From contig NZ_JACHJQ010000001.1 in NCBI RefSeq assembly GCF_014203735.1, positions 607,269-671,268 on the forward strand: a stretch of 64,000 bases of DNA, read 5' to 3'. The notes beneath the pieces were generated by a model, which saw only the letters and a program-made list of their open reading frames with translations, was not told where the DNA came from and searched no databases. The stretch comes from Actinophytocola algeriensis. GTDB lineage: Bacteria; Actinomycetota; Actinomycetes; Mycobacteriales; Pseudonocardiaceae. The position numbers and the translations under genes were made by a program. Of this stretch, positions 1 to 64,000 are shown piece by piece. Position 1 is the stretch's first letter, and the number at the start of each line of letters is the position of its first letter.

Positions 1-280
1 CCAGTGCCCAGAACCCGGCGAGCGGCGGTATCAGCAGCGCGGTGATCAGGTAGCCGAGGTAGGCGAGGCTGTCGACCTGCCGGTCGGCGGTCGCGAGGCG
101 CACGATCCCGGCGACCAGCTGCACCAGCAGACCCACCTCGAGCAGCAGCACCACGCCGTACAGCCAGAGCCCGTGCCACTCCCGCAGCTGGATCGGCTTG
201 CCGACCACGACCAGCACGGCCGCCCACACCGCCGCCGCCAGTGCGACGTACGTGAGCACCGCCGCGAGGATCTCGATCAC
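1..280 (-). CDS. Integral membrane protein, unknown function (3' end outside window)
   Basis: Translating the minus strand from a GTG at 280 gives 93 codons that are still open at the window edge, so the C-terminus is missing. The visible part is strongly hydrophobic: one segment lies at about residues 2-25, a second at about 36-62 and a third begins near 73, joined by short charged loops. A GGGAG ribosome-binding site sits just upstream of the GTG. It follows the LacI gene on the same strand after roughly 120 bases. I do not recognise the family and assign no function. Confidence 0.6.
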   Translation of the reverse strand, partial: MIEILAAVLTYVALAAAVWAAVLVVVGKPIQLREWHGLWLYGVVLLLEVGLLVQLVAGIVRLATADRQVDSLAYLGYLITALLIPPLAGFWAL

Positions 281-398
281 CGCGCTCCCATCGAAAGTGG
301 ACGACCACCGGCCCGGCCGTCTCGCCGCCGGACCGCCGGCACCGCGCGCTCCGGCTCGCCGGGGCTGCTGACCATGGGCTGATCGTAGTTGCCGACGA

Positions 399-1385
399 TC
401 AGGTGGAATGGCGGACCACCAGCGTCGGCTGGAAGATCACCGCCGCGACGGGCGTCTCCGGGTGTTCGATCTGCCGCACCAGCAACCGCGCCATCTCCGC
501 GGCCATCTCCTCCGTCGGCTGGCGGACGGTCGTCAGCGGCGGGTCGCAGTCCAGGGCGGCACGGGAGTCGTCGAAGCCGACGATCGCCACGTCCTCCGGG
601 ACGCGGCGGCCAGCGCGCCGCAGCACCGGCAGCGCGCCGCGGGCCATCAGGTCCGACGCCACGAACACGCCGTCCACGTCCGGGTGCTCGGCCAGCAACC
701 GCGACATGGCGGCCGCACCGCTCGGCAACGTGAAGTCGCCCTCCACCCACGGGACGTCGTCGCCGACGGCGTCCCGGAAACCACGCAGCCGGTCCTGTCC
801 CGCAGGCGAGTCCTGCGGCCCCGCGATCGTGGCCAAGCGGGACCGGCCCGCGTAACGAAGGTGTCGCGCGGCAAGGGAAGCGCCCGCGGTCTGGTGCACG
901 TCGACGTACGTGATCGGCAGCGGCACCGAGGGCCTGGCCGACAGCACCACCGGGAAGTGACCGTCCAGCAACCGGCCGGGCAGCGGGTCCGCCGGGGACG
1001 TGTGGATCAGGATCACGCCGTCGAGCCGGCCGCGTTTGAGGTCCGACAGCACCTGGTCGCCCGTGCCGACGCCGGTCGTCGTGAGCACCAGGTGCAGGCC
1101 GGCGGGTGCGGTCACCGTCATCACCCCGCGCACGACCCGCCCGAAGAACGGGTCACCGAGCACGCGATCCTCGTCCGGCAGCACCAGTGCCACCGCGTCC
1201 GCGCGCCGCGTGACCAGTGACCTGGCCGCCAGGTTGGGCAGGTAGCCGGTGTTCGAGATGGCCTCTTCGACCGCCTGCCGGATGTTCTCGTCCACGCTGG
1301 TCACCCCGTTGACGACCCTCGACACCGTCGCGCGGGACACCCCCGCGGCCCTGGCGACCTCCTCGAGGGTGACGCGTCGTGTCAT
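399..1385 (-). CDS. LacI-family transcriptional regulator
   Basis: The protein (328 aa from ATG 1385) opens with the classic LacI helix-turn-helix (VTLEEVARAAGVSRATVS), followed by the hinge and a periplasmic-binding-protein-like effector domain to the C-terminus. This start was chosen because LacI proteins begin a few residues before the HTH; the frame stays open upstream to 1421. Proteins of this family repress sugar-utilisation genes and release DNA when a sugar binds. It lies in the same direction as the DUF1996-DUF305 pair and near a GH16 gene whose promoter region holds two GAGAGCGCTCTC palindromes, the expected type of LacI operator. That it controls these genes is inference. Confidence 0.9.
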   Translation of the reverse strand: MTRRVTLEEVARAAGVSRATVSRVVNGVTSVDENIRQAVEEAISNTGYLPNLAARSLVTRRADAVALVLPDEDRVLGDPFFGRVVRGVMTVTAPAGLHLVLTTTGVGTGDQVLSDLKRGRLDGVILIHTSPADPLPGRLLDGHFPVVLSARPSVPLPITYVDVHQTAGASLAARHLRYAGRSRLATIAGPQDSPAGQDRLRGFRDAVGDDVPWVEGDFTLPSGAAAMSRLLAEHPDVDGVFVASDLMARGALPVLRRAGRRVPEDVAIVGFDDSRAALDCDPPLTTVRQPTEEMAAEMARLLVRQIEHPETPVAAVIFQPTLVVRHST

Positions 1386-1422
1386 CGGGTGGCGCGGCAC
1401 GACCTCTTTATAGCTGACCACG

Positions 1423-2004
1423 TCAGCCGAGTGCGTCGAGTGATCGCAACGCGCTGGACCGCTCCCGCACCATCGCCTCCGCGACCGCTTTCGCCTCCCC
1501 GTGCGTGATCGAAGAAGCCCCGGACTTCGCCACCGTCGCCGACTCGGTCAGGTGTGCCCGCGCCAGCCGCGTGAACTCGGCGTCGAAGTCCGGTGCCGAC
1601 GACAGCGCGAGCAACTCCGCTTCCGTCGGCATGCCCGGCATGTCGTGGCCCGCGTGGTTGTCGACGTACGGGATCGCCGCGGTGTCGAGGATTCCGCGCA
1701 GTTCCGACAGTTCCGCGCGCCGCGTGGCCGCCAGCTCACCGGCCAGCGCCCGCAGGCCCGGCGACGTCGCGTGCGCCACGCCAAGGTCGAGCAGCTTCAC
1801 GGCCTGGTGGTCGGTCGCGATGACCAGTTCGACGAACGCCCTGGCGGTCGCGTCGAGGTCTCCGTCGGCGTCTCCGCCTGCGGCTCTGTTCGACGCGACC
1901 GCCTGGGCTCCCGGCGGCGGTGCAGGGTTCGGCGCCGGGGCGGGGCCCTGCAGGCCGCACGCGCTGAGCGCGGCGACCAGCAGGACCACCAGGACTAGCT
2001 TCAC
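1423..2004 (-). CDS. DUF305-family lipoprotein
   Basis: The 193-aa product has a lipoprotein signal peptide ending in a lipobox (LSAC) and a region like DUF305, a ferritin-like four-helix family. The HQAVKLLDL and HAGHDMPGM segments match the His/Met-rich helices typical of that family, some members of which are linked to copper or metal handling. The chosen start is GTG 2004 because it overlaps the stop of the upstream DUF1996 gene as GTGA, implying translational coupling; a longer reading from 2028 would run further into that gene. Function is not established. Confidence 0.8.
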   Translation of the reverse strand: MKLVLVVLLVAALSACGLQGPAPAPNPAPPPGAQAVASNRAAGGDADGDLDATARAFVELVIATDHQAVKLLDLGVAHATSPGLRALAGELAATRRAELSELRGILDTAAIPYVDNHAGHDMPGMPTEAELLALSSAPDFDAEFTRLARAHLTESATVAKSGASSITHGEAKAVAEAMVRERSSALRSLDALG

Positions 2005-2864
2005 AGCGGCCTGCCGTCGTGGCCGCACTTGATCACCGGGTTGATGCAGTCCCGCACGCGGCGCTCCATCTCCGCCGCTGGCCAGACGTTGAAGAAGTCG
2101 CCGTGCATGGTGCGCCCGTCACCGGACGACAGCCGCAGGCCCGACGGGTCGCCGTTGACCGGGTACCGCAACACCATCCGCAGCTTCGGCACCGGCACCG
2201 GGTGTGACGACGGGCAGCCGCCCGCGACCGGGTACGCCATGTGGGACTTGTGGTCCGACGAGTCGAGCGTGGTGCCGTTCCAGCACTGCGGGAAGTCCAG
2301 GTAGGTCTCCAGCTGCGTGCCGGACGGGCAGTTCACGAAGTTCTTCGACGGGTTCACGTGGCCGGCGTGCAGGCACGACCAGCGGGCGATCGAGTCGGCG
2401 TCGCCGGTGGCCTTGGAGTTGCCCGCGACGATCTTCAACCCGACCGGCGTCGGCCGGATCGCGCCCGGGTTGTTCACGCCTTCGCCCAGGTAGTAGAAGG
2501 TGATGCCGGTCGGCACCACCGGCTGGTTGTTCTTGTAGAGGGTCGGCACCCAGTACGACGAGATGTCCACGGCCGGGTTGCAGTTGCCGGTGGCTCCCGC
2601 GAGTTGCTGGTGGGTCGTGGTGTTCGCGGTGGTCGCGTGGTTGCCGAAGAAGTCGTGCGAGTGGGACGCGCCGGGCAGGTTCGGCAGCACGATGGGGTCG
2701 TCGGGCAGCCGGTGGCTGAGCGCGCAGTCGGCCGGGAACTCCGCGACACGGATGACGGCCTGGGCTTTCTCGGGACTGCCGGTGATGCCGCCGCTCACCA
2801 CGACGCCCGCCGCCGCGACGGCCGCGAGGGCGAGCGTGAGCCATCTGATTCGGTTCTTCGTCAT
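2001..2864 (-). CDS. Secreted DUF1996-domain protein
   Basis: The 287-aa protein has an N-terminal signal segment (residues about 8-35) followed by a DUF1996 domain. Landmarks are the HSHDFFGN motif near the start of the domain, the SSYWVPTLY segment, a conserved DFPQCWNG motif and the HGDFFNVW motif near the C-terminus. DUF1996 proteins are secreted and common in actinomycetes and fungi, with no settled biochemical role. It is transcribed away from the GH16 gene; an operator-like palindrome lies about 40 bases upstream of its ATG, and its stop overlaps the DUF305 start. Confidence 0.88.
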   Translation of the reverse strand: MTKNRIRWLTLALAAVAAAGVVVSGGITGSPEKAQAVIRVAEFPADCALSHRLPDDPIVLPNLPGASHSHDFFGNHATTANTTTHQQLAGATGNCNPAVDISSYWVPTLYKNNQPVVPTGITFYYLGEGVNNPGAIRPTPVGLKIVAGNSKATGDADSIARWSCLHAGHVNPSKNFVNCPSGTQLETYLDFPQCWNGTTLDSSDHKSHMAYPVAGGCPSSHPVPVPKLRMVLRYPVNGDPSGLRLSSGDGRTMHGDFFNVWPAAEMERRVRDCINPVIKCGHDGRPL

Positions 2865-2904
2865 TGAAGATCAAACTCCCTCGACGTTTCCTGCAGGGGA
2901 ACGA

Positions 2905-2916
2905 GAGAGCGCTCTC
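2905..2916. promoter_or_regulatory. LacI-type operator, copy 1
   Basis: The perfect palindrome GAGAGCGCTCTC lies about 40 bases upstream of the DUF1996 ATG. The central CG dyad is typical of LacI-family operators. The same 15-base string (palindrome plus ACG) recurs at 3062. Confidence 0.65.
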
Positions 2917-3022
2917 ACGATTGAGGATGACGTGGGTCACACCTACCGGTCAACGGTTTTGTTCTGCACAGGAACAAATGACCCCGTTCGGTCTAGCGGC
3001 GCGGACCGAACGGTCGTCAGCC

Positions 3023-3051
3023 TTGACAGGATCTGTCCGGATCGCCACGCT
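3023..3051 (+). promoter_or_regulatory. Candidate promoter of the GH16 gene
   Basis: A consensus -35 hexamer TTGACA at 3023-3028 is followed after 17 bases by a weak -10 (CACGCT). Operator copy 2 begins about 10 bases further on, where a bound repressor would block initiation or clearance. Confidence 0.4.
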
Positions 3052-3061
3052 CTGTCCCGGA

Positions 3062-3073
3062 GAGAGCGCTCTC
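3062..3073. promoter_or_regulatory. LacI-type operator, copy 2
   Basis: The second perfect GAGAGCGCTCTC palindrome lies about 80 bases upstream of the GH16 ATG and just downstream of the candidate promoter, in the same orientation as copy 1 at 2905. Confidence 0.65.
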
Positions 3074-3150
3074 ACGCCTCCAAGTCCCCTTCCTGTTCCA
3101 CGCCGACGGTTCGCGACCGGACGCGGCCGGGCGCGTGCGAAGGAGCACGC

Positions 3151-4863
3151 ATGAGATCTCGCCGGTTCCTCTCGTTGGGTGTGGCCGCGACCCTCGCGGT
3201 CACCTTGTTCCAAGTCAGCAGTTCGCCCGCCGCGGCGGCGGGCGCCCTCATCTCGCAGGGCAAGCCGGTCACGGCGTCGTCGACCGAGAACGCGGCGGCG
3301 TTCCCCGTGACCGCCGCGGTCGACGGCAACACCGGCACCCGCTGGTCGAGCCAGTTCAGCGACCCGCAGTGGCTCCAGGTCGACCTCGGCGCCACCTACG
3401 ACGTCGACGAGGTCCGCGTCAACTGGGAGGCCGCGTACGCGCGCGGCTTCTCGGTGCAGATCTCGGCGAACGCCTCCTCGTGGTCCACTGTGTACACAAC
3501 GGCCACGGGAACCGGTGGTGCGCAGGTGCTCCCGGTCACCGGCACCGGCCGGTACGTCCGGCTCAACCTCACCGCGCGCGCCACCCAGTGGGGCTACTCG
3601 CTGTGGGAGTTCCAGGTCTTCGGCACGCCGGACGGCGGCAGCGGTCCGGTCGACGGCGGCCTGCTGTCGTACAACAAGCCCGCGACAGCGTCGACGTTCC
3701 AGGACGACGGCGCGTGCTCGGGCTGCGTCCCCGCCCGCGTGACCGACTTCGACCCGGCCACCCGCTGGGCGACCAGCTCGACGAACGGCTGGGTCGACCC
3801 CGGCTGGATCACGATCGACCTCGGCGCCACCGCGACGATCTCCAAGGTCGTCCTCCAGTGGGACCCGGCCTACGCGACCGCGTACCAGATCCAGGTGTCG
3901 AGCAACAACACCTCGTGGACGACGATCTACCAGACGAACGCGGGCCGCGGGTTCAAGGAGACCCTGACCGTCAACGGTTCCGGCCGGTACGTGCGGATGT
4001 ACGGCACCGCGCGGTCGAACGGCTACGGGTACTCGTTGTGGGAGTTCCAGGTGTACGGGACCGGTGGCAACCCGACGCCGCCGCCTTCGCTGCCCACGCC
4101 GGACTTCACGCGGCTCGCGTGGAGTGACGAGTTCAACGGCGCCAACGGTGCCACGCCTGATCCTGCCAAGTGGACGGCGGAGACCGGGCCCGGCGTGAAC
4201 AACGAGTTGCAGTACTACACGAACAACAACAACGCGCGGATGGACGGCGCGGGCAACCTGGTCATCCAGGCGCGGCGTGAGGTGACCCCCGGGTCGTCGT
4301 GCCCGCCGGATCCGTTGTCGGGCGGTTCGACGACGTGCCAGTACACCTCGGGGCGGCTCAACACGGCCGGGAAGTTCGACTTCACCTACGGGCGTGTGGA
4401 GGCGCGGATCCGGGTGTCCAGCGGACAGGGGCTGTGGCCCGCGTTCTGGATGCTGGGCAGCAACTTCTTCCAGGGGCGGCCGTGGCCCGCGAGCGGCGAG
4501 ATCGACATCCTGGAGCACGTCGGCAAGGAGCCGAACAACGTGTACTCGACGTTGCACGCGCCCGCCTACTTCGGTGCGGGCGGGTACGGGTCGCCGTTGA
4601 ACCTCGGCCAGGCGGCCAACGCCGCGTTCCACGTGTTCGCCGTGGAGTGGGGCCCGACGCAGATGCGGTTCTTCGTGGACGGCAACAACTTCTTCACCGC
4701 CAGCAAGGACACCGTCGAGTCGACGCGCGGGCCGTGGGTGTACGACCACCCGTTCTTCCTCATCATGAACAACGCGGTGGGCGGGGACTGGCCAGGGCCG
4801 CCCAACGCGAGCACGTCGTTCCCGCAGAACATGATGATCGACTATGTGCGGGTCTATCGGTGA
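3151..4863 (+). CDS. Secreted GH16 beta-glucanase with two F5/8 type C (discoidin) domains
   Basis: The 570-aa protein starts at ATG 3151; the frame is open far upstream, but a signal peptide (MRSRRFLSLG... to SSPAAAA) begins here after an AAGGAG site. Two discoidin/CBM-like domains (about residues 33-160 and 172-305) precede a GH16 domain (about 317-570). The GH16 active-site motif EIDILE is present, with nucleophile E450 and acid/base E455. GH16 enzymes cut beta-1,3 or mixed-linkage glucans, and the discoidin domains probably anchor the enzyme to polysaccharide. It is preceded by a LacI-type operator and followed by a strong hairpin terminator. Exact substrate is not decidable from sequence. 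Confidence 0.93.
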   Translation: MRSRRFLSLGVAATLAVTLFQVSSSPAAAAGALISQGKPVTASSTENAAAFPVTAAVDGNTGTRWSSQFSDPQWLQVDLGATYDVDEVRVNWEAAYARGFSVQISANASSWSTVYTTATGTGGAQVLPVTGTGRYVRLNLTARATQWGYSLWEFQVFGTPDGGSGPVDGGLLSYNKPATASTFQDDGACSGCVPARVTDFDPATRWATSSTNGWVDPGWITIDLGATATISKVVLQWDPAYATAYQIQVSSNNTSWTTIYQTNAGRGFKETLTVNGSGRYVRMYGTARSNGYGYSLWEFQVYGTGGNPTPPPSLPTPDFTRLAWSDEFNGANGATPDPAKWTAETGPGVNNELQYYTNNNNARMDGAGNLVIQARREVTPGSSCPPDPLSGGSTTCQYTSGRLNTAGKFDFTYGRVEARIRVSSGQGLWPAFWMLGSNFFQGRPWPASGEIDILEHVGKEPNNVYSTLHAPAYFGAGGYGSPLNLGQAANAAFHVFAVEWGPTQMRFFVDGNNFFTASKDTVESTRGPWVYDHPFFLIMNNAVGGDWPGPPNASTSFPQNMMIDYVRVYR

Positions 4864-4869
4864 GTGTTC

Positions 4870-4900
4870 GGGGGCCGTCCGTTCCGCGCGGACGGCCCCC
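4870..4900 (+). terminator. Hairpin terminator after GH16 gene
   Basis: A perfect 12-bp stem (4870-4881 with 4889-4900) closes a 7-base loop seven bases after the GH16 stop; no long U tract, as is usual in actinomycetes. Confidence 0.75.
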
Positions 4901-4959
4901 TCATCGTTGATTCTTGGCCTGGAACCGCGTTAAGTGGGTGCCTGGCAACTAGGAGGACG

Positions 4960-6333
4960 ATGATGTCTCTCGACAGGCGCACTGTGTTACGTGGCATGGC
5001 TGTGGCTGGGTTGGCGGGGGTGGCACTGCCGGGTGTGGCGGCCGCATCCTCGCTGGAGTTCCACATCCGCCACCAGTTCCGGCCCTTCGACCTGATCGCA
5101 CCGGGGTTCGTGCAGTACGACGTGCCTGCCCGGCCCGGCCGGGTGGTGACCGGGGAACGGCCCGTGGCGCCGTTCTGCGCGGTGGTGACGCGGGCGCGTG
5201 GCGCGGTCGCGGCGGGGCTGGCAGGCGGCGGCACCTCGGTGCTCGGGCGGTACGCGGACGGCACCGCCACCATCGAGGTGACGGTCGGTGGTGCGACGAC
5301 CGTCGTGGAGTCGGTGGCCGCCGACCTGCCCGGGGAGTTCGGGTTCGCGGTCGTGGTCAACGAGAACGCGGTCACCGTGCTCGCCGACACCGGCGCGGGC
5401 TGGCAGCCGCTGCTCACCAACCGGGACGGTGTGCGTGCGCTGATCGACCTGCGGGACCCGAACGTGCTGCGGCGCCTGAGCTACGGGTACGAGGGCGCTG
5501 TCGGGCGGGTGCGGGCCGGGTACTTCGGGCAGGCCGGGGTGCGTGACCCGCACGTCGTGCAGCACGCGGACGGCAGGCCGTTCATCCGCGACGGCAAGCT
5601 GTACCTCACCCTCACCAACGCCGGTCTCGGGTTCTTCCAGCAGGCGCACTGGGGCGTGTGGACGCTCGACCTGGCCAACCCCACGCGGTTGACGCAGGTC
5701 GCGCAGCTGTTCTTCGCCCGCGACGGGGTGGTGCTCGGCGACCACGCCGGCCAGATCGTCGTCGACGGGGACGAGTTCGTGGTGGCCATGTCGTCGTGGG
5801 GGGACTTCAACTTCGCCGGGGTGCACATCCGGTACGTCCGGACGCGCGCGAACGTGCTGTCCGGTGTGCACGTCCTGCCCACCAGGAAGATGCCGCTGCC
5901 GACGACCGTCAGCTCGTGGGACCCCGCCATGACCAAGATCAACGGTCAGTGGCACGTCGCGTTCGTGGAGAGCCCGGCGCAGTCGCCCGCGTTCGTGTTC
6001 CACCCGGCGCTGGCTCGTGGGCGGTCGCTGGAGAGCCTGTCGCTCGTCGGGGCTGACCTCAGCCTCGACCAGACCGAGGGCACGATCATCCAGCGCCTGC
6101 AGGGTAAGTGGTACGTGCTCACCAGCGACGGCGATGCGCGCGTCTACCGCAAGTACGACCTGTCCATGCGTCCGCAGGGGACCCTCGACGCCCCCTACGG
6201 CACCAACATCCCGCACCCCATGGTGTTCCAGTACCGGAACAAGTACTGGATGGTGACGTTCGACGGCACCCAGTACGCCGAGCCCGTCCTCGGGTACGGC
6301 GGCCACGGCGACTTCATCGTGATGACGGAGTGA
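4960..6333 (+). CDS. Tat-exported five-bladed beta-propeller protein, GH43/GH32/GH68-like
   Basis: The start is ATG 4960 (a second ATG follows at once) placed four bases after a perfect AGGAGG. The N-terminus has a twin-arginine signal (DRRTVLRG followed by a hydrophobic stretch ending at about residue 28). The later half repeats propeller-blade motifs typical of glycosidase five-bladed folds: RDPHVVQHADG, SSWDPAMTKING and EGTIIQRLQGKW. These resemble the GH43 clan, but I cannot confirm the three catalytic acids, so glycosidase activity is unproven. It lies 3' of the GH16 gene after a terminator, suggesting a carbohydrate role. Its last 20 bases overlap the convergent PucR-type gene. Confidence 0.7.
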   Translation: MMSLDRRTVLRGMAVAGLAGVALPGVAAASSLEFHIRHQFRPFDLIAPGFVQYDVPARPGRVVTGERPVAPFCAVVTRARGAVAAGLAGGGTSVLGRYADGTATIEVTVGGATTVVESVAADLPGEFGFAVVVNENAVTVLADTGAGWQPLLTNRDGVRALIDLRDPNVLRRLSYGYEGAVGRVRAGYFGQAGVRDPHVVQHADGRPFIRDGKLYLTLTNAGLGFFQQAHWGVWTLDLANPTRLTQVAQLFFARDGVVLGDHAGQIVVDGDEFVVAMSSWGDFNFAGVHIRYVRTRANVLSGVHVLPTRKMPLPTTVSSWDPAMTKINGQWHVAFVESPAQSPAFVFHPALARGRSLESLSLVGADLSLDQTEGTIIQRLQGKWYVLTSDGDARVYRKYDLSMRPQGTLDAPYGTNIPHPMVFQYRNKYWMVTFDGTQYAEPVLGYGGHGDFIVMTE

Positions 6334-7420
6334 CGAACCGGCCGTGGAGGCGGGCCAGTTTCAGGCTCAGGTGGAGCATCAGCCGGTCGTTGCCGTTCTT
6401 CAGGTTGGTGCCCGTCAACGACTCCACGCGCTGCAACCGGTAGTAGAGCGACGTGCGGTGGAGGCGTAACGCGTTCGACGTCTCCACCGCGCTGCCCGCC
6501 GAGTCCAGGTACGTCTCCAGTGTCTCCAGCAGCGGCGCGTACTCCGTCGACGCCAGCAACGCCGTCACCCCCGGGTGGATGGCGTGGGCGCCCATCCCGG
6601 CCAGCATCCGGTACACGCCAAGGGATGCCCACGTCGCCACCGGAGCGAAGGCCGGGACCCGCGACGCCACCACCGACGCGTGCAGCGCCTCCGCGTAGGA
6701 CGCCGCCGCCTGGGACAACGACGGGCGGCCATCGCCAGCGCCCACCACCACCGGGGACGGGAACAGGGCAGGCACCTCCGCCAGGGGCACGCGGCCCGCG
6801 CACAGCAACACCCCGTGGTCGAGGCGCATCAGGTGGCGGGACGGGAACTTCGCGCGCGCCGCAAGCAGGCCCTGCTCCAGCGCCTCGCGGGACAGCGAAC
6901 CACGCACCACCAGCACGGTCACCGGCAGCGCGGGGAAACCGCCCTCGTCGACCAGCACCCGCGCACCCGTCGGGTCGTCGCCGAGCAGCACACCCGACAC
7001 CGCCTCCAGTTCGCGTTGGGCGGTCAGGCCCGCGGCCAGCGCATCGCGCAGCAGGGTCAGCGCCAGCTGGGACGCCGACTCCGTCGCCAGTGTCACCGCC
7101 GACTGGAGCAACGGCGGTTCGTCCATCAGCCACAGGAAACCCAGCAACCGCTCGCGGTGTCGCACCGGGACGCACACGCGAGCCAGCACCGGGCCGGACG
7201 CCGGGATGCGCAGCGGGCCGCGGGACTCGAAGATGCCCGCCGCGCGGAAGTGGTGGCGCACGTTGTCCGCCGTGTGGCGGCGGAGGATCGAGTCGCGGCG
7301 CACGTCGTCCATGGCGCCGTCCTGGGTGCTGTAGGCCAGGACGCTCTGCGCGTGGTCCTCGAGGAGCACCGGGCGGCCGATGCGCAGGGCAAGATCGTCG
7401 ACGGCTGGTTGCAGGTGCAT
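6314..7420 (-). CDS. PucR-type helix-turn-helix transcriptional regulator
   Basis: The 368-aa protein starts at ATG 7420, a few bases after a GGGAGG site. The C-terminal 70 residues form the PucR HTH signature: an LLETLETYLDSAGS helix, then NALRLHRTSLYYRLQRVESLTG. The middle resembles the GGDEF-like CdaR/PucR sensor fold. These regulators generally activate catabolic or developmental genes. It is divergent from the M6/M64 protease pair with under 100 bases between, so control of the proteases is plausible but inferred. The 3' end overlaps the convergent propeller gene by 20 bases. Confidence 0.85.
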   Translation of the reverse strand: MHLQPAVDDLALRIGRPVLLEDHAQSVLAYSTQDGAMDDVRRDSILRRHTADNVRHHFRAAGIFESRGPLRIPASGPVLARVCVPVRHRERLLGFLWLMDEPPLLQSAVTLATESASQLALTLLRDALAAGLTAQRELEAVSGVLLGDDPTGARVLVDEGGFPALPVTVLVVRGSLSREALEQGLLAARAKFPSRHLMRLDHGVLLCAGRVPLAEVPALFPSPVVVGAGDGRPSLSQAAASYAEALHASVVASRVPAFAPVATWASLGVYRMLAGMGAHAIHPGVTALLASTEYAPLLETLETYLDSAGSAVETSNALRLHRTSLYYRLQRVESLTGTNLKNGNDRLMLHLSLKLARLHGRFVTPSSR

Positions 7421-7517
7421 GCCACCTCCCGTTTTCGACGTTTGTCGGAGCGTGCCCTGGACGTTCCCTACATCGGATCGATGATGTGGGTCAAGAGCCG
7501 GGCTAGCGTCCCGGTGT

Positions 7518-9620
7518 GTGAATCGTCGCCCTGCCCTCGTGGTGACCGCCCTGTTCTCCGCCGCCGCACTCACCGCCGGGATGACCGCCGGGCCCGCGCT
7601 CGCCGCGCCGCCCGTGACGCCAGAGCACCCCTGGCAGTTCGACCACTGGCCGCAGCAGCAGCCGTGGCAGCAGACCCAGGCCGGCGGCGCACGTGTCGCC
7701 GCCGCCCACGCGGGGTTCCCGGACCCCATCGACCCGCAGAACTGGGTCAACCCCGACCACATGACCTGGGAGAAGGACTACAAGAAGGTGCCCGGCACCA
7801 ACTGGGCCGACCCGTCGGTCCAGGGGTCCGAGCGGACCTTCAAGGGCGCGCTCGTCCTCCTGGACTACCCGAACCAGCCGTTCGTCGTGACACAGCCGCA
7901 GGGTTCGACCGTGTTCGCGAACCCCAGCAGCGAGGCGCACGACGTCCCCGAGGACCAGGTGGCGCAGTTCTACCAGGACTTCCTCAACAAGCCGAACGAA
8001 CTCAACCGCGGCCACACCATCCACGAGTACTGGATGGAGGACTCCGGCGGCCGCTACGGCGTCGACCTCACCGCGTTCGGCCCGTACACCATGCCGGGCA
8101 AGGACCACGAGTACGCCATGGAGTTCCAGGAGGGCGCCGCCTGCCCGGCCGGGGACAGCTGCAACCGCAACATCCGCACCGACGGGCGGGCGGCGTGGGT
8201 CGCGGACCAGGGCGCCGAGGTGCCCGCGGGCTTCGACTTCGTGTTCTTCCTCTCCGCGGGCCAGGACGAGTCCTCGACCTGGCAGGAGTTCGGCATGATG
8301 AAGTTCGCGACGCCGGACGAGGTGACCGACGAGTTCGGGCCGCCGGACGACGCGCTGCCCAACTGGTCGCCGACCCGGTACGTGGACTGGACCTCATGGG
8401 CGTCAGGTTCGACCATCTGGCCCAACGCGGGCGGTGGTTCGTCGACCCAGGCCGAGAGCTCCGGCATGGGCGTGTACGCACACGAGTTCAGCCACATCCT
8501 CGGCATCGGCGACAACTACAACAACCCGTACGGCAACCCGCCGCGCCGCGCCTACACCGGCATCTGGGAGATGCTGTCCCGCGGCTCGTTCAACGGCCCC
8601 GGCGGCCCGCACAGCCGGTGGCTGATCCCGCCGACCGGCGGTGGCTCGATGGGCGCGCAGCACATGCTGCGGAACAAGATCAAGCTCGAGATGGTCGACG
8701 AGCAGAACGTGCTGCGGCTGTCCCGTGACGCGCTCGGCGACTCCGGCATGGTGATCGCGAAGATCACCGCGCGGACCGTCCAACCAGGACCGCAGGGGCT
8801 GTCCGGCGTGAACGTCCAGATGGAGGGCGGTGACCTCGCGCCACCGTGCGACACCAGCACCGACCCGTTCTGCGACGGCCGCGGCTACCAGAACTACACG
8901 GTCGAGGTCGTGGACCGGATGGGTGCCGACTCGTTCACGCCGGACGCGGGTGTGCTGCTCGCCAAGACGAAGAACGAGGACCGGGCGCCGTTCGAGTGGG
9001 TCATCGACGCCAACCCGCAGGACATCGGCATGACCGACTACGTCCTGCCGGACGGCACCGAGGTGCCCATCACGATCGGCGACTACCGGCAGCTGTCCGA
9101 CGCGTTGTTCCACGCCGGCACGAACTCGGGCAGCGAGTACGAGTACGTCGACGAGGCCAACCGGCTGCACTTCTACGTGCTGGACGTCAAGCGCGACGAG
9201 CAGGGTCTGCTGTCCTACACGGTCGCGATCCGCTCGCTCGACGGCGCGGGACCGCAGAAGCGCGGCGTGCGGGTGCTGCCCACGTTCGGGCTCCCGGACC
9301 GTGCTGGCCTGGCCACCTGCGAGTTCCCCGTGTTCAACACCGGCAGGGCGGCCGCTCCCTCGGGGACGCACCCGGAGGACGTGTCCAAGTACGCCGGCGG
9401 TGACGTCTACCGTGTTTCGGCCACTGTGGACGGTCGCGGGTGGACGGTGTCGGTGCCGAACGCGCTCGCCACGGCGAACTTCGGCGAGTACGTCCAGGTG
9501 CCGGTGCACGCGAAGAAGAGCGGCAACGGCCCGGTCGTCACGCAGGTGAAGCTCACGGCGACGTCCGAGAGCAACCCGGCGAAGAAGGCGACGGCGAGCT
9601 GCACGGTGATCGGACGATGA
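7518..9620 (+). CDS. Secreted M6-family metalloprotease (immune inhibitor A-like)
   Basis: The 700-aa protein starts at GTG 7518 with a signal peptide (residues 1-30, ending GPALAA). The zinc-binding motif HEFSHILGIGD lies at residues 322-332, with H322, H326 and probably D332 as ligands and E323 as catalytic base, in the context expected of M6 peptidases. The N-terminal part has the EYW segment and the C-terminal third is a beta-rich region. M6 enzymes are secreted and degrade host or environmental proteins. Its stop overlaps the start of the M64 gene (ATGA), so the two are translated together. Confidence 0.88.
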   Translation: MNRRPALVVTALFSAAALTAGMTAGPALAAPPVTPEHPWQFDHWPQQQPWQQTQAGGARVAAAHAGFPDPIDPQNWVNPDHMTWEKDYKKVPGTNWADPSVQGSERTFKGALVLLDYPNQPFVVTQPQGSTVFANPSSEAHDVPEDQVAQFYQDFLNKPNELNRGHTIHEYWMEDSGGRYGVDLTAFGPYTMPGKDHEYAMEFQEGAACPAGDSCNRNIRTDGRAAWVADQGAEVPAGFDFVFFLSAGQDESSTWQEFGMMKFATPDEVTDEFGPPDDALPNWSPTRYVDWTSWASGSTIWPNAGGGSSTQAESSGMGVYAHEFSHILGIGDNYNNPYGNPPRRAYTGIWEMLSRGSFNGPGGPHSRWLIPPTGGGSMGAQHMLRNKIKLEMVDEQNVLRLSRDALGDSGMVIAKITARTVQPGPQGLSGVNVQMEGGDLAPPCDTSTDPFCDGRGYQNYTVEVVDRMGADSFTPDAGVLLAKTKNEDRAPFEWVIDANPQDIGMTDYVLPDGTEVPITIGDYRQLSDALFHAGTNSGSEYEYVDEANRLHFYVLDVKRDEQGLLSYTVAIRSLDGAGPQKRGVRVLPTFGLPDRAGLATCEFPVFNTGRAAAPSGTHPEDVSKYAGGDVYRVSATVDGRGWTVSVPNALATANFGEYVQVPVHAKKSGNGPVVTQVKLTATSESNPAKKATASCTVIGR

Positions 9621-11848
9621 GGGCGCGGGCGGCGCTGGCCGCACTTGTGGTGGCAGCCGCGGTCGTGGCCGCTCCGCCCGCCTCCGCGGCTGTGCCCGCT
9701 TCGGGGGACGCGACGGTCGTGCCGATCCAGGTGACCGGAGACCCGGCGAAGCGGTTCAACCTCGTCGTGATGGGTGACGGGTACACGGCGGCCGAGCTGC
9801 CGGAGTTCCGCGAGCACCTCGACAAGCACCTGAACGTGCTGTGGACCATCGAGCCGTTCAAGTCCTACCGCAGCTACGTCAACGTGTACGCGGTGGAGAT
9901 CACCTCCGCCGAGTCCGGTGTGGACTGTGACCCGGGGCTGGCCTCCGGGACCGTGGACACGCCGCTGGGCATGGGTTTCTGGGGTGGCTGCAACCCGGGC
10001 AGCGTGCAGCGGCTGCTGACCGTCGACGGGACGGCCGCCAACCGGTACGCCGACCTGGTGGCGGGCGCGACCCGCGCCAACCGGCAGCTGCTGGCGCTGG
10101 GCAACAGCGACACGTACGGCGGCGCCGGTGGCGCGAACGCCACGGCGTCCGGCGGCAACGCCTTGTCCGCGCTGATCACCCCGCACGAGCTGGGCCACTC
10201 GCTCGGCGGACTGCAGGACGAGTACGACTACTACGCGCGCGGTGAGCGCGGCGAGCCGTACGAGGGCGGTGAGCCGTCGTCGTCGCACCACACTTTGCTG
10301 ACCCCGCAGGACATGCTCGCCCAGCAGCGGAAGTGGTGGCGCTGGCTCGGTGCGGAGAGCGAGTCCGGCGGGCCGATCGGCCGGTACGAGGGCGGGCTGT
10401 ACTCGGGCACGGGGGTGTGGCGACCTGCCGCGCACTCGATGATGAAGACGCTCGGCTACTACTTCGACCAGATCAGCCGCGAGCAGATGACGCAACGGAT
10501 CTCGGCGAAGACCAACATCCTCGCGGACGGTGTGCCCACGTCGGCGCCGGTCGGTGCGGACCGCGTGCTGTGGGTCGAGACGATGTACCCGGTCTCGCAC
10601 CGGCTCGACGTGACGTGGACCGTGGACGGCGCGCCGGTGGCCTCCGGTGCGCGTTCCCTCGACCTGGCCGGTGTGGGTCTGGCGCCAGGCGTGCACACGG
10701 TGCGGGTGACGGTCACCGACCCGACCGAGTTCGTGCGGGACCCGGCGATCCGGTCGTCGGCGGCGTTGACGCAGAGTCGCACGTGGACGGTCGACACCGC
10801 GCTGACCACCCCGGACGTGCCCGTGCCGGTCGAGTTCACGCAGTCGACGCCGACAACACACCCGGTCGGTGGCACCGATGTCGTGTACGCGGAGACCACG
10901 CACCCGACGTCGTCCGTGCCGGAGGTGGTGTGGCGCCTGGACGGTCGGGTGCTCGACACTCGCGACAAGTCGGTCGACCTCGAGCCGCTGGGGCTGGCCG
11001 GCACGCACACGCTGACCGCGACGGTCGGCTCCGATGTCCTCTCGTGGACGGTTGACGCGGTGGCGCCGGCTGCGTCCTACACGCTGTCGGAACCGTTGCT
11101 GTCCGGCGGTTCCGCGTATGTCTACAACGGACCGTTCACGATGGGTCTCGACGGTGCCGACGACACCCCGGGCTACGTCGTCCGCGAGTTCCGCACCGAC
11201 GGCGACGGCTGGTTCAACTACTTCGGGTGGCCGACCGACCCGGACGCGCCGTTCCTGTTCACCCCGCAGGGCACGGAGATCGACGACCTGGTGTACGGAA
11301 AGCTGGGCACGCCGCGACTTTCCCCGTGGGACCAGGTGCCGACCAGCTATGGGACGCACACCATCGAGTACCGCGCCATCGACCCGAGCGGCAACATCGG
11401 CGGCGCGTCGTCCTTCGACGTGACGCTGCTGCCCGAGCCGCCCGCGTGCACGCGGACGATCACGGGACGGCACAACGGCCCGCTCGTGGTCCGCGACGGC
11501 GTGACGTGCCTCGACGGTGCGACGGTGGCCGGCCCCGTGACGGTGACGGGCGGCGCCCTGGTGGCGCGGTCCGCGACGGTCAACGGTCCGGTGACCGCGA
11601 CGCGCGCGACGGCGGTCGCGCTGTTCCGCGGCACGGTGGGCGGGCCACTGACGATCACCGGCGCGACGGGCGTGGTCCAGGTGCTCGGCGGCGCGGTACG
11701 TGGTCCGGTGACGTTGACGGGGAACGGTGCGCCCGCTTTCGCCGGGGTGACGGTGTCGGGACCGCTGACCTGCACGGAGAACGCCACCGCACCGGACGAC
11801 CTGCGCATTCCCAGCACGGTCCGCGGCCCGTCGACCGGCCAGTGCTGA
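9617..11848 (+). CDS. Secreted M64-family (IgA peptidase-like) metalloprotease with beta-helical tail
   Basis: The start is ATG 9617, overlapping the previous stop; a signal peptide covers residues 1-24. The M64 domain begins with FNLVVMGDGYTAAE, and the zinc motif HELGHSLGGLQDEYD lies at residues 190-204. Two Ig-like segments follow (about 330-480), then a sandwich domain. The last 120 residues are an unusual repetitive tail: six units beginning GPV or GPL, spaced 18-20 residues, from residue 621. This suggests a right-handed beta-helix, bactofilin-like. Its role could be surface attachment; that is inference. 743 aa in all. Confidence 0.87.
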   Translation: MRARAALAALVVAAAVVAAPPASAAVPASGDATVVPIQVTGDPAKRFNLVVMGDGYTAAELPEFREHLDKHLNVLWTIEPFKSYRSYVNVYAVEITSAESGVDCDPGLASGTVDTPLGMGFWGGCNPGSVQRLLTVDGTAANRYADLVAGATRANRQLLALGNSDTYGGAGGANATASGGNALSALITPHELGHSLGGLQDEYDYYARGERGEPYEGGEPSSSHHTLLTPQDMLAQQRKWWRWLGAESESGGPIGRYEGGLYSGTGVWRPAAHSMMKTLGYYFDQISREQMTQRISAKTNILADGVPTSAPVGADRVLWVETMYPVSHRLDVTWTVDGAPVASGARSLDLAGVGLAPGVHTVRVTVTDPTEFVRDPAIRSSAALTQSRTWTVDTALTTPDVPVPVEFTQSTPTTHPVGGTDVVYAETTHPTSSVPEVVWRLDGRVLDTRDKSVDLEPLGLAGTHTLTATVGSDVLSWTVDAVAPAASYTLSEPLLSGGSAYVYNGPFTMGLDGADDTPGYVVREFRTDGDGWFNYFGWPTDPDAPFLFTPQGTEIDDLVYGKLGTPRLSPWDQVPTSYGTHTIEYRAIDPSGNIGGASSFDVTLLPEPPACTRTITGRHNGPLVVRDGVTCLDGATVAGPVTVTGGALVARSATVNGPVTATRATAVALFRGTVGGPLTITGATGVVQVLGGAVRGPVTLTGNGAPAFAGVTVSGPLTCTENATAPDDLRIPSTVRGPSTGQC

Positions 11849-11986
11849 ACGACTGCTCTGCTGTCACCAAAACTGGTCCGCGTTCACGCCGCGTTCGTGC
11901 GGTAGCGTGCGGCCACCGCCGGGCAACCTTCCCGTTCTTCGGGGCGTCTTAGCGGTCAAGGTCGTTTGATCAGTTTGGGGGCCGCG

Positions 11987-12976
11987 TTGAAGTCTGTCCA
12001 TGCTGGGTTACTGGTGGCCGTGCTCGCGGTGTCCGCGTGCAGCACCACGGAAGCGGCCGAGCCGCCGCCCGGGCTTGCCGAGCGGGGGACCGTCATGACG
12101 ACGGTGTCGCCGACCAGGCAGGACCTCACCAACGCGGTCAGCCTCGGCGGCACCGTCACCATGAATCCCGTCTTCGGGATCGTCGCGCCGGTCGCCGGGC
12201 AGATGCGGTACCTCGACCTCGAGCAGCCCAAGACCACGCCGACCAAGCCGACGCGGATCGGGTCCGTCTGGGTGGACGGCGAGCCGCACCGGGTCGAGGT
12301 GCCTGCCGGGTCCGTGTTCGCCGGCCGGCTCGTCGACGACCGCGCCTCGGTCACCGTCGGGATGCCCGTCGCGTCCGCGAAGCTCGCCGGGTACGGGATC
12401 GTCGCCGAGATCAGCAGTGACAAGGCCTACCAGATCGCCGACGGGCTGACCGGGGTGCAGGCGCAGATCAAGAATGGACCCGGCCCGTTCCCCTGCGCTG
12501 TGCTCGGGACCATCGCCGCCCTGCCCGCCGGGACCGTGCCCGCGCCGGAGCCGCCACCCGCGCCGGAACCACCCGCCGAAGGGGAGAGCGCCCCGCCGCC
12601 CGCACCCGAGGCGCCGCAGGAGCAAGAAGAACTGCCGTCCGGGTCCGAGGCCTCCGGGTTGCGGCTCGTGTGCACCGCGCCGCCGGACACCAAGCTGATC
12701 AACGGTGCGGCCGTGACGTTGAAGATCGTCACGCAGACCGCGGCCAACGCGCTCGTCGTACCGGTCGAGGCCGTCGCGGGCGGGCAGGGCAAGGGACAGG
12801 TCGAGGTCGTGAACGGCGACGGGTCCACCAAGGTCGTCGAGATCGTGCTCGGGCTCACCGACGGAAAGGTCGTCGAGGTCAAGTCCGGGTTGACCGGGGA
12901 GGAGAAGCTCTCCGTGCCGGGCCCGAACCTGCCGCCCGCGCCGGAGGGTGACAACGGGATGCCGGGTGGCAAGTGA
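11987..12976 (+). CDS. Lipoprotein adaptor (membrane-fusion-like) of a MacB-type ABC system
   Basis: Three in-frame TTG codons are possible (11966, 11975, 11987). The last is preferred because GGGGG lies five bases upstream and the protein then opens with a clean lipoprotein signal ending in LAVSAC. The rest (329 aa) resembles actinomycete adaptor/peptidoglycan-binding-type subunits: a beta-barrel-like region, a Pro/Glu-rich insertion at about 180-215, and a C-terminal NALVVPVEAV segment typical of HlyD/MacA-like adaptors. It overlaps the ATPase gene (GTGA). It probably links the ABC transporter to the cell-wall zone; the exported compound is unknown. Confidence 0.75.
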   Translation: MKSVHAGLLVAVLAVSACSTTEAAEPPPGLAERGTVMTTVSPTRQDLTNAVSLGGTVTMNPVFGIVAPVAGQMRYLDLEQPKTTPTKPTRIGSVWVDGEPHRVEVPAGSVFAGRLVDDRASVTVGMPVASAKLAGYGIVAEISSDKAYQIADGLTGVQAQIKNGPGPFPCAVLGTIAALPAGTVPAPEPPPAPEPPAEGESAPPPAPEAPQEQEELPSGSEASGLRLVCTAPPDTKLINGAAVTLKIVTQTAANALVVPVEAVAGGQGKGQVEVVNGDGSTKVVEIVLGLTDGKVVEVKSGLTGEEKLSVPGPNLPPAPEGDNGMPGGK

Positions 12977-13674
12977 ATGAGCCGCTGATCCGGGTCACCG
13001 GGCTGACGAAGACGTTGAAGGGGCAGGACGAGCCGCGCACGATCCTCGCCGGTGTCGACCTCACCCTCCACAGTGGAGAGAGCATCGCGGTGCTCGGGCG
13101 TTCGGGGTCCGGGAAGAGCACGCTGCTCTCGCTCATCGGGTTGTTCGACCGGCCCGACGGTGGGCAGTACCTGCTGGGAGAACGGGACATCACGCGCATC
13201 GCCGAGCGCAAGGCCGCGGCGCTGCGCAGCTCCGAGTTCGGGTTCGTGTTCCAGCGGTTCTTCCTGCTCAAGCATCTGACCGCCGCGCAGAACGTCGCGA
13301 TGGCGCTCGTCAACGGGCAGGGGTGGCTGCCGCGCCGCAAGCGCAGGGCCAGGGCGATGGACGCGTTGGACCTGATGGGCATCGCGCACCTCGCGAAGCA
13401 CAAGCCGCCACGGCTGTCCGGTGGTGAGCAGCAGCGGGTCGCGATCGCCCGCGCGCTCGTCCGGGAACCGAAGATCCTGCTCGCCGACGAACCGACCGGT
13501 GCGCTCGACACCGACACCGGCAACATCGTGGTGGAGGCGCTCCGCTCGGCGACCGACCGGGGCTGCGGGCTCATCCTCGTCACCCACGACCACGACCACG
13601 CCGCGAAGATGCAGCGGATGCTGCACCTCGACCACGGTGTGCTCGCGCCCGCGCCCACGGCGGTGCGGGCATGA
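12973..13674 (+). CDS. ABC transporter ATP-binding protein (MacB/LolD type)
   Basis: The 233-aa product has Walker A GRSGSGKST, signature LSGGEQQRVAIARAL, Walker B ILLADEPTG and a switch histidine in VTHDHDH. This fits the MacB/LolD/FtsE branch, whose ATPases pair with FtsX-type permeases. The GTG start overlaps the adaptor stop. The permease gene follows after 61 bases. Confidence 0.93.
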   Translation: MNEPLIRVTGLTKTLKGQDEPRTILAGVDLTLHSGESIAVLGRSGSGKSTLLSLIGLFDRPDGGQYLLGERDITRIAERKAAALRSSEFGFVFQRFFLLKHLTAAQNVAMALVNGQGWLPRRKRRARAMDALDLMGIAHLAKHKPPRLSGGEQQRVAIARALVREPKILLADEPTGALDTDTGNIVVEALRSATDRGCGLILVTHDHDHAAKMQRMLHLDHGVLAPAPTAVRA

Positions 13675-13735
13675 ACGGAGCTTGCGGAGTGAATCGTCGG
13701 GCACCGTGGTTGCTCGGAGCCTGCGAGGAGCAACC

Positions 13736-15034
13736 ATGATGCGACTCTCCGGTCGGTTCCGGGCCGCGCTCATCATCGGCGGGCAGGGGATCCGGGCCCG
13801 CAAGCTGCGCACGTTCCTGTCGATGATCAGCCTGTTCCTCGGTGTGCTCGGCGTCGTCGCCGCGCAGGCGGGCCAGGTGATCGCGCACCGCGCGCTGGTC
13901 GCGTCGACCGAGCTGCAGATGGGGGTCGACGGCACGCAGCAGATCTACGTGCAGTCGGCCGAGAGCACCGGCTCGATCGTGATGGACACCGTCGCCGGGC
14001 GGGACGACGCGGTGGCGCTGCTGTCGACCAACGCGATCATCGGCGAACCTGACGTGCGTCCGGTCAACGAGGGCGGCGCGCCCCTGGACGGCAGCGGTGG
14101 CGGGTGGGGGCCCACCATGAACTGCGACCCGCAGGGCAACTGCGTGGATCCCAACGAGGGCAAGCCGTCCGGGCAGGCGATCGAGCTGCGGGTCGTGGCG
14201 CTGACCGGTGACGTGCGGCAGTTCCGGCCGTTGCGGCTCGAGTCCGGGCAGTGGCTCGACTTCGGTGGTGCGCCGTCGATGGCGCCGCGGCTCGTGCTGA
14301 ACGAGGCCGCCGCCAAGGGTTTCGCGATGTACAACGTGCCCGCGGAGATGCGGTTCCAGGGCGCGACGGCCAACTCCACGCCCCGGTTCACCGGCGTGGT
14401 CGACGACGGTAACAGCAACCCGCAGGCCTACGTCCGGTCCGACGAGCTGCTGAACTGGATGCCGATCGACGTGCTCACCAACCCGATGTTCGGCACCCCC
14501 GAGCTGCTGGCGGCCCCGACCGCGACCGACTTCGTCGAGACGTTGCGCAAGAAGGTCGAGGCCCTCGGCGACGAGAACACGTTGTACATCAACACGATCA
14601 GCGCCGAGGACATGATGCCGGGCGAGATCCAGATGATGCGCTGGGTGTTCCTCGGGGTGTCGATCCTGGTGCTGCTGATCGGCGCCGCGGGCATCCTCAA
14701 CGTGGGGCTGGCGACGGTCGGTGAGCGGATCGAGGAGTTCGCGCTGCGCAGAGCCGTCGGCACCCCGAGATTGCTGCTGGCGGGCATCGTGCTGGCGGAG
14801 ACCCTGCTGACCGGACTGTTGACCGCGATGGCGGCGATCGGCGCCGGGATCGCCGGGCTCGCGGCCGCGGGCAAGCTGTTCGGCGACCGGCAACCGATGC
14901 TGCAGAACGTGACGTTCCCGTGGGAGGCGGGTGTCGCCGGGGTGGCGGCCGGTCTGATCGCGGGGGTGCTGGGCGGTCTGGTCCCGGCGGCGCGTGCGGC
15001 CCGGATCCCGATCGCGACCGTCATGCGTGCCTGA
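13736..15034 (+). CDS. FtsX-like ABC permease (MacB type)
   Basis: The start is the first of two ATGs at 13736, preceded by GAGGAG. The 432-aa protein has one N-terminal membrane helix (LSMISLFLGVLGVVAAQAG), a long extracytoplasmic domain (about 60-290), then three C-terminal helices in an FtsX domain (from WVFLGVSILVLL). This MacB topology fits mechanotransmission-type export with the preceding ATPase and lipoprotein. The last codons overlap the convergent YjbR gene by 14 bases. Confidence 0.9.
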   Translation: MMRLSGRFRAALIIGGQGIRARKLRTFLSMISLFLGVLGVVAAQAGQVIAHRALVASTELQMGVDGTQQIYVQSAESTGSIVMDTVAGRDDAVALLSTNAIIGEPDVRPVNEGGAPLDGSGGGWGPTMNCDPQGNCVDPNEGKPSGQAIELRVVALTGDVRQFRPLRLESGQWLDFGGAPSMAPRLVLNEAAAKGFAMYNVPAEMRFQGATANSTPRFTGVVDDGNSNPQAYVRSDELLNWMPIDVLTNPMFGTPELLAAPTATDFVETLRKKVEALGDENTLYINTISAEDMMPGEIQMMRWVFLGVSILVLLIGAAGILNVGLATVGERIEEFALRRAVGTPRLLLAGIVLAETLLTGLLTAMAAIGAGIAGLAAAGKLFGDRQPMLQNVTFPWEAGVAGVAAGLIAGVLGGLVPAARAARIPIATVMRA

Positions 15035-15368
15035 GGTCGTACTCCTGCCTGACCTTCTTCGGCACGCACATGCGCCACGCGTCGGTGACCAGCTCCCGCA
15101 GCTCCTCGTGGTCGAGCACGGCGAGGTCCACGTGGATCCAGTTGTAGCGCTGGTCGCCGACGCCCGGCAGGGAGAACTTGTCCGGCTCGGCGGCGATCGC
15201 GGCGTCCCGCTCCTCCTTGGGGAAACCGCAGCCCATGGTCAGCTCGTCCCGTGACAGCGCCACGTACACGATCTGCCCGACGTTGAACTTCACCCGGTCC
15301 CGCACGAGCCGCTCGACGGTCCTCGGCAGCTCCAGCGCGATCGCACGCACGTCGTCCGCGGTCACCAT
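15021..15368 (-). CDS. MmcQ/YjbR-family protein
   Basis: The 115-aa protein begins MVTADDVRAIALELP and contains the family pattern: a VKFNVGQIVYVALS strand, GCGFPKEERDAAI, YNWIHVDLAVLDHEELRELVTDAW and a C-terminal PKKVRQEY. YjbR/MmcQ proteins have a CyaY-like fold and are often annotated as DNA-binding, without a firm function. Another in-frame ATG at 15377 is possible. It converges on the ABC permease gene. Confidence 0.82.
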   Translation of the reverse strand: MVTADDVRAIALELPRTVERLVRDRVKFNVGQIVYVALSRDELTMGCGFPKEERDAAIAAEPDKFSLPGVGDQRYNWIHVDLAVLDHEELRELVTDAWRMCVPKKVRQEYDLRHA

Positions 15369-15476
15369 GCCGACCATCATCCACCATGCGATGGCACGAC
15401 GCGGTCGTCCTGCCCGCCGCACCCGCCGCCCCTTCTGCCGCCAACGCGCCTTTCACAGCAATCACGCACAACCCGG

Positions 15477-15494
15477 CCCCCGCCAAAGCGGGGG
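15477..15494. repeat. Small intergenic hairpin
   Basis: A perfect 7-bp G+C stem (15477-15483 with 15488-15494) around a CAAA loop, in the 250-base gap between the YjbR and M14 genes. It may be a transcript 3'-end or RNA-stability element. Confidence 0.35.
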
Positions 15495-15566
15495 TCAAGC
15501 CGCGCGGGCAAAGCGGAAGAGGGCAAAGCCCAAGCACTCAAACGGCGGGGAGAGCCACCACAAGGA

Positions 15567-15595
15567 GGCCCGGGGAACGCGACGTTCCCCGGGCC
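15567..15595 (-). terminator. Terminator of the M14 carboxypeptidase gene
   Basis: A perfect 13-bp stem (15567-15579 with 15583-15595) closes a 3-base loop about 24 bases beyond the M14 stop. No U tract follows, which is common in this group. Confidence 0.7.
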
Positions 15596-15618
15596 ACCAG
15601 TCCGCAATGGACTCTCTG

Positions 15619-17667
15619 TCAGCCCTGTTCGTAGTCCCGCGCGACGCGCAGCAGCTCGACCAGGCCCTCGGCGTACTCCTGCGACTCGGCGTGGGCCTCG
15701 GCGTACGGCGGCTGGAAGCCGACGCCCTCCCACTGGCCCGTCGAGGCGTTCCAGCGGTCGTTGCCGACTTCGAAGTCCCACGCGAAGATGCCCAGCTCGT
15801 AGTACAGCTGGTCGGCCGAGTTGCCCGCGGCCGAGTACAGGACGTCCGCGACCGGACCCGTGCGGGACGGCCAGGTCACCGTGCCGCGGTGCGCCGCGAT
15901 GGCGCCCACGATCCGCTTCGCCGACGTCTGGAACATCGCCGCTTCCTCCGCGGACGGCCGCGGCAGCGTCACGCGGCCCGGCATGGCGTAGGCACCCGGC
16001 GGCCACATGAAGTACCCGCCGTAGCTGTGCACGTTCATCGCGAACCGGATGTTGTCGTGCGCCTTCGCCAGCTCGACGACGTTCGCGGCCTCCGCCTCGG
16101 ACAGCTCGGCCGTGCCCGCGTACGTCCCGGAGAGACAGTTCGTCGCGGACGCGCCGACGTACCCGTCGAACACGGACCCGACCGTGTAGTTGCGGTTGAC
16201 GTCGACGCCCCACGAGTCGGCGTTCCTCGGGTCACGCTGTGTTCCGGTGCAGTGGTTGACCATGTTCTTGCGCTGGAAGTTGGCGTCGTTGAACGCGTAG
16301 TTCGCGCCGTCCGGGTTGACCACCGGGATCACGAACACCTCGACGTCCGAGAGCAGTTGCCGGGTGGCCGCGTCGGTCGCGTAGTTGGCGAGCAGCCGCT
16401 CCGCGAACTCGAGCGTCACCAGCGGCGTCGCCCACTCCCGCGCGTGCTCCTGCGAGTAGGCCAGCACACCGATCCGCGAACCGTCGCGGTGCACGCCGAT
16501 CCGCAGTGCCTGCACGGTCCACGGCTTGTGCGACACCGAACCGTCGAGCCCGTCGTCCATGGTCGCCGGCCCGGCCACAGGCATGACCTTGCCTGCCGAG
16601 CCGTCCTCGACGAACGCGCTGAACCGCTGCGGGAAGCGGGCCGTGATCAGCGCCGCGATCTGGTCGGTCGTGGAGATGACGGCGCCGGTCGCGTCGGTCG
16701 CGAGCGACACGGTCAGCACCCGGTCGCGCCACGTGGCCTGCGCTGGCCGGTTCGGCTTGCCGGGGTGCACCGACTTGACCTGCCAGCCGTTCGGGCCCTG
16801 GTCGCCGAACTGCCTGGACTCCACGACGACCGCGGCGGTGGCCGGGTCACCCAGGTAGGCGGTGGCGGTGCGCCGGTAGCCCTGCGTCTTGTTCGGCAGG
16901 TCCACCACCTCGACGAGGTCCGGGTACTGCCGCCCGAGGCGCGCGATCCTCGCCTTGATGTCGGTCGGCGTCATGTAGGCGTCGATGAAGTCCTTCTGGT
17001 ACCCGCTCGGCAGCTCCGGCGGGGTCGCGCCCGGCCAGGCGGTCGGCGTGATCGCCCTGGACACCCCGCCGAGGCTGGACGTCGCGGTCACCTTCACCGG
17101 TTTCGCGGGCAGCACCCGCGGTTCGGCGACGTGGTACTGGTACTCGCCGGCGTCCTCGAAGCGCTGCAACGGGAACGTGCCCGTGGCACCGTTCTCCGCG
17201 GTCCACGCGACGGTGATCTCGACGTCCGGGTCGGCGATCGCCGTGGTCGCGACGAGCGTCTGCAGGAACGTGGTGCCCTCGGAGGTCCACCAGTTGGCGG
17301 ACAGGACGTGCAGGGTGTCGGCCGCGACGCGCTGACCGGCCCGCTGCGACTGGCTGTAGCGCGCGGTGCCGTCGCCCTCGCGCTGGATCACCTGCACCGT
17401 ACGGACCCCGCGGGCGGTCAGCTCGTCGAGCTGTCTGCCCGTGAGCACGAGGTCTGCCACCAGCTTGTCCGGCCTGGCCGCGACGTCGACGCCGCTCGCG
17501 ACCAGTTCGTCGAACATCGACTCGGCCGGCAACTGCACCCGGACGAGCGCCAGGTCGTCGGCGGACACCGGCGCGGGCGCGGCGGTGGCGGTGTTCGAGA
17601 TCCCTGCGGTGACTGTGGAAACCAAGAGCACGGCGGCGGTCGCAAGACCCCATCCGCGTTTGGACAT
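15619..17667 (-). CDS. Secreted M14-family zinc carboxypeptidase
   Basis: The 682-aa protein starts at ATG 17667 after GGGAGG and carries a signal peptide (residues 1-29, ending TATA). The M14 zinc motif HARE lies at residues 408-411. It is followed by the conserved VNPDGANY, the GVDVNRNY substrate-binding arginine segment, the MNVHSYGGYFMWP third zinc histidine region, and a C-terminal ELGIFAWDFEVGN with the catalytic glutamate. It therefore removes C-terminal residues from extracellular peptides. The long N-terminal part before about residue 300 is typical of actinomycete carboxypeptidase T/U-like proteins. Confidence 0.92.
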   Translation of the reverse strand: MSKRGWGLATAAVLLVSTVTAGISNTATAAPAPVSADDLALVRVQLPAESMFDELVASGVDVAARPDKLVADLVLTGRQLDELTARGVRTVQVIQREGDGTARYSQSQRAGQRVAADTLHVLSANWWTSEGTTFLQTLVATTAIADPDVEITVAWTAENGATGTFPLQRFEDAGEYQYHVAEPRVLPAKPVKVTATSSLGGVSRAITPTAWPGATPPELPSGYQKDFIDAYMTPTDIKARIARLGRQYPDLVEVVDLPNKTQGYRRTATAYLGDPATAAVVVESRQFGDQGPNGWQVKSVHPGKPNRPAQATWRDRVLTVSLATDATGAVISTTDQIAALITARFPQRFSAFVEDGSAGKVMPVAGPATMDDGLDGSVSHKPWTVQALRIGVHRDGSRIGVLAYSQEHAREWATPLVTLEFAERLLANYATDAATRQLLSDVEVFVIPVVNPDGANYAFNDANFQRKNMVNHCTGTQRDPRNADSWGVDVNRNYTVGSVFDGYVGASATNCLSGTYAGTAELSEAEAANVVELAKAHDNIRFAMNVHSYGGYFMWPPGAYAMPGRVTLPRPSAEEAAMFQTSAKRIVGAIAAHRGTVTWPSRTGPVADVLYSAAGNSADQLYYELGIFAWDFEVGNDRWNASTGQWEGVGFQPPYAEAHAESQEYAEGLVELLRVARDYEQG

Positions 17668-17737
17668 GACGCCTCCCAGACAGGTGGAGTGACTGCGTGA
17701 ATCATTCACCACGGTGTCGGCGAGTCAAGGGATCAGA

Positions 17738-19402
17738 TCAAAAATACAAACCTGTCACCGTGTTGGCGTATGCCCGGACGAGCGGCGGGACGGTGTACCG
17801 GTCCGCGCCGCTCGGCGTCACGAGGTGCCGGGTGACCAGCTGGTCCAGGCCTGGGCTCGGCGCGAGGATCTCCCGCTGCGCCAACAACACCAGCGTCTCG
17901 CGTGGCAGGTCGGCGCACGACAGGTCCAGCGCGGCGCGCAGCCCGACCGTCGGATCGCCCGCGACCGACAGCTCCGCGAGCACGTCGCCGGCGCGCAGCG
18001 CGTCCACGAGGTCGCCGACGGTCTGCTGCGGTCGCGCGGACAGGTTCGCCGCCGCGATCCGCAGCGCGAGCGGCAGGTGGTCGCACAGCACGGCCAGCTC
18101 GGCGAACCCCACGTCCGGCGGGCCGAGCACGGCCGACAGCAGCTCGGTGGCGTCGTCGGGGCGCAGCGGGCCGAGCGTCACCCGGTGCACGCCGTGGGTC
18201 GCGACGAGCCCGCGCATGTCGTCGCGGCTCGTGACCAGCACCTCGGCCGGTGACGGGCCGGGCAGCAGCGGCCGCACGTGGTCGGGGTCGCGCGCGTTGT
18301 CCAGCACCACCAGCATCTCGCGGTCCGCGAGCGTGGTCCGGTAGACCGCGGCGCGCTCGTCCTCGCCGTCGGGCACCGGCACGCCGAGCGCCTGCAGGAA
18401 CCGGGCGAGCACGTCCGCGGGCGCGAGCGCCGGCCGCCGGTCGAACCCGCGGAGGTCGGCGTAGAGCTGGCCGTCGGGGAAGCGGTCCGCGGCGAGCGCG
18501 CCCCAGTGCAGCGCCAGCGCGGTCTTGCCGACCCCGGCGCCGCCGACCACCGCCGTGGTCCCGCCACCGAGCTGCGACAGCTCCACCGCCCGGCCGACGA
18601 ACCCGGGCGCGACCGGCAGCTGCCGCGGCACGATCCGCTCCGCGGGCGCGAGGATCTGCTGGTGCAGGCGGCGCAGCTCGGCGCTCGGCTCCTCACCCAG
18701 CTCGGTCACCCACGTCTGCCGCACCCGCTGGAACGTCGCGAGCGCCTCGGCCTGCCTGCCGGTGCGGTGCAGCGCGGTCATCAGCTGCCGCCACGGCCGT
18801 TCCCGCAACGGGTGCACCTCGACCTGCTGGATCAGCTCGGCCACCACCGTCTCGTGCCGCCCGCACGCCAGCTCGGCGTCGACCGCGGTCTCCCACGTGT
18901 CGAGCCACCGTTCGGTGAGCCGCGCCGCGGCCGCCGCGACCAGCTCGGTCGCCGGCACGTCGGACAGCGGGTTGCCGCGCCACAGGCCGAGCCCGCGCCG
19001 CAGCAGGTCGGCCGCCGACTCCGGGTCGCCGCCCCGCAGGGCGGCCAGCCCGCGCCGGGTCAGGTCCTCGAACTTGCCGACGTCGAGCTGGTCCTCGGTG
19101 ACGTCGAGGCGGTAGCCGTGCCCGTCGGTGACGAGGACCAGCCCCTGCTCGTCCCCCATGGCGCGGCGCAGCCACATGACGTTCTGGTGCACCTGCGTGG
19201 TCGCGCTGTCCGGTGGCCGGGTGCCCCACAGCTCGTGCACGAGCTGGTCGACCCGCACGGTCTCCCCTGCGCGGACCAGCAGCGCGGCGAGCAGCGCACG
19301 GCGTTTCGTGGAACCGATCGTGGTCCAGTCGGACTCGGCGCTGTCGGTGGAGACGGCCAGTTCGAGCGGCCCGAGCAGGCGGAAGCGGAGCTCAGCCCGC
19401 AT
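17738..19402 (-). CDS. SARP-family regulator with NB-ARC ATPase domain (AfsR-like)
   Basis: The 554-aa protein has an OmpR-type winged helix (about 5-95: RRALLAALLVRAGE, DQLVHELWG), a bacterial transcriptional activation domain (about 96-245, with HPLRERPWRQLM) and an NB-ARC P-loop module (GGAGVGKTA, then LVVLDNARD). It ends soon after the NB-ARC winged-helix part and lacks the TPR array of full AfsR. SARPs activate antibiotic or developmental genes. Its start overlaps the stop of the larger SARP by 11 bases, so the two are co-translated paralogues. Confidence 0.9.
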   Translation of the reverse strand: MRAELRFRLLGPLELAVSTDSAESDWTTIGSTKRRALLAALLVRAGETVRVDQLVHELWGTRPPDSATTQVHQNVMWLRRAMGDEQGLVLVTDGHGYRLDVTEDQLDVGKFEDLTRRGLAALRGGDPESAADLLRRGLGLWRGNPLSDVPATELVAAAAARLTERWLDTWETAVDAELACGRHETVVAELIQQVEVHPLRERPWRQLMTALHRTGRQAEALATFQRVRQTWVTELGEEPSAELRRLHQQILAPAERIVPRQLPVAPGFVGRAVELSQLGGGTTAVVGGAGVGKTALALHWGALAADRFPDGQLYADLRGFDRRPALAPADVLARFLQALGVPVPDGEDERAAVYRTTLADREMLVVLDNARDPDHVRPLLPGPSPAEVLVTSRDDMRGLVATHGVHRVTLGPLRPDDATELLSAVLGPPDVGFAELAVLCDHLPLALRIAAANLSARPQQTVGDLVDALRAGDVLAELSVAGDPTVGLRAALDLSCADLPRETLVLLAQREILAPSPGLDQLVTRHLVTPSGADRYTVPPLVRAYANTVTGLYF

Positions 19403-22391
19403 GGCTCGGCACGGTGGTCAGTGAGTCCATGATGGACAGTGCCTGTGCGGCACCGGGGTGGTGGCCGGCCCGTTCGCACGCGGCGAGCGCCGCCGCGGCG
19501 AACCGGGCCGCGTCGGGGCGTCTGCCGAGGGCGGCCGCGGCGGACGCGAGCACGGTCAGCGCCCTGCCTTCCCACAGCAGCAGGCCGCTCGCGCGGGCGG
19601 CGGCCACCGCGGTGCGCGCCCACACCTCGGCGGTCCCCGGCTCGCCGCTGCGGACGTGCAGCTCGGCCAGGCCCAGCAGCGCGTCCATGCGCCCGGTCAG
19701 GTACCCGGACGTGCTGGCCGAGCCCAGTGCCTCGGTGTAGCAGCGGCGGGCGGCCGCGTGCTGGCCGAGGCCAACGTTGGCGTCGCCGAGGACGGTGAGC
19801 GCGTCCACCCGCAGCTGGTGCTCGCCACCGGCGCGGACCAGGGCCAGCGCGCGCTCGGCGTAGTCGCGGGCGGTGGTGTGCCTGCCCGCGTCGCGGTGGT
19901 GCGCCGCGATCCTGCGCAGCACGCCGGACTGCGCCGCCTCCCAGCCGATGCCGGCCCCCAGTGCCAGCGCGGACGTGTGTTCCTTCAGCGCCGACGGCTG
20001 CCCGATCAGCTGCCTCGCCCACGCCAGCGCGTCGGCCACCAGGCACTGCGCGCGCAGGTCACCGACCTCGACGCACAGCGCCAGCGCCCGCTCCTGGTGC
20101 TCGATCGACTCCGCGAGCAGGCCCTGGTTCTGCATGGCCAGCCCGATGTCGTGCAGTTCCCGGGCCTCGCCTGCGCGGAACCCGACGGCCCGGTCGATCC
20201 CGAGGGCCTCGGTCAGCACCTCGCGTCCCGCGTCCGGCCTGCCCATGCCGATCTCGGCGCGGCCGACCCCGTTCAGGCCCGTCGACTCGCCCTCGTGCCA
20301 GCCTGCCTGGTGCGCCAGGGTCCGCGCGTGGGAGTAGCGGGTCTTCGCGTCGCCGTACCGGCCCTCGCTCCACGCGAGCCTGCCGAGCGAGATCTCCATG
20401 GCCGCCTCGCCGACCAGCGACCGCTCGGCGACCGCGGCCGCGAGCCCGGCCCGCGCCGCGGCGGCCCAGTCGGTCCTGGGGGAGCGCATCGCCAGGTAGG
20501 CGCGCAGCGCGTCGACGATCCGCCACCCGCCGACCGCGACGAGGTTCGCGCGTTCCGCGTCCAGCCACAGCAGTGCCGCGGCGTGGTCGGCGAACGGCAC
20601 CACCGGCGCCGTGACCGGCGCGGTCGGGGCCAGGGCCATGCCAGGGCTGACCAGAGTCGCCGCGTGCCGTGCGGTCGCGAGGTAGTGGTCGGCCAGCCTG
20701 CGCGTCGCCGCCGGGTCGTCGGGTGCCAGCTCGAGCGCGTACCTGCGCAGCAGGTCGTGGCAGGTGAACCGGCCGCCGCCGGCGGGCTCGACCATGTGCG
20801 CGGCGGCGAGGCGGTCCAGCACGGCCGCGGCCGAGGACACCGGCAGGTCGCCGAGCGCGGCGACCGCGTGGGCGCTGAACTCGTGGCCCGGGGTGAGGCC
20901 GAGCAGCCGGAACACGTGCCGCGCCACCTCGGGCAGTGCCCGGTAGGAGGCGTCGAACGCGGCGCGGACCGCGGCCCGCCGGTGGGCGAACCCGTCGAGG
21001 TCGCCGGACCGCAGCGCCGCCACCAGAGCGGAGACCGGGGTGCGCGCGGCGAGCTTGCGTGCCGCGATCCGCAACGCGAGCGGCAGGTGCCCGCACAACG
21101 CGGCCAGCTCCGCCACGTCCGCCAGCGGGCCGCCGAGCAGCGCGACCGCGGCGGCAGGCTCGAGGACGGGAAGGCGCAGCAGGTGCGCGCCATGGGTCGC
21201 GGTGAGGCCGCGCAGGTCGTCCCTGCTGGTCACGACCACCATGCACCGCGAAGGGCCGGGCAGCAGCGGCCGGACCTGGTCGGCGTCGCGGGCGTTGTCG
21301 AGCACGATCAGCACCCGCGCGCCGGAGAGCCGCGACCGGTAGAGCGCGGCCCGCGAGTCCTCGTCGGCGGGCACCGCGTCCGCGGGCACACCCAGTGCCT
21401 GCAGGAACGTCGCGAGCACGGCGGCGGGGGCGGCGGGTTCGCCGGACCCGTAGCCCTCGAGGTCGGCGTAGAGCCGCCCGTCCGGGTACCGGTCCTTGGC
21501 CTTGCCCGCCCAGTGCCGCACGAACGCGGTCTTGCCGATGCCGGCGGGCCCGGTGACGGCGGTGACGACCGGCCCGTCGGCCTCGGCGAGCGTGTCCAGG
21601 GCGGCCAGCTCGGCGGCGCGCCCGACCAGCTTGGGGGCGTTCGGGACCAGGTGGGGGCGTGGTCTTCGCAGGTCGTCGTACAGCCTGCGCACCTCGAGAC
21701 CGGGTTCGATGCCGCTGTGGTCGACCAGCAGCGAGCGCAGGCGCTGGTAGGCGGAGACGGCGTCGTCGCGGCGGCCGGCGCGGTCGAGGGCGAGCATCAG
21801 CTGGCGCCACGGCCGCTCCCGCAGGGGGTGCGCCTCGACGTGGCGGGCGATCTCCTCGATGAGGCCCGCGTGCCTGCCGAGTGCCAGGTCGGCCTCCACC
21901 CGGGACTCCCACGTGAGGTGCCAATCCTCGGACAGCCGCCTGCGAAGCCCACTGACCAGCGGAGACGCGGGCACGTCCGCCAGCACCGGGCCCTGCCACA
22001 GTGCGAGCGCACCACCGAGCAGCTCGGCCGCGTGCTCGGCGTCGCCGTCCCGCAGCGCCTCCCGGCCCTCGGCGGACAGGCGCGCGAACACCCGGGTGTC
22101 GAGCTCCTCGTCCTCGACGACCAGCCGGTAACCGGGGCCGGTCGTGAGCAGCGACCGCGCGCGGACCTCCCCGAGCACCCGGCGGATCCGCAGGATGTAC
22201 CCGTGGATCTGGGTGGGTGCGCTCCTCGGTGGACGGTCGCCCCACAGCTCGAACAGCAGCTGGTCGACGGTGAGCACGTCGCCGGCGCGGATCAGCAGCG
22301 CGGCGAGCAGGGCACGGGGCTTGGGGGCCGCGATGGCCTGCCAGTGGACACCGTCGTGCGCGGCGACGTTGCCCAGCATCCGGTAGCGCAC
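19392..22391 (-). CDS. SARP-family regulator with NB-ARC and TPR domains (AfsR-like)
   Basis: The start GTG 22391 was chosen because GGAGG lies seven bases upstream; an open frame extends to 22454 without such support. The 999-aa protein has the winged helix (PRALLAALLIRAGD, VDQLLFELWGDRPP), the BTAD (HPLRERPWRQLMLALD), an NB-ARC with P-loop GPAGIGKTA, and a C-terminal array of TPR-like helical repeats from about residue 620. It is the full-length AfsR architecture. It is divergent from a methyltransferase gene 75 bases away and overlaps the shorter SARP downstream. No biosynthetic cluster is visible next to it. Confidence 0.92.
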   Translation of the reverse strand: MRYRMLGNVAAHDGVHWQAIAAPKPRALLAALLIRAGDVLTVDQLLFELWGDRPPRSAPTQIHGYILRIRRVLGEVRARSLLTTGPGYRLVVEDEELDTRVFARLSAEGREALRDGDAEHAAELLGGALALWQGPVLADVPASPLVSGLRRRLSEDWHLTWESRVEADLALGRHAGLIEEIARHVEAHPLRERPWRQLMLALDRAGRRDDAVSAYQRLRSLLVDHSGIEPGLEVRRLYDDLRRPRPHLVPNAPKLVGRAAELAALDTLAEADGPVVTAVTGPAGIGKTAFVRHWAGKAKDRYPDGRLYADLEGYGSGEPAAPAAVLATFLQALGVPADAVPADEDSRAALYRSRLSGARVLIVLDNARDADQVRPLLPGPSRCMVVVTSRDDLRGLTATHGAHLLRLPVLEPAAAVALLGGPLADVAELAALCGHLPLALRIAARKLAARTPVSALVAALRSGDLDGFAHRRAAVRAAFDASYRALPEVARHVFRLLGLTPGHEFSAHAVAALGDLPVSSAAAVLDRLAAAHMVEPAGGGRFTCHDLLRRYALELAPDDPAATRRLADHYLATARHAATLVSPGMALAPTAPVTAPVVPFADHAAALLWLDAERANLVAVGGWRIVDALRAYLAMRSPRTDWAAAARAGLAAAVAERSLVGEAAMEISLGRLAWSEGRYGDAKTRYSHARTLAHQAGWHEGESTGLNGVGRAEIGMGRPDAGREVLTEALGIDRAVGFRAGEARELHDIGLAMQNQGLLAESIEHQERALALCVEVGDLRAQCLVADALAWARQLIGQPSALKEHTSALALGAGIGWEAAQSGVLRRIAAHHRDAGRHTTARDYAERALALVRAGGEHQLRVDALTVLGDANVGLGQHAAARRCYTEALGSASTSGYLTGRMDALLGLAELHVRSGEPGTAEVWARTAVAAARASGLLLWEGRALTVLASAAAALGRRPDAARFAAAALAACERAGHHPGAAQALSIMDSLTTVPSHAG

Positions 22392-22466
22392 TGGCAGACC
22401 TCCGTCCCTCACCTTGATGACACCTGAGAGCTCCGTTTGGTTGCCATGGTCCATAAGGTTCTTTCC

Positions 22467-23243
22467 ATGACTGGGAGCGTCGGGCAGTTCACCAAGGTCG
22501 ACGACACGGCGGACGCGTCGTGGTTCATCAGGTTCATGGACGTCGCGAACGCCGTCCCCGAGTATGGCTCGATTCGTTCTTCGCTGGTCAGGGCTTTAGG
22601 TCCCTTGACCGGCCGGTCCGTGTTGGACGTCGGGTGCGGTACCGGGGACGACGCGCGGGAGCTGGCGTCGCTCGGGGCCGAGGTCGTGGCCACCGACATC
22701 AGCGACGCGATGCTGGCGGAGGCCCGCCGCCGGGGTGGCGCCGTGTCGTTCAGGTCCGCCGACGTGCATGCCCTGCCGTTCCCCGCCGCCTCGTTCGACG
22801 GGGTGCGGGTGAAGCTGGTCCGGCAGCACAGCCCGGCTGTGGACGCCGCTGACGACGAACTGGTGCGGGTGCTGCGGCCTGGCGGGCGGCTCGCGGTGTT
22901 CGACTACGACTTCGAGACGTTGGCCCTTGATCATCCGGACCGGGGTGCCACCCGGGCGGTCGTCCGGCACTGGGTGGACAACCACCGCGAGGGGTGGAGC
23001 GGCCGTCAGCTCCGGCGGCGGTTCGCCCAGCGGGGGCTGACGGACATCTCGATCACGCCGCACACGGTGCAGATGCCGTTCGGGTTCTTCCGCAGCTCGA
23101 TGGAGGGGACGCTGGCCGCGGCCGCTGCCTCGGGCGCGGTTGACGTCGACCCGGTCGAGTGGTGGCGGCCGTTGGAAGAAGCCGAGGCTGACGGGCATTT
23201 CTTCGCCGGGTTGACGGGATACGTCCTGGGCGCCACCCGCTGA
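22467..23243 (+). CDS. Class I SAM-dependent methyltransferase
   Basis: The 258-aa protein has the SAM-binding motif VLDVGCGTGDDA (about residues 52-63), an acidic VATDISDAML post-II segment and LRPGGRLAVFDYD post-III, typical of UbiE/arsenite-type methyltransferases. ATG 22467 was chosen over an upstream ATG for its AAGG site eight bases away. The substrate is unknown. It is divergent from the SARP operon and followed by a 30-bp palindromic tandem repeat. Confidence 0.85.
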   Translation: MTGSVGQFTKVDDTADASWFIRFMDVANAVPEYGSIRSSLVRALGPLTGRSVLDVGCGTGDDARELASLGAEVVATDISDAMLAEARRRGGAVSFRSADVHALPFPAASFDGVRVKLVRQHSPAVDAADDELVRVLRPGGRLAVFDYDFETLALDHPDRGATRAVVRHWVDNHREGWSGRQLRRRFAQRGLTDISITPHTVQMPFGFFRSSMEGTLAAAAASGAVDVDPVEWWRPLEEAEADGHFFAGLTGYVLGATR

Positions 23244-23300
23244 GTTGTCCACAGGACCGGCTTCGCGGGGCCGCACGGCGTGCGTGCGCGGACACCCGGT

Positions 23301-23420
23301 GCGATGAAGGGGTCCTTCGTCGCGCTCAACGTGATGAAGGACCCCTTCATCGTGCCCGGCGTGATGAAGGACCCCTTCGTTGTGCTCACCGTGATGAAGG
23401 GGCCCTTCATGACATCCGGC
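23301..23420. repeat. Four tandem 30-bp palindrome-bearing units
   Basis: Units start at 23301, 23331, 23361 and 23391 with exact 30-base spacing. Each carries an inverted core of the type GATGAAGGACCCCTTCAT followed by a more variable 10-12 bases. They sit between convergent genes (methyltransferase and aldo/keto reductase), so the hairpins may also terminate both transcripts. The 30-base period keeps frames open on both strands. Confidence 0.85.
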
Positions 23421-23436
23421 CACGTCCCGCCCCGGA

Positions 23437-24465
23437 TCAGCGACGTCGAAGCGACGCGTCCGCCAGCGACGGCGGCGTGTAGTAGCTGTCCGCCCGGTTG
23501 AGGTCCGTGCCCGGCGGCACGATCTCGTCGATCCGGTCCAGCACGTCCGCCGGCAGCACCGTCTCCGCGCCGGACAGGAGCGACTCCAGCTGGTCCATGG
23601 TCCGCGGCCCGATGATCACCGACGTCACCGCCGGGTGCGCCAGCACGAAGCCCACCGCCAGGTGGGGCAGCGTCAGGCCGGCGTCCGCGGCCAGCTTCGA
23701 CAGCTCCCCGACCGCTGCCAGCTTCGCCGCGTTGGCGGCCAGGGCCGGGTCGAACTTGTGGGCCTCCGTCTCCACGCGGCCACCGTCACGCGAAGTGACG
23801 TCCGACGCCGAGGAGTACCGGCCCGACAGCCAGCCCGCCGACAGCGGGCCCCACGTCAGTACGCCCATGCCGTAGCGCTGAGCGGTGGGCAGCACCGCCG
23901 CCTCCACGCTGCGCGCCAGCATCGAGTACGGCGGCTGCTCGGTCCTGAACCGGACGTGCCCGCGCTTCTCCGACACCCACTGCGCCTCGACGATCTGTTC
24001 CGCCGGGAACGTGGAGCTGCCGACCGCCCGCACCTTGCCGGAGCGGACCAGGTCGGACAGCACCGCCAGGGTCTCGTCGATGTCGGTCGACGGGTCCGGG
24101 CGGTGGATCTGGTACAGGTCGATGTGGTCTGTCCTGAGCCGCCGGAGGCTGTTCTCCACCTCGCGGGTGATCCAGCGGCGGGAGTTGCCGCCGTGGTTGG
24201 CGTCGTCGCCCATCGAGCCGTGCGTCTTCGTGGCCAGGACCACGTCGTCGCGGCGGCCCTGCAGAGCCTTGCCGACGATCTCCTCCGACTCACCCGCCGA
24301 GTAGATGTCCGCCGTGTCGACGAAGTTGATGCCCGCGTCCAGGGCGCGGTGGATGATCCGCACGCTGTCGTCGTGATCGGGATTGCCGATCTTGCCGAAC
24401 ATCATCGCGCCGAGGGCGTACTCGCTCACCGAGATACCCGTGCCCCCGAGAGTCCTGCGCTTCAT
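23437..24465 (-). CDS. Aldo/keto reductase
   Basis: The 342-aa protein begins right after AGGAGG. It has the AKR N-terminal LGGTGISVSEYALG, and the catalytic tetrad can be placed: Asp and Tyr in FVDTADIYSAGESEE, Lys in VVLATKTHG and His in DLYQIHRPDP. The C-terminal VIIGPRTMDQL segment binds NADPH. It reduces carbonyl compounds; the natural substrate is unknown. It lies divergent from the XRE regulator gene, which could control it. Confidence 0.92.
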   Translation of the reverse strand: MKRRTLGGTGISVSEYALGAMMFGKIGNPDHDDSVRIIHRALDAGINFVDTADIYSAGESEEIVGKALQGRRDDVVLATKTHGSMGDDANHGGNSRRWITREVENSLRRLRTDHIDLYQIHRPDPSTDIDETLAVLSDLVRSGKVRAVGSSTFPAEQIVEAQWVSEKRGHVRFRTEQPPYSMLARSVEAAVLPTAQRYGMGVLTWGPLSAGWLSGRYSSASDVTSRDGGRVETEAHKFDPALAANAAKLAAVGELSKLAADAGLTLPHLAVGFVLAHPAVTSVIIGPRTMDQLESLLSGAETVLPADVLDRIDEIVPPGTDLNRADSYYTPPSLADASLRRR

Positions 24466-24573
24466 GAAACCTCCTGTGGTCCAACGACATCCACTCTGCT
24501 GTGCGCCCGGCCCGGCCGCCAGGCACCCGTCAACCTGGGCCTGTCAGAACCACCTTGCGGGATACTGGACGTC

Positions 24574-25431
24574 ATGGGACAGGTTGAGGACCAGATCACG
24601 CCCTTCCTCAAGGCACGCCGCGCCGCGCTCGACCCCGCCGCCCTCGGGCTGCCGAACGGGGTCGCGCGCAGGCGGGTCCTCGGCCTGCGGCGTGAGGAGG
24701 TCGCGCAGCTCGCGGGCATCTCCGTGGACTACTACACGCGCATCGAGCAGGGCAGGGCGCCCGCGATCTCCGACTCCGTCCTCGACGCCATCGCCAGAGC
24801 GCTGCGGCTGAGCCCTTCCGAGCACACCTACCTGCGCAACATCACGCTGCCCGGCCACCGCAACGGGGGTGGTGCGTGTGCGCGGGCCGACCGGCCGGTG
24901 GTGCGGCCGCAGATCCTGGAGCTGCTCCAGGCCATGGACGACAGCGTGCCCGCGATGGTCTACGGCCCCGGCATGGACATCCTCGCCTGGAACCGGCTCG
25001 CCAACCGGCTGGCGTTCGACTACGACGCGTTGCCCGAGGTCGACCTGAACGCGGGCAGGCTGGTGTTCCTGCGGCCGGAGGCCCGCGAGCTGTACCCGGA
25101 CTGGACGCGGATCGCCGAGGAGACGGTGTCCGCGCTGCGGGCCGAGATCGGCCACTTCCCCGGTCACGGCAGGCCGCATCAGGTGATGTGTGAGCTGCGG
25201 GACACCAGCGCGGACTTCCGCCGGTTCTGGGACGCGCAGGACGTGCTCGACCGCGACCACGGCAGCAAAAGGATCATGAACCCGGAGGTCGGTGAGCTGG
25301 TCGTCACATTCGAGGCGTTCACGATCCCCAATACCCCGGACCAGCGGCTGTGCACCTACACGGCGCGGAAGGATTCGGAAACGGAACACAAACTTCGTGA
25401 GCTGGCAACGAAAGTAGCCGTTCTCGCCTGA
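24574..25431 (+). CDS. XRE-family regulator with MmyB-like ligand-binding domain
   Basis: The start at ATG 24574 gives 285 aa. An N-terminal helix-turn-helix (LRREEVAQLAGISVDYYTRIEQG, with the typical RRR-x-GLRREE lead) is followed by the MmyB-like PAS-type sensor, recognisable by PAMVYGPGMDILAWNRLA and the terminal TIPNTPDQRLCTYTA. Such regulators in actinomycetes often control neighbouring dehydrogenases or transporters. It is divergent from the aldo/keto reductase (about 110 bases apart) and upstream of the Bcr/CflA-type pump, so either may be a target (inference). Confidence 0.9.
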   Translation: MGQVEDQITPFLKARRAALDPAALGLPNGVARRRVLGLRREEVAQLAGISVDYYTRIEQGRAPAISDSVLDAIARALRLSPSEHTYLRNITLPGHRNGGGACARADRPVVRPQILELLQAMDDSVPAMVYGPGMDILAWNRLANRLAFDYDALPEVDLNAGRLVFLRPEARELYPDWTRIAEETVSALRAEIGHFPGHGRPHQVMCELRDTSADFRRFWDAQDVLDRDHGSKRIMNPEVGELVVTFEAFTIPNTPDQRLCTYTARKDSETEHKLRELATKVAVLA

Positions 25432-25470
25432 CGGGGAACAAAGTCGGCGAACGCGGAGTTGCAGCAGACC

Positions 25471-26730
25471 ATGGAACAGGCCACTCTGCACAGTCCATCC
25501 AACGTGGACCGTTCGGGGCAGTCGGCAGAGTCGCCAACTGGAGCCGCGAGACTGAAGATCATCCTTGTTCTCGGCGCGCTCATCGCTCTCGGTCCCCTGA
25601 CCATCGACATGTACCTCCCCGCGCTGCCCGCACTCGGCGCGGACCTCATGGCCTCCGAGTCGGCGGTGCAGCTCACGCTCACCGGCACGCTCGTCGGCCT
25701 CGGGCTGGGCCAGCTCGTGATCGGCCCGCTCTCCGACGCGGTCGGCAGGCGCAGGCCGCTCATCGCGGGCACGGCGGTCCACATCGTCGCGTCACTGCTC
25801 GTGCTGGTCGCGCCGAACGTGCTGATCCTCGGCCTGCTGCGGACGCTCCAGGGTGTGGGCGCCGCGGCCGCCATGGTGGTCGCCATGGCCGTGGTCCGCG
25901 ACCTGTTCACCGGGCGCGCGGCGGCGACCATCCTGTCCCGCCTGATGCTGGTGATGGGTGCGGCCCCGATCCTCGCGCCGTCGATCGGCGCCGGGATCCT
26001 CCTGTCCGGCTCGTGGCGCGGGGTGTTCGCGGTGCTGGCGGCGCTCGGGGTGGCGCTGCTGCTCGTCGCGATCTTCCTGCTGAAGGAGACGCTGCCGCCG
26101 GAGCGCAGGCGCACCGGCGCGGTCCGGCCCGTGCTCGCCACCTACCGGATGCTGGTCACCGACAAGCAGTTCGTGGTGCTCGCGCTGGTCGCGGCGCTCG
26201 GCATGTCCGCGCTGTTCTCCTACGTGTCCGGTTCGTCCTTCGTGCTGCAGGACACCTTCGGGCTGTCCCAGCAGGAGTTCGGGCTCGTGTTCGCGATCGG
26301 CGCGGTGGCGCTGATCGGGGCGTCACAGCTGAACGTGGTCATGCTGAACCGCTTCACAGCACAGCAGATCGTGTTCGGGGCGCTGGCGGCAGCGGTCGGT
26401 TTCGGCGCGGTGCTGGTGGTGTTCGCGGCGTCCGGTTTCGGCGGTCTGCCCGGCTTCATGGTGCCGCTGCTGCTCCTGCTCGGTGCGGTCGGTTTCGTGC
26501 TCCCGAACGCACCCGCGCTGGCGCTGTCCCGCCACGGTGAGGCGGCGGGCACCGCGGCCGCACTGCTCGGCGCCGCCCAGTTCGGGCTGGGTGCGCTGAT
26601 CGCCCCGGTCGTCGGCGTGCTGGGCAACGACGGCCCGGCGATGGCGCTGACCATGACCGGCGGCGTGCTGGTCGCCTGGGTCGCGCTGGCCGCGACGATG
26701 GTCCGGCAGCGGGTGCTCGTCACCGCATAA
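25471..26730 (+). CDS. Bcr/CflA-type MFS drug efflux transporter
   Basis: The 419-aa protein (from ATG 25471, with GGAG upstream) has twelve hydrophobic segments. The first contains the LGPLTIDMYLPALP motif diagnostic of Bcr/CflA drug:H+ antiporters, followed by LGQLVIGPLSDAVGRRRPL (motif A). It should export small toxic compounds across the cell membrane. It begins 39 bases after the XRE gene in the same direction, consistent with an operon. A TTG at 25459 is a less likely start. Confidence 0.92.
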   Translation: MEQATLHSPSNVDRSGQSAESPTGAARLKIILVLGALIALGPLTIDMYLPALPALGADLMASESAVQLTLTGTLVGLGLGQLVIGPLSDAVGRRRPLIAGTAVHIVASLLVLVAPNVLILGLLRTLQGVGAAAAMVVAMAVVRDLFTGRAAATILSRLMLVMGAAPILAPSIGAGILLSGSWRGVFAVLAALGVALLLVAIFLLKETLPPERRRTGAVRPVLATYRMLVTDKQFVVLALVAALGMSALFSYVSGSSFVLQDTFGLSQQEFGLVFAIGAVALIGASQLNVVMLNRFTAQQIVFGALAAAVGFGAVLVVFAASGFGGLPGFMVPLLLLLGAVGFVLPNAPALALSRHGEAAGTAAALLGAAQFGLGALIAPVVGVLGNDGPAMALTMTGGVLVAWVALAATMVRQRVLVTA

Positions 26731-26739
26731 GCTGGGTGT

Positions 26740-27519
26740 ATGCCCGAGGGTGACACCGTCCACGCCACAGCCCACCGGCTGACCGAGGCGCTGGGCGGTG
26801 TCACCCTCGTGCGCGCCGACCTGCGCCACCCCCGGTTGTCCACTGTGGACCTGACGGGCCGGGTGTTCGACCGGGCCGTGTCCGTCGGCAAGCACCTCTT
26901 CCTGCGCTTCGGCGGCGAGTTGAGCCTGCACTGCCACCTCGGCATGGACGGCTCCTGGCGGGTGTACTCCGGCCGCGCGCCGATCACCCACCAGACCCGT
27001 GCGGTGCTCGGCGTCCCCGGCAGGACCGCCGTCGGCAACCTGTTGCTGGAGATGGCGCTGCTGTCCACTCCGGACGAACACCGGCTCGTCGACCACCTCG
27101 GCCCGGACCTGCTCGCACCCGGCTGGTCCGACGAGCACCAGGCCGAGGCCGTCCGCCGCCTGACCGCCGACCCGGCCCGCGAGCTGGGCGCGGCGCTGCT
27201 GGACCAGCGGGTGATGGCCGGGGTCGGCAACGTCTACAAGGTCGAGCTGTGCTTCCTGCTCCGGGTCACACCGTGGACCCCGGTGTCCGAAGTGGACGCG
27301 GAGAAGGTCGTCCGGTGGGCGCGGAAGCTGTTGCTGCGCAACGCCTTGAACCCCATCCGCAACACGACCGGCGACCCGCGCCGCGGCCGGTCGCTGTGGG
27401 TGTACGGTCGCAGGCGGCAGGGCTGCCTGCGCTGCGGCGGCCCGGTGGTCTACACCCCCAACGGCGACCGCGTCAGCTACCACTGCCCCCGCTGCCAGCA
27501 GGGTCCCGGTCCGTCCTAG
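26740..27519 (+). CDS. nei: Fpg/Nei-family DNA glycosylase/AP lyase (endonuclease VIII type)
   Basis: The mature N-terminus P2-E3 (MPEGDTVHATAHRL) is the Nei-type catalytic proline/glutamate, and the H2TH region (LDQRVMAGVGNVYKVELCF) is present. The C-terminus has a zinc finger of the form CLRCGG ... YHCPRCQ. It excises oxidised pyrimidines and nicks the abasic site. The 259-aa length is normal. The 3' end overlaps the convergent methyltransferase gene by 47 bases. Confidence 0.92.
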   Translation: MPEGDTVHATAHRLTEALGGVTLVRADLRHPRLSTVDLTGRVFDRAVSVGKHLFLRFGGELSLHCHLGMDGSWRVYSGRAPITHQTRAVLGVPGRTAVGNLLLEMALLSTPDEHRLVDHLGPDLLAPGWSDEHQAEAVRRLTADPARELGAALLDQRVMAGVGNVYKVELCFLLRVTPWTPVSEVDAEKVVRWARKLLLRNALNPIRNTTGDPRRGRSLWVYGRRRQGCLRCGGPVVYTPNGDRVSYHCPRCQQGPGPS

Positions 27520-28111
27520 CGCGGAACAGCACGGCGCCGCCGTCGCCTTCCGGCACGAACTCCTCGTGCTCCACGGTGAACCCGGCCTCGGTCAGCCATG
27601 CCCGGTTGGTGTCGGCGTCCGCGTGGCTCCACCACATGGCCGCGCCGCCGCCGAGCCAGTTCTCGTCGACGCCGGTCCACGCGCCGTGCCCCATGGTGCA
27701 GAGGAACCAGCCGCCGGGCCGCAGCCACCGCGCGATCCGCGCCAGCAGTGGCGGCTGCTCGGCGAGCGGCAGGTGGATGAGCAGGTAGAACGACGTCACC
27801 GCGTCGACCGACCCGGCCGGGAAGTCGACCTCGGACACGTCCGCGCACACGAACTCCGCGCCCGGGACCAGCTCGCGCGCCCGCCGGACCTGCACCTCGC
27901 TGAAGTCCACCCCGGTGACGCGGTGACCGGCGTCCGCGAAGGAGGACGCCACCGGCAGGCCGCACCCGCTGCCGAGGTCCACGACCCTGCTGCCCGGCGT
28001 GAGCCCGCCGAGGAGGCCGGTGAGCCACGGCCGGTACTTCGTGCCGGTCGGGTAGGCCTGTTCGTAGGCGTGGGACAGCACGTCGTAGCCGCGGCGGACG
28101 ACATCCTTCAT
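27473..28111 (-). CDS. Class I SAM-dependent methyltransferase
   Basis: The 212-aa protein has VVDLGSGCGLPVA as SAM motif I (about 40-52), VTGVDFSEVQV and a WLRPGGWFLCT motif post-III. The substrate is unknown. Its ATG lies one base after the stop of the DUF742 gene, so the two form a tight operon, an unusual partner for a DUF742 protein. The 3' end overlaps the nei gene by 47 bases on the opposite strand. Confidence 0.85.
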   Translation of the reverse strand: MKDVVRRGYDVLSHAYEQAYPTGTKYRPWLTGLLGGLTPGSRVVDLGSGCGLPVASSFADAGHRVTGVDFSEVQVRRARELVPGAEFVCADVSEVDFPAGSVDAVTSFYLLIHLPLAEQPPLLARIARWLRPGGWFLCTMGHGAWTGVDENWLGGGAAMWWSHADADTNRAWLTEAGFTVEHEEFVPEGDGGAVLFRARTDRDPAGSGGSGS

Positions 28112-28112
28112 G

Positions 28113-28790
28113 TCAGAGATTCTTCAGACCCGCCGCGACCCGGTAAAGGAGGTCCAGGGTCGGCTTGTCCTCGGCCGTCTCGTGGACGTGCAGCAGGCCG
28201 AGGTCCACGACGTCCGCGATCAGGACGCGGGCCGCGCCCAACGGCAGCCCCAGGTGGGCCGACACCTCGGCGGTCGAGTGCGGGGTCCGGCACAGGTCGT
28301 AGATGGCCCGCAGGTCGTCGCGCAGGCCTGCGCGGTCGCGGCCGCGGGACAGGGCCGTCGACAGCAGTGTCTCCAGTTCGAGGCGGTAGTTCACGTGCGT
28401 GCGCCCGCCGGTGCGCGTGTACGGCCGGACCAGCTGCTTCGGGCTGCTCGCCTCCATAGACAGCGCCTCCGCCGACAGTGGTGCCGGCTCTTTCGGCTCC
28501 GGCCACGGGCCCGCGTCGGCCAGCGGCGACACGAGGTCGGGTGCGGGGGTCGGCGGCGGGGCCAGGGGGAGGAGCTTCTTCGCCTTCTTGTCGCGGCGGC
28601 CCAGCGACTTGCGGCCCGCCGGGACCACGGAGCGTGGGCCGATCGGCAGGATCGCCGGAGTGGGCGGGGGCAACGTGCCGCTCACGGCGCCGTCCGGTTC
28701 CGGGGCGGGTGGCGGCGTCTCGTCGGGTGGTCTCGGACGGAAGTCGTTCGCTTCCCACTCCTGGTAGTTGCCCCAGCCGCCGTAGTACAA
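28113..28790 (-). CDS. Orphan DUF742 (CvnC-like) protein
   Basis: The 225-aa protein starts at TTG 28790 (YYGGWGNYQEWEAND...). A Pro-rich linker covers about residues 17-110. The last 110 residues match DUF742: RPYTRTGGRTHVNYRLELETLLS, then the winged-helix-like LGLPLGAARVLIADVVDLGLL. DUF742 proteins are normally the third gene of conservons, beside roadblock and GTPase genes; here neither is nearby, and the partner is a methyltransferase. A clear promoter lies upstream. A true conservon is present elsewhere in the window, at 50531-53444. Confidence 0.85.
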   Translation of the reverse strand: MYYGGWGNYQEWEANDFRPRPPDETPPPAPEPDGAVSGTLPPPTPAILPIGPRSVVPAGRKSLGRRDKKAKKLLPLAPPPTPAPDLVSPLADAGPWPEPKEPAPLSAEALSMEASSPKQLVRPYTRTGGRTHVNYRLELETLLSTALSRGRDRAGLRDDLRAIYDLCRTPHSTAEVSAHLGLPLGAARVLIADVVDLGLLHVHETAEDKPTLDLLYRVAAGLKNL

Positions 28791-28826
28791 GCCTGCTCAC
28801 CACCACTGGTCGGCCTAGGTGGGCGG

Positions 28827-28856
28827 ATATTACGTCGATTTCACATCGCCCGGCAA
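28827..28856 (-). promoter_or_regulatory. Promoter of the DUF742-methyltransferase operon
   Basis: On the minus strand a -35 TTGCCG (28856-28851) and a -10 TAATAT (28832-28827) are separated by 18 bases, placing transcription start about 30 bases before the TTG start. Confidence 0.5.
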
Positions 28857-28913
28857 GGGTCTTCCAGCCCGGAGGGGAGGGGTGGCGGAGAGGTGCCCGC
28901 GGTAAATCAGGTG

Positions 28914-28931
28914 TTGACTTGGGGTAGTCAA
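28914..28931. promoter_or_regulatory. Inverted repeat over the -35 region of the deoR/PTS operon
   Basis: TTGACT and AGTCAA form a perfect 6-bp inverted repeat with a 6-base spacer. TTGACT doubles as a good -35, with a TAAACA -10 candidate 18 bases on. This is a plausible site for the DeoR repressor encoded just downstream. Confidence 0.5.
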
Positions 28932-28977
28932 ACCAGGTAAACACAACGATACAAAGATGAAACGGTGGTAAATCCAC

Positions 28978-29739
28978 ATGTACGCAGAAGAGCGGCAGCA
29001 GCACATCGTGGACCGGGCCCGGCGCGAGGGGCGGGTCGACGTCGCCGACCTCGCGTCCGAACTGGCCGTGACCGGCGAGACGATCCGGCGTGACCTGTCC
29101 GTCCTCGAGCGTCATGGCCTGCTCCGCCGCGTACATGGTGGCGCGATCCCCGTCGAACGGCTCGGCTTCGAGCCGGCGCTGGCCGCCCGCGACGCGGTGC
29201 TGGGCGCGGAGAAGGACCGGATCGCGAAGGCCGCCCTGGCCGAGGTCCCCGAGGAGGGCTCGATCCTCCTCGACGCGGGCACCACCACCGCCAGGCTCGC
29301 CGAGATCCTGCCCGTGGACCGGCAGCTCACGGTCCTCACCAACGCGCTGCCCATCGCGCTCTCGCTCGCGGGCCGCGCGAACTTCAACGTCCTGTTCATC
29401 GGTGGCCGCGTCCGCTCGCGCACGCTCGCCTGCGTCGACCCGTGGGCCATGGAGGCACTCGCGCAGTCCTATGTGGACGTCGCGTTCCTCGCGACCAACG
29501 GGATGTCCGTCCAACGTGGTCTCACCACGCCTGACCAGGCGGAAGCCGCCGTGAAGAAGGCCATGGTGGCCGCCGCGCGCCGGACGGTCCTGCTCGCGGA
29601 CCACACCAAGCTGTCCTCCGACCACCTCGCGCGCTTCGCCGAGCTGTCGGACATCGACATGTTCATCACCGACAGCGGCCTCGACCCGCAGACCGCGGCC
29701 GAGATCGAGGGGCAGGGACCGAGGGTGATCCGCACATGA
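28978..29739 (+). CDS. DeoR-family regulator of the hexitol PTS operon
   Basis: The 253-aa protein opens with a DeoR helix-turn-helix (RREGRVDVADLASELAVTGETIRRDLSVLE, then HGGAIP) and continues with the ISOCOT-like sugar-phosphate sensor (ILLDAGTTTARLAE; LLADHTKL). DeoR/FruR/GlpR regulators repress sugar operons until a phosphorylated intermediate binds. It is the first gene of the PTS operon, divergent from DUF742, with an inverted repeat at its promoter suggesting autoregulation. The inducer is unknown. Confidence 0.92.
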   Translation: MYAEERQQHIVDRARREGRVDVADLASELAVTGETIRRDLSVLERHGLLRRVHGGAIPVERLGFEPALAARDAVLGAEKDRIAKAALAEVPEEGSILLDAGTTTARLAEILPVDRQLTVLTNALPIALSLAGRANFNVLFIGGRVRSRTLACVDPWAMEALAQSYVDVAFLATNGMSVQRGLTTPDQAEAAVKKAMVAAARRTVLLADHTKLSSDHLARFAELSDIDMFITDSGLDPQTAAEIEGQGPRVIRT

Positions 29740-29782
29740 ACCTTTTCGCCGAGCACGAGCGTGGTCGGAGAGTGACCAGCGC

Positions 29783-30760
29783 ATGATCCTGACGCTCACC
29801 TTGAACCCCAGCCTGGACCGCACCATCGAGGTCCCGGAGCTGGTTCGCGGTGCGATGGTCCGGGCGAGCGGCACCCGCCTCGACCCGGGTGGCAAGGGCG
29901 TCAACGTCGCCCGTGCCCTCGCCGCGCACAAGCTGCCGACCTGCGCGGTCGTCCCCCGTGGCGGGCCGGAAGGCAGGCAGCTCTGTGAACTCCTCGAAGA
30001 AGAGGGCATCGACGTGTGTGCGGTGCCGGTCACCGGGCACACGCGGTCCAACGTGAGCCTGGTCGAGCCGGACGGCGAGGTCACCAAGATCAACGAGCCC
30101 GGCGGCGAGCTGGTGCGCGACGACATGGAGCGCATCGTGAAGGCGGTGCTGGACACCGCGGTGGCCGCCGACTGGGTGGTCGCGAGCGGCAGCCTCCCGC
30201 CCGGCGTCCCGGACACGTTCTACCGCGACCTCGGCGCCCGGCTGACCGAGCGCGGCATCCGGTTCGTCGTCGACACGTCCGGGCCCGCGCTCACCGCGGC
30301 GCTCGCGGCGCGGCCGACGCTCGTGAAGCCGAACCGGGAGGAGCTGGCCGAGTCGGTCGGGTTCGGGATCGACACGCTCGCCGATGTGGTCCGGGCCGCG
30401 GAAGTGTTGCGTGGCAAGGGGGCGGAGACGGTGCTCGCCAGCCTCGGCGCCGACGGGGCGGTGCTGGTGGACGGGCAAGGGGTGCGTTACGGCGAGTCGC
30501 CGGTCGACCGCGGCCGCAGTGCGGTCGGTGCGGGCGACGCGATGCTCGCCGGGTATCTGGCCGGTGGGGTGACCGGCGGGGATGCCCTCGTCGAGGCGTT
30601 GTCGTGGGGTGCGGCCGCGGTCCGGTTGCCGGGCAGCCGGATGCCGGGCCCCGGCGACGTGGACCGCGACTCCGTCCGGGTCCACGCCTCGGCTGACCTC
30701 TCACGTGCCCTCGACGGAGGGCAGCACACTGCGCAGCAGAAACTGGAGCGGATTCAATGA
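29783..30760 (+). CDS. PfkB-family sugar-phosphate kinase (1-phosphofructokinase/tagatose-6-P kinase type)
   Basis: The 325-aa protein starts MILTLTLNPSLDRTIEVPEL, characteristic of FruK/LacC. It has GGKGVNVARAL near residue 36 and the C-terminal PfkB signature GRSAVGAGDAMLAGYL with the catalytic Asp in GAGD. It should phosphorylate a ketose phosphate to the bisphosphate. Beside a mannitol-type PTS and an MDR dehydrogenase, tagatose-6-P or fructose-6-P is as likely a substrate as fructose-1-P. Its stop overlaps the EIICB start (ATGA). Confidence 0.88.
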   Translation: MILTLTLNPSLDRTIEVPELVRGAMVRASGTRLDPGGKGVNVARALAAHKLPTCAVVPRGGPEGRQLCELLEEEGIDVCAVPVTGHTRSNVSLVEPDGEVTKINEPGGELVRDDMERIVKAVLDTAVAADWVVASGSLPPGVPDTFYRDLGARLTERGIRFVVDTSGPALTAALAARPTLVKPNREELAESVGFGIDTLADVVRAAEVLRGKGAETVLASLGADGAVLVDGQGVRYGESPVDRGRSAVGAGDAMLAGYLAGGVTGGDALVEALSWGAAAVRLPGSRMPGPGDVDRDSVRVHASADLSRALDGGQHTAQQKLERIQ

Positions 30761-32235
30761 CGACTGACGTCTCCCAGCTGAAACACTTACAGGGCAACGG
30801 GGTCCGCGCCCGGATCCAACGTTTCGGCGGCAACCTGGCCGGCATGATCATGCCCAACATCGGCGCGTTCATCGCGTGGGGCCTGATCACCGCGCTGTTC
30901 ATCCCGACCGGCTGGCTCCCGAACGCGACGCTCGCCGAACTGGTCGACCCGACGATCAAGTTCCTGCTGCCGATCCTCATCGGCTACACCGGCGGCCGCA
31001 TGGTCCACGGCCAGCGCGGCGCGGTGGTCGGCGCGATCGCCACCATGGGTGTGATCGTCGGCGCGGACGTGCCGATGTTCCTCGGCGCCATGATCATCGG
31101 CCCGCTCGCGGCACTGCTGATGAAGTGGTTCGACCGCGCGCTGGAAGGCAAGATCAAGTCCGGCTTCGAGATGCTGGTCAACAACTTCTCGGCGGGCATC
31201 CTCGGTGGTGCGATGGCACTGCTCGGCCTGGTCGGCATCGGCCCGATCGTCGAGGCGCTCACCAACGGGGCCAGCAACGTCGTCGACTTCCTCGTCGACA
31301 ACAGCCTGCTGCCGCTCGTGTCGATCGTCGTCGAGCCCGCGAAGGCGTTGTTCCTCAACAACGCCATCAACCACGGCGTGTTCGGCCCGCTGGGCCTGGA
31401 GCAGGCGCGGGAGACCGGCCAGTCGATCCTGTACATGATCGAGACCAACCCCGGCCCCGGACTCGGCATCCTGGTCGCGTTCTGGCTGTTCGGACCGCGC
31501 AAGACCCGGCCGACCGCCCCCGGCGCGATCATCATCCACTTCTTCGGCGGCATCCACGAGATCTACTTCCCGTACCTGCTGATGAAGCCGAAGCTGATCC
31601 TGGCCGCGATCGCCGGCGGCATGGCCGGTGTCGGCACCGCGCTGGTGACCAACTCCGGTCTCGTCGCACCGCCCGCGCCGGGCAGCATCTTCGCCTACAT
31701 GGCGGTCACGCCGCGCGGTGGTCACCTGAGCGTCCTGCTCAGCATCGCCGTCGCCACGGCCGTCTCGTTCATCGTCGCGGCGGTGCTGATGAAGTTCGGC
31801 CGCGGCGCAGACGCCGACGACACGTCGGCCCCGGATCCGTCGGCGGCCGCCGCCCCGGCCGCCGACGCCCCACCCCCGCTGGACGACGCCCCGGCTTCGG
31901 CACAGGGCAACGGAGCCACCACGACCCGGCCCGTCATCTCGGGCAGCGATGTCAAGAGCATCGTGGTCGCCTGCGACGCGGGCATGGGGTCCAGCGTGAT
32001 GCTGGCGTCCCAGATGCGGACCCGGCTCAAGCCGTACGGCGTGACCGTGGAACACGTCGCGGTCAACGACATCCCGGCCGGGGCGCGGCTCGTGCTCACG
32101 CACGCCGACCTCGCCGACCGGGCCCGCTCGACCGTGCCGCACGCGGTGGTCGTGGAGTTCCGGATGTTCCTGGGCGACCCGGCGTTCGACCGGCTGGAGA
32201 ACGCGATCAAGGAAGGCGGCGAGATCCGTGGCTGA
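30757..32235 (+). CDS. mtlA: PTS mannitol/hexitol-type EIICB permease
   Basis: The 492-aa protein has a membrane EIIC domain (about 1-345) close to MtlA: FGGNLAGMIMPNIGAFIAWGL, GGRMVHGQRGAVVGAI and the signature GGIHEIYFPYLLMKP. An Ala/Pro/Asp linker (about 350-390) leads to an EIIB domain with the phospho-cysteine in VACDAGMGSSVM. It imports and phosphorylates a hexitol. The EIIA is a separate gene (E. coli MtlA carries it fused). The symbol follows homology; the actual substrate could be another hexitol. Confidence 0.9.
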   Translation: MTTDVSQLKHLQGNGVRARIQRFGGNLAGMIMPNIGAFIAWGLITALFIPTGWLPNATLAELVDPTIKFLLPILIGYTGGRMVHGQRGAVVGAIATMGVIVGADVPMFLGAMIIGPLAALLMKWFDRALEGKIKSGFEMLVNNFSAGILGGAMALLGLVGIGPIVEALTNGASNVVDFLVDNSLLPLVSIVVEPAKALFLNNAINHGVFGPLGLEQARETGQSILYMIETNPGPGLGILVAFWLFGPRKTRPTAPGAIIIHFFGGIHEIYFPYLLMKPKLILAAIAGGMAGVGTALVTNSGLVAPPAPGSIFAYMAVTPRGGHLSVLLSIAVATAVSFIVAAVLMKFGRGADADDTSAPDPSAAAAPAADAPPPLDDAPASAQGNGATTTRPVISGSDVKSIVVACDAGMGSSVMLASQMRTRLKPYGVTVEHVAVNDIPAGARLVLTHADLADRARSTVPHAVVVEFRMFLGDPAFDRLENAIKEGGEIRG

Positions 32236-32674
32236 GTCGACGGTCCTCCCGAAGGAGGGCATCCGCCTCGGCCTGGCGGCCGCCGACAAGTGGGACGCGA
32301 TCCGCCAGTGCGGCGCCGTGCTCGTCGAGCTCGGCGCGGTCGAGGACGGCTACCCGGACACCATGCTGGAACGCGAGAAGTCCGTGTCGACGTTCATCGG
32401 CGAGGGCGTCGCGATCCCGCACGGCACCGACGAGAGCCGCGCACTGGTGCGCCGCACCACGCTCGGGGTGCTGCAGTTCCCCGGAGGGGTGGACTGGGAC
32501 GGCCAGACCGTCACGATCTGCGTCGCGATCGCCGCGAAGGGCGACGAGCACGTGACCGTGCTGTCGGCCCTCGCGCAGATCCTCATGGATCCCGCGCAGG
32601 CCGAGCAGCTGCGCGGCTCGGCGAGTGTCGACGCGGTCCACGACCTGCTCGCATCAATAGGGAAGGACCTGTAA
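32228..32674 (+). CDS. mtlF: PTS EIIA component, mannitol/fructose type
   Basis: The 148-aa protein matches the EIIA-Mtl/Fru fold (PF00359 type): KWDAIRQCGAVLVELGAV, MLEREKSVSTFIGEGVAIPHGT with the phosphorylated histidine in IPHGT, and the C-terminal LSALAQILMDP. It passes phosphate from HPr to the EIIB cysteine. The GTG start overlaps the end of the EIICB gene by 8 bases. Confidence 0.92.
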   Translation: MAESTVLPKEGIRLGLAAADKWDAIRQCGAVLVELGAVEDGYPDTMLEREKSVSTFIGEGVAIPHGTDESRALVRRTTLGVLQFPGGVDWDGQTVTICVAIAAKGDEHVTVLSALAQILMDPAQAEQLRGSASVDAVHDLLASIGKDL

Positions 32675-32677
32675 CCC

Positions 32678-33733
32678 ATGAAGGTGGCGCGTTTCTACGC
32701 CCCCGGTGACATCCGCCTCGAGGAGGCGCCCGAGCCGGACCCGGGCCCGGACGAGGTGAAGATCGCGGTGAAGCAGTGCTCGACCTGCGGCACCGACGTC
32801 AAGATCTTCAACCACGGCCACCACCACCTGGTGCCACCGCGCGTGATCGGCCACGAGATCGCCGGTGAGGTCGTCGAGGTCGGGTCGGACATTCCCGAAT
32901 CGAACGCAGGCGGCTGGGCCGCGGGCGACCGGGTACAGGTCATCGCGGCCGTCCCGTGCGGCCAGTGCGCCGAGTGCCGGGACGGCCGGATGCAGGTCTG
33001 TCCCAACCAGACCTCGGTCGGCTACCACTACGACGGCGGGTTCGCCGAGTACCTGATCGTGCCGAGGCAGGTGCTCGCGGTCGACGGGCTCAACCGGATC
33101 CCCGATGGCGTGGACTTCGCGGAGGCCTCGGTCGCCGAGCCGCTCGCGTGCGTGCTGAACGGGCAGGAGCTGGCGAAGGTCGGCCCCGGCGACGACGTGG
33201 TCGTGGTCGGCGCCGGGCCCATCGGCTGCCTGCACGTGCGGCTCGCGCGGGCCCGCGGCGCCAACCGGGTGTTCCTGGTGGAGCTGAACCGCGCGCGCCT
33301 GGACATGTCCGCGGCGAAGGTCAGGCCGGACGCGACGATCTGCTCGGCCGAGGTCGACGCGATCGACGAGGTGAAGAAGCTGACCGACGGGCGCGGTGTG
33401 GACGTCGTCATCACCGCGGCCGCCGCCGGTGCCGCGCAGGAGGACGCGCAGCACATGGCCGCCCGCAGCGGCCGGATCAGCTTCTTCGGCGGCCTGCCGA
33501 AGGACAAGCCGACGATCACGCTGGACTCCAACCTGGTGCACTACCGCGAGCTGACCATCGTGGGCGCCAACGGTTCCAGCCCCGCGCACAACAAGAAGGC
33601 GCTCGAGCTGATCGCGTCCGGCCAGGTGCCGGTCGCCGACCTGATCACGCACCGGCTCCGGTTGTCCGAGCTGCACGACGCCATCAAGCTGGTGTCGTCG
33701 GGTTCGGCGATCAAGGTGACCATCCAGCCGTAA
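32678..33733 (+). CDS. Zinc-dependent medium-chain dehydrogenase (polyol-phosphate type)
   Basis: The 351-aa protein has the MDR layout: catalytic-zinc Cys in CSTCGTD and the GHE motif, the structural zinc cysteines CGQCAECRDGRMQVC, and a Rossmann motif VVVGAGPIGC. It resembles sorbitol/threonine and galactitol-1-phosphate dehydrogenases rather than the classical MtlD family, which is absent here. In this operon it probably oxidises the incoming hexitol phosphate to a ketose phosphate for the PfkB kinase. The start is four bases after the EIIA stop. Confidence 0.88.
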   Translation: MKVARFYAPGDIRLEEAPEPDPGPDEVKIAVKQCSTCGTDVKIFNHGHHHLVPPRVIGHEIAGEVVEVGSDIPESNAGGWAAGDRVQVIAAVPCGQCAECRDGRMQVCPNQTSVGYHYDGGFAEYLIVPRQVLAVDGLNRIPDGVDFAEASVAEPLACVLNGQELAKVGPGDDVVVVGAGPIGCLHVRLARARGANRVFLVELNRARLDMSAAKVRPDATICSAEVDAIDEVKKLTDGRGVDVVITAAAAGAAQEDAQHMAARSGRISFFGGLPKDKPTITLDSNLVHYRELTIVGANGSSPAHNKKALELIASGQVPVADLITHRLRLSELHDAIKLVSSGSAIKVTIQP

Positions 33734-33762
33734 GTTCGGCAGGGCCCCGTCGAGGAGGACGC

Positions 33763-34029
33763 ATGCCCACGAGGGACGTTGTTGTCGGGTCACGGATCGG
33801 CCTGCACGGCAGGCCGGCGGCGACCGTCGTGAAGACCGCACAGGCCCAGTCGGTGACCGTGCGCATCGGCACCGGGGAGAAGCCACCGGTCGACGCGAGG
33901 AGCATCATCGCCGTGCTCTCGCTGGGCGCGCACGGCGGTGACACGGTCACCATCTCCGCGGACGGCGACGGTGCCGACGCCGCCCTCGCGGCGATGGCCG
34001 AGGTGCTGGAGAAGGATCTCGATGCCTGA
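33763..34029 (+). CDS. ptsH: Phosphocarrier protein HPr
   Basis: The 88-aa protein has the HPr active-site segment GLHGRPAATVV with the phospho-histidine, and the regulatory-serine region DARSIIAVLSLGA. It shuttles phosphate from EI to the EIIA. ATG 33763 follows a strong GAGGAGG site. The stop overlaps the EI start by 8 bases. Confidence 0.93.
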   Translation: MPTRDVVVGSRIGLHGRPAATVVKTAQAQSVTVRIGTGEKPPVDARSIIAVLSLGAHGGDTVTISADGDGADAALAAMAEVLEKDLDA

Positions 34030-35644
34030 GCTGCACGGGTTGGGCGTCAGCCCGGGACGCACGGCGGGCCCCGTCCACGCGATGGGTGCCCCGCCGGTCC
34101 TGCCTGCCGAGGTACCGGCCCCCGGCCCGGACGAGACGGAGCGGGCGGCGAAGGCACTCCAGTTCGTGGCCACGTCACTCGACGAACTGGCCGCGCGGGT
34201 CACCGGTCCCGCCGCGGAAGTCCTCGCCACACAAGCGATGATGGCCGCGGACATGACCCTGGCCGAGGCGGTCACCGCGAAGGTGGCCTACGGCAGGCCC
34301 GCGGCGTGGGCGATCACGGACGCCATCGCCGACCAGCAGCAACAGTTCGCTTCGCTGGGCGGGTACTTCGCCGAGCGGGCGGCGGACCTCGCCGACCTGC
34401 GGGACCGCGCGGTGGCATGGCTGCTCGACGTGCCGATGCCGGGCCTGCCGCGCCCAGGCGTCCCGTACGTCCTGGTGGCCGACGACCTGTCCCCGGCGGA
34501 CACCGCACTGCTGGACGACTCGGTCCTGGCGATCGTCACCCGTCGCGGCGGCCCGACGAGCCACACGGCGATCCTGGCGCGTGCCCGTGGCCTGCCCGCG
34601 GTGGTGGGCTGCGCCGGAATCCTCGACGTGCCGGACGGCACGCCGGTGTCGGTGGACGGCGTCACCGGCGCGGTGGCCGAGGTTTCCCCGGCACAGGCCG
34701 AGGAGATCGCCGCGGCCGGGCAGGAAGAACGCGAACGGAACGCGTCCCTGACCGGGCCGGGCCAGACCGCCGACGGTGTCGCGGTCCCGCTGCTGCAGAA
34801 CGTGGGCGGCGCGAAGGACCTGACGCCCGACGGTGCGGGTGTTGGCCTGTTCCGCACGGAGTTCCTGTTCCTGGGACGGACTTCCGCGCCTCCGGTCGCC
34901 GAGCAGGAGACGGCGTACCGGGAGCTGTTCGAGGTGGCGGGGGACCGCAAGGTGGTGCTGCGGACCCTGGACGCGGGTGCGGACAAACCGCTGCCGTTCC
35001 TCGGGCTGGCGGCGGAGGACAACCCGGCCCTCGGGGTGCGCGGGCTGCGCACGTCGCGCGTGGACCCGTCGGTGCTGGCCGAGCAGCTGGAGGCGGTGGC
35101 CCGCGCGGCCACCGCCACGTCGGCCGACGTGTGGGTGATGGCCCCCATGGTCGCCACGGCCGAGGAGGCCGCGGAGTTCGCCGCACTGGTGTACAAGGCG
35201 GGGCTGCGGACGGCCGGCGTGATGATCGAGGTGCCGGCCGCGGCGCTGAAGGCCCGGCAGATCCTGGCCGAAGTGGACTTCGTGTCCCTGGGCACCAACG
35301 ACCTGAGCCAGTACACGATGGCGGCGGACCGGATGAACGGCGAGCTGGCGGACCTGCTGGACCCGTGGCAGCCAGCGGTGCTGGAGCTGGTGGCGCTGGT
35401 CGCGTCGGCCGGGCAGGAACTGAGCAAGCCGGTGGGCGTGTGCGGCGAGTCGGCCGGGGATCCGTTGCTGGCGTGCGTGTACGCGGGCATGGGGATCACG
35501 ACGCTGTCGATGTCGGCGCCGTCCGTGGCCGCTGTCCGGGCGTCGCTGGCTTCGCGGACGTCGGCTGAGTGCCGCCGGCTGGCGGAGCTGGCGCTGGCGG
35601 CCCCGACCGCGGAGTCGGCCAGGAAGGCAGTAGCGGAGGCCTGA
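34022..35644 (+). CDS. ptsI: PTS enzyme I (phosphoenolpyruvate-protein phosphotransferase)
   Basis: The 540-aa protein starts MPELHGLGVSPGRTAGPVHA. It has the phospho-histidine motif GGPTSHTAILAR, the PEP-binding barrel (LLQNVGGAKD, GVGLFRTEFLFLGR) and the catalytic GVCGESAGDP near the C-terminus. It transfers phosphate from PEP to HPr and is the general energy-coupling PTS enzyme. Its presence in the operon makes the locus self-contained. Confidence 0.95.
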   Translation: MPELHGLGVSPGRTAGPVHAMGAPPVLPAEVPAPGPDETERAAKALQFVATSLDELAARVTGPAAEVLATQAMMAADMTLAEAVTAKVAYGRPAAWAITDAIADQQQQFASLGGYFAERAADLADLRDRAVAWLLDVPMPGLPRPGVPYVLVADDLSPADTALLDDSVLAIVTRRGGPTSHTAILARARGLPAVVGCAGILDVPDGTPVSVDGVTGAVAEVSPAQAEEIAAAGQEERERNASLTGPGQTADGVAVPLLQNVGGAKDLTPDGAGVGLFRTEFLFLGRTSAPPVAEQETAYRELFEVAGDRKVVLRTLDAGADKPLPFLGLAAEDNPALGVRGLRTSRVDPSVLAEQLEAVARAATATSADVWVMAPMVATAEEAAEFAALVYKAGLRTAGVMIEVPAAALKARQILAEVDFVSLGTNDLSQYTMAADRMNGELADLLDPWQPAVLELVALVASAGQELSKPVGVCGESAGDPLLACVYAGMGITTLSMSAPSVAAVRASLASRTSAECRRLAELALAAPTAESARKAVAEA

Positions 35645-35680
35645 TGCCATGAGGGCGCCGCGCGCGAGGCTCCGTCAGCA

Positions 35681-36532
35681 CTAGACCGACGGACGGATCA
35701 GTTCCTCCGCGACCCACTTCGCCACGCCTGCCGGGTACGGCGCCGGCAAGCTCAGCACGATGTGGCGGAACCCGGCCTCAGCCGCCACCGCGATGGCCGA
35801 CCGTGTCACCTCTGGCGAGTCGTACGACACCGGTACGGGGATCGAGCGGGTGATCGAAGCCGGGTCGCGGCCGATCTCCGCGCAGTAGCGGTCCAGCAGC
35901 GCGCTGCGCTCGACCATGTCGTCCCCGCCGGGGAAGTTCCACAGGTCCGCGTGCTCGGCGACCACGCGCAGCGTCGCCGACGAGCGGCCGCCGATCAGGA
36001 TCGGCGGGTGCGGGCGCTGGACGGGCTTGGGGTTGCCGAACGCGCCGGTGAGGCGGACGTGGGTGCCGGAGAAGTCGAACGGCTCCCCGGCGGTCCACAG
36101 GCGCCGGATCACCGTGCACGCCTCGGCGAGGGCGGCCACCGCGTCCCCGGCGTCGTGGTACGGCAGACCGTGGGCGTCGTACTCGCGTCGTGCGAGTGGA
36201 TGGCTGGGCCGGGAACCCGCGCCGATGCCGAAGTCGAGGCGACCACCGGACACGATGTCCACGGTCGTCGAGATCTTGGCCAGGACAGCGGGCGGGCGGA
36301 AGCGGTTGCTCGTCACCAGCACGCCGAGTCGCAGCCGCCGGGTCCGCGCGGCCAGGGCCGACAGCAGCGTCCACCCTTCGAAGGCAGGCCCGGCGGGGTC
36401 CCCGCCGATCGGCATCAGGTGGTCGAACAGCCACGCGTGCTCGATCTCGGCGACCTCGTCCGCCTCACGCCAGACCCGGACGACGTCGTCGTAGGTGACC
36501 TGCATGGGCGCTGTCATGATCCCGAAACGCAT
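35681..36532 (-). CDS. LLM-class (F420- or flavin-dependent) oxidoreductase
   Basis: The 283-aa protein starts at ATG 36532, eight bases after GGAGG; the frame is open upstream without support. It begins MRFGIMTAPMQVTYDDVV and has the luciferase-like barrel pattern: WLFDHLMPI, LLSALAARTRRLRLGVLVT, DIVSGGRLDFGIGAG and HPPILIGG. In actinomycetes this branch generally uses F420, which I infer here. It is divergent from a TetR gene with a large inverted repeat between. The substrate is unknown. Confidence 0.9.
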   Translation of the reverse strand: MRFGIMTAPMQVTYDDVVRVWREADEVAEIEHAWLFDHLMPIGGDPAGPAFEGWTLLSALAARTRRLRLGVLVTSNRFRPPAVLAKISTTVDIVSGGRLDFGIGAGSRPSHPLARREYDAHGLPYHDAGDAVAALAEACTVIRRLWTAGEPFDFSGTHVRLTGAFGNPKPVQRPHPPILIGGRSSATLRVVAEHADLWNFPGGDDMVERSALLDRYCAEIGRDPASITRSIPVPVSYDSPEVTRSAIAVAAEAGFRHIVLSLPAPYPAGVAKWVAEELIRPSV

Positions 36533-36559
36533 GAGAGGGTCCTCCGTGACACCACGATA

Positions 36560-36603
36560 ACCGGAACGCTGCTCCGCAACGATACGGAGCAACGTTCCGG
36601 TTC
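36560..36603. promoter_or_regulatory. TetR operator: 18-bp inverted repeat
   Basis: Arms 36560-36577 and 36586-36603 (AACCGGAACG...TGCTCCG) pair at 17 of 18 positions around an 8-base spacer. It lies between the LLM oxidoreductase and TetR starts, so one bound regulator could control both genes. Confidence 0.75.
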
Positions 36604-36617
36604 GCAAGGGAGGGTGC

Positions 36618-37160
36618 ATGCGGGCGGATGCGCGGCGCAACGAGAAGGCGCTGCTCGACGCGGCGGCCTCGGTGTTCGTCGCCTCGGGGGTCGACGCGCC
36701 GGTGCGGGCGATCGCGGCCGAGGCCGGCGTCGGCATGGGCACGATCTACCGCCACTTCCCGACCAGGGCGGACCTGGTCGTCGCGGTCTACCGGCACCAG
36801 GTCGAGGCCTGCGCCGAGGCCGGGCCCGCCCTGCTGGCCGAGAGCCCGTCCCCGCACGTCGCGCTCGGGAGGTGGATCGACCTGTTCGCCGACTTCCTCG
36901 TCACCAAGCACGGGCTGGCCGCCGCCCTGCGGTCCGACGAGGCCGGCTTCGAGACGCTCCACGCCTACTTCCTGGACCGCCTCGTGCCCGTGTGTGCCGA
37001 CCTGCTCGCGGCCGCGGCCGAGGCGGGTGACATCCGTGCGGGTCTTGACGCCTACGAGTTGATGCGAGGTGTCGGCAACCTCTGCATCGGAGCCGACCAC
37101 GACGACCGGTACGACGCGCGCAAGCTGGTCGGGTTCCTCGTCGCGGGGCTGCGGCCCTAG
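36618..37160 (+). CDS. TetR-family repressor
   Basis: The 180-aa protein has an N-terminal HTH: RNEKALLDAAASVFVASGVDAPVRAIAAEAGVGMGTIYRHFPTRADLV. The C-terminal ligand domain is of the common actinomycete SCO-type (about 85-180). ATG 36618 follows GGAGGG. It probably represses itself and the divergent oxidoreductase through the inverted repeat at 36560-36603. Confidence 0.92.
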   Translation: MRADARRNEKALLDAAASVFVASGVDAPVRAIAAEAGVGMGTIYRHFPTRADLVVAVYRHQVEACAEAGPALLAESPSPHVALGRWIDLFADFLVTKHGLAAALRSDEAGFETLHAYFLDRLVPVCADLLAAAAEAGDIRAGLDAYELMRGVGNLCIGADHDDRYDARKLVGFLVAGLRP

Positions 37161-37500
37161 TCGGACACGACGGTCAAAATTCGGTCACCGGGTGTACTAA
37201 CACCGGGGATCACCGTCCCCGTTCATGATCAACTGTCAAATACTGTCCGGCTCGTTACGCCATTTGGGCCTTAACTTTCGTCGACGATCGACATAAGTTC
37301 GAGTCGTTTAGTCGGAAGCGGCTATGTCCACGCCACCAGAGGGACGCCCGGAAAGCCACCCCGGGTCGAAAGGCGAGGCAGCGTGACAACGGACGTCACC
37401 CACGTGCCATCTGTGTGTCGCGCCGCGTCTCCACATCCCAGCAGCAACGCGAGCGGTCCGCGCGACCGCTCCTTCCCGTGCCCATGAACGGAGTTCCACA
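37161..37500. promoter_or_regulatory. Gene-free leader/promoter region of the laccase operon
   Basis: This 340-base stretch has no credible gene. It is A+T-richer than its surroundings at about 37170-37320, fitting a promoter and leader for the laccase gene. A small inverted repeat GGTGT...ACACC lies at 37191-37204 and an 8-bp GAGCGGTC stem lies near 37459-37480. I cannot fix the promoter. Confidence 0.35.
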
Positions 37501-38661
37501 ATGGACAGAGACGGCCGACCGGCGCTCTCGCGCCGATCGATGCTCGCCGGCGCCGCGGCAGCGGGTGTACTCGCCCCCGCCGTAGCGGCCAGCGGCGTCG
37601 CCGCGTTCTCCGCGGCGGCCGGGGCCGAGTCCGCGTCCGCGACCGCGGCAGCGGCAGGCCAGACCCGCCAGATCACCCTCTACGCCGAGCTGTTGCCCGG
37701 CACCAACCTGGTCGGCTACGCCCTTGAACCCGGCAAGCCGACGGTCCCCGGCCCCCTGCTGGAGATCTACGAGGGCGACACGCTGGAGATCGAGCTCGTC
37801 AACAACACCGACGAGCGGCTGTCGATCCACCCGCACGGCGTGAACTACGACACCAACTCGGACGGCGCGCCGTTCAACGGCTCGTTCAACAACCCCCGCG
37901 AGACCCGCGTCTACACCTGGCGCACCCGCACCACCTACCAGCGTGACGGTGTGTACATGCCGGGCAGTGCGGGCTTCTGGCACTACCACGACCACGCGAT
38001 GCGAGGCGACCACGGGACCATCGGGCTCATGCGCGGCCTGTACGGCGGGCTGATCGTCCGCAAGCGCGGCGACCTGCTGCCCGACCGGCAGTACACGGTC
38101 GTGTTCAACGAACAGACCATCAACAACAAGATCGCCCCGGACACCCCGATGTTCGAGGCGAACCAGGGTGAGCGCGTCGAGTGGATCTGCATCGGGCACG
38201 GGAACCTGCTGCACACCTTCCACCTGCACGCACACCGCTGGGCGGACACCCGCACCGGCATGCTGGCGAGCGCGAACGACAACACGCCGGTCCTCGACAA
38301 CAAGGACCTCAACCCCGGCGGCTCGTTCGGATTCCAGGTCATCGCCGGTGAGGGGGTGGGCCCGGGCGCGTGGATGTACCACTGCCACGTCCAGGGCCAC
38401 TCCGACTCCGGCATGTCGGGTGTCTTCCTGGTCCGCAACCCGGACGGCAGCATGCCGCCCGGCGCGCAGGAGGCGATCGACCGCTTCCACGGCCACGCGC
38501 ACACCTCGATGTCCGCGACGGAGATGAAGGCCATGGGCGCCGAACCCGTGCCCACGGGCCCGCACGACGGCATCGCGCCGATCGCGCCGGACAACCCGTC
38601 CGCCAAGAAGGCCAAGAAGAACCAGCCATCCACCAAGCCAACGCACGGCGGCCACAAGTAA
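37501..38661 (+). CDS. Two-domain (small) laccase, multicopper oxidase
   Basis: The 386-aa protein has a Tat signal (SRRSMLAG, residues 10-17, hydrophobic to about 40) and two cupredoxin domains. All copper motifs are intact: HPHG (H110, H112), HYHDH (H161, H163, H165), HTFHLH (H238, H241, H243) and HCHVQGHSDSGM (H294-M305, with C295 the type-1 cysteine). Such small laccases form trimers, oxidise phenols or other donors outside the cell and reduce O2. The C-terminus is Lys/His-rich. It heads a run of secreted redox genes and may accept electrons from the cupredoxin encoded downstream (inference). Confidence 0.93.
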   Translation: MDRDGRPALSRRSMLAGAAAAGVLAPAVAASGVAAFSAAAGAESASATAAAAGQTRQITLYAELLPGTNLVGYALEPGKPTVPGPLLEIYEGDTLEIELVNNTDERLSIHPHGVNYDTNSDGAPFNGSFNNPRETRVYTWRTRTTYQRDGVYMPGSAGFWHYHDHAMRGDHGTIGLMRGLYGGLIVRKRGDLLPDRQYTVVFNEQTINNKIAPDTPMFEANQGERVEWICIGHGNLLHTFHLHAHRWADTRTGMLASANDNTPVLDNKDLNPGGSFGFQVIAGEGVGPGAWMYHCHVQGHSDSGMSGVFLVRNPDGSMPPGAQEAIDRFHGHAHTSMSATEMKAMGAEPVPTGPHDGIAPIAPDNPSAKKAKKNQPSTKPTHGGHK

Positions 38662-38685
38662 GTGCAGAGAAAGGACAGCCCGACC

Positions 38686-41600
38686 ATGGGGCGAAGAAGC
38701 TCTATCGGCTGGTCGCGAAGGCGACGAGCCCGCGGATACACAGCGCTCGGTGCAGCGCTGGCTCTCGGTGCGTCGTTGATCAGCACAGTCGCGGCAGTAC
38801 CGGCACCTGCCGCGGCGGCAGCACCGGCGGCCACCGCACCGATCAACATCCTCGTGTTCCGCGGCGCCGCCGCGGCGCAGAAGGACCCGGTCGTCCGGGC
38901 CACGGACGCGATCACCAGCCTGGCGTCCGCGAGTGGCATCGGCGTGACCGCGTCGTCCGACCCCGCGGTGTTCAGCGCCGCGAACCTGGCCAAGTACCGC
39001 GGCGTCGTATACCTGTCGGCACAGGGCGTCGAGCTGAACAGCGGGCAGGAAGCCGCGCTGCAGCGCTACATGAAGGCAGGCGGCGGCTTCCTGGGCATCT
39101 CCGACGCGGCCCGCGCGCAGGAGAACTCCACCTGGTTCACCGGCCTCATCGGCGCTCGTCCGGCCGGCTCCCGGCTCGTCTCCGAGGTCACGGCCAGCGG
39201 TGAGAACGCGCCGAACGAGGGCAAGGACAAGCTGATCGACGGGGACCCGGCCACCAAGTGGCTGGCGTTCAGCCGCACGGCCTGGATCGCCTACAAGCTG
39301 GCCGCGCCCTTCGCGGTGTCGAGCTACTCGCTGACCTCGGCGAACGACTTCGACAACCGCGACCCGAAGAACTGGACGCTGCAGGGCTCCAACGACGGTA
39401 CGACGTGGGTCGATCTGGACACCCGCACCGACCAGGACTTCCCGCAGCGGTTCCAGAAGCGTGAGTTCACGTTCACCAACACCACGGCGTACGCGCACTA
39501 CCGGCTGAACATCACCGCGAACGCCGGTGAGACCGCCACGCAGCTCGCGGACTGGGACCTGGTCGCGGACGACTCGGAGCTCCCGCCGCCGCCGGAGCCC
39601 GCGGTGCAGGAGGCGACGATCGACGTCACCGACCGGCACCACCCGGCCAACGAGGGCCTCGGCATGACCTGGAACCGCACGGACCGCTTCCTCAACTGGG
39701 AGCAGAACCCGGTCGGCCAGGTGCACACGATCGCCCAGGTGCGGGAGAACACCTACACCCCGGGCACCGGCGCGAACGGCGCGTTCCACCCGATCTCGTG
39801 GTGCCGTGACTACGAGGGTGGCCGCTCCTTCTACACCGGCATGGGCCGCACCGAGGCGAGCTACGGCGAGGAGGCGTTCCGCAGCCACATCCTCGGCGCG
39901 CTGAAGTGGACCACCGGCATGGTGCGCGGTGACTGCAAGGCGACCATCGCGTCCAACTACAAGGTCGAGAAGCTGAACGCGAACAACGCGGCAGGCCAGC
40001 TCGACCAGATCGGCGAGCCGCACGGCCTGACGATCGCGCCGGACGGCAAGGTCTTCTACATCGGCCGTGGCGCGTGCGCCGACAACGTGGTGCCCCAGCC
40101 GAACGACTGGACCAACCCGGACATCGGCAAGGGCTGCGGCACGATCCACGTGTGGGACCCGGCGACGAAGAAGGCGAAGCTCGCCACCACCCTCGTCGTG
40201 ATGGGCAACCGCGGCAGCGGTGGCGAACTGGTCAAGAACGAGGAGGGACTGGTCGGCATCACGCTCGACCCGGCCTTCTCGGACAACGGCTGGGTCTACG
40301 CCTACTGGATGCCGCACGAGTCGATCGACCGCGACGCCCGGATCGGCAAGCGCACCGTCTCGCGCTTCACGTTCAACAAGACCACGTTGACGATCGACCA
40401 GGCGACCCGCAAGGACCTGCTGTCGTGGGACACGCAGATCCACAGCTGCTGCCACGTCGGTGGCGGCATGGCGTTCGACAAGGACGGCAACCTGTTCGTC
40501 TCCACCGGTGACAGCAACTCGTCGCAGGGCTCGAACGGGTACTCCGGCAACAACTGGACGCAGGAGTACAAGGGTGTGTCCTTCCAGGACGCTCGCCGCA
40601 CCTCGGGTAACACCAACGACCTGAACGGCAAGATCCTGCGGATCCACCCGGAGGCCGACGGCACCGCGTCGATCCCCGAGGGGAACCTGTTCCCCGAGGC
40701 GAACGACACCGCCAACAAGACGCGGCCCGAGATCTACGTGATGGGTGTCCGCAACCCGGCACGCCTGCAGGTCGACCCGGAGCACAACTGGGTGACCACC
40801 GCGTGGGTCGGTCCGGACGCGTCGTCGCCGAGCCCCGAGCTCGGCCCGGCGAAGTACGAGACCGCGACGATCATCACCGAGCCAGGCAACCACGGCTGGC
40901 CGTACTGCATGGGCAACAAGCAGCCGTACCGCGACCGCAGCAGCAGTGACGCGGCCGTCCTCACGGGCTGGTACGACTGCGACAACCCGATCAACACCTC
41001 GCCGCGCAACACGGGTCTGATCAACCTGCCGCCGGTGAAGAAGAACATGATCTGGTACTCGCCGGACGGTGGGGGCCCCATCTTCCCGAACCGCCCGAAC
41101 AGCAACATCCCGACCTACGTCGCCGCGGACGCGACCTACACCCAGCCCTACCTGCGTGGTGGCGGCCAGGCGGTCATGTCCGGTCCGACGTACCACTACG
41201 ACCGCGTCAACACCAACAGCGGTGTCGCGTGGCCGGAGTACTGGGATGACAAGTGGTTCATCGGGGACCAGTCCAACGCGCAGAACCGGATCGCCGTGAC
41301 GGTGGACCCGGCCGGTGTGCCGACGGCGCAGCCGCCGGTGTTCGCGGAGACGCTGCGGCAGATCATCCCGCCGGGTGGCGGTGACAACAAGCTGCAGAGC
41401 TGGATGGACGCCAAGTTCGGTCCGGACGGCGCGCTGTACATGATGGATTACGGCAGCGGCTTCTTCACCATCGCCGCGAACCAGAAGCTGATCAAGATCA
41501 GCTACATCGGTGGTGCCGCGACCCCGACGCCGGCGGCGTCGAACGTCGCGGTGCAGAACAAGCCGCTGACCTACTCGTTCAACGGCTCGAAGTCCGGCGG

Positions 41601-42678
41601 CGTCTCCTGGAAGTGGGAGTTCGGCGACGGCACCATCTCCACGGAGGCCAACCCGAAGCACACCTACACCCGCACGGGCCCGTACACCGCCAAGCTGACC
41701 ACGACCTACGCCGACGGCGAAGTGGTGGTCTCGCGGACCGCGGTGAACGTGGGCTGCTCGGTGTCGGACCCGACCACCACGGTCAAGTTCGGCCCCGGTG
41801 AGGATGCCGTCGACACCACGGTGAACAACAAGAACACCGGTGGCGGCTGCAAGATCGACGACCTGATCGACGACGAGAGCACGTGGCCGTCACACGCCGG
41901 CTTCGTGAACCACGTCCAGACAGTCGCGAAGAACCTCAAGCAGCTCGGCATCATCAACGCCGGCCAGCAGACCAAGCTGAACGACGCGGCCAAGGCCTCC
42001 GTCATCGGCAACCCGGGTCAGTACGGCTACGACGCGTTGTTCGACGGCACGGAGTCCTCGTTCGCCAACTGGTCGATGGCGCCGTCGGGTGACTTCTCGA
42101 TCCAGCCGGACGGGTCCCTGCGGCCCAGCGGTGGTCTCGGGATGCTGTGGTACAGCAAGAACTCCTTCAAGGACTTCTCGCTGAAGCTGCAGTTCAAGGA
42201 CATCGCACCGGAGGGCTTCCGGGCCAACACCGGCGTGTTCGTCCGCTTCCCGGATCTGCGCACGCCGTTGGAGCAGCGCCCGCCGGGCAGCTGTGGCACG
42301 GTCGGCGCCGCGCGGACCTCGCAGGCGTGGGTCGCGATCTACTGTGGACACGAGATCCAGATCTACGACGGCGAGACCGGTGAACCGCAGAAGACCGGGT
42401 CGGTCTACAACTTCGACCCGAACTCCCTCGCAGGAGCCGGTGCCACGCCGAAGAACCAGTGGAACGACTACGAGATCAAGGTTGTCGGCCAGCACTACAC
42501 GATCATCCGCAACGGCGTGGTGATCAACGAGTTCGAGAACGCACCGGGGCAGGAGTCCTCCCGCGCCGGTGACCCGAACACGACGCTGCGCCAGTTCGCG
42601 GAGGGCTTCATCGGCCTCCAGAACCACGGCAACAACGACCTCGCCGAGTTCCGCAACGTCCGGGTGCGGCCCCTGTAG
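38686..42678 (+). CDS. Secreted ThuA/discoidin/PQQ-type sugar dehydrogenase/PKD/DUF1080 protein
   Basis: The frame opens at GTG 38662, but ATG 38686 is preferred, preceded by AAAGGA and opening an Arg-rich signal peptide. The 1330 aa contain: ThuA part 1 (about 46-160), a discoidin-like domain (about 165-305) inserted in it, ThuA part 2 (309-420, HPISWCRDYEGGRSFYTGMG), a glucose/sorbosone dehydrogenase propeller (about 425-940, GEPHGLTIAPDGKVFYI), a PKD domain (about 950-1023), a Cys-bounded helical module (1024-1105) and a DUF1080 3-keto-disaccharide hydrolase-like domain (1112-1330). It probably oxidises or processes sugars outside the cell with PQQ-type chemistry. The helical module recurs at the end of the next protein. 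Confidence 0.88.
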   Translation: MGRRSSIGWSRRRRARGYTALGAALALGASLISTVAAVPAPAAAAAPAATAPINILVFRGAAAAQKDPVVRATDAITSLASASGIGVTASSDPAVFSAANLAKYRGVVYLSAQGVELNSGQEAALQRYMKAGGGFLGISDAARAQENSTWFTGLIGARPAGSRLVSEVTASGENAPNEGKDKLIDGDPATKWLAFSRTAWIAYKLAAPFAVSSYSLTSANDFDNRDPKNWTLQGSNDGTTWVDLDTRTDQDFPQRFQKREFTFTNTTAYAHYRLNITANAGETATQLADWDLVADDSELPPPPEPAVQEATIDVTDRHHPANEGLGMTWNRTDRFLNWEQNPVGQVHTIAQVRENTYTPGTGANGAFHPISWCRDYEGGRSFYTGMGRTEASYGEEAFRSHILGALKWTTGMVRGDCKATIASNYKVEKLNANNAAGQLDQIGEPHGLTIAPDGKVFYIGRGACADNVVPQPNDWTNPDIGKGCGTIHVWDPATKKAKLATTLVVMGNRGSGGELVKNEEGLVGITLDPAFSDNGWVYAYWMPHESIDRDARIGKRTVSRFTFNKTTLTIDQATRKDLLSWDTQIHSCCHVGGGMAFDKDGNLFVSTGDSNSSQGSNGYSGNNWTQEYKGVSFQDARRTSGNTNDLNGKILRIHPEADGTASIPEGNLFPEANDTANKTRPEIYVMGVRNPARLQVDPEHNWVTTAWVGPDASSPSPELGPAKYETATIITEPGNHGWPYCMGNKQPYRDRSSSDAAVLTGWYDCDNPINTSPRNTGLINLPPVKKNMIWYSPDGGGPIFPNRPNSNIPTYVAADATYTQPYLRGGGQAVMSGPTYHYDRVNTNSGVAWPEYWDDKWFIGDQSNAQNRIAVTVDPAGVPTAQPPVFAETLRQIIPPGGGDNKLQSWMDAKFGPDGALYMMDYGSGFFTIAANQKLIKISYIGGAATPTPAASNVAVQNKPLTYSFNGSKSGGVSWKWEFGDGTISTEANPKHTYTRTGPYTAKLTTTYADGEVVVSRTAVNVGCSVSDPTTTVKFGPGEDAVDTTVNNKNTGGGCKIDDLIDDESTWPSHAGFVNHVQTVAKNLKQLGIINAGQQTKLNDAAKASVIGNPGQYGYDALFDGTESSFANWSMAPSGDFSIQPDGSLRPSGGLGMLWYSKNSFKDFSLKLQFKDIAPEGFRANTGVFVRFPDLRTPLEQRPPGSCGTVGAARTSQAWVAIYCGHEIQIYDGETGEPQKTGSVYNFDPNSLAGAGATPKNQWNDYEIKVVGQHYTIIRNGVVINEFENAPGQESSRAGDPNTTLRQFAEGFIGLQNHGNNDLAEFRNVRVRPL

Positions 42679-42685
42679 CCGGATC

Positions 42686-42720
42686 GGCCGGGCGGCGCGC
42701 GCACGTGGCGCCGCCCGGCC
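42686..42720 (+). terminator. Intra-operon hairpin between sugar dehydrogenase and cupredoxin genes
   Basis: A perfect 13-bp G+C stem (42686-42698 with 42708-42720) and 9-base loop lie between the two stops/starts. It could attenuate transcription into the cupredoxin gene or protect the upstream mRNA end. Confidence 0.6.
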
Positions 42721-42744
42721 GCCCCTCTTGGAGGACTTTCTGAC

Positions 42745-44886
42745 ATGTCCCGACGCTTCATCGCCGCGTTAGGCGCGGCGGTGGCCGTTCTCGGGCTGGT
42801 GGCGCTCCCCGCGTCCGCCTCCCGGGCAGCGGAACCACCGCCCGTCACCGCGGCCGCAGCAGCACAGACACTCACGTGGACCGCGGACGAGAACCAGAAC
42901 GCGTACACGTCCGCACCGACCACCGCGGTCGCCGGCGAGACCACGATCATCTTCGAGAACAGCGAGGCGACCGGCAACGAGGTCGGCATGTCGCACACGC
43001 TGACGTTCGATACGTCCACGCCGGGCTACAACCACGACGTGTCGCTGAACATCACGGCCAACCCGTTCGACGCCAACAACGGCCGCCACGAGGCGACCGT
43101 GACGCTGGCGCCGGGCAAGTACCGCTACTTCTGCACAGTCCCCGGCCACAGCACGATGGCCGGTGAGTTCACCGTGGAGGGCGGCGGCGGGGACACCACC
43201 GCGCCGACGGTGACCGCCACGATCACCGGTACGCAGGACACGAACGGCAACTACGTCGACCAGGCGACCATCAACCTGGCCGCCACCGACAACACCGGCG
43301 GTTCCGGTGTCGCGTCCACCGAGTACAAGCTGGACAGTGGCGCGTGGACCCCCTACACCGCACCCGTTGCGGTGTCGGCGGTCGGCGCCCACACCGTCGC
43401 CTACCGCGCCACCGACGTGGCGGGCAACGTGTCCACGGAGGGCTCGAAGACCTTCACCGTCGTCGAAGGTGGCGGCGGTGAGGACACCACGCCGCCGACC
43501 GTCGACGCGACGGTCACCGGCAACCAGGACGGCGACGGCAACTTCGTCGAGTCCGCCACGGTGACGGTCACCGCCACCGACAACGAGGGCGGCTCCGGCG
43601 TGGCGACCACCGAGTACAAGCTGGACGACGCCGCGTGGGCGCCGTACACCCAGCCTGTGCTGGTCTCCGTGCTGGGCGCGCACACCGTGGCCTACCGGGC
43701 GACGGACGAGGCGGGCAACGCCTCCACGGAGGGCTCGAAGCAGTTCACCGTGGTGGCCGACTCGTCCGACACCACGGCGCCGACGGTCGACGCCGAGGTC
43801 TCCGGCACGCAGGACGACGAGGGCAACTACGTCGACGTCGCCACCGTGACCGTCTCCGCACAGGACGCCGAGTCCGGTGTCGCGTCGGTGGAGTACAAGG
43901 TGGACGATGGCGCGTGGACCGCGTACTCGACGCCGGTCGCGGTGAACACGCCCGGCATGCACATGGTGGGCTACCGCGCCACCGACGTGGCGGGCAACGT
44001 CTCCGAGGAGGGCATGGCCCACTTCACGGTGGTCACGCAGGACACGACCGCGCCGGAAGTGACCGGGCAGGTAGTCGGTCAGCAGGACGAGAACGGCGCC
44101 TACATCGGCTCCGCCATGGTGACGGTCTCCGCGACCGACAACGAGGGCGGTTCGGGTGTCGCGTCGGTCGAGTACAAGCTGGACGACGCCGAGTGGGCGC
44201 CGTACACCGAGGCCGTGCAGGTCTCGGCGGCCGGCGAGCACACGGTCCTGTTCCGCGCGACGGACGGGGCGGGCAACGTGTCGACGGAAGGCTCGGAGAC
44301 GTTCACCGTGGTGGCAGGCGAGGTCGACGAGACCCCGCCGTCGGTGTCCGCGGTGGTGAGCGGCACCCAGAACTCGAGCTGGCAGTTCCTCGACGCGGCG
44401 AACATCGGCATCTCCGCGCTGGACACCGGTTCGGGGGTCGGCTCCGTCGAGTACAAACTGGACGGTGGGGCCTGGACCGAGTACTCGGAGCCGGTGGTCG
44501 TGAACACGGCGGGCACGCACAACTTCGCCTACCGCGCGACGGACCTGGCCGGCAACACGTCGGCCGAGCTGACGGGTTCGTTCACGATCGTCGAGTCCGG
44601 CCCCGCGCCGGGCCCGGACGTGTGCCCGGACTCGGATGTCCGCGACACCGTCATCATCGGTGACATCGACAGCCAGGTGGCGAACATCGACACCGGCAAC
44701 GGCTGCACGATCAACGACGTCATCGACGAAGACGGTCAGTGGAACACCCACAACCAGTTCGTCCGGCACGTCAAGGCAGTGACGAGGGAACTGGTGCAGA
44801 ACGGCGTCATCACCGGCGCCCTGCGCGATCGAATCGTGACCGCGGCCGTCAACTCGACCGTGGGCACCCCGACGTCGCGAGTCTGA
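42745..44886 (+). CDS. Secreted cupredoxin with five Ig-like/OmpL47-type repeats
   Basis: ATG 42745 follows GGAGG. The 713-aa protein has a signal peptide (1-28) and a plastocyanin-like domain (about 40-145) with candidate type-1 copper ligands H84, C130, H135 and M138 (FCTVPGHSTM). Five repeats of about 90-97 aa follow, each opening TTAPTV-like and ending YRATDVAGNVSTEGSK-like, as in OmpL47-type beta-sandwich arrays. The last 75 residues match a module at the end of the sugar dehydrogenase protein. It may carry electrons between the dehydrogenase and the laccase; binding partners are inferred. Confidence 0.9.
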   Translation: MSRRFIAALGAAVAVLGLVALPASASRAAEPPPVTAAAAAQTLTWTADENQNAYTSAPTTAVAGETTIIFENSEATGNEVGMSHTLTFDTSTPGYNHDVSLNITANPFDANNGRHEATVTLAPGKYRYFCTVPGHSTMAGEFTVEGGGGDTTAPTVTATITGTQDTNGNYVDQATINLAATDNTGGSGVASTEYKLDSGAWTPYTAPVAVSAVGAHTVAYRATDVAGNVSTEGSKTFTVVEGGGGEDTTPPTVDATVTGNQDGDGNFVESATVTVTATDNEGGSGVATTEYKLDDAAWAPYTQPVLVSVLGAHTVAYRATDEAGNASTEGSKQFTVVADSSDTTAPTVDAEVSGTQDDEGNYVDVATVTVSAQDAESGVASVEYKVDDGAWTAYSTPVAVNTPGMHMVGYRATDVAGNVSEEGMAHFTVVTQDTTAPEVTGQVVGQQDENGAYIGSAMVTVSATDNEGGSGVASVEYKLDDAEWAPYTEAVQVSAAGEHTVLFRATDGAGNVSTEGSETFTVVAGEVDETPPSVSAVVSGTQNSSWQFLDAANIGISALDTGSGVGSVEYKLDGGAWTEYSEPVVVNTAGTHNFAYRATDLAGNTSAELTGSFTIVESGPAPGPDVCPDSDVRDTVIIGDIDSQVANIDTGNGCTINDVIDEDGQWNTHNQFVRHVKAVTRELVQNGVITGALRDRIVTAAVNSTVGTPTSRV

Positions 44887-44902
44887 CTCGCGCGTCGGCA
44901 GG

Positions 44903-44943
44903 AGAGCCTCCCCGGGCGGTCACCGCCTGCCCGGGGAGGCTCT
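44903..44943 (+). terminator. Rho-independent terminator of the laccase operon
   Basis: A perfect 15-bp stem (44903-44917 with 44929-44943) is followed by TTTGTATT. It lies between convergent genes and can also serve the minus-strand sigma operon. Confidence 0.88.
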
Positions 44944-44964
44944 TTGTATTGGTGGGCCGGGGAG

Positions 44965-45969
44965 TCAGGCGGTGTGCACGCCTTCGGCCACCTCGACCAC
45001 CTGCTGCTGCGTGAAGCCGCCGGACGCCTGGAGCAGGAACGCGCGGCCATCCGGCAGCAGGGCCTGGAGCATCCACGTGCCGTCGGTCAGTGCGAGCAGT
45101 TCGCCGCGGCCGCCGTTGATCGTGACCGGCACGCTCCGCTCGACGAGCACCATCGTGCCCTCGGCGAAGTCCTCGACCAGGCCGTCCCGGAGGCTGACGG
45201 TCAGCTCCCGGTCCGGGGACGCGGGGTCGAGGACGGTCGTCACGCCCGGCTTGAAGGCGGCCAGTTCCCAGCCCGCCGGTGCGACACCGATCGACAGCTC
45301 GAGTTCGTCGGTGGTGGCCACGAGCGTGTCGGCCAGAGCGCGCACGGCCTTCTCGGAGGCGAACCGTCCGCTGCCCGACAGGATCGTCCACGCGCCCGGC
45401 GCGCTCTCCCACGACAGCCGCACCGTACGGTAGATCTTCGACGGGTCCGCGCCGTCGAACGCCTCGAGTTCCGCCACGAACGCCTTCTTCCCGTCGTAGG
45501 TCGTCTCGCGGTGGTCCTCGTCGATGTTCTGCGGGTTGTGTCCGCGCCAGGAGACCAGGACGCCGATCCGGTCGTGAGCGCGGGGATCGGGAGGGCTGTA
45601 GAAACGACCGATCCACCCCGGCTCGCCCGTGAGGCCACCAGCGTCGAGACCGTCCGGGACCGGATTCAGCTCGGGCGGGAGGGGCGGGGTGCGGAACTCC
45701 ACGAGGCGGACCGGTCCGCTGTTCTCCGCCCGCGGGACCTCGGTGGTGTCGCCGCCGAACTGGCCGACGGCGACGACGGTGCCGATGACGAGCGCGGCGG
45801 CGACGGCCGCCGCGATGCGCAGGCTGAACCTGGTCTTGCGCGGCTTCGCCGTGGGTGGTGACAGCTCTGCCATCAGGTCGGCGCGGGCGCTCGCCAGCAC
45901 GGCCTCCGACGGCGGCGACGCGGACGGGCCGTAGTCGCGGAGCACGGTGAACTCGTTCAGGTCGGTCAT
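44965..45969 (-). CDS. Membrane protein coupled to ECF sigma factor (CU044_5270-like, possible anti-sigma)
   Basis: The 334-aa protein has an N-terminal cytoplasmic segment (about 1-45), one membrane helix (IAAAVAAALVIGTVVAVGQF) and an extracytoplasmic part of about 260 residues. It overlaps the sigma factor gene as ATGA, so it is translated with it, as anti-sigma factors usually are. The N-terminus lacks the zinc anti-sigma HxxxCxxC motif and resembles CU044_5270-type proteins that accompany actinomycete sigma genes. An anti-sigma role is plausible but not demonstrated. Confidence 0.75.
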   Translation of the reverse strand: MTDLNEFTVLRDYGPSASPPSEAVLASARADLMAELSPPTAKPRKTRFSLRIAAAVAAALVIGTVVAVGQFGGDTTEVPRAENSGPVRLVEFRTPPLPPELNPVPDGLDAGGLTGEPGWIGRFYSPPDPRAHDRIGVLVSWRGHNPQNIDEDHRETTYDGKKAFVAELEAFDGADPSKIYRTVRLSWESAPGAWTILSGSGRFASEKAVRALADTLVATTDELELSIGVAPAGWELAAFKPGVTTVLDPASPDRELTVSLRDGLVEDFAEGTMVLVERSVPVTINGGRGELLALTDGTWMLQALLPDGRAFLLQASGGFTQQQVVEVAEGVHTA

Positions 45970-46583
45970 GCGGACTCCTCGCTCGTCAGCCAACGCGGGC
46001 CGAGGTGGGTGCGGACCACGCCGCGGGCACGGTGCAGCCGGGAGCGCACGGTGCCGACCGGCACGTCGAGCGCGGCGGCGATCTCGCTGTACGGCAGCTG
46101 CAGGTACGCCCACAGCAGCAGCACGTCGCGATCCGGTTGCGCGAGACCGGCCAGCACGTCGGCCAGGTCGGCACGCAGCGCCTGCGCGTCGACCCGGCTG
46201 TCGGTGCTGGTGCCGAACTCGTTCGCGGTCGGGTCGAGCGCCGCCGCGGCTCTGCCGAGCGCCCGGTAGCGGCGCTCCTCGTCGCGGGCGTGGCGGCGCA
46301 CCAGGTTCGTGGCGATGCCGAACAGCCAGGCACGCACGGGCCCGCGCGCCGGGTCGTAGCCTTCCCGGCCCCGGAACGCCTGCAGGAACGTCTCGCTCAG
46401 CAGGTCGTCGGCCAGCGCCCCCACCCGGCGCGACAGGTAGCCGTGCACCACCGGCGCGTACCGGTCGAACAGCCCGGAGAACCGCTCCGGCTCGTGCAGG
46501 GAGTCGGCGAGCAGCCGCTCGTCCGCCGGGGGCGAGCCGGGTGGCGCGGCACCGGAGCCGACTGGCGATCGTGTCGTGGTCAT
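45966..46583 (-). CDS. ECF-type RNA polymerase sigma factor
   Basis: The protein (205 aa from ATG 46583) has sigma region 2 (FDRYAPVVHGYLSRRVG, LSETFLQAFRG) and region 4 (PDRDVLLLWAYLQLPYSEIAAALDVPVGTVRSRLHRAR). The ATG has GGGGG almost touching it, and an in-frame TTG at 46601 is the alternative; the exact start is uncertain. It should direct polymerase to a small regulon including, probably, its own operon. Its stop overlaps the membrane protein start. Confidence 0.9.
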   Translation of the reverse strand: MTTTRSPVGSGAAPPGSPPADERLLADSLHEPERFSGLFDRYAPVVHGYLSRRVGALADDLLSETFLQAFRGREGYDPARGPVRAWLFGIATNLVRRHARDEERRYRALGRAAAALDPTANEFGTSTDSRVDAQALRADLADVLAGLAQPDRDVLLLWAYLQLPYSEIAAALDVPVGTVRSRLHRARGVVRTHLGPRWLTSEESA

Positions 46584-46794
46584 GCCCCCTGTTGCCCGCA
46601 ACGACGATTCGGTTCACTCGATCGCGTCGAATTGTTCCAGTGCGCCGGTGACCTGCTCGGCCAGAGCCGACAATGCTTGGCGTTGTACCACGATCTCGAC
46701 GGCGCCGTACGGAGACCGGCCGCAGACGATCTGCGTGCGGTCGGTGCGTTCCTCGGCCATGGCCATCACATCAGGTTGACGACGGAGGTGTTCG

Positions 46795-47646
46795 ATGGGG
46801 CGTGGCCCGCTCCCGCCGCTGGTCCACAAGATCATGTGTGGGCAGCGGCTGGAGGCGCTGCGTGAGCGTGCGCTGCTGTCACAGCTGGAGGTGGCCAAGC
46901 GGTTCGAGTGGTCGCAGTCCAAGGTCGCCAACATCGAGACGGCCGTGAGCGCGGTCAGCCGGCGGGACCTGGAGCTGCTGCTCGAGCTGTACGAGGTCGC
47001 CGAGCGGGACGAGTTGTTCGAGATGGCGGCGGCCGCGCGGAAACAGCTGCCGCGCTGGAAAGGCGTGCTGCGCAACAGGTTCGAGGGCACCATGCGGCAG
47101 GTCGTCGACATGGAGTTCAGCGCGGAGACCACCTGGCGCCACAACAGCATGGTCGTCCCCGGGCTGCTGCAGACCGAGGACTGCATGCGCTACCTGTTCC
47201 GCGCCTACCGCCCGTCGTGGCCCGCCGACGAGGTCGAGAGCGGTGTGGAGCGACGGCTCGGCCGCCAGGCCGCGCTGGACAACACGGACCAGCGGTTCTG
47301 GTTCGTCATCCACGAGGCGGCGTTGCGCTCGCTGGAGAACGTCGGCGGCGGCGACTCGGTGCTGCGTGAGCAGGCGCGCGTGCTGATGGCGGCCATCGAC
47401 CGGCCGAACGTGGAGGTGCGGGTCTCGCCCTTCCGCAACGGCTACTACCCGGGCCAGGAGGAGACCTACACGATCTTCGGTTTCGACACCGTCCACGTGA
47501 CGTACGTTGAGAAGTACGACGGCGGCGACATCCTGCACGACGAGAAGAACCTCACGAGGTTCACCACGTTCTGGGAGCAGCAGCGGGTGCACGCTCTCGG
47601 GCCGGAGCAGACCCGCCCGTTCCTGTGGGAGCTGTCACGGCCGTAG
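46795..47646 (+). CDS. XRE-family regulator with DUF5753 domain
   Basis: The 283-aa protein starts at ATG 46795 after GGAGG. An N-terminal HTH (LEALRERALLSQLEVAKRFEWSQSKVANIETA) precedes the DUF5753 domain (SMVVPGLLQTEDCMRYLF, VYVEKYDGG-like C-terminal part). Such proteins occur in dozens of copies in actinomycetes, usually followed, as here, by a small DUF397 gene; some pairs behave as toxin/antitoxin-like or developmental switches, as in the BldB/WhiJ neighbourhood. The gap to the DUF397 gene is 26 bases. Confidence 0.92.
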   Translation: MGRGPLPPLVHKIMCGQRLEALRERALLSQLEVAKRFEWSQSKVANIETAVSAVSRRDLELLLELYEVAERDELFEMAAAARKQLPRWKGVLRNRFEGTMRQVVDMEFSAETTWRHNSMVVPGLLQTEDCMRYLFRAYRPSWPADEVESGVERRLGRQAALDNTDQRFWFVIHEAALRSLENVGGGDSVLREQARVLMAAIDRPNVEVRVSPFRNGYYPGQEETYTIFGFDTVHVTYVEKYDGGDILHDEKNLTRFTTFWEQQRVHALGPEQTRPFLWELSRP

Positions 47647-47672
47647 CCGCGCGCACCAGAAAGGAACTGCCG

Positions 47673-47837
47673 ATGAACTGGCGGAAGTCGAGCTCCAGTC
47701 AGGGCAACACCAACTCCGACTGCGTGGAGATCGCCAGGACGCCCGAGCTGACCGCCGTTCGCGACTCCAAGAACCCCGACGGCGGCCTGCTGACGCTTCC
47801 CGAGCCGGCGTGGCAGGCGCTCCGCGCCTCCCTCTAG
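47673..47837 (+). CDS. DUF397-family small protein
   Basis: The 54-aa protein reads MNWRKSSSSQGNTNSDCVEIA, the DUF397 signature, with AVRDSKNPDGGLLTLPEPAW towards the end. ATG 47673 follows AAGGA. DUF397 proteins are partners of the adjacent DUF5753 regulators. Confidence 0.92.
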   Translation: MNWRKSSSSQGNTNSDCVEIARTPELTAVRDSKNPDGGLLTLPEPAWQALRASL

Positions 47838-47880
47838 TGCTGTGTCCACTTCGTTGGCCGGGTTGGGTTGTCCTCGTCAA

Positions 47881-48011
47881 GGGGTTCTGCCTTGTTGGGG
47901 TTTGTCCTCGCCGGAGGGGCAGGGCTCCGGGATGGCAGGCAGCCTCGGGGGTGGTGTGGGGCTTGCGCCCCCGCCCCCGAGGCTGCGCCCTTCGCGCCTT
48001 CGCGCCTTTGT
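47881..48011. repeat. Dispersed intergenic repeat, copy A, with bidirectional terminator hairpin
   Basis: This stretch shares several blocks with copy B at 53781-53885, including GTTTGTCCTCGCCGGA, CAGCCTCGGG and GTGTGGGGCT-GCGCCCCCGC. Copy A also forms a perfect 13-bp stem (47939-47951 with 47974-47986), placed between the convergent DUF397 and P450 genes, where it can terminate both. Confidence 0.7.
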
Positions 48012-48027
48012 GGTTCTCTGAAAGGTT

Positions 48028-49266
48028 TCAGCTCAGGCGAACGGGCAGCGCGGCCGCCGAGTTGGAGAAGAACGACGGCACCGGTACCAGTTCCTCCGGC
48101 TTCGCCGCCAGCGACAGCTCCGGGTACCGCGCGAACAACGCGGGCAGTGCCACGTTGGCCTCCAGCCGCGCGAGGTGGGCGCCGAGGCAGACGTGCGGTC
48201 CGCCGCCGAAGGCGAGGTGTCTGGTCGGCGGCCGGGTGATGTCGAACTCGTCCGCCGTCTGGCCGTGGTGTGCCGAGTCCCGCCCGACACCGCTGTACGG
48301 CGCGAGGATCGCCTCGCCTCTGGGGATGGGCACACCCGCGATCTCGATGTCCTCCAACGGGTACCGGGCCGGGAAGTTGCCGATCGGTGCGTCCCAGCGC
48401 AGGGTTTCCTCGACGACCGCGTGCCAGGTGGCCGCGTCGCCGTTCATCGCCAGCTCCAGCTGCGACGGGTGTGTCAGCAGCGCCCGCACGCCGTTGACGA
48501 TCAGGCTCAGCGTGGTCTCGTGGCCCGCCGTGAGGAACAGCCAGATCGTGTCGATCAGCTCTTCCTTCGTCAGCGTCTCCTCGCCCTGCTCACCGAGTTC
48601 GATGAGGGCGGAGGTGAGGTCGTTGCCGCGTTCCTCGCGGCGCAGGTCCACGAGCCGGTTGAGCAGGTCGTGCCGTTCGCGCTGGGTGGCGACGACCTCT
48701 TCTGGTGTCACGTTCGTGAGGAAGATGCTCTCCACGAGCTCCCGCAGGCGCTGCCGCCACTCGACGGGCACCGCGAACAGCTCGCAGATCATGTTCATCG
48801 GCACCGGGTACGCGAAGTGCTGCCGCAGATCGACGACACCGTCCGGGGAAGCGTGCGACGGCAGTGCGTCCAGCAGCCCGTTCACGTTCTCCTCCAGGCG
48901 CGGGCGGAGGTCTTCCACCCGGCCGCGGGTGAACGTGCGGGTCACGGGACGGCGGAGCCGCTGGTGCGTGTCGCCGTCCGAGGTCACCATGTTCGTGACC
49001 TTGATCATCCCGACGAGTGGCCACTCGTCGGTGATCTCGCCGCTCTGGATCCTGCTCCAGTTGCGCCAGTCCTTGCTGACCAACGGGTTCGTGACGAGCT
49101 GCGCGAGCAGTTCGTGGGTGGTGACGGCCCACACCGCCACGTCGCCGGGAAGGATGACTCGTACGACCGGACCGAGCTCCCGCATCCGCGCCGCTTCCCC
49201 GTGGTGGTCGGTACCCATGGGGTCGAGGTGGATGGTCGGGACGTCGGCGGTGACCGAGTCGGTCAT
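48028..49266 (-). CDS. Cytochrome P450, conservon-associated (CYP154-like)
   Basis: The 412-aa protein has all P450 landmarks: I-helix AGHETT, K-helix ETLR (ExxR intact) and the heme loop FGGGPHVCLGAHLAR. The PIGNFPARYPLEDIEIAG segment and the GRDSAHHGQTADEFDITR region resemble CYP154 enzymes. The start has AGGAGG seven bases upstream and lies 17 bases after the stop of the other P450. It probably oxidises a small hydrophobic substrate, with redox partners encoded elsewhere. The P450 subfamily is a guess from motifs. Confidence 0.92.
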   Translation of the reverse strand: MTDSVTADVPTIHLDPMGTDHHGEAARMRELGPVVRVILPGDVAVWAVTTHELLAQLVTNPLVSKDWRNWSRIQSGEITDEWPLVGMIKVTNMVTSDGDTHQRLRRPVTRTFTRGRVEDLRPRLEENVNGLLDALPSHASPDGVVDLRQHFAYPVPMNMICELFAVPVEWRQRLRELVESIFLTNVTPEEVVATQRERHDLLNRLVDLRREERGNDLTSALIELGEQGEETLTKEELIDTIWLFLTAGHETTLSLIVNGVRALLTHPSQLELAMNGDAATWHAVVEETLRWDAPIGNFPARYPLEDIEIAGVPIPRGEAILAPYSGVGRDSAHHGQTADEFDITRPPTRHLAFGGGPHVCLGAHLARLEANVALPALFARYPELSLAAKPEELVPVPSFFSNSAAALPVRLS

Positions 49267-49283
49267 CAGAATGCCTCCTGCGC

Positions 49284-50534
49284 CTAGGAGTTTCGTGTTG
49301 GCGGAGTGAAGCGAACCGGCAGGCTGGCGGGGCAGCGTGTCCAGGGTGAGGGCAGCAACATGACCTCGTCGGCCGGAATCGCCAACGAAACATCATGTAG
49401 CCGGTGCAGAGCGGTGTCGACCGCTATCCGTGTGATCATTCTCCCCGGCCGCTGCGCGGGACAGGCGTGCGGACCGGCGCTCCACGCGAGGTGCGAGCGG
49501 TTGCCGACCTCCAGCCACGAGTCGTCGGTGTGCACGCGCGGGTCGTTGTTCGCCGCCGAGAGGCCCAGGATCAGCGCGTCGCCGCGCTGGATGTGCGCAC
49601 CGGCCAGCTCGCAGTCCACGAGCGCGTACCTGGCGGGCATGTTCGACATCGGCGGGTCGCGCCACAGCACCTCGTCGAGCGCGTCGTCGATGCCGAGGCG
49701 ACCACCGCGCATCCGGCCCGCGAACCGGGGGTCGGTGAGCATCAGCCGCAGCGTCTGCGCGATCCACGACGTCGTGGTCTCGTAGCCGGCGGAGATCATC
49801 AGCACGATCGACTGCTGGATCTCGAAGTCGTTGTGCAGGTTGGGGTGCCGCAGGAACGCGGTGGTCAGGTCGTCGGTGGGGACGTTGCGGCGGGCGTTCA
49901 TCGTGCCCGACAGGATCCGCTCCAGGTTGTGCGCCGCGGGCTGCGAGTCCTCCGCGGAGGAGAACAGCGCGATGAGCGCGGCCCGCAGCTCGTGGCCCTG
50001 CTCGCGGCCGATGCCGAAGAACCCGGCAACGGTCAGCATCGGCACCACGGCGGCGTAGTCGGACACGAGGTCCGCCTTGCCCTGCAGCTCGAACTCTCTG
50101 ATCAGGTCGGTGCAGGTGGCGCGGATGAACCGGGCCATGCGGTGCTCGTCGAGGCTCTCCAGGCCGTCGTCGAGCGGGCCGCGCAGCCGCCGGTGCTTCT
50201 CGCCGTCGGCGAAGTAGGCGTTGTCGCGCGGGAACATCATCGGGCCGAGACCCGAGTCCGGCGCCACCACCCCGTCGGTGAACAGCCGCCAGTTGTTGGG
50301 GTCGCGGGAGAACAGCTGCTCGTTGCGCACCACCTGGCAGATCTCGTGGTGCCCCATGACGAGCCACGCCGGGATGCCCGGCTCCAGCTCGACCGGCGCC
50401 ACCGCGCCCCAGCGTTCCTGCAGCTCCCGGTACGCGACCTGCGGATCGGGCGCCGCCGTCGTCTCGATGAGCGGAGTCAGGCCGGCCATGTCCGACAGCC
50501 GCCGCCGGTGCCGTGAACTTGCTGATGTCGTCAC
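49284..50534 (-). CDS. Cytochrome P450 with non-canonical K-helix (CYP157-like)
   Basis: The GTG start at 50534 overlaps the GTPase stop (GTGA). The 416-aa protein has I-helix AGYETT and a heme region LAWSAGPHACPAQRPGR with Cys358. Two features are odd: the K-helix motif is E288-V-L-W291 in place of ExxR, and Cys358 is followed by Pro-Ala rather than Leu/Ile-Gly. CYP157 proteins of Streptomyces, also found beside conservons, are known to lack ExxR, so this is likely a family trait rather than a broken gene. Whether it is catalytic or structural is open. Confidence 0.88.
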   Translation of the reverse strand: MTTSASSRHRRRLSDMAGLTPLIETTAAPDPQVAYRELQERWGAVAPVELEPGIPAWLVMGHHEICQVVRNEQLFSRDPNNWRLFTDGVVAPDSGLGPMMFPRDNAYFADGEKHRRLRGPLDDGLESLDEHRMARFIRATCTDLIREFELQGKADLVSDYAAVVPMLTVAGFFGIGREQGHELRAALIALFSSAEDSQPAAHNLERILSGTMNARRNVPTDDLTTAFLRHPNLHNDFEIQQSIVLMISAGYETTTSWIAQTLRLMLTDPRFAGRMRGGRLGIDDALDEVLWRDPPMSNMPARYALVDCELAGAHIQRGDALILGLSAANNDPRVHTDDSWLEVGNRSHLAWSAGPHACPAQRPGRMITRIAVDTALHRLHDVSLAIPADEVMLLPSPWTRCPASLPVRFTPPTRNS

Positions 50535-51157
50535 GTGAGTGCCTTCTGCGATGCTGGGTGGTGGAGAGCGTGTTCGACGAGGGTGATCAGCGCGTGCGCG
50601 GACGACTCCTTGTTCCGGGCGTCGCACAGGACGATCGGGGTGTCCGGCAGGAGATCGAGCGCCTCGCGCAGTTGCTCGGTGGTGTACTTCGGTGCGTCCG
50701 GGAACTCGTTGACCGCCACCGCGAACGGCATCCCGGTGCGGGTCTCGAGCTGGTCGAACACCTCGAAGCTGTCCTCGACGCGCCGGGTGTCGACGATGAC
50801 CAGCGCGCCGACCGCGCCCTCCGCGAGGCCTTCCCACAGGTCCCAGAACCGGCGCTGGCCCGGCGTGCCGAACAGGTACAGCACGACCTCGGAGCTCACG
50901 GTGATGCGGCCGAAGTCCATGGCGACCGTGGTGGTCGACTTCTCGTCGAGCCCGGCGAGCGAGTCGACGCCGACGCTCGCGGACGTCATGGTCTCCTCGG
51001 TGCGCAGCGGCGCGATCTCGGAGACCGAGCCGATCAGCGTCGTCTTGCCGACCCCGAACGCGCCGACGACGAGGATCTTCACCGACTGTGCGACGGTCGG
51101 CGCGACATAACGCGTGTCGGAGCGTCCGTCCGGCCAGTCAGAGTTTGCGGAGACCAT
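50531..51157 (-). CDS. cvnD: Conservon small GTPase (CvnD-like)
   Basis: The 208-aa protein has the P-loop GAFGVGKTT at about residues 32-40, the LFGTPGQRRFWDLW switch segment and a VNEFPDAP motif in place of NKxD. This is the conservon Ras/MglA-like GTPase. Start ATG 51157 follows AAGG and overlaps the DUF742 stop by 20 bases. It should be controlled by the roadblock and DUF742 neighbours. Confidence 0.92.
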   Translation of the reverse strand: MVSANSDWPDGRSDTRYVAPTVAQSVKILVVGAFGVGKTTLIGSVSEIAPLRTEETMTSASVGVDSLAGLDEKSTTTVAMDFGRITVSSEVVLYLFGTPGQRRFWDLWEGLAEGAVGALVIVDTRRVEDSFEVFDQLETRTGMPFAVAVNEFPDAPKYTTEQLREALDLLPDTPIVLCDARNKESSAHALITLVEHALHHPASQKALT

Positions 51158-51482
51158 CTAGCACCTTCTCCAGGAGTTCAGCGGAGGGCAGGGAGTGGCG
51201 CAGCGCGGAGCGGATCGACAGGTGTCCCGTGTCGACGAGGTCCGACGCGATCACGACCACGAGGCTCACCGGCAGCCGCAGGTGCGCGGCCGCCTCGGCG
51301 AGGGAGAGCACGCCGCTGCACATGTCGAGCAGCGCTCTCTGCTCTCTGGAGGCCGACACGGGCCGCGGCGCGTCCGGGTCGACCACCAGCAACGTCTCGG
51401 GTCTGATCGTGTTGCGGGACGGGTGCGCCCGGCCGGACGTGAGGACGTAGGGCCGGATCGGGCTGTCGCGGTAGTCGTCCAT
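51138..51482 (-). CDS. cvnC: Conservon DUF742 protein (CvnC-like)
   Basis: The 114-aa protein begins MDDYRDSPIRPYVLTSGR and ends in the winged-helix-like DUF742 part (LRLPVSLVVVIASDLVDTGHLSIR). Start 51482 is chosen by the typical DUF742 N-terminus; the frame extends to 51536. It lies between the roadblock and GTPase genes. Confidence 0.92.
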   Translation of the reverse strand: MDDYRDSPIRPYVLTSGRAHPSRNTIRPETLLVVDPDAPRPVSASREQRALLDMCSGVLSLAEAAAHLRLPVSLVVVIASDLVDTGHLSIRSALRHSLPSAELLEKVLDGLRKL

Positions 51483-51495
51483 GGTCGTCCCGGGC

Positions 51496-51894
51496 TCAGC
51501 CGCCGCTGCGGGTCGGGGTCGAGAGCGTCCGCTCACCGATCACGAGTACCTGTGCCTGCATCTGTTGTGCCACCAGTGCCGGGTTGATGACCGGTTCGGT
51601 CACCACCGCGAGCCGCGACCCGTCGCCCGCGCCGCGGACGAACAGGAAGCCGCCGTCGAACTCCACCATCACCTGCCGGGGCCCGGCACCGGTGCCGAAC
51701 TCCTTGCTGATGCCCTGACCCAGCGCGGTGAGCCCGGCGCACGCGGCGGCGAGCTTGTCGGCCACGTCCGCCGGCGTGTGGTCGGTGCGGACCTTCAGCA
51801 GTCCGTCGGAGGTCAGCACGACGACATGGCGTACGCCCCGCACCGTCCTGATCAACTCCAGCATCCAGCTGTTGTCGACGGGCTGGGTCGTCAT
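51496..51894 (-). CDS. cvnB: Conservon roadblock/LC7 protein (CvnB-like)
   Basis: The 132-aa roadblock/LC7 protein has the signature WMLELIRTVRGVRHVVVLTSDGL and HTPADVADKLAAACAGL. Family members regulate GTPases as MglB-like partners. Its start overlaps the stop of the kinase-like gene (ATGA). Confidence 0.93.
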   Translation of the reverse strand: MTTQPVDNSWMLELIRTVRGVRHVVVLTSDGLLKVRTDHTPADVADKLAAACAGLTALGQGISKEFGTGAGPRQVMVEFDGGFLFVRGAGDGSRLAVVTEPVINPALVAQQMQAQVLVIGERTLSTPTRSGG

Positions 51895-53444
51895 CGAAGG
51901 TCCTCCGAGTTTTCTGCGCCGTGTGGTTGGTCGTCGTGCTTGTCCGACTGGTAGAGCTGTTCCGTGCCGTCGAGGTCCAGTTCACCGTTCGCCGCCGCGG
52001 CACCGGACAGGAAGGCGTTCATCCACTGCCCCGCCTGCTCGGGCGCCTCCTCGACGTCCCGCTCGGCCGGCCAGTCGACCTGCGGCTGCTGCGGCACCGC
52101 GTGCCCGCGCCGGGAACGGCGGCGGGGCAGGACGGGCAGTTCGCCCTCCTCGCTGGCAGGCACCAGCGGTGGTAACGGATCCGGTTCCGTCGGCAGCTCC
52201 ACCTCGCCGCTCTGGCGTTCCAGCTCCCAGACCGGCTCCGGCTCCGGCTCCCGGGGTGCGGGCGCGATGGCGTGCCGCTCCTGGCGCCGGGCGAGCGCGT
52301 GCGTCCCGGCGGCGACCATGCCGGACGGCGCGACGGCCTCGGTCAGGTCGGTCGGCACCAGCACGATCGCACGCAGACCGCCGTAGACGGACTCGGTGAC
52401 GTCGACGCGGAACCCGTGGCGCCGCACGTAGGCGCCGACCACCGGCAACCCGGTCTGCGGGATCTCGCCGAGGTCGGCGAGCCCGACGGGCCTGCGCCCG
52501 GACGCGATCTCCCTGGCCTGCTCCAGCCGCTTGTCGTCGAGGCCGACACCGCCGTCGTCGATCTCGATCACCGCACCGCGCTGCACCTGCCGCAGCGTCA
52601 CGAGGACCTGCGTGGTGGGCGGGGAGGACTGGGTCGCGTTGGCCAGCAGCTCGGCCACCACGTGGATCAGCGGTTCGACGACCCGCGCCGACACCGCGAC
52701 CGCGGGGTCGCCGGAGACCTCGACGCGCTGGTAGGCGGTGATGCGCCCGGCGGCGCCACGCACGACGTCCGCGAGCGGCAGCGGCTCGTGCCACTGCTGA
52801 CCGGGCCATTCGCCACAGAGAGCGGCGAGGGTCTGGGCGTTGCGGGCCTGCTGGGCGGCCGCGTGGTCGATGCGCATGCTGGTGTGGAGGACGTCCGGGT
52901 CGGTGGGGTGCGCCTGCACCATCCGGGCCGCTTCCTCCTGGATGCGGTGCGCGGAGGCCTGGACCTTCCGTCCCAGCGCGACGACGGCCGCGGCCACGGC
53001 GTCCTGCCTGGCCAGCTGGTCGTCCCGGAGGCGGCCGAAGTGGACGGCCGCCGCGGCGAGCATGTGCGCGGAGACGTCGTCCGCCGTCAGGTCGGGCAAC
53101 GGCGGCGCGTTCATCCCGTTCACCACGGACGGGAGCTGGTGCTCGACGAGGGTCTCGAGCGCGATGTAACGCGTCTCGGCGAGTGCGGCGAGGTTGTGGT
53201 TCTCGTCGTCGAGCCGGTGCAGCTCGTCGATGTGCTCCCGCCCGGCCCGCGCCGTACGAGCGGCCCCGGCGGCCACGACCCCGATCGCGATCGCCCCCAC
53301 GGCGAGCCACACGACAACCCAGATCGGCGACTCGAGCTCGCGAAAGATCAGCGGCGATACGGCGACGTAACCGGCGACACCGGCGATGCAGGTCCACGGG
53401 CCCGCGTATCGCGGCGATGACGACACGGGCGATGAGACTGTCAT
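51891..53444 (-). CDS. cvnA: Conservon sensor kinase-like protein (CvnA-like)
   Basis: The start ATG 53444 follows AAGG at suitable spacing; GTG 53450 is possible. The protein (517 aa) has two N-terminal membrane segments (about 18-60), a coiled, nitrate-sensor-like region and a C-terminal HATPase domain (about 225-350) with VVAELLANATQSSPP and IEIDDGGVGLDD. The C-terminal 150 residues are Pro/Glu-rich, probably disordered. CvnA proteins look like histidine kinases but lack a clear phosphoacceptor histidine; I cannot place one here. It is the first gene of the conservon. Confidence 0.9.
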   Translation of the reverse strand: MTVSSPVSSSPRYAGPWTCIAGVAGYVAVSPLIFRELESPIWVVVWLAVGAIAIGVVAAGAARTARAGREHIDELHRLDDENHNLAALAETRYIALETLVEHQLPSVVNGMNAPPLPDLTADDVSAHMLAAAAVHFGRLRDDQLARQDAVAAAVVALGRKVQASAHRIQEEAARMVQAHPTDPDVLHTSMRIDHAAAQQARNAQTLAALCGEWPGQQWHEPLPLADVVRGAAGRITAYQRVEVSGDPAVAVSARVVEPLIHVVAELLANATQSSPPTTQVLVTLRQVQRGAVIEIDDGGVGLDDKRLEQAREIASGRRPVGLADLGEIPQTGLPVVGAYVRRHGFRVDVTESVYGGLRAIVLVPTDLTEAVAPSGMVAAGTHALARRQERHAIAPAPREPEPEPVWELERQSGEVELPTEPDPLPPLVPASEEGELPVLPRRRSRRGHAVPQQPQVDWPAERDVEEAPEQAGQWMNAFLSGAAAANGELDLDGTEQLYQSDKHDDQPHGAENSEDLR

Positions 53445-53910
53445 GATCACCTTATGGTCGAGATTCGGGGGGACCGTGCTGCCCGTTGTCGGCGCTCACC
53501 CACAGCACCGCACCGTAAGCAGCGAGACACGAGGCTATCTCAAGGGTCAAGGTCGGACATTCACTGGATAGGCTGAATTCGTTGTGTTAACGGGAAATTA
53601 TGGTTTCCCTGGTAGAGGTTGTGACCTGCGGTTATCTCTATCGGATGAGGCGGCGTCCGTGTGGGTGACTACGCATTCGGGTGGCGTTGTTCACGTCCCG
53701 ACCTCGCTGTGTGACGGCGCCTGCGGCCGCTTCCGGCCGTGCCGCATTCGTCTTCTCGTGGTCGTTGTCGTCGCCGGAGGTTCTGCTCGGTGTGGTTTGT
53801 CCTCGCCGGACGGGCCTCCTCGCCGGAGGGGCAGCCTCGGGTGGGGTGTGGGGCTGGCGCCCCCGCGCGCCTTCCGCGCCTTTCACGGCCAATCCGGAGC
53901 GGGGTGGCTG
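53445..53910. other. Gene-free region upstream of the conservon
   Basis: No credible gene is seen in these 466 bases. An A+T-richer patch at about 53540-53640 probably holds the conservon promoter on the minus strand; I cannot fix its boxes. The other end carries repeat copy B (53781-53885), just beyond the stop of the nSTAND-WD40 gene. Confidence 0.4.
53781..53885. repeat. Dispersed intergenic repeat, copy B
   Basis: Shares the TTTGTCCTCGCCGGA block, CAGCCTCGGG and the GCGCCCCCGC / GCGCCTT blocks with copy A at 47881-48011. The right arm of copy A's hairpin is absent here, so this copy is degenerate. Confidence 0.6.
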
Positions 53911-56900
53911 TCAGGCGCACACCGGCTCGTAGGGCACGCCCGGCAGGTATCGCTCCCACACGTCCTCGGTGATCCGGGGCTGTGCCACCGCGCACACGCG
54001 CCGTTCGACCAGGTCCACGCTCACGTCCCACACGTGCAGGGCCCCGTCGGTGCCGGTCACCGCGAACGCGCCGCCGTCCGGGCTGAACGCGACCGCCGCG
54101 ACCGTCCGGCTGTGCGCGCTGTGCAGGGTCGCGATCTCCTCGGGTTGTCGCGGGTCGGACACGTCCCACAGCTTGGGTGTGGACCCGGTCGCCGTCACCA
54201 GGGTCCTGCCGTCGGGGGAGAACGCCGCCGCCTTCGTCAGGCCCGCCGGGAACTTGCCGAGTACCTTCGGTTCCCCCAGGTCGGACACGTCCCACAGCCA
54301 GCCGACGCCGTCGCGGGCCAGCGCCGCCAGGACCGTGCCGTCGGGGCTCAGGGCCATCCCCGTCCACATCCGCGACAGCAGCTTCGTCGGTTCCGGGCGG
54401 GTGGAGTCGGTGAGGTCCCACAGTGTGAGGTCGTGGCCGAGTGTCGCCAGGACACCGCCGCCGAAGGCCGCCGCCCGGCTGCCGGCCGCCGGTAGTTCTG
54501 ACAGGGGCGCATCGAGGTCGGTCATCGACCACAGCTTCGGGTAGCCGTTCTCATACAGGGTGACCAGGAACCGCCCGTCGCCGCTCAGTGCCGAACCGGC
54601 GGCGACGCCGACGTTCCCGCTCTGACGCGGCTGCCCCGGGTCGCTGACGTCCCACACCGAACCACCCGTCGCGAGGAGGCCGGGGGCCAGCGCCGGTGCC
54701 GGCCCGGTGACCGTGCCCGCCGCCCGGGGCGCGTGCCGGTTCCGCATGTCGAACAGCCGGACGGTCCCGTCGCCGCCGGTCGCCAGTACCGGGCCCTGCC
54801 ACGCGAGCGCACCGCCGCCGTCCCGGCCCGCGGCCACCTCGGCGATGTCGACGAGCCGCACGGTCCCGTCGCGGCTCGACGTGATCAGCGTCCGGCCGTC
54901 GGGCGTGAACCGGACGCCGGTGCCCGCGTCGGTGTGCCCGGTCAGCGCCACCACCTGCCGCCGCTCCGACACGTCCCACACCGTCGTCGACTGGTCGTCG
55001 CCCGTCGCCGCCAGCAACGCGCTGTCCGGGCTGAACGCGACGTCCCGCACCGCGCCGCGCACCGCCATGCTCGCGACCGGCAGCCGGTCCGCGACCCGCC
55101 ACACGGTGACCGTCCCGTCCTCGCCCGCCGTCGCGACGAACACGCCGTCGGGGCTGAACGTCGCCGCGAGCACGGGCGTGCGGTCCCCGTCCAGCACCAC
55201 GGGCGCGTCGTCCGGGGCACCGACCGCCCACAGCCGGACCCGGTGGCCGCCGTTGGTGGTCACCACCGTCGCGCCGTCCGGGCTGAACGCGACCGAGGTC
55301 ACCGGCTCGGTGCCGCCGCGCAGCGTGCCGAGCCTGCGCGGCGCGGCGCGGTCCGAGATGTCGTACAGGCGCACGTCGTTCTCCTTCGACAGGGCGAGCG
55401 TCCTGCCGTCCTGGCTGAGCGCGACGAGCGCCGGTGCGAGCGTGGGGAGGTTGTCCTTGCCGACGGGCGCGATCCGCTTCGGCCGCGGTCGCGCCGTGAG
55501 ATCCCACAGGTACGCACCGGCCGGGGTGCCGGTCACCGCGACCCTGCCGTCGGCGGACAGCACCGTGGACGTGGCGCTTTCCTGCAGGACGGCCAGGTCA
55601 CGCGGGTGGGTCGGGTCGCTGATGTCCCACACGCGGGTCGCGTCGTCGCCCGCCGTGGCCAGCACGTCGCCGTTGACCGCGACCGCGTGCACCGCGCCCG
55701 TGTGCGCGGTCAGCCTCGCCGCGTACGGCTCCGCGAACAGCTCCAGCACCGCGTTCCTGCTGGCCGCGGTCGGGTCGAGGCGGTGCGCGGCGATCGTGAG
55801 CTGCATGGCCAGCGCCGGGTCGGTCGCCAGCAGCCCGGCCGCCTCCCGCAACGCGCTCTGCGCCGCCGCCGCGTCGCGCTGCCGGTCCGCCGTCAGGTCC
55901 GACCGCACCGCGTACGCCAGTGCGCCGGTCGCCAGGACCACCAGCACGGACAACAGCGCGAACCCGGCCCGCAGCCGCCGGACCCGGCGCAGCTCACCGG
56001 TGCGCGCGGCGACGCTGGCCCGCAAGAAGTCCCGCTCGCCCGCCGTGGTCACGGGGGTGTCGGCGGCCAGTGCCGTGTCGAGCCGGACCCCTCGGTAGAG
56101 CGCGCCGGGGTCGCGGCCGAGCGACTCCCACGTGGTCGTGGCCTCGGCCAGCTCCCGGTGCACCCGCAGGCGGTCGCCGTCCTCGGCGAGCCACGCGCAG
56201 AGCCTCGGCCAGCGCTCCCGCAGCGACTGGCCCGCGAGCCGCAGGTGGTCCCGGTCGGCGACCACGACCCTGGCCCGCACCAGTGCGTCGAGCACCGCGG
56301 CGGCGTCGGCGTCGAGATCGTCGCGGCGCAGCCCCCTGGTCGTCGCCAGCCTCGGCAGCAGGTGCCTGGCGATCCGCTGCCCTTCGGTGTCGAGCGCGGT
56401 GAACACGGCTTCCGCCGCCTCCGCGATCAGCCGGGGGATGTCGCCCGCCGCCTCGTAGCTCGCGACGGTGAGCGTGGTGCCCCGGCGCCGTCGCCACGCC
56501 TCGAGCAGCGCCTGCTGCAGGAACGGGAGCGTGCCGGGGCCGCCGGTGTCGGCGATCAGCCGGACCAGCAGCGTGGTCTCGACCCGGCAGCCCGCCTCCG
56601 CGGCGGGTTCGGTGATCGCCTCCCGCAGCCCGTCCGCGGTCATCGGTCCGACGTGCAGCTGCTCGTCCTGTATCGCCGGGGGGAGACGGTCGGCGAAGTC
56701 GGCGCGGACGGCGAGCACGACCCGCACCCGGCTCGTCGCCGTGGTCGCGGCGTGGACGAGCGCCGCGACGAAGTGCTCGGCGCCGTCAGTGATGTCGCCG
56801 GCCAGGGCCTCCTCGAACCGGTCGACCACCAGGACCAGGTCGCCGGGCCGGTCGGCAAACGCTTGCCGCACCCGCAGGTGGAGGTTCTCCGGTGCCTCGG

Positions 56901-57483
56901 TCAGCTCGCGGTACAGCTCGCCGGGCGGCACGCCGACGACGTCCGCGAGCCGGATCGCGCACTCCTCCATCGGCCGCGGTCCTGGCGTCATCACCACGTG
57001 GTCGGACAGCGCGGGCAGCAGCCCGGCCCGCAGCAGCGACGACTTGCCGCTGCCCGAGGCGCCCACGACCGCGGTCAGCCGCCGTTCCCGCACCCGCGCG
57101 GTCAGCTCGGCGACCAGGTCCGCGCGCCCGGCGAACAGCGCCGGGTCGTCGATCGCGGCGAACCCGGAGTACGGGGCGTCCTCGTCCGGCAGGGCCACCG
57201 GCTTCGCCGGGTCCTTGGCCTGCGCGGCGGACACGGCACGCCAGCGCTGCTCCCACACCGCGGTGTCGCCGTCGCACGCGCGGACGTAGGCGAGCGCGAC
57301 GGGCAGGCTCGGCAGCTTGCGCCCGCTCGCCGCCTCCGACAACGCGGCCGCCGAGTAGTGCGCCCGCGCGCTCAACTGCCGATATGTCGGAGTTCCCGCG
57401 TCCTCGCGCAACGTCCGCAGGTCTGCTGCGAAGCGGGTGAGCGCGTCTTCGGCAGGCCCCAACGGGTTCTCACGTCGCGGCAC
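53911..57483 (-). CDS. XRE-nSTAND1 NTPase-transmembrane-WD40 protein
   Basis: The protein has 1190 aa from GTG 57483, which follows GGGGGTGG; ATG 57507 (1198 aa) lacks an RBS and overlaps a repeat box. An XRE-like HTH (about 15-70: TYRQLSARAHYSAAALSEAASG) is followed by an nSTAND1 NTPase (about 110-480) with P-loop GASGSGKSSLLRAGLLPAL and LVVDRFEEA. Then comes a membrane helix (about 505-525) and a WD40 propeller region (about 580-1170) with repeated SPDG...VWDVSD blades. STAND proteins act as ligand-triggered molecular switches. The target is unknown; the HTH suggests DNA binding. Homologues are multi-copy in actinomycetes. Confidence 0.9.
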   Translation of the reverse strand: MPRRENPLGPAEDALTRFAADLRTLREDAGTPTYRQLSARAHYSAAALSEAASGRKLPSLPVALAYVRACDGDTAVWEQRWRAVSAAQAKDPAKPVALPDEDAPYSGFAAIDDPALFAGRADLVAELTARVRERRLTAVVGASGSGKSSLLRAGLLPALSDHVVMTPGPRPMEECAIRLADVVGVPPGELYRELTEAPENLHLRVRQAFADRPGDLVLVVDRFEEALAGDITDGAEHFVAALVHAATTATSRVRVVLAVRADFADRLPPAIQDEQLHVGPMTADGLREAITEPAAEAGCRVETTLLVRLIADTGGPGTLPFLQQALLEAWRRRRGTTLTVASYEAAGDIPRLIAEAAEAVFTALDTEGQRIARHLLPRLATTRGLRRDDLDADAAAVLDALVRARVVVADRDHLRLAGQSLRERWPRLCAWLAEDGDRLRVHRELAEATTTWESLGRDPGALYRGVRLDTALAADTPVTTAGERDFLRASVAARTGELRRVRRLRAGFALLSVLVVLATGALAYAVRSDLTADRQRDAAAAQSALREAAGLLATDPALAMQLTIAAHRLDPTAASRNAVLELFAEPYAARLTAHTGAVHAVAVNGDVLATAGDDATRVWDISDPTHPRDLAVLQESATSTVLSADGRVAVTGTPAGAYLWDLTARPRPKRIAPVGKDNLPTLAPALVALSQDGRTLALSKENDVRLYDISDRAAPRRLGTLRGGTEPVTSVAFSPDGATVVTTNGGHRVRLWAVGAPDDAPVVLDGDRTPVLAATFSPDGVFVATAGEDGTVTVWRVADRLPVASMAVRGAVRDVAFSPDSALLAATGDDQSTTVWDVSERRQVVALTGHTDAGTGVRFTPDGRTLITSSRDGTVRLVDIAEVAAGRDGGGALAWQGPVLATGGDGTVRLFDMRNRHAPRAAGTVTGPAPALAPGLLATGGSVWDVSDPGQPRQSGNVGVAAGSALSGDGRFLVTLYENGYPKLWSMTDLDAPLSELPAAGSRAAAFGGGVLATLGHDLTLWDLTDSTRPEPTKLLSRMWTGMALSPDGTVLAALARDGVGWLWDVSDLGEPKVLGKFPAGLTKAAAFSPDGRTLVTATGSTPKLWDVSDPRQPEEIATLHSAHSRTVAAVAFSPDGGAFAVTGTDGALHVWDVSVDLVERRVCAVAQPRITEDVWERYLPGVPYEPVCA

Positions 57484-57506
57484 CGCACCACCCCCAAGCG
57501 CACCCA

Positions 57507-57553
57507 TTGTTCAGAGTGCGTTGTTCAAAGTCCAACGTCAGGACACTGAACAA
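57507..57553. promoter_or_regulatory. Three TTGTTCA boxes upstream of the nSTAND gene
   Basis: Two direct copies, TTGTTCAGAG (57507-57516) and TTGTTCAAAG (57521-57530), start 14 bases apart, and an inverted copy CTGAACAA lies at 57546-57553. A set of boxes like this suggests a binding site, possibly for the protein's own HTH domain. Confidence 0.45.
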
Positions 57554-57576
57554 CCCGGATGCTCTACAAATCCGGG
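57554..57576. other. Small hairpin in divergent region
   Basis: CCCGGAT (57554-57560) pairs with ATCCGGG (57570-57576) around a 9-base loop. It stands just before the larger hairpin at 57614 and may be part of the same structured leader. Confidence 0.35.
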
Positions 57577-57613
57577 CCAGGGCGTGAATGCCCACCACCG
57601 GGGGAAGGGGGAG

Positions 57614-57650
57614 CGGCGTCCTGCCCGGCTTGGGGGCGGGCAGGACGCCG
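57614..57650 (+). terminator. Strong terminator-like hairpin between divergent genes
   Basis: A perfect 14-bp G+C stem (57614-57627 with 57637-57650) closes a 9-base loop. No annotated gene ends here: the nSTAND gene starts to its left and the DUF3311 gene to its right. It may be an attenuator in the DUF3311/symporter leader or the end of an unrecognised small RNA. Confidence 0.55.
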
Positions 57651-57780
57651 TCATCCTCGGCGCAGCCGGGCCGACCACCTCGTATAACACTGCGGAAACG
57701 CATGCTGGCCGTTCGTGATCATCGGATCTATCGTATGCCGCACTGTCGTCGGTCACGCCAAACAACGAGGTAGGGCCCCT

Positions 57781-58062
57781 ATGTCGTCCGACAAGCCGGG
57801 AGGACGGACCACCGGGCTGGTGTTCAGCCCGTGGAACCTGCTGCTCCTGATCCCCTTCATCGTCCTGTTCACCCCGATCTACAACCGCAGGTCGCCCGAG
57901 TTGTTCGGGATGCCGTTCTTCTACTGGTTCCAGTTCGCGGTGATCATCGTCGGCGTGCTGTCCACGATCACCGTGTACCGGATGACGAGGAACAAGCCCG
58001 TGCGCCCGGCCGCCGGTGCGGCCCCGGACGTCGACCGGCTCGACGAGGGGAGCGCCGAGTAA
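57781..58062 (+). CDS. DUF3311-family small membrane protein
   Basis: The 93-aa protein has two membrane helices (about 17-33: WNLLLLIPFIVLFTPIYN; 45-65: YWFQFAVIIVGVLSTITVY). DUF3311 proteins precede sodium:solute symporters and probably act as small accessory subunits. The stop overlaps the symporter start (TAATG). ATG 57781 is chosen as the family start. Confidence 0.88.
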   Translation: MSSDKPGGRTTGLVFSPWNLLLLIPFIVLFTPIYNRRSPELFGMPFFYWFQFAVIIVGVLSTITVYRMTRNKPVRPAAGAAPDVDRLDEGSAE

Positions 58063-59711
58063 TGCAGTGGACAGAGCTGATCATCTTCGTCCTGTTGTTC
58101 GGGCTCGTGACCGTCATGGGCTTCGTCGCCGCCCGCTGGCGCGCGGCCGAGTCGCTCGACCACCTCGACGAGTGGGGCCTCGGCGGCCGCAAGTTCGGGT
58201 CGTGGATCACCTGGTTCCTCGTCGGCGGTGACCTCTACACGGCGTACACGTTCGTCGCCGTGCCCGCACTGCTGTTCGGCGCGGGCGCGATGGGCTTCTT
58301 CGCCCTGCCGTACACGATCATCGCCTACCCGCTGGTGTTCCTGCCGGTGCTGCGGCTGTGGTCGGTGTCGCGGGCCCGCGGCTACGTGACGCCGGCGGAC
58401 TTCGTGCGCGGCCGCTACGGCTCGCCGATCCTCGCGCTGCTGGTCGCGATCACCGGCATCGTCGCGACGATGCCCTACATCGCGCTGCAGCTCGTCGGGC
58501 TCGAGGCGGTGCTGCGGTCGATGGGCTTCAACGCGGCGGGCTTCCTCGGCCACCTGCCGCTGCTGATCGCGTTCATCATCCTGGCGCTCTACACCTACCA
58601 GTCCGGGCTGCGCGCACCCGCGCTGATCGCGTTCGTCAAGGACATCCTGATCTACATCGTGATCCTGGTGGCGGTGATCTACCTGCCGGCCAAGCTGGGC
58701 GGCTGGGACGCGATCTTCGGTGCCGCCGAGGACAAGCTGACCGCGGAGAACCCGAAGACGGGCGCGCCGTTCGGCGACATCCTGCTGAACTCCAACAACC
58801 AGCTGCAGTACGCGACGCTGGCGCTGGGCTCGGCGATGGCGCTGTTCCTGTACCCGCACTCGGTGACCGGCGTCCTGGCCTCGCGGGGCCGGGACGTGCT
58901 GAAGCGCAACATGTCCGCGCTGCCGGCGTACTCGCTGCTGCTCGGTCTGCTCGCGCTGCTGGGCTTCGCCGCGATCGCCGCGGGCGTCACGCCGCTCACG
59001 AACAACGCGACCGGCCGCCCGGACACGAACACGATCATCCCGGAGCTGTTCAACACGCAGTTCCCGTCGTGGTTCGCCGGCATCGCGTTCGCCGCGATCG
59101 GCATCGGCGCGCTCGTGCCCGCCGCGATCATGTCGATCGCCGCGGCGAACCTGTGGACCCGCAACATCTACAAGGAGTACATCCGCAAGAACGCCACGCC
59201 GAAGGACGAGGCCAAGCAGGCCAAGGTCGCGTCCCTGGTGGTCAAGTTCGGCGCCGTCCTGTTCATCGTGGTGATCGACCCGCAGTACGCGATCGACCTC
59301 CAGCTGATCGGCGGCGTGATCATCCTGCAGACACTGCCCGCGGTCGCGATCGCCTTGTACACCAAGTGGTTGCACCGCTGGGCGCTCATCGCGGGCTGGG
59401 CGGTCGGCATGGGCTGGGGAATGGTGCTGCTGTACCAGATCCCGAACCCGGCGAGCGGCCGCATGCACTTCGGCGGTTCCGCGCTGGCGCTGGACAAGCT
59501 GAACATCTTCGGCTGGGTGCCGTTCGACGGCTCGAAGGTCCAGATCTACGTCGGTTTCGTCGCGCTGATCGCGAACCTGCTGGTCGCGGTCATCGTCACG
59601 CTGATCATCCGCCGGATGAAGAACGTCTCCAACGGCGACGACGACACCATGGGCGACGACTACCACGTGGACGAGCACGACGAGAACCTCAGGCCGATCG
59701 CCGTGCACTGA
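58062..59711 (+). CDS. Sodium:solute symporter, monocarboxylate (MctP) type
   Basis: The 549-aa protein has about 13 hydrophobic segments and the SSS-family pattern: WGLGGRKFGSWITWFLVGGDLYTAYTF near the N-terminus, and a later ALGSAMALFLYPHSVTGVLA. The DUF3311 partner and these motifs fit MctP-like uptake of pyruvate, lactate, acetate or similar monocarboxylates. The exact substrate is not decided by sequence. A strong terminator follows. Confidence 0.9.
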   Translation: MQWTELIIFVLLFGLVTVMGFVAARWRAAESLDHLDEWGLGGRKFGSWITWFLVGGDLYTAYTFVAVPALLFGAGAMGFFALPYTIIAYPLVFLPVLRLWSVSRARGYVTPADFVRGRYGSPILALLVAITGIVATMPYIALQLVGLEAVLRSMGFNAAGFLGHLPLLIAFIILALYTYQSGLRAPALIAFVKDILIYIVILVAVIYLPAKLGGWDAIFGAAEDKLTAENPKTGAPFGDILLNSNNQLQYATLALGSAMALFLYPHSVTGVLASRGRDVLKRNMSALPAYSLLLGLLALLGFAAIAAGVTPLTNNATGRPDTNTIIPELFNTQFPSWFAGIAFAAIGIGALVPAAIMSIAAANLWTRNIYKEYIRKNATPKDEAKQAKVASLVVKFGAVLFIVVIDPQYAIDLQLIGGVIILQTLPAVAIALYTKWLHRWALIAGWAVGMGWGMVLLYQIPNPASGRMHFGGSALALDKLNIFGWVPFDGSKVQIYVGFVALIANLLVAVIVTLIIRRMKNVSNGDDDTMGDDYHVDEHDENLRPIAVH

Positions 59712-59741
59712 TCCACTGAGCGGTGCATTGATCGACTGAAT

Positions 59742-59787
59742 GGAAAGGCGCTTTCTGAACAGAACTCTGTTCAGAAAGCGCCTTTCC
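59742..59787 (+). terminator. Rho-independent terminator after the symporter
   Basis: A perfect 21-bp stem (59742-59762 with 59767-59787) closes a 4-base loop and is followed by GCTTTT. Its GAAAGGCGCTTTC core also occurs at 61066-61113. Confidence 0.92.
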
Positions 59788-59821
59788 GCTTTTCGTGTTG
59801 TTCTCGCAATCTGTGCGCCTT

Positions 59822-59845
59822 GTGCAGATGCACGTGCAGATGCAG
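59822..59845 (+). repeat. 12-bp tandem direct repeat upstream of the EgtD-like gene
   Basis: GTGCAGATGCAC and GTGCAGATGCAG abut, 53 bases before the ATG. They may be a regulator site for the following methyltransferase gene. Confidence 0.5.
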
Positions 59846-59897
59846 AATCAGAACCCTTCTGGAGTGAAGAAGCCATCTGCGGAAGGGGAGCCCTGCG

Positions 59898-60992
59898 ATG
59901 GCAGTTGGGGAGATAGCCGCACCCGCGGTGCGGACGAGAGTCGAACCGGACGGCCCGGCGTGGCTGGAGCTGGGCCCGGACGACCGCGCGGCGAGGTTCA
60001 TGCGGCTGGTGAGCGACCTGAACCGCGGCTTCGACGACGAGGCCAACGGCAAACGGATCACGACCGGCCACGCGTACTCCGGGGCCGAAACGGCCGTGGC
60101 GTGGACGTCTGTCTGCCGGGACCCGTTCTGCGGCGCCCCTCGGCAGAGTGTCGAGTCGTTCGCCCGCCGCTGGCAGGGGCTGCGTGCCAGCATGCCCGAC
60201 GAGCCGTGCCACTACGTGAGCCTGGGGCCGGGCGACGGCCGCAAGGACGGCGTTCTCCTCGAGGACCTGTCACGTGCGAACGCCGACCTGTGCTACCTGC
60301 CGGTGGATGCGAGCGAGGAGCTGCTGCACCTGGCCGTGCGCGGCCTGATCCGCGGGTTGTCGCTGCCGACCGACCGCGTGCTGTCCCTCCCGTGGGACTT
60401 CGCGATCACGGAGAACGTGGCATGTCTGCGCCGTCTGCTCGACGAGCTGTTCGGCCCGACCCCGGTGCTGTTCTCCCTGCTGGGCAACACACTGGCCCAC
60501 TTCGACGACGACGTGGCCGTGCTCCGCCGGTTCGCTCGTGAGCTGCTCCGCCCCGGCGACCGCCTGTTGCTGGAGGCGGAGGTGACCATGGCCCTGGACG
60601 ACGACCTGGTCGTGAACGCGGTGGCGGAGTACGAACACAGCACGGCGTTCGGCGAGTACGTGGCGGCGGTGCTGCGGACCCACACCGACCTGATGGTGGA
60701 CCACGACGCGGTGGAGCTGCTGGGTGCCGTGGACGCCGGCCGCGCGCTGGTGGTGAAGACCGCCTACCGCAACCGGACGGGCTCGGACGTGCGGATCGCG
60801 CTGCCCAACAACACGGCTGTCTGTTTCGCCCCGGACGACACGATCCGGTTGGCGCTGACACGGAAGTACTCACCGGAAGGTCTGAGTTCCCTGCTCCACG
60901 AGGCGGGCCTGACGGTGACGGCGGATTCGTGCACGGGAACAGGCGGCCCGTTCGGGCTCGCGCTGATGATGCTCGCCGTGGCGGACTGCTAG
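59898..60992 (+). CDS. EgtD-like (histidine-specific-type) SAM methyltransferase
   Basis: The 364-aa protein has the layout of the EgtD/histidine-specific methyltransferase SAM domain: a GPGDGRKDGVLLEDL motif at about 112-126, LPVDASEELL, and LLGNTLAHFDDDVAVLRRFARELLRPGDRLLLE. Motif I differs from the canonical EgtD ELGSGTSEKT form, and no egtA, egtB, egtC or egtE is nearby, so ergothioneine synthesis is unlikely. It probably methylates another amine, perhaps in secondary metabolism. ATG 59898 follows GGGGAG. Confidence 0.75.
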   Translation: MAVGEIAAPAVRTRVEPDGPAWLELGPDDRAARFMRLVSDLNRGFDDEANGKRITTGHAYSGAETAVAWTSVCRDPFCGAPRQSVESFARRWQGLRASMPDEPCHYVSLGPGDGRKDGVLLEDLSRANADLCYLPVDASEELLHLAVRGLIRGLSLPTDRVLSLPWDFAITENVACLRRLLDELFGPTPVLFSLLGNTLAHFDDDVAVLRRFARELLRPGDRLLLEAEVTMALDDDLVVNAVAEYEHSTAFGEYVAAVLRTHTDLMVDHDAVELLGAVDAGRALVVKTAYRNRTGSDVRIALPNNTAVCFAPDDTIRLALTRKYSPEGLSSLLHEAGLTVTADSCTGTGGPFGLALMMLAVADC

Positions 60993-61065
60993 ACGCACGA
61001 CGAGCGGGGGCCGAGGGGGCCCTGCTCCGCGAACCGGGACGCTGCGCGCCCAGCGGTCCGGTGTC

Positions 61066-61113
61066 ATGAAAGGCGCTTTCTGGACGTGGGAGGTCCTGGA
61101 AGGCGCCTTTCAT
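61066..61113. terminator. Bidirectional terminator between EgtD-like and TetR genes
   Basis: ATGAAAGGCGC (61066-61076) pairs with GCGCCTTTCAT (61103-61113) around a 26-base loop. The two genes converge here. The arms match the core of the terminator at 59742-59787. Confidence 0.65.
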
Positions 61114-61133
61114 GGCGCCTGGCGCCGTCCGCC

Positions 61134-61727
61134 TCAGTCCAGCGCCAGCCCCTTCAGCAGGGGCAGGTACACGTCGTCCACCATCGACTCGACCATCTCG
61201 TCCGGTACCGGTGGGCCGTAGAACACCGCCACCGCGCGCACCAGGTCCAGGGGTAGCCGGAGCACCATCCTGGGCAGCTCGACCGGTCGCAGTTCCCCCC
61301 GTGCGACGGCGTTGTCCACGACGTGCCGGATGACGCCCGTCAGCGGCGCCGAGTCGAGGCGGTCCCGGAGCAGCGTCTGCACCTCGGGATGCTTGAAGGC
61401 GTCCGCCATGACGCCGGCGATGGTCTCGCTCATCATGCCCGCCATCCGGTCGGCGACGCGGGTGAAGAGCCACACCAGATCAGCCCGTAGCGAACCCAGA
61501 TCCGGCGTACCGGACTCCTGGGGCTGTTGGCGTACCCACGCGGACACGACGAGGTGCGCTCGGCTCTGCCATCTGCGGTAAATGACGGGTTTGCTCGTCC
61601 CCGCCCGTTTTGCCACCGCCTCTATGGTGAGAGCTGTGTAGCCGACCTCGGCCAGCTCGGCCCACGTCGCGTCGAGGATCGCCTGCTCGAGTCGTTCGCC
61701 TCGCCTGCGTGTCTTGGTCTCGGTCAC
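61134..61727 (-). CDS. TetR-family regulator of the adjacent ABC exporter
   Basis: The 197-aa protein starts at GTG 61727, five bases after AAGGGG. The HTH (YTALTIEAVAKRAGTSKPVIYRRWQSRAHLV) and a TetR C-terminal domain of the TetR_C_6/33 kind are clear. It is divergent from the two-gene ABC exporter and probably represses it. A possible operator lies at 61741-61760. Confidence 0.92.
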   Translation of the reverse strand: MTETKTRRRGERLEQAILDATWAELAEVGYTALTIEAVAKRAGTSKPVIYRRWQSRAHLVVSAWVRQQPQESGTPDLGSLRADLVWLFTRVADRMAGMMSETIAGVMADAFKHPEVQTLLRDRLDSAPLTGVIRHVVDNAVARGELRPVELPRMVLRLPLDLVRAVAVFYGPPVPDEMVESMVDDVYLPLLKGLALD

Positions 61728-61740
61728 CCGACCCCTTTAA

Positions 61741-61760
61741 GATACGTTGCGTTTCCTATC
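61741..61760. promoter_or_regulatory. Candidate TetR operator
   Basis: GATA and TATC form an inverted repeat of the outer bases around 12 bases, between the divergent TetR and ABC genes. The symmetry is weak and the site is tentative. Confidence 0.3.
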
Positions 61761-61818
61761 GAACTGGTCTACTTTCCGCCATGTTAGACACGACCCGTTT
61801 CTTCCCAGGGGGGAAGCC

Positions 61819-63549
61819 TTGCTGAGCCGATTGTTGGTGACCTACCTGCGGCCCTACCGCCGCGAGCTCACCGCGGTACTCGTACTGCAGCTGGTGGGCA
61901 CGGTCGCCTCGCTCTACCTGCCCAGCCTCAACGCCGACATCATCGACTTCGGTGTCGCCCGGGGGGACACCGGCTACATCGTCGAGACCGGCGGGTGGAT
62001 GCTCGCCGTCACGCTGGTGCAGATCGTCTGCTCGATCGGCGCGGTCTGGTTCGGTGCGCGCGTCGCGATGGCGTTCGGCCGTGACGTGCGGTCCGGGATC
62101 TTCCACCGCGTCGGCGCGTTCTCCGCGCGCGAGGTCGCGACCTTCGGCGCGCCGTCGCTGATCACCCGGACCACCAACGACGTGCAGCAGGTCCAGTTGC
62201 TGGTCGTCATGTTCTGCACGATGTTCGTCGCGGCGCCGATCATGTGTGTCGCCGGCGTGATCATGGCGCTCCAGGAGGACGTCGGGCTCTCCTGGCTGCT
62301 GCTCGTGTGCGTGCCAGCGCTCGCGATCTCCATCGGGCTGATCGTGGCCAGGATGGTGCCGCAGTTCCGGTTGATGCAGGACCGGATCGACCAGGTGAAC
62401 CGCGTCCTGCGCGAGCAGCTGTCCGGCATCCGGGTGGTCCGCGCGTTCGTTCGCGAGAAGGCCGAGACCGAGCGCTTCGGCGACGCCAACCGCCACCTCA
62501 CCGACACCGCGCTCCGGGTCGGGCGGCTGCAGGCGCTGATCTTCCCGACCGTCATGCTGATCCTGAACGTCTCGAGCGTCGCCGTCCTCTGGTTCGGCGC
62601 GCACCGCGTGGACACCGGCGAGATGCAGGTCGGCGCGCTGACCGCGTTCCTGTCCTACCTGCTGATGATCCTGATGTCGGTCATGATGGCGACCTTCATC
62701 TCGATGATGATCCCGCGCGCGGCGGTCTGCGCGGAACGCATCCAGGAGGTGCTCGAGACCGAGTCGTCGGTGACGGACCCCGACGAACCCGTGACCGAGC
62801 TGCCGACCCGCGCCGAGGTCGAGTTCCTGGGCGTCGAGTTCCGGTACCCGGGGGCGGCCGACCCGGTCCTGCGGGACATCTCGTTCCGCGCCGAGGCGGG
62901 CAGGACCACCGCGATCATCGGCAGCACCGGCGCCGGCAAGACCACGCTGCTGTCGCTCGTCCCCCGGCTGATCGACGTCACCGGGGGTGTGCTGCGCGTC
63001 AACGGCACCGACGTCCGCGACCTGGAACCGGACGTGCTGCGCGGCCGCATCGGGCTGGTGCCCCAGCAGGCCTACCTGTTCACCGGCACCGTCGCGTCCA
63101 ACCTCCGCTACGGCAACCCGGACGCCACCGACGAGGACCTCTGGCAGGCGCTGGAGATCGCACAGGCCAAGGACTTCGTCGAGGAGATGGGTGGCCTCGA
63201 GTCCGCGATCGCGCAGGGCGGCACCAACGTGTCCGGCGGCCAGCGGCAGCGGCTGTCGATCGCGCGTGCGCTCGTGCGGCAGCCGGAGATCTACCTGTTC
63301 GACGACGCGTTCTCCGCACTGGACCTCGCGACCGACGCGGCACTGCGCGCCGCGCTGCGGCCGCACACCCAGCGGTCCGCGATCCTCGTGGTCGCGCAGC
63401 GCGTCTCCACGATCCTCGACGCCGACCAGATCATCGTGCTCGAGAACGGGGAGATCGTCGGCACCGGCACGCACCGCGAGCTGATGGCCGACTGCCCGAC
63501 CTACCAGGAAATCGTCGAGTCCCAGCTGACCCCGGAGCAGGCCGCATGA
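61819..63549 (+). CDS. ABC exporter half-transporter (TMD-NBD)
   Basis: The TTG start 61819 follows GGGGGG at good spacing; ATGs further upstream would add non-conserved sequence. The 576-aa protein has six N-terminal membrane helices (about 15-300) and an NBD with Walker A GSTGAGKTT, signature VSGGQRQRLSIARAL and Walker B IYLFDDAFS. In the D-loop region the catalytic Glu after Walker B is Asp (FDDAFS), as in the degenerate half of heterodimeric exporters. It overlaps the next half-transporter gene (ATGA). Drug or lipid export is likely; the substrate is unknown. Confidence 0.92.
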   Translation: MLSRLLVTYLRPYRRELTAVLVLQLVGTVASLYLPSLNADIIDFGVARGDTGYIVETGGWMLAVTLVQIVCSIGAVWFGARVAMAFGRDVRSGIFHRVGAFSAREVATFGAPSLITRTTNDVQQVQLLVVMFCTMFVAAPIMCVAGVIMALQEDVGLSWLLLVCVPALAISIGLIVARMVPQFRLMQDRIDQVNRVLREQLSGIRVVRAFVREKAETERFGDANRHLTDTALRVGRLQALIFPTVMLILNVSSVAVLWFGAHRVDTGEMQVGALTAFLSYLLMILMSVMMATFISMMIPRAAVCAERIQEVLETESSVTDPDEPVTELPTRAEVEFLGVEFRYPGAADPVLRDISFRAEAGRTTAIIGSTGAGKTTLLSLVPRLIDVTGGVLRVNGTDVRDLEPDVLRGRIGLVPQQAYLFTGTVASNLRYGNPDATDEDLWQALEIAQAKDFVEEMGGLESAIAQGGTNVSGGQRQRLSIARALVRQPEIYLFDDAFSALDLATDAALRAALRPHTQRSAILVVAQRVSTILDADQIIVLENGEIVGTGTHRELMADCPTYQEIVESQLTPEQAA

Positions 63550-64000
63550 GCACCCCCACCGCAACCCGCAGGCCGATGGCAGGTGGCCCGGTAGGCAGAG
63601 GGTTCCCCGGCATGCAGGGGCCCGTCAGCAAGGCCGACGATTTCAAGACCTCCGCCAAACGGCTCGTCTCCCGGATGCGGCCGGAACGCGTGAGCCTCGT
63701 GCTGGTGGTCGTGCTCGGCGTGATCAGCGTCGGGTTCTCGGTGGCAGGCCCGAAGATCCTGGGCCACGCCACGGACATCATCTTCGACGGCATCATCGCC
63801 CGGTACCGCGGACTGCCCGGTGCCGGCATCGACTTCGCCGCGCTCGGGTCCGTGCTGCGCTGGGTGCTCGCGCTGTACCTGATCTCGTCGATCTTCGGGT
63901 GGCTGCAGGGCAGGCTGCTCAACACGGTGGTGCAGCGCGTCGTGTTCGAGCTGCGCGAGGACGTCGAGGCGAAGCTGCACCGGCTGCCGCTGCGGTACTT
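63546..64000 (+). CDS. Second ABC exporter half-transporter (3' end outside window)
   Basis: ATG 63546 overlaps the previous stop. The visible 151 codons contain a Gly/Pro-rich N-terminal extension (about 1-30) and then the first membrane helices (LVLVVVLGVISVGFSVAGPKILG; LALYLISSIFGWLQGRLL). The NBD lies beyond the window. It should pair with the preceding half-transporter as a heterodimer, with the canonical NBD expected here. Confidence 0.88.
   Translation, partial: MSTPTATRRPMAGGPVGRGFPGMQGPVSKADDFKTSAKRLVSRMRPERVSLVLVVVLGVISVGFSVAGPKILGHATDIIFDGIIARYRGLPGAGIDFAALGSVLRWVLALYLISSIFGWLQGRLLNTVVQRVVFELREDVEAKLHRLPLRY

Follow-up and report, generated by a model that had tools for sequence, protein, structure and literature searches.

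A small laccase, a multidomain propeller protein and a cupredoxin protein form a conserved three-gene set in Actinomycetes, with a possible role in extracellular sugar oxidation

We identified a set of three genes, encoding a two-domain laccase, a 1330-aa protein with a GSDH-like propeller (the middle protein) and a 713-aa cupredoxin protein, in the window (the whole stretch of 64,000 nucleotides of Actinophytocola algeriensis DNA that was analysed); all three open reading frames lie on the + strand at the positions claimed in an earlier note on this DNA. Several orders of Actinomycetes share the conserved set, and because of its linkage and co-occurrence there we read the three genes as one functional set; almost certainly they are a single functional unit. 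In our best reading, to which we give a probability of about 0.5, they would form a chain outside the cell that runs from a saccharide to the propeller, the cupredoxin, the laccase and finally O2. The features are given below (coordinates in the window, strand, description and basis).

37273..37299, no strand: inverted repeat of 27 bp, AACTT-N2-GTCGA-N3-TCGAC-N2-AAGTT, a candidate operator or promoter element for the cassette (genome scan, relatives' loci)
37501..38661, +: two-domain (SLAC-type) laccase, 386 aa, twin-arginine-like signal (Pfam, PDB match, copper ligands by motif)
38686..42678, +: 1330-aa ThuA / F5-8C / GSDH-like propeller / PKD / C-module / 3-keto-disaccharide hydrolase protein, signal-like N-terminus (Pfam, 12 aligned orthologues)
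38842..39135, +: N-terminal half of ThuA, residues about 53-150 (PF06283 in two stretches; boundary read from the orthologue alignment)
39187..39525, +: F5/8 type C (discoidin) domain within ThuA, residues 168-280 (PF00754)
39595..39912, +: C-terminal half of ThuA, residues 304-409 (PF06283)
39934..41520, +: GSDH-like beta-propeller, residues 417-945 (PF07995, AlphaFold model, Foldseek, invariant residues)
41521..41727, +: PKD domain, residues 946-1014 (PF18911)
41746..42024, +: C-module copy 1 (38% identity to copy 2)
42028..42669, +: 3-keto-disaccharide hydrolase (DUF1080) domain, residues 1115-1328 (PF06439, E 1.5e-32, over cut-off)
42685..42721 (about), +: hairpin separating genes 2 and 3 and lacking a T tract (the 57-nt stretch folds at -41.2 kcal/mol, z -3.1)
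42745..44886, +: 713-aa cupredoxin / OmpL47-repeat protein, signal-like N-terminus (Pfam, OmpL47 family match)
42850..43185, +: cupredoxin domain, type-1 copper ligands H84, C130, H135 and M138 (alignments, predicted fold)
43192..44604, +: OmpL47-type Ig-like repeats in five stretches, outer bounds approximate (NF047446, E 1.8e-117)
44611..44883, +: C-module copy 2 (38% identity to copy 1)
44902..44944 (about), +: terminator-like hairpin ending the run (z -5.1, short T tract only)

Among 60 genomes of the family (the window's own included), 17 have a long orthologue of the middle protein, 17 the laccase and 17 the cupredoxin, and the sets of 17 are identical; the chance of two such identical sets is 2.6e-15 if the genomes are independent, a significance that is overstated, since the genomes share ancestry. 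In 197 genomes of the class the laccase and the cupredoxin occupy one identical set of 32 genomes, 31 of which also have the middle protein; the positive genomes belong to 8 of the 91 genera drawn for the class and to 13 of the 46 drawn for the family. Eleven further family genomes with other ThuA-GSDH proteins or partial matches lack both the laccase and the cupredoxin at the thresholds applied (E 1e-40 for the laccase, at which remote two-domain laccases would be missed). The earlier note held that a lack of conserved linkage in relatives would speak against its proposal; besides the near-perfect co-occurrence, we found the laccase, middle protein and cupredoxin genes in that order on one strand in 15 of the 16 other family loci. 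Of 459 named relatives, the best 80 have the laccase at 80 loci and the cupredoxin at 79, and loci holding all three genes show five arrangements. The sole de-linked case is genome G024, with its laccase about 443 kb away; locus L090 has no cupredoxin match at 45 bits, and a second, lone laccase is present in G087 (L139) and in G075 (L142), both of which also hold the set or part of it.

The 3-keto-disaccharide hydrolase domain varies in its placing: it follows the propeller in all 80 named loci, is a separate gene in L032, and is carried by the cupredoxin chain in Streptomyces fungicidicus, where the propeller protein consists of ThuA-GSDH only (a placing like this is found by tblastn position in 11 of 11 f20 loci). 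Ten window neighbours, sought in 114 loci, are mostly not kept outside the closest relative (L053), which shares an upstream sugar operon and a P450 with the window. Co-occurrence, linkage and these unkept neighbours led us to reject a chance neighbourhood of the three genes. Relatives of xylose-isomerase-like or Gfo/Idh/MocA proteins are encoded in 22 of the 114 loci, a sugar context that favours our best reading, and are missing from the other 92 and from the window, which counts against it.

To our knowledge, the enzymology of Streptomyces-type small laccases goes back about two decades, with the physiological substrate still unsettled. In the sampled class genomes these two partners accompany the laccase with hardly an exception, which offers a direct handle on the function of this laccase family. 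Consistent with the earlier note, which knew of no description of the trio as a single system, we found no account of the three-gene set in the open-licence PMC literature, among the matches listed, and no open-licence PMC paper that brings together the ThuA domain, laccase and Streptomyces. Papers combining two of ThuA, multicopper oxidase and OmpL47 do not describe the set in the extracts available, among the matches listed; nor does the extract of a paper on laccase SilA mutants (PMC5675413) name a neighbour gene.

The laccase bears out the description in the earlier note (a two-domain enzyme with all copper ligands): Pfam Cu-oxidase_2 and Cu-oxidase_3 both match over their family cut-offs, the best PDB match is the small laccase 3t9w (E 9.4e-122), with many two-domain laccases next in the ranking, and counterparts of all twelve SLAC ligand residues are present, matched by motif and not by numbered alignment (H110, H112, H163, H165, H238, H241, H243, H294, C295, H296, H300 and M305). 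By the same motifs, type-1 and trinuclear copper ligands are both there. We take the N-terminus, judged by eye, to carry a Tat motif; all three proteins are probably secreted, judging from N-termini inspected in the same way. In sequence, domains and copper ligands the protein matches the two-domain small laccases SLAC, EpoA and Ssl1, which the literature, in the extracts available, treats as stand-alone phenol oxidases, whereas the window laccase has two dedicated partners. Excerpts of the mutational paper that gives the twelve SLAC ligands (PMC3918160) establish phenol oxidation by SLAC and state that small laccases oxidise phenols directly.

The middle protein (read from the ATG at 38686; according to the ORF list, a GTG at 38662 is also possible) shares 62-75% identity with 12 aligned orthologues. 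Pfam recognised GSDH (E 3.4e-21), ThuA (2.5e-51, in two stretches) and the 3-keto-disaccharide hydrolase (1.5e-32); the F5/8C insertion within ThuA is missing from L032, as a gap in the orthologue alignment. The AlphaFold model of the propeller (pTM 0.89) matches the sGDH structure 5min by Foldseek with E 8e-19, and structure comparison also finds this fold in the hedgehog-interacting protein HHIP, presumably a non-enzyme. H590, R689-N690 and a vicinal cysteine pair, C588-C589, are invariant in the 13-row orthologue alignment and in a 32-row alignment; we equate H590 and R689-N690 with the catalytic-type His and Arg-Asn of sGDH. An R-x-R pair before the last GPDG motif, which we take to be the PQQ-carboxylate arginines of sGDH, is present in 4/4 aligned PDB proteins and in 4/4 canonical GSDHs of the window's own genome, and absent from the window protein, the Streptomyces proteins and 3/3 ThuA-GSDH paralogues. 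Of the earlier description of this protein as a PQQ-type sugar dehydrogenase, the GSDH propeller fold stands, but the PQQ part is weak, given the missing R-x-R pair and a PqqC that is no more frequent in carriers of the trio than elsewhere; the ThuA domain, the 3-keto-disaccharide hydrolase and the shared C-module were overlooked. Given this Pfam content, we set aside a plain aldose dehydrogenase as too narrow an identity. The three overlooked parts point to glycoside chemistry, as far as sequence can tell, over simple aldose oxidation; ThuA and the 3-keto domain could also be binding domains only.

Soluble PQQ glucose/aldose sugar dehydrogenases (sGDH, Asd/YliI and 3das of S. coelicolor) share with the window propeller the fold, the catalytic-type His, the Arg-Asn and the GP motif; unlike them, the window propeller lacks the R-x-R pair, has the vicinal cysteines before the His, is fused to ThuA, PKD and 3-keto domains, and has no gene-content tie to PQQ biosynthesis. 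The DUF1080 domain is also common to the set and to 3-ketoglycoside pathways (LacABC plus DUF1080 / BT2157), and some loci of the set add xylose-isomerase-like and Gfo/Idh/MocA genes, as those pathways do. However, Pfam detects neither a LacABC-like nor a flavin oxidase domain in the three-gene set, whose oxidising step would end on O2 via copper proteins.

The 713-aa protein consists of a plastocyanin-like N-domain, five OmpL47-type stretches and a C-module. Pfam Copper-bind falls narrowly below its cut-off for the N-domain (21.1 vs 21.2 bits); the predicted fold resembles copper nitrite reductase and plastocyanin structures, with the lowest Foldseek E (1.4e-5) for a three-domain copper nitrite reductase, a precedent for our best reading although the superposition is poor overall (rmsd 13). 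All 10 aligned proteins keep H84, C130, H135 and M138 unchanged, and the four ligand columns are invariant in 26 of 26 aligned cupredoxin domains (the window among them in both cases). The four ligands and the fold agree with the cupredoxin and type-1 copper motif reported before, but the protein is not a plain cupredoxin, given its length, its OmpL47 repeats and its C-module. In three-domain copper nitrite reductases and multicopper oxidases (6tfd and 9cck, types that are both among the fold matches of our model) a cupredoxin adjoins a two-domain copper oxidase core, whereas the window cupredoxin forms a protein of its own that carries Ig-like repeats, and its acceptor would be an O2-using laccase. 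The two C-modules are 38% identical (E 1e-18); at E 0.01 the 9.73-Mb genome contains exactly two copies, one on each partner chain. The module has no Pfam match up to E 1, and a FIMAH-like identity was dropped on that ground.

The domain content, the intact copper sites, the co-occurrence and linkage, the varied placing of the 3-keto domain and the private C-module are the observed basis of our best reading, a secreted, copper-dependent system acting on saccharides. The middle protein would be the saccharide side, binding a glycoside or polysaccharide; its propeller may take electrons from the sugar, through PQQ or another cofactor, and the 3-keto-disaccharide hydrolase domain, possibly together with ThuA, would cut the oxidised product. 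The cupredoxin, perhaps kept close by docking of the C-module common to both chains, would accept the electrons and hand them on to the small laccase at its type-1 copper, and the laccase would reduce O2 to water; we infer the direction of this flow. Against this reading stand the direct oxidation of phenols by small laccases, the occurrence of the GSDH fold in HHIP, and the fact that genes gained or lost as one block would likewise be found together. Tentatively, we extend this to a bolder claim, possible but not probable: that the natural donor of Actinomycete small laccases is a dedicated cupredoxin and not a phenol, that a secreted respiration-like chain has the laccase as its terminal oxidase, and that the ThuA/GSDH/3-keto-hydrolase protein cleaves glycosides oxidatively by means of a cofactor that differs from classical PQQ. 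In Pseudomonas putida HK5, a PQQ alcohol dehydrogenase passes electrons to azurin, with the respiratory chain as the terminal step; the likeness lies in transfer from a quinoprotein to a cupredoxin outside the membrane, and the difference in the terminal step, which in our model is a secreted laccase. The near-constant partners of the small laccase suggest that the three proteins work outside the cell as one O2-using, sugar-acting machine. If so, Gram-positive bacteria would have an O2-linked extracellular route of sugar oxidation. Such a route would be of interest for the breakdown of lignocellulose and would account for the joint role of three widespread domains (ThuA, the OmpL47 repeat and the 3-keto-disaccharide hydrolase).

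A PQQ-specific form of the chain, which is part of our best reading and not additional to it, would have a PQQ-dependent sugar dehydrogenase pass electrons from PQQH2 to the cupredoxin and the laccase. The GSDH fold with its conserved His and Arg-Asn fits this form, as do the adjacent PqqC and PqqE genes, both above cut-off, in the window's own genome (G000:C5). However, among the family genomes PqqC is over cut-off in 10 of 17 carriers of the trio and 26 of 43 non-carriers (Fisher p 1.0), and we rejected PQQ coupling through gene co-occurrence, as PqqC is not associated with the trio; PqqE is over cut-off in the same 10 carriers. The PQQ step is doubtful, because the propeller lacks the canonical R-x-R and the remaining 7 of 17 carriers lack both PqqC and PqqE above cut-off (2 of the 7 have a weak sub-cut-off PqqC). 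Some bacteria import PQQ produced by others, which would favour this form; we nevertheless consider it rather unlikely.

Outside the chain, the alternative we take most seriously, while still holding it improbable, puts the laccase first: it would oxidise phenolic or lignin-like substrates with two non-redox or accessory partners, the propeller, ThuA, F5/8C, OmpL47 and 3-keto domains binding plant or cell-wall polysaccharide and positioning the laccase, and the cupredoxin storing or delivering copper or relaying electrons from bulky substrates. The established phenol oxidation by SLAC, the many binding-type domains, the missing R-x-R and the HHIP fold all suit this account, but the invariant H590 and R689-N690 fit a retained catalytic centre, the constant place of the 3-keto domain after the propeller in the named loci speaks against it, and the invariant type-1 ligands suggest electron transfer over storage. 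Even less probable is a copper-handling locus, with the laccase as a cuprous oxidase, the cupredoxin as a copper buffer, induction by copper and the large protein incidental. It leaves the ThuA-GSDH and 3-keto domains unexplained; a Pfam scan of 10 window neighbours detected neither a copper exporter nor a chaperone, and none of 81 regions upstream of the laccase, the window included, has an exact CsoR-like palindrome, which we take to be TACCC-N3-8-GGGTA. In its favour, SCO6710 lies two gene numbers from SLAC (SCO6712; PMC3918160, in extract) and, matched by label alone, fits the Streptomyces cupredoxin/3-keto gene, recorded as a family 16 glycoside hydrolase; however, an excerpt of an S. coelicolor paper has SCO6710 down, not up, in Wt80Cu cultures. 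Finally, block gain and loss alone would yield co-occurrence, so the genes might share no function and be a transferred block held together by chance or selfish-operon dynamics; we regard this as very improbable in view of the five arrangements, the de-linked genome that keeps its laccase, the varied 3-keto placing and the private shared module.

The 27-bp inverted repeat upstream of the laccase is the single such site in the 9.73-Mb genome at up to 2 mismatches. Related repeats (at least 15 of 20 positions) occur in 30 of 96 relatives' loci, some of which are the same genome twice, and in 29 of the 30 the repeat is upstream of the laccase; within 800 nt upstream of the laccase core they occur in 29 of 95 regions, compared with 0 of 95 in each of five dinucleotide shuffles. 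A strong hairpin lies between genes 2 and 3, which the earlier note did not mention; the terminator that it placed at the end of the run corresponds to the hairpin at about 44902-44944, with its short T tract.

The earlier note had placed three open reading frames at the locus, and its coordinates agree with our ORF list for this genome (9.73 Mb in 23 contigs); the products are as follows:

37501-38661, + strand: protein 1, a two-domain laccase
38686-42678, + strand: protein 2 (P0002), 1330 aa; in order, ThuA with an inserted F5/8C, GSDH-like propeller, PKD, C-module, 3-keto-disaccharide hydrolase
42745-44886, + strand: protein 3, 713 aa; in order, cupredoxin domain, OmpL47-type repeats (five stretches), C-module as in protein 2

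Protein 1 was assigned by its Pfam domains and by the solved two-domain laccases among its PDB matches, and all of its copper ligand positions are occupied when compared with the ligands in the accessible part of PMC3918160. The signal peptides of the trio were assigned by eye. The C-modules of proteins 2 and 3 share 38% identity (E 1e-18), have no Pfam match up to E 1, and have no further copy anywhere in the genome (E 0.01). A very stable hairpin without a T tract lies between the genes for proteins 2 and 3 (42685-42721), and perhaps sets the ratio of the two proteins.

The three genes occur together. Among 60 Pseudonocardiaceae genomes (source genome included), long orthologues of protein 2 (>1200 bits), the laccase (E 1e-40), and the cupredoxin (E 1e-10) were each found in 17, and the three genome lists coincide exactly (set probability 2.6e-15, a figure that treats the genomes as independent though they are mutually related). 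The order laccase, protein 2, protein 3 on a single strand is kept in 15 of the 16 other family loci; in the sixteenth (genome G024), proteins 2 and 3 are adjacent and the laccase is about 443 kb off on the same contig. Conserved linkage had been predicted from the sequence, and these results exceed that prediction. The protein 2 matches of eleven more family genomes (E 1e-50) are all partial or to other ThuA-GSDH proteins, and none of the 11 genomes has a laccase or cupredoxin at E 1e-40 and E 1e-10, respectively; thus, ThuA-GSDH proteins are generally untied to laccase. The source genome holds a large set of such proteins.

The same pattern was seen across the class Actinomycetes, where 32 of 197 sampled genomes carry the laccase, the identical 32 carry the cupredoxin, and 31 of these carry protein 2 (E 1e-150; few candidates scored per genome). 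The remaining genome, G075, has its cupredoxin 100 bases short of a contig end, beside two laccase copies (locus L143), and the absence of protein 2 may therefore be an assembly loss. All three genes are present in 17 of the 20 class regions fetched; of the other regions, L143 has the laccase with the cupredoxin, and a lone second laccase is found in each of L139 and L142. Tandem duplicated two-domain laccases adjoin partner genes in L140, L141, L143, and L146. The cupredoxin match is weak in genomes G123 (E 8e-14) and G138 (E 2e-13).

When named genomes were scanned, 459 relatives of protein 2 were recovered and the 80 best of them retained; these overlap with the family loci (e.g., L040 is from the G015 genome), and the counts of the two sets are not additive. 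Genera with named relatives include Amycolatopsis, Micromonospora, Actinoplanes, Kribbella, Rhodococcus, Sphaerisporangium, and Streptomyces; the closest by protein 2, among the best 80 of 459, are from Amycolatopsis and Actinophytocola. Within the same best 80, all have a laccase (identity 44% in L101 and L112, 45% in L102) and 79 have a cupredoxin, with no match at 45 bits in L090. There are five arrangements of the trio:

Layouts among the best 80 of 459 named relatives
laccase, protein 2, protein 3 on one strand: 72
cupredoxin, laccase, protein 2: 3
divergent cupredoxin: 2
laccase downstream: 1
laccase divergent: 1
cupredoxin absent: 1

The divergent-laccase layout was also found in 16 of 18 class loci counted.

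The placing of the 3-keto domain varies. A Streptomyces fungicidicus plasmid is annotated with a row of a multicopper oxidase (divergent), a ThuA domain-containing protein, and a family 16 glycoside hydrolase; the second is ThuA-GSDH only, and the third consists of cupredoxin, Ig-like repeats, C-module, and 3-keto-disaccharide hydrolase. This layout was found in 11 of 11 f20 loci (by tblastn position). From the label and numbering of SCO6710 in S. coelicolor we infer that it is a cupredoxin/3-keto gene of this kind. The domain follows the propeller in all 80 named loci (best 80 of 459), including that of Streptomyces sp. CB01373 (L114), so both placements occur within Streptomyces; in L032 the domain is encoded by its own gene within the locus. 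Such alternation between partners is good evidence of a single process served by both chains.

The most likely reading of the trio, a hypothesis with a probability of about 0.5, is an electron chain in which protein 2 would take electrons from a saccharide and pass them to the cupredoxin, which would in turn supply the laccase for reduction of O2. The nearest structural precedent is given by nitrite reductases with a tethered cupredoxin, where a cupredoxin feeds a two-domain copper oxidase core. Three-domain copper nitrite reductases gave the lowest Foldseek E-values for our cupredoxin model, with poor superposition (rmsd ∼13), followed by plastocyanins (TM by target ∼0.5-0.6) and two-domain laccases. 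In this model 102 of 190 residues have pLDDT of at least 90 and the repeat part is poor; all four type-1 copper ligands are conserved without exception in the 26 cupredoxin domains aligned. The main rival holds that the laccase oxidises phenols and that its partner proteins are carbohydrate-binding accessories. The ThuA and 3-keto domains, together with xylose-isomerase-like or Gfo/Idh/MocA relatives near the trio in 22 of 114 loci (none in the window), suggest chemistry of the 3-keto-glycoside type. In Caulobacter, DUF1080 proteins were proposed to act with lactose 3-dehydrogenase, according to the accessible part of PMC9007349. No published description of the three-gene set was found in the accessible portions of the open-licence literature.

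A PQQ-dependent form is one version of the electron chain, and an unlikely one. The propeller model (residues 417-945; mean pLDDT 81, pTM 0.89) matches the soluble glucose dehydrogenase 5min (E 8e-19), 2ism (TM 0.82 by target), and 3das; it also matches HHIP, which is not known to be an enzyme. H590 and R689-N690 are invariant in aligned protein 2 orthologues, as are the vicinal cysteines C588-C589 (40447-40452) directly before this catalytic-type histidine, a pair shared by two of three aligned ThuA-GSDH paralogues; in methanol dehydrogenase a vicinal disulfide sits over PQQ. An R-x-R pair ahead of the last GPDG motif, present in four aligned PDB proteins and four canonical GSDHs of the source genome, is absent from protein 2, the Streptomyces protein, and the three ThuA-GSDH paralogues in an alignment that left out four rows without an ORF. 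There are 25 matches to GSDH in the source genome, and several of their reading frames are very long; both loci inspected, L033 and L034, also contain OmpL47-like sequence. PqqC is over the cut-off in 36 of 60 family genomes, 10 of 17 trio carriers versus 26 of 43 others, showing no association with the trio (Fisher p 1.0); PqqE is also over the cut-off in 36 of 60, and among carriers in the identical 10 of 17. Two of the seven carriers lacking PqqC over the cut-off (G035 and G058) have weak matches below it. PQQ as a general requirement is unsupported by gene content; carriers may take up PQQ made elsewhere. The source genome has both PqqC and PqqE, in adjacent genes, so PQQ is possible there.

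The surroundings of the trio include the following:

28978-35641, + strand: PTS sugar operon (DeoR regulator, PfkB kinase, EIIC/IIB, EIIA, zinc alcohol dehydrogenase, EI)
36618-37160: TetR/SbtR-like regulator, upstream of the trio
37273-37299: perfect 27-bp inverted repeat
48028-50837, - strand: adjacent gene pair, mutually 29% identical, the first a cytochrome P450 by Pfam; probably a P450 pair

Window neighbours with starts at 30-50 kb had no match in the 16 family loci under a crude gene call (E 1e-8, half of the shorter protein), a null partly corrected by a second check, a tblastn search of 114 loci for ten named neighbours. All six sugar operon genes are kept at 78-91% identity in L053 (Actinophytocola oryzae) and have no match in the 16 family loci; outside L053 there are five matches, all to the alcohol dehydrogenase (31-33% among the matches listed). 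Of the 114 loci, 8 match the P450 neighbour, including a single family locus; identity is 80-82% in L053 and L043 and ∼34% in two others among the matches listed. The concentration of flank matches in L053 thus reflects background synteny in the nearest relative and, since the neighbours are mostly unmatched beyond it, the trio is largely independent of its flanks in other relatives.

The 27-bp repeat is the sole site in the genome at up to two mismatches. Of 96 loci, 30 contain a related repeat (at least 15 of 20 positions), which precedes the laccase in 29 of these; within 800 nt upstream, such repeats occur in 29 of 95 regions versus 0 of 95 in each of five dinucleotide shuffles, though the sites are partly common by descent among closely related loci. 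The TetR gene has no match in the 16 family loci; among the 114 loci it has a 76% match in L084, elsewhere in the locus, and more distant matches in L097 and L076. Another inverted repeat, seen by eye at 36560-36601 just upstream of this gene, is perhaps its own operator.
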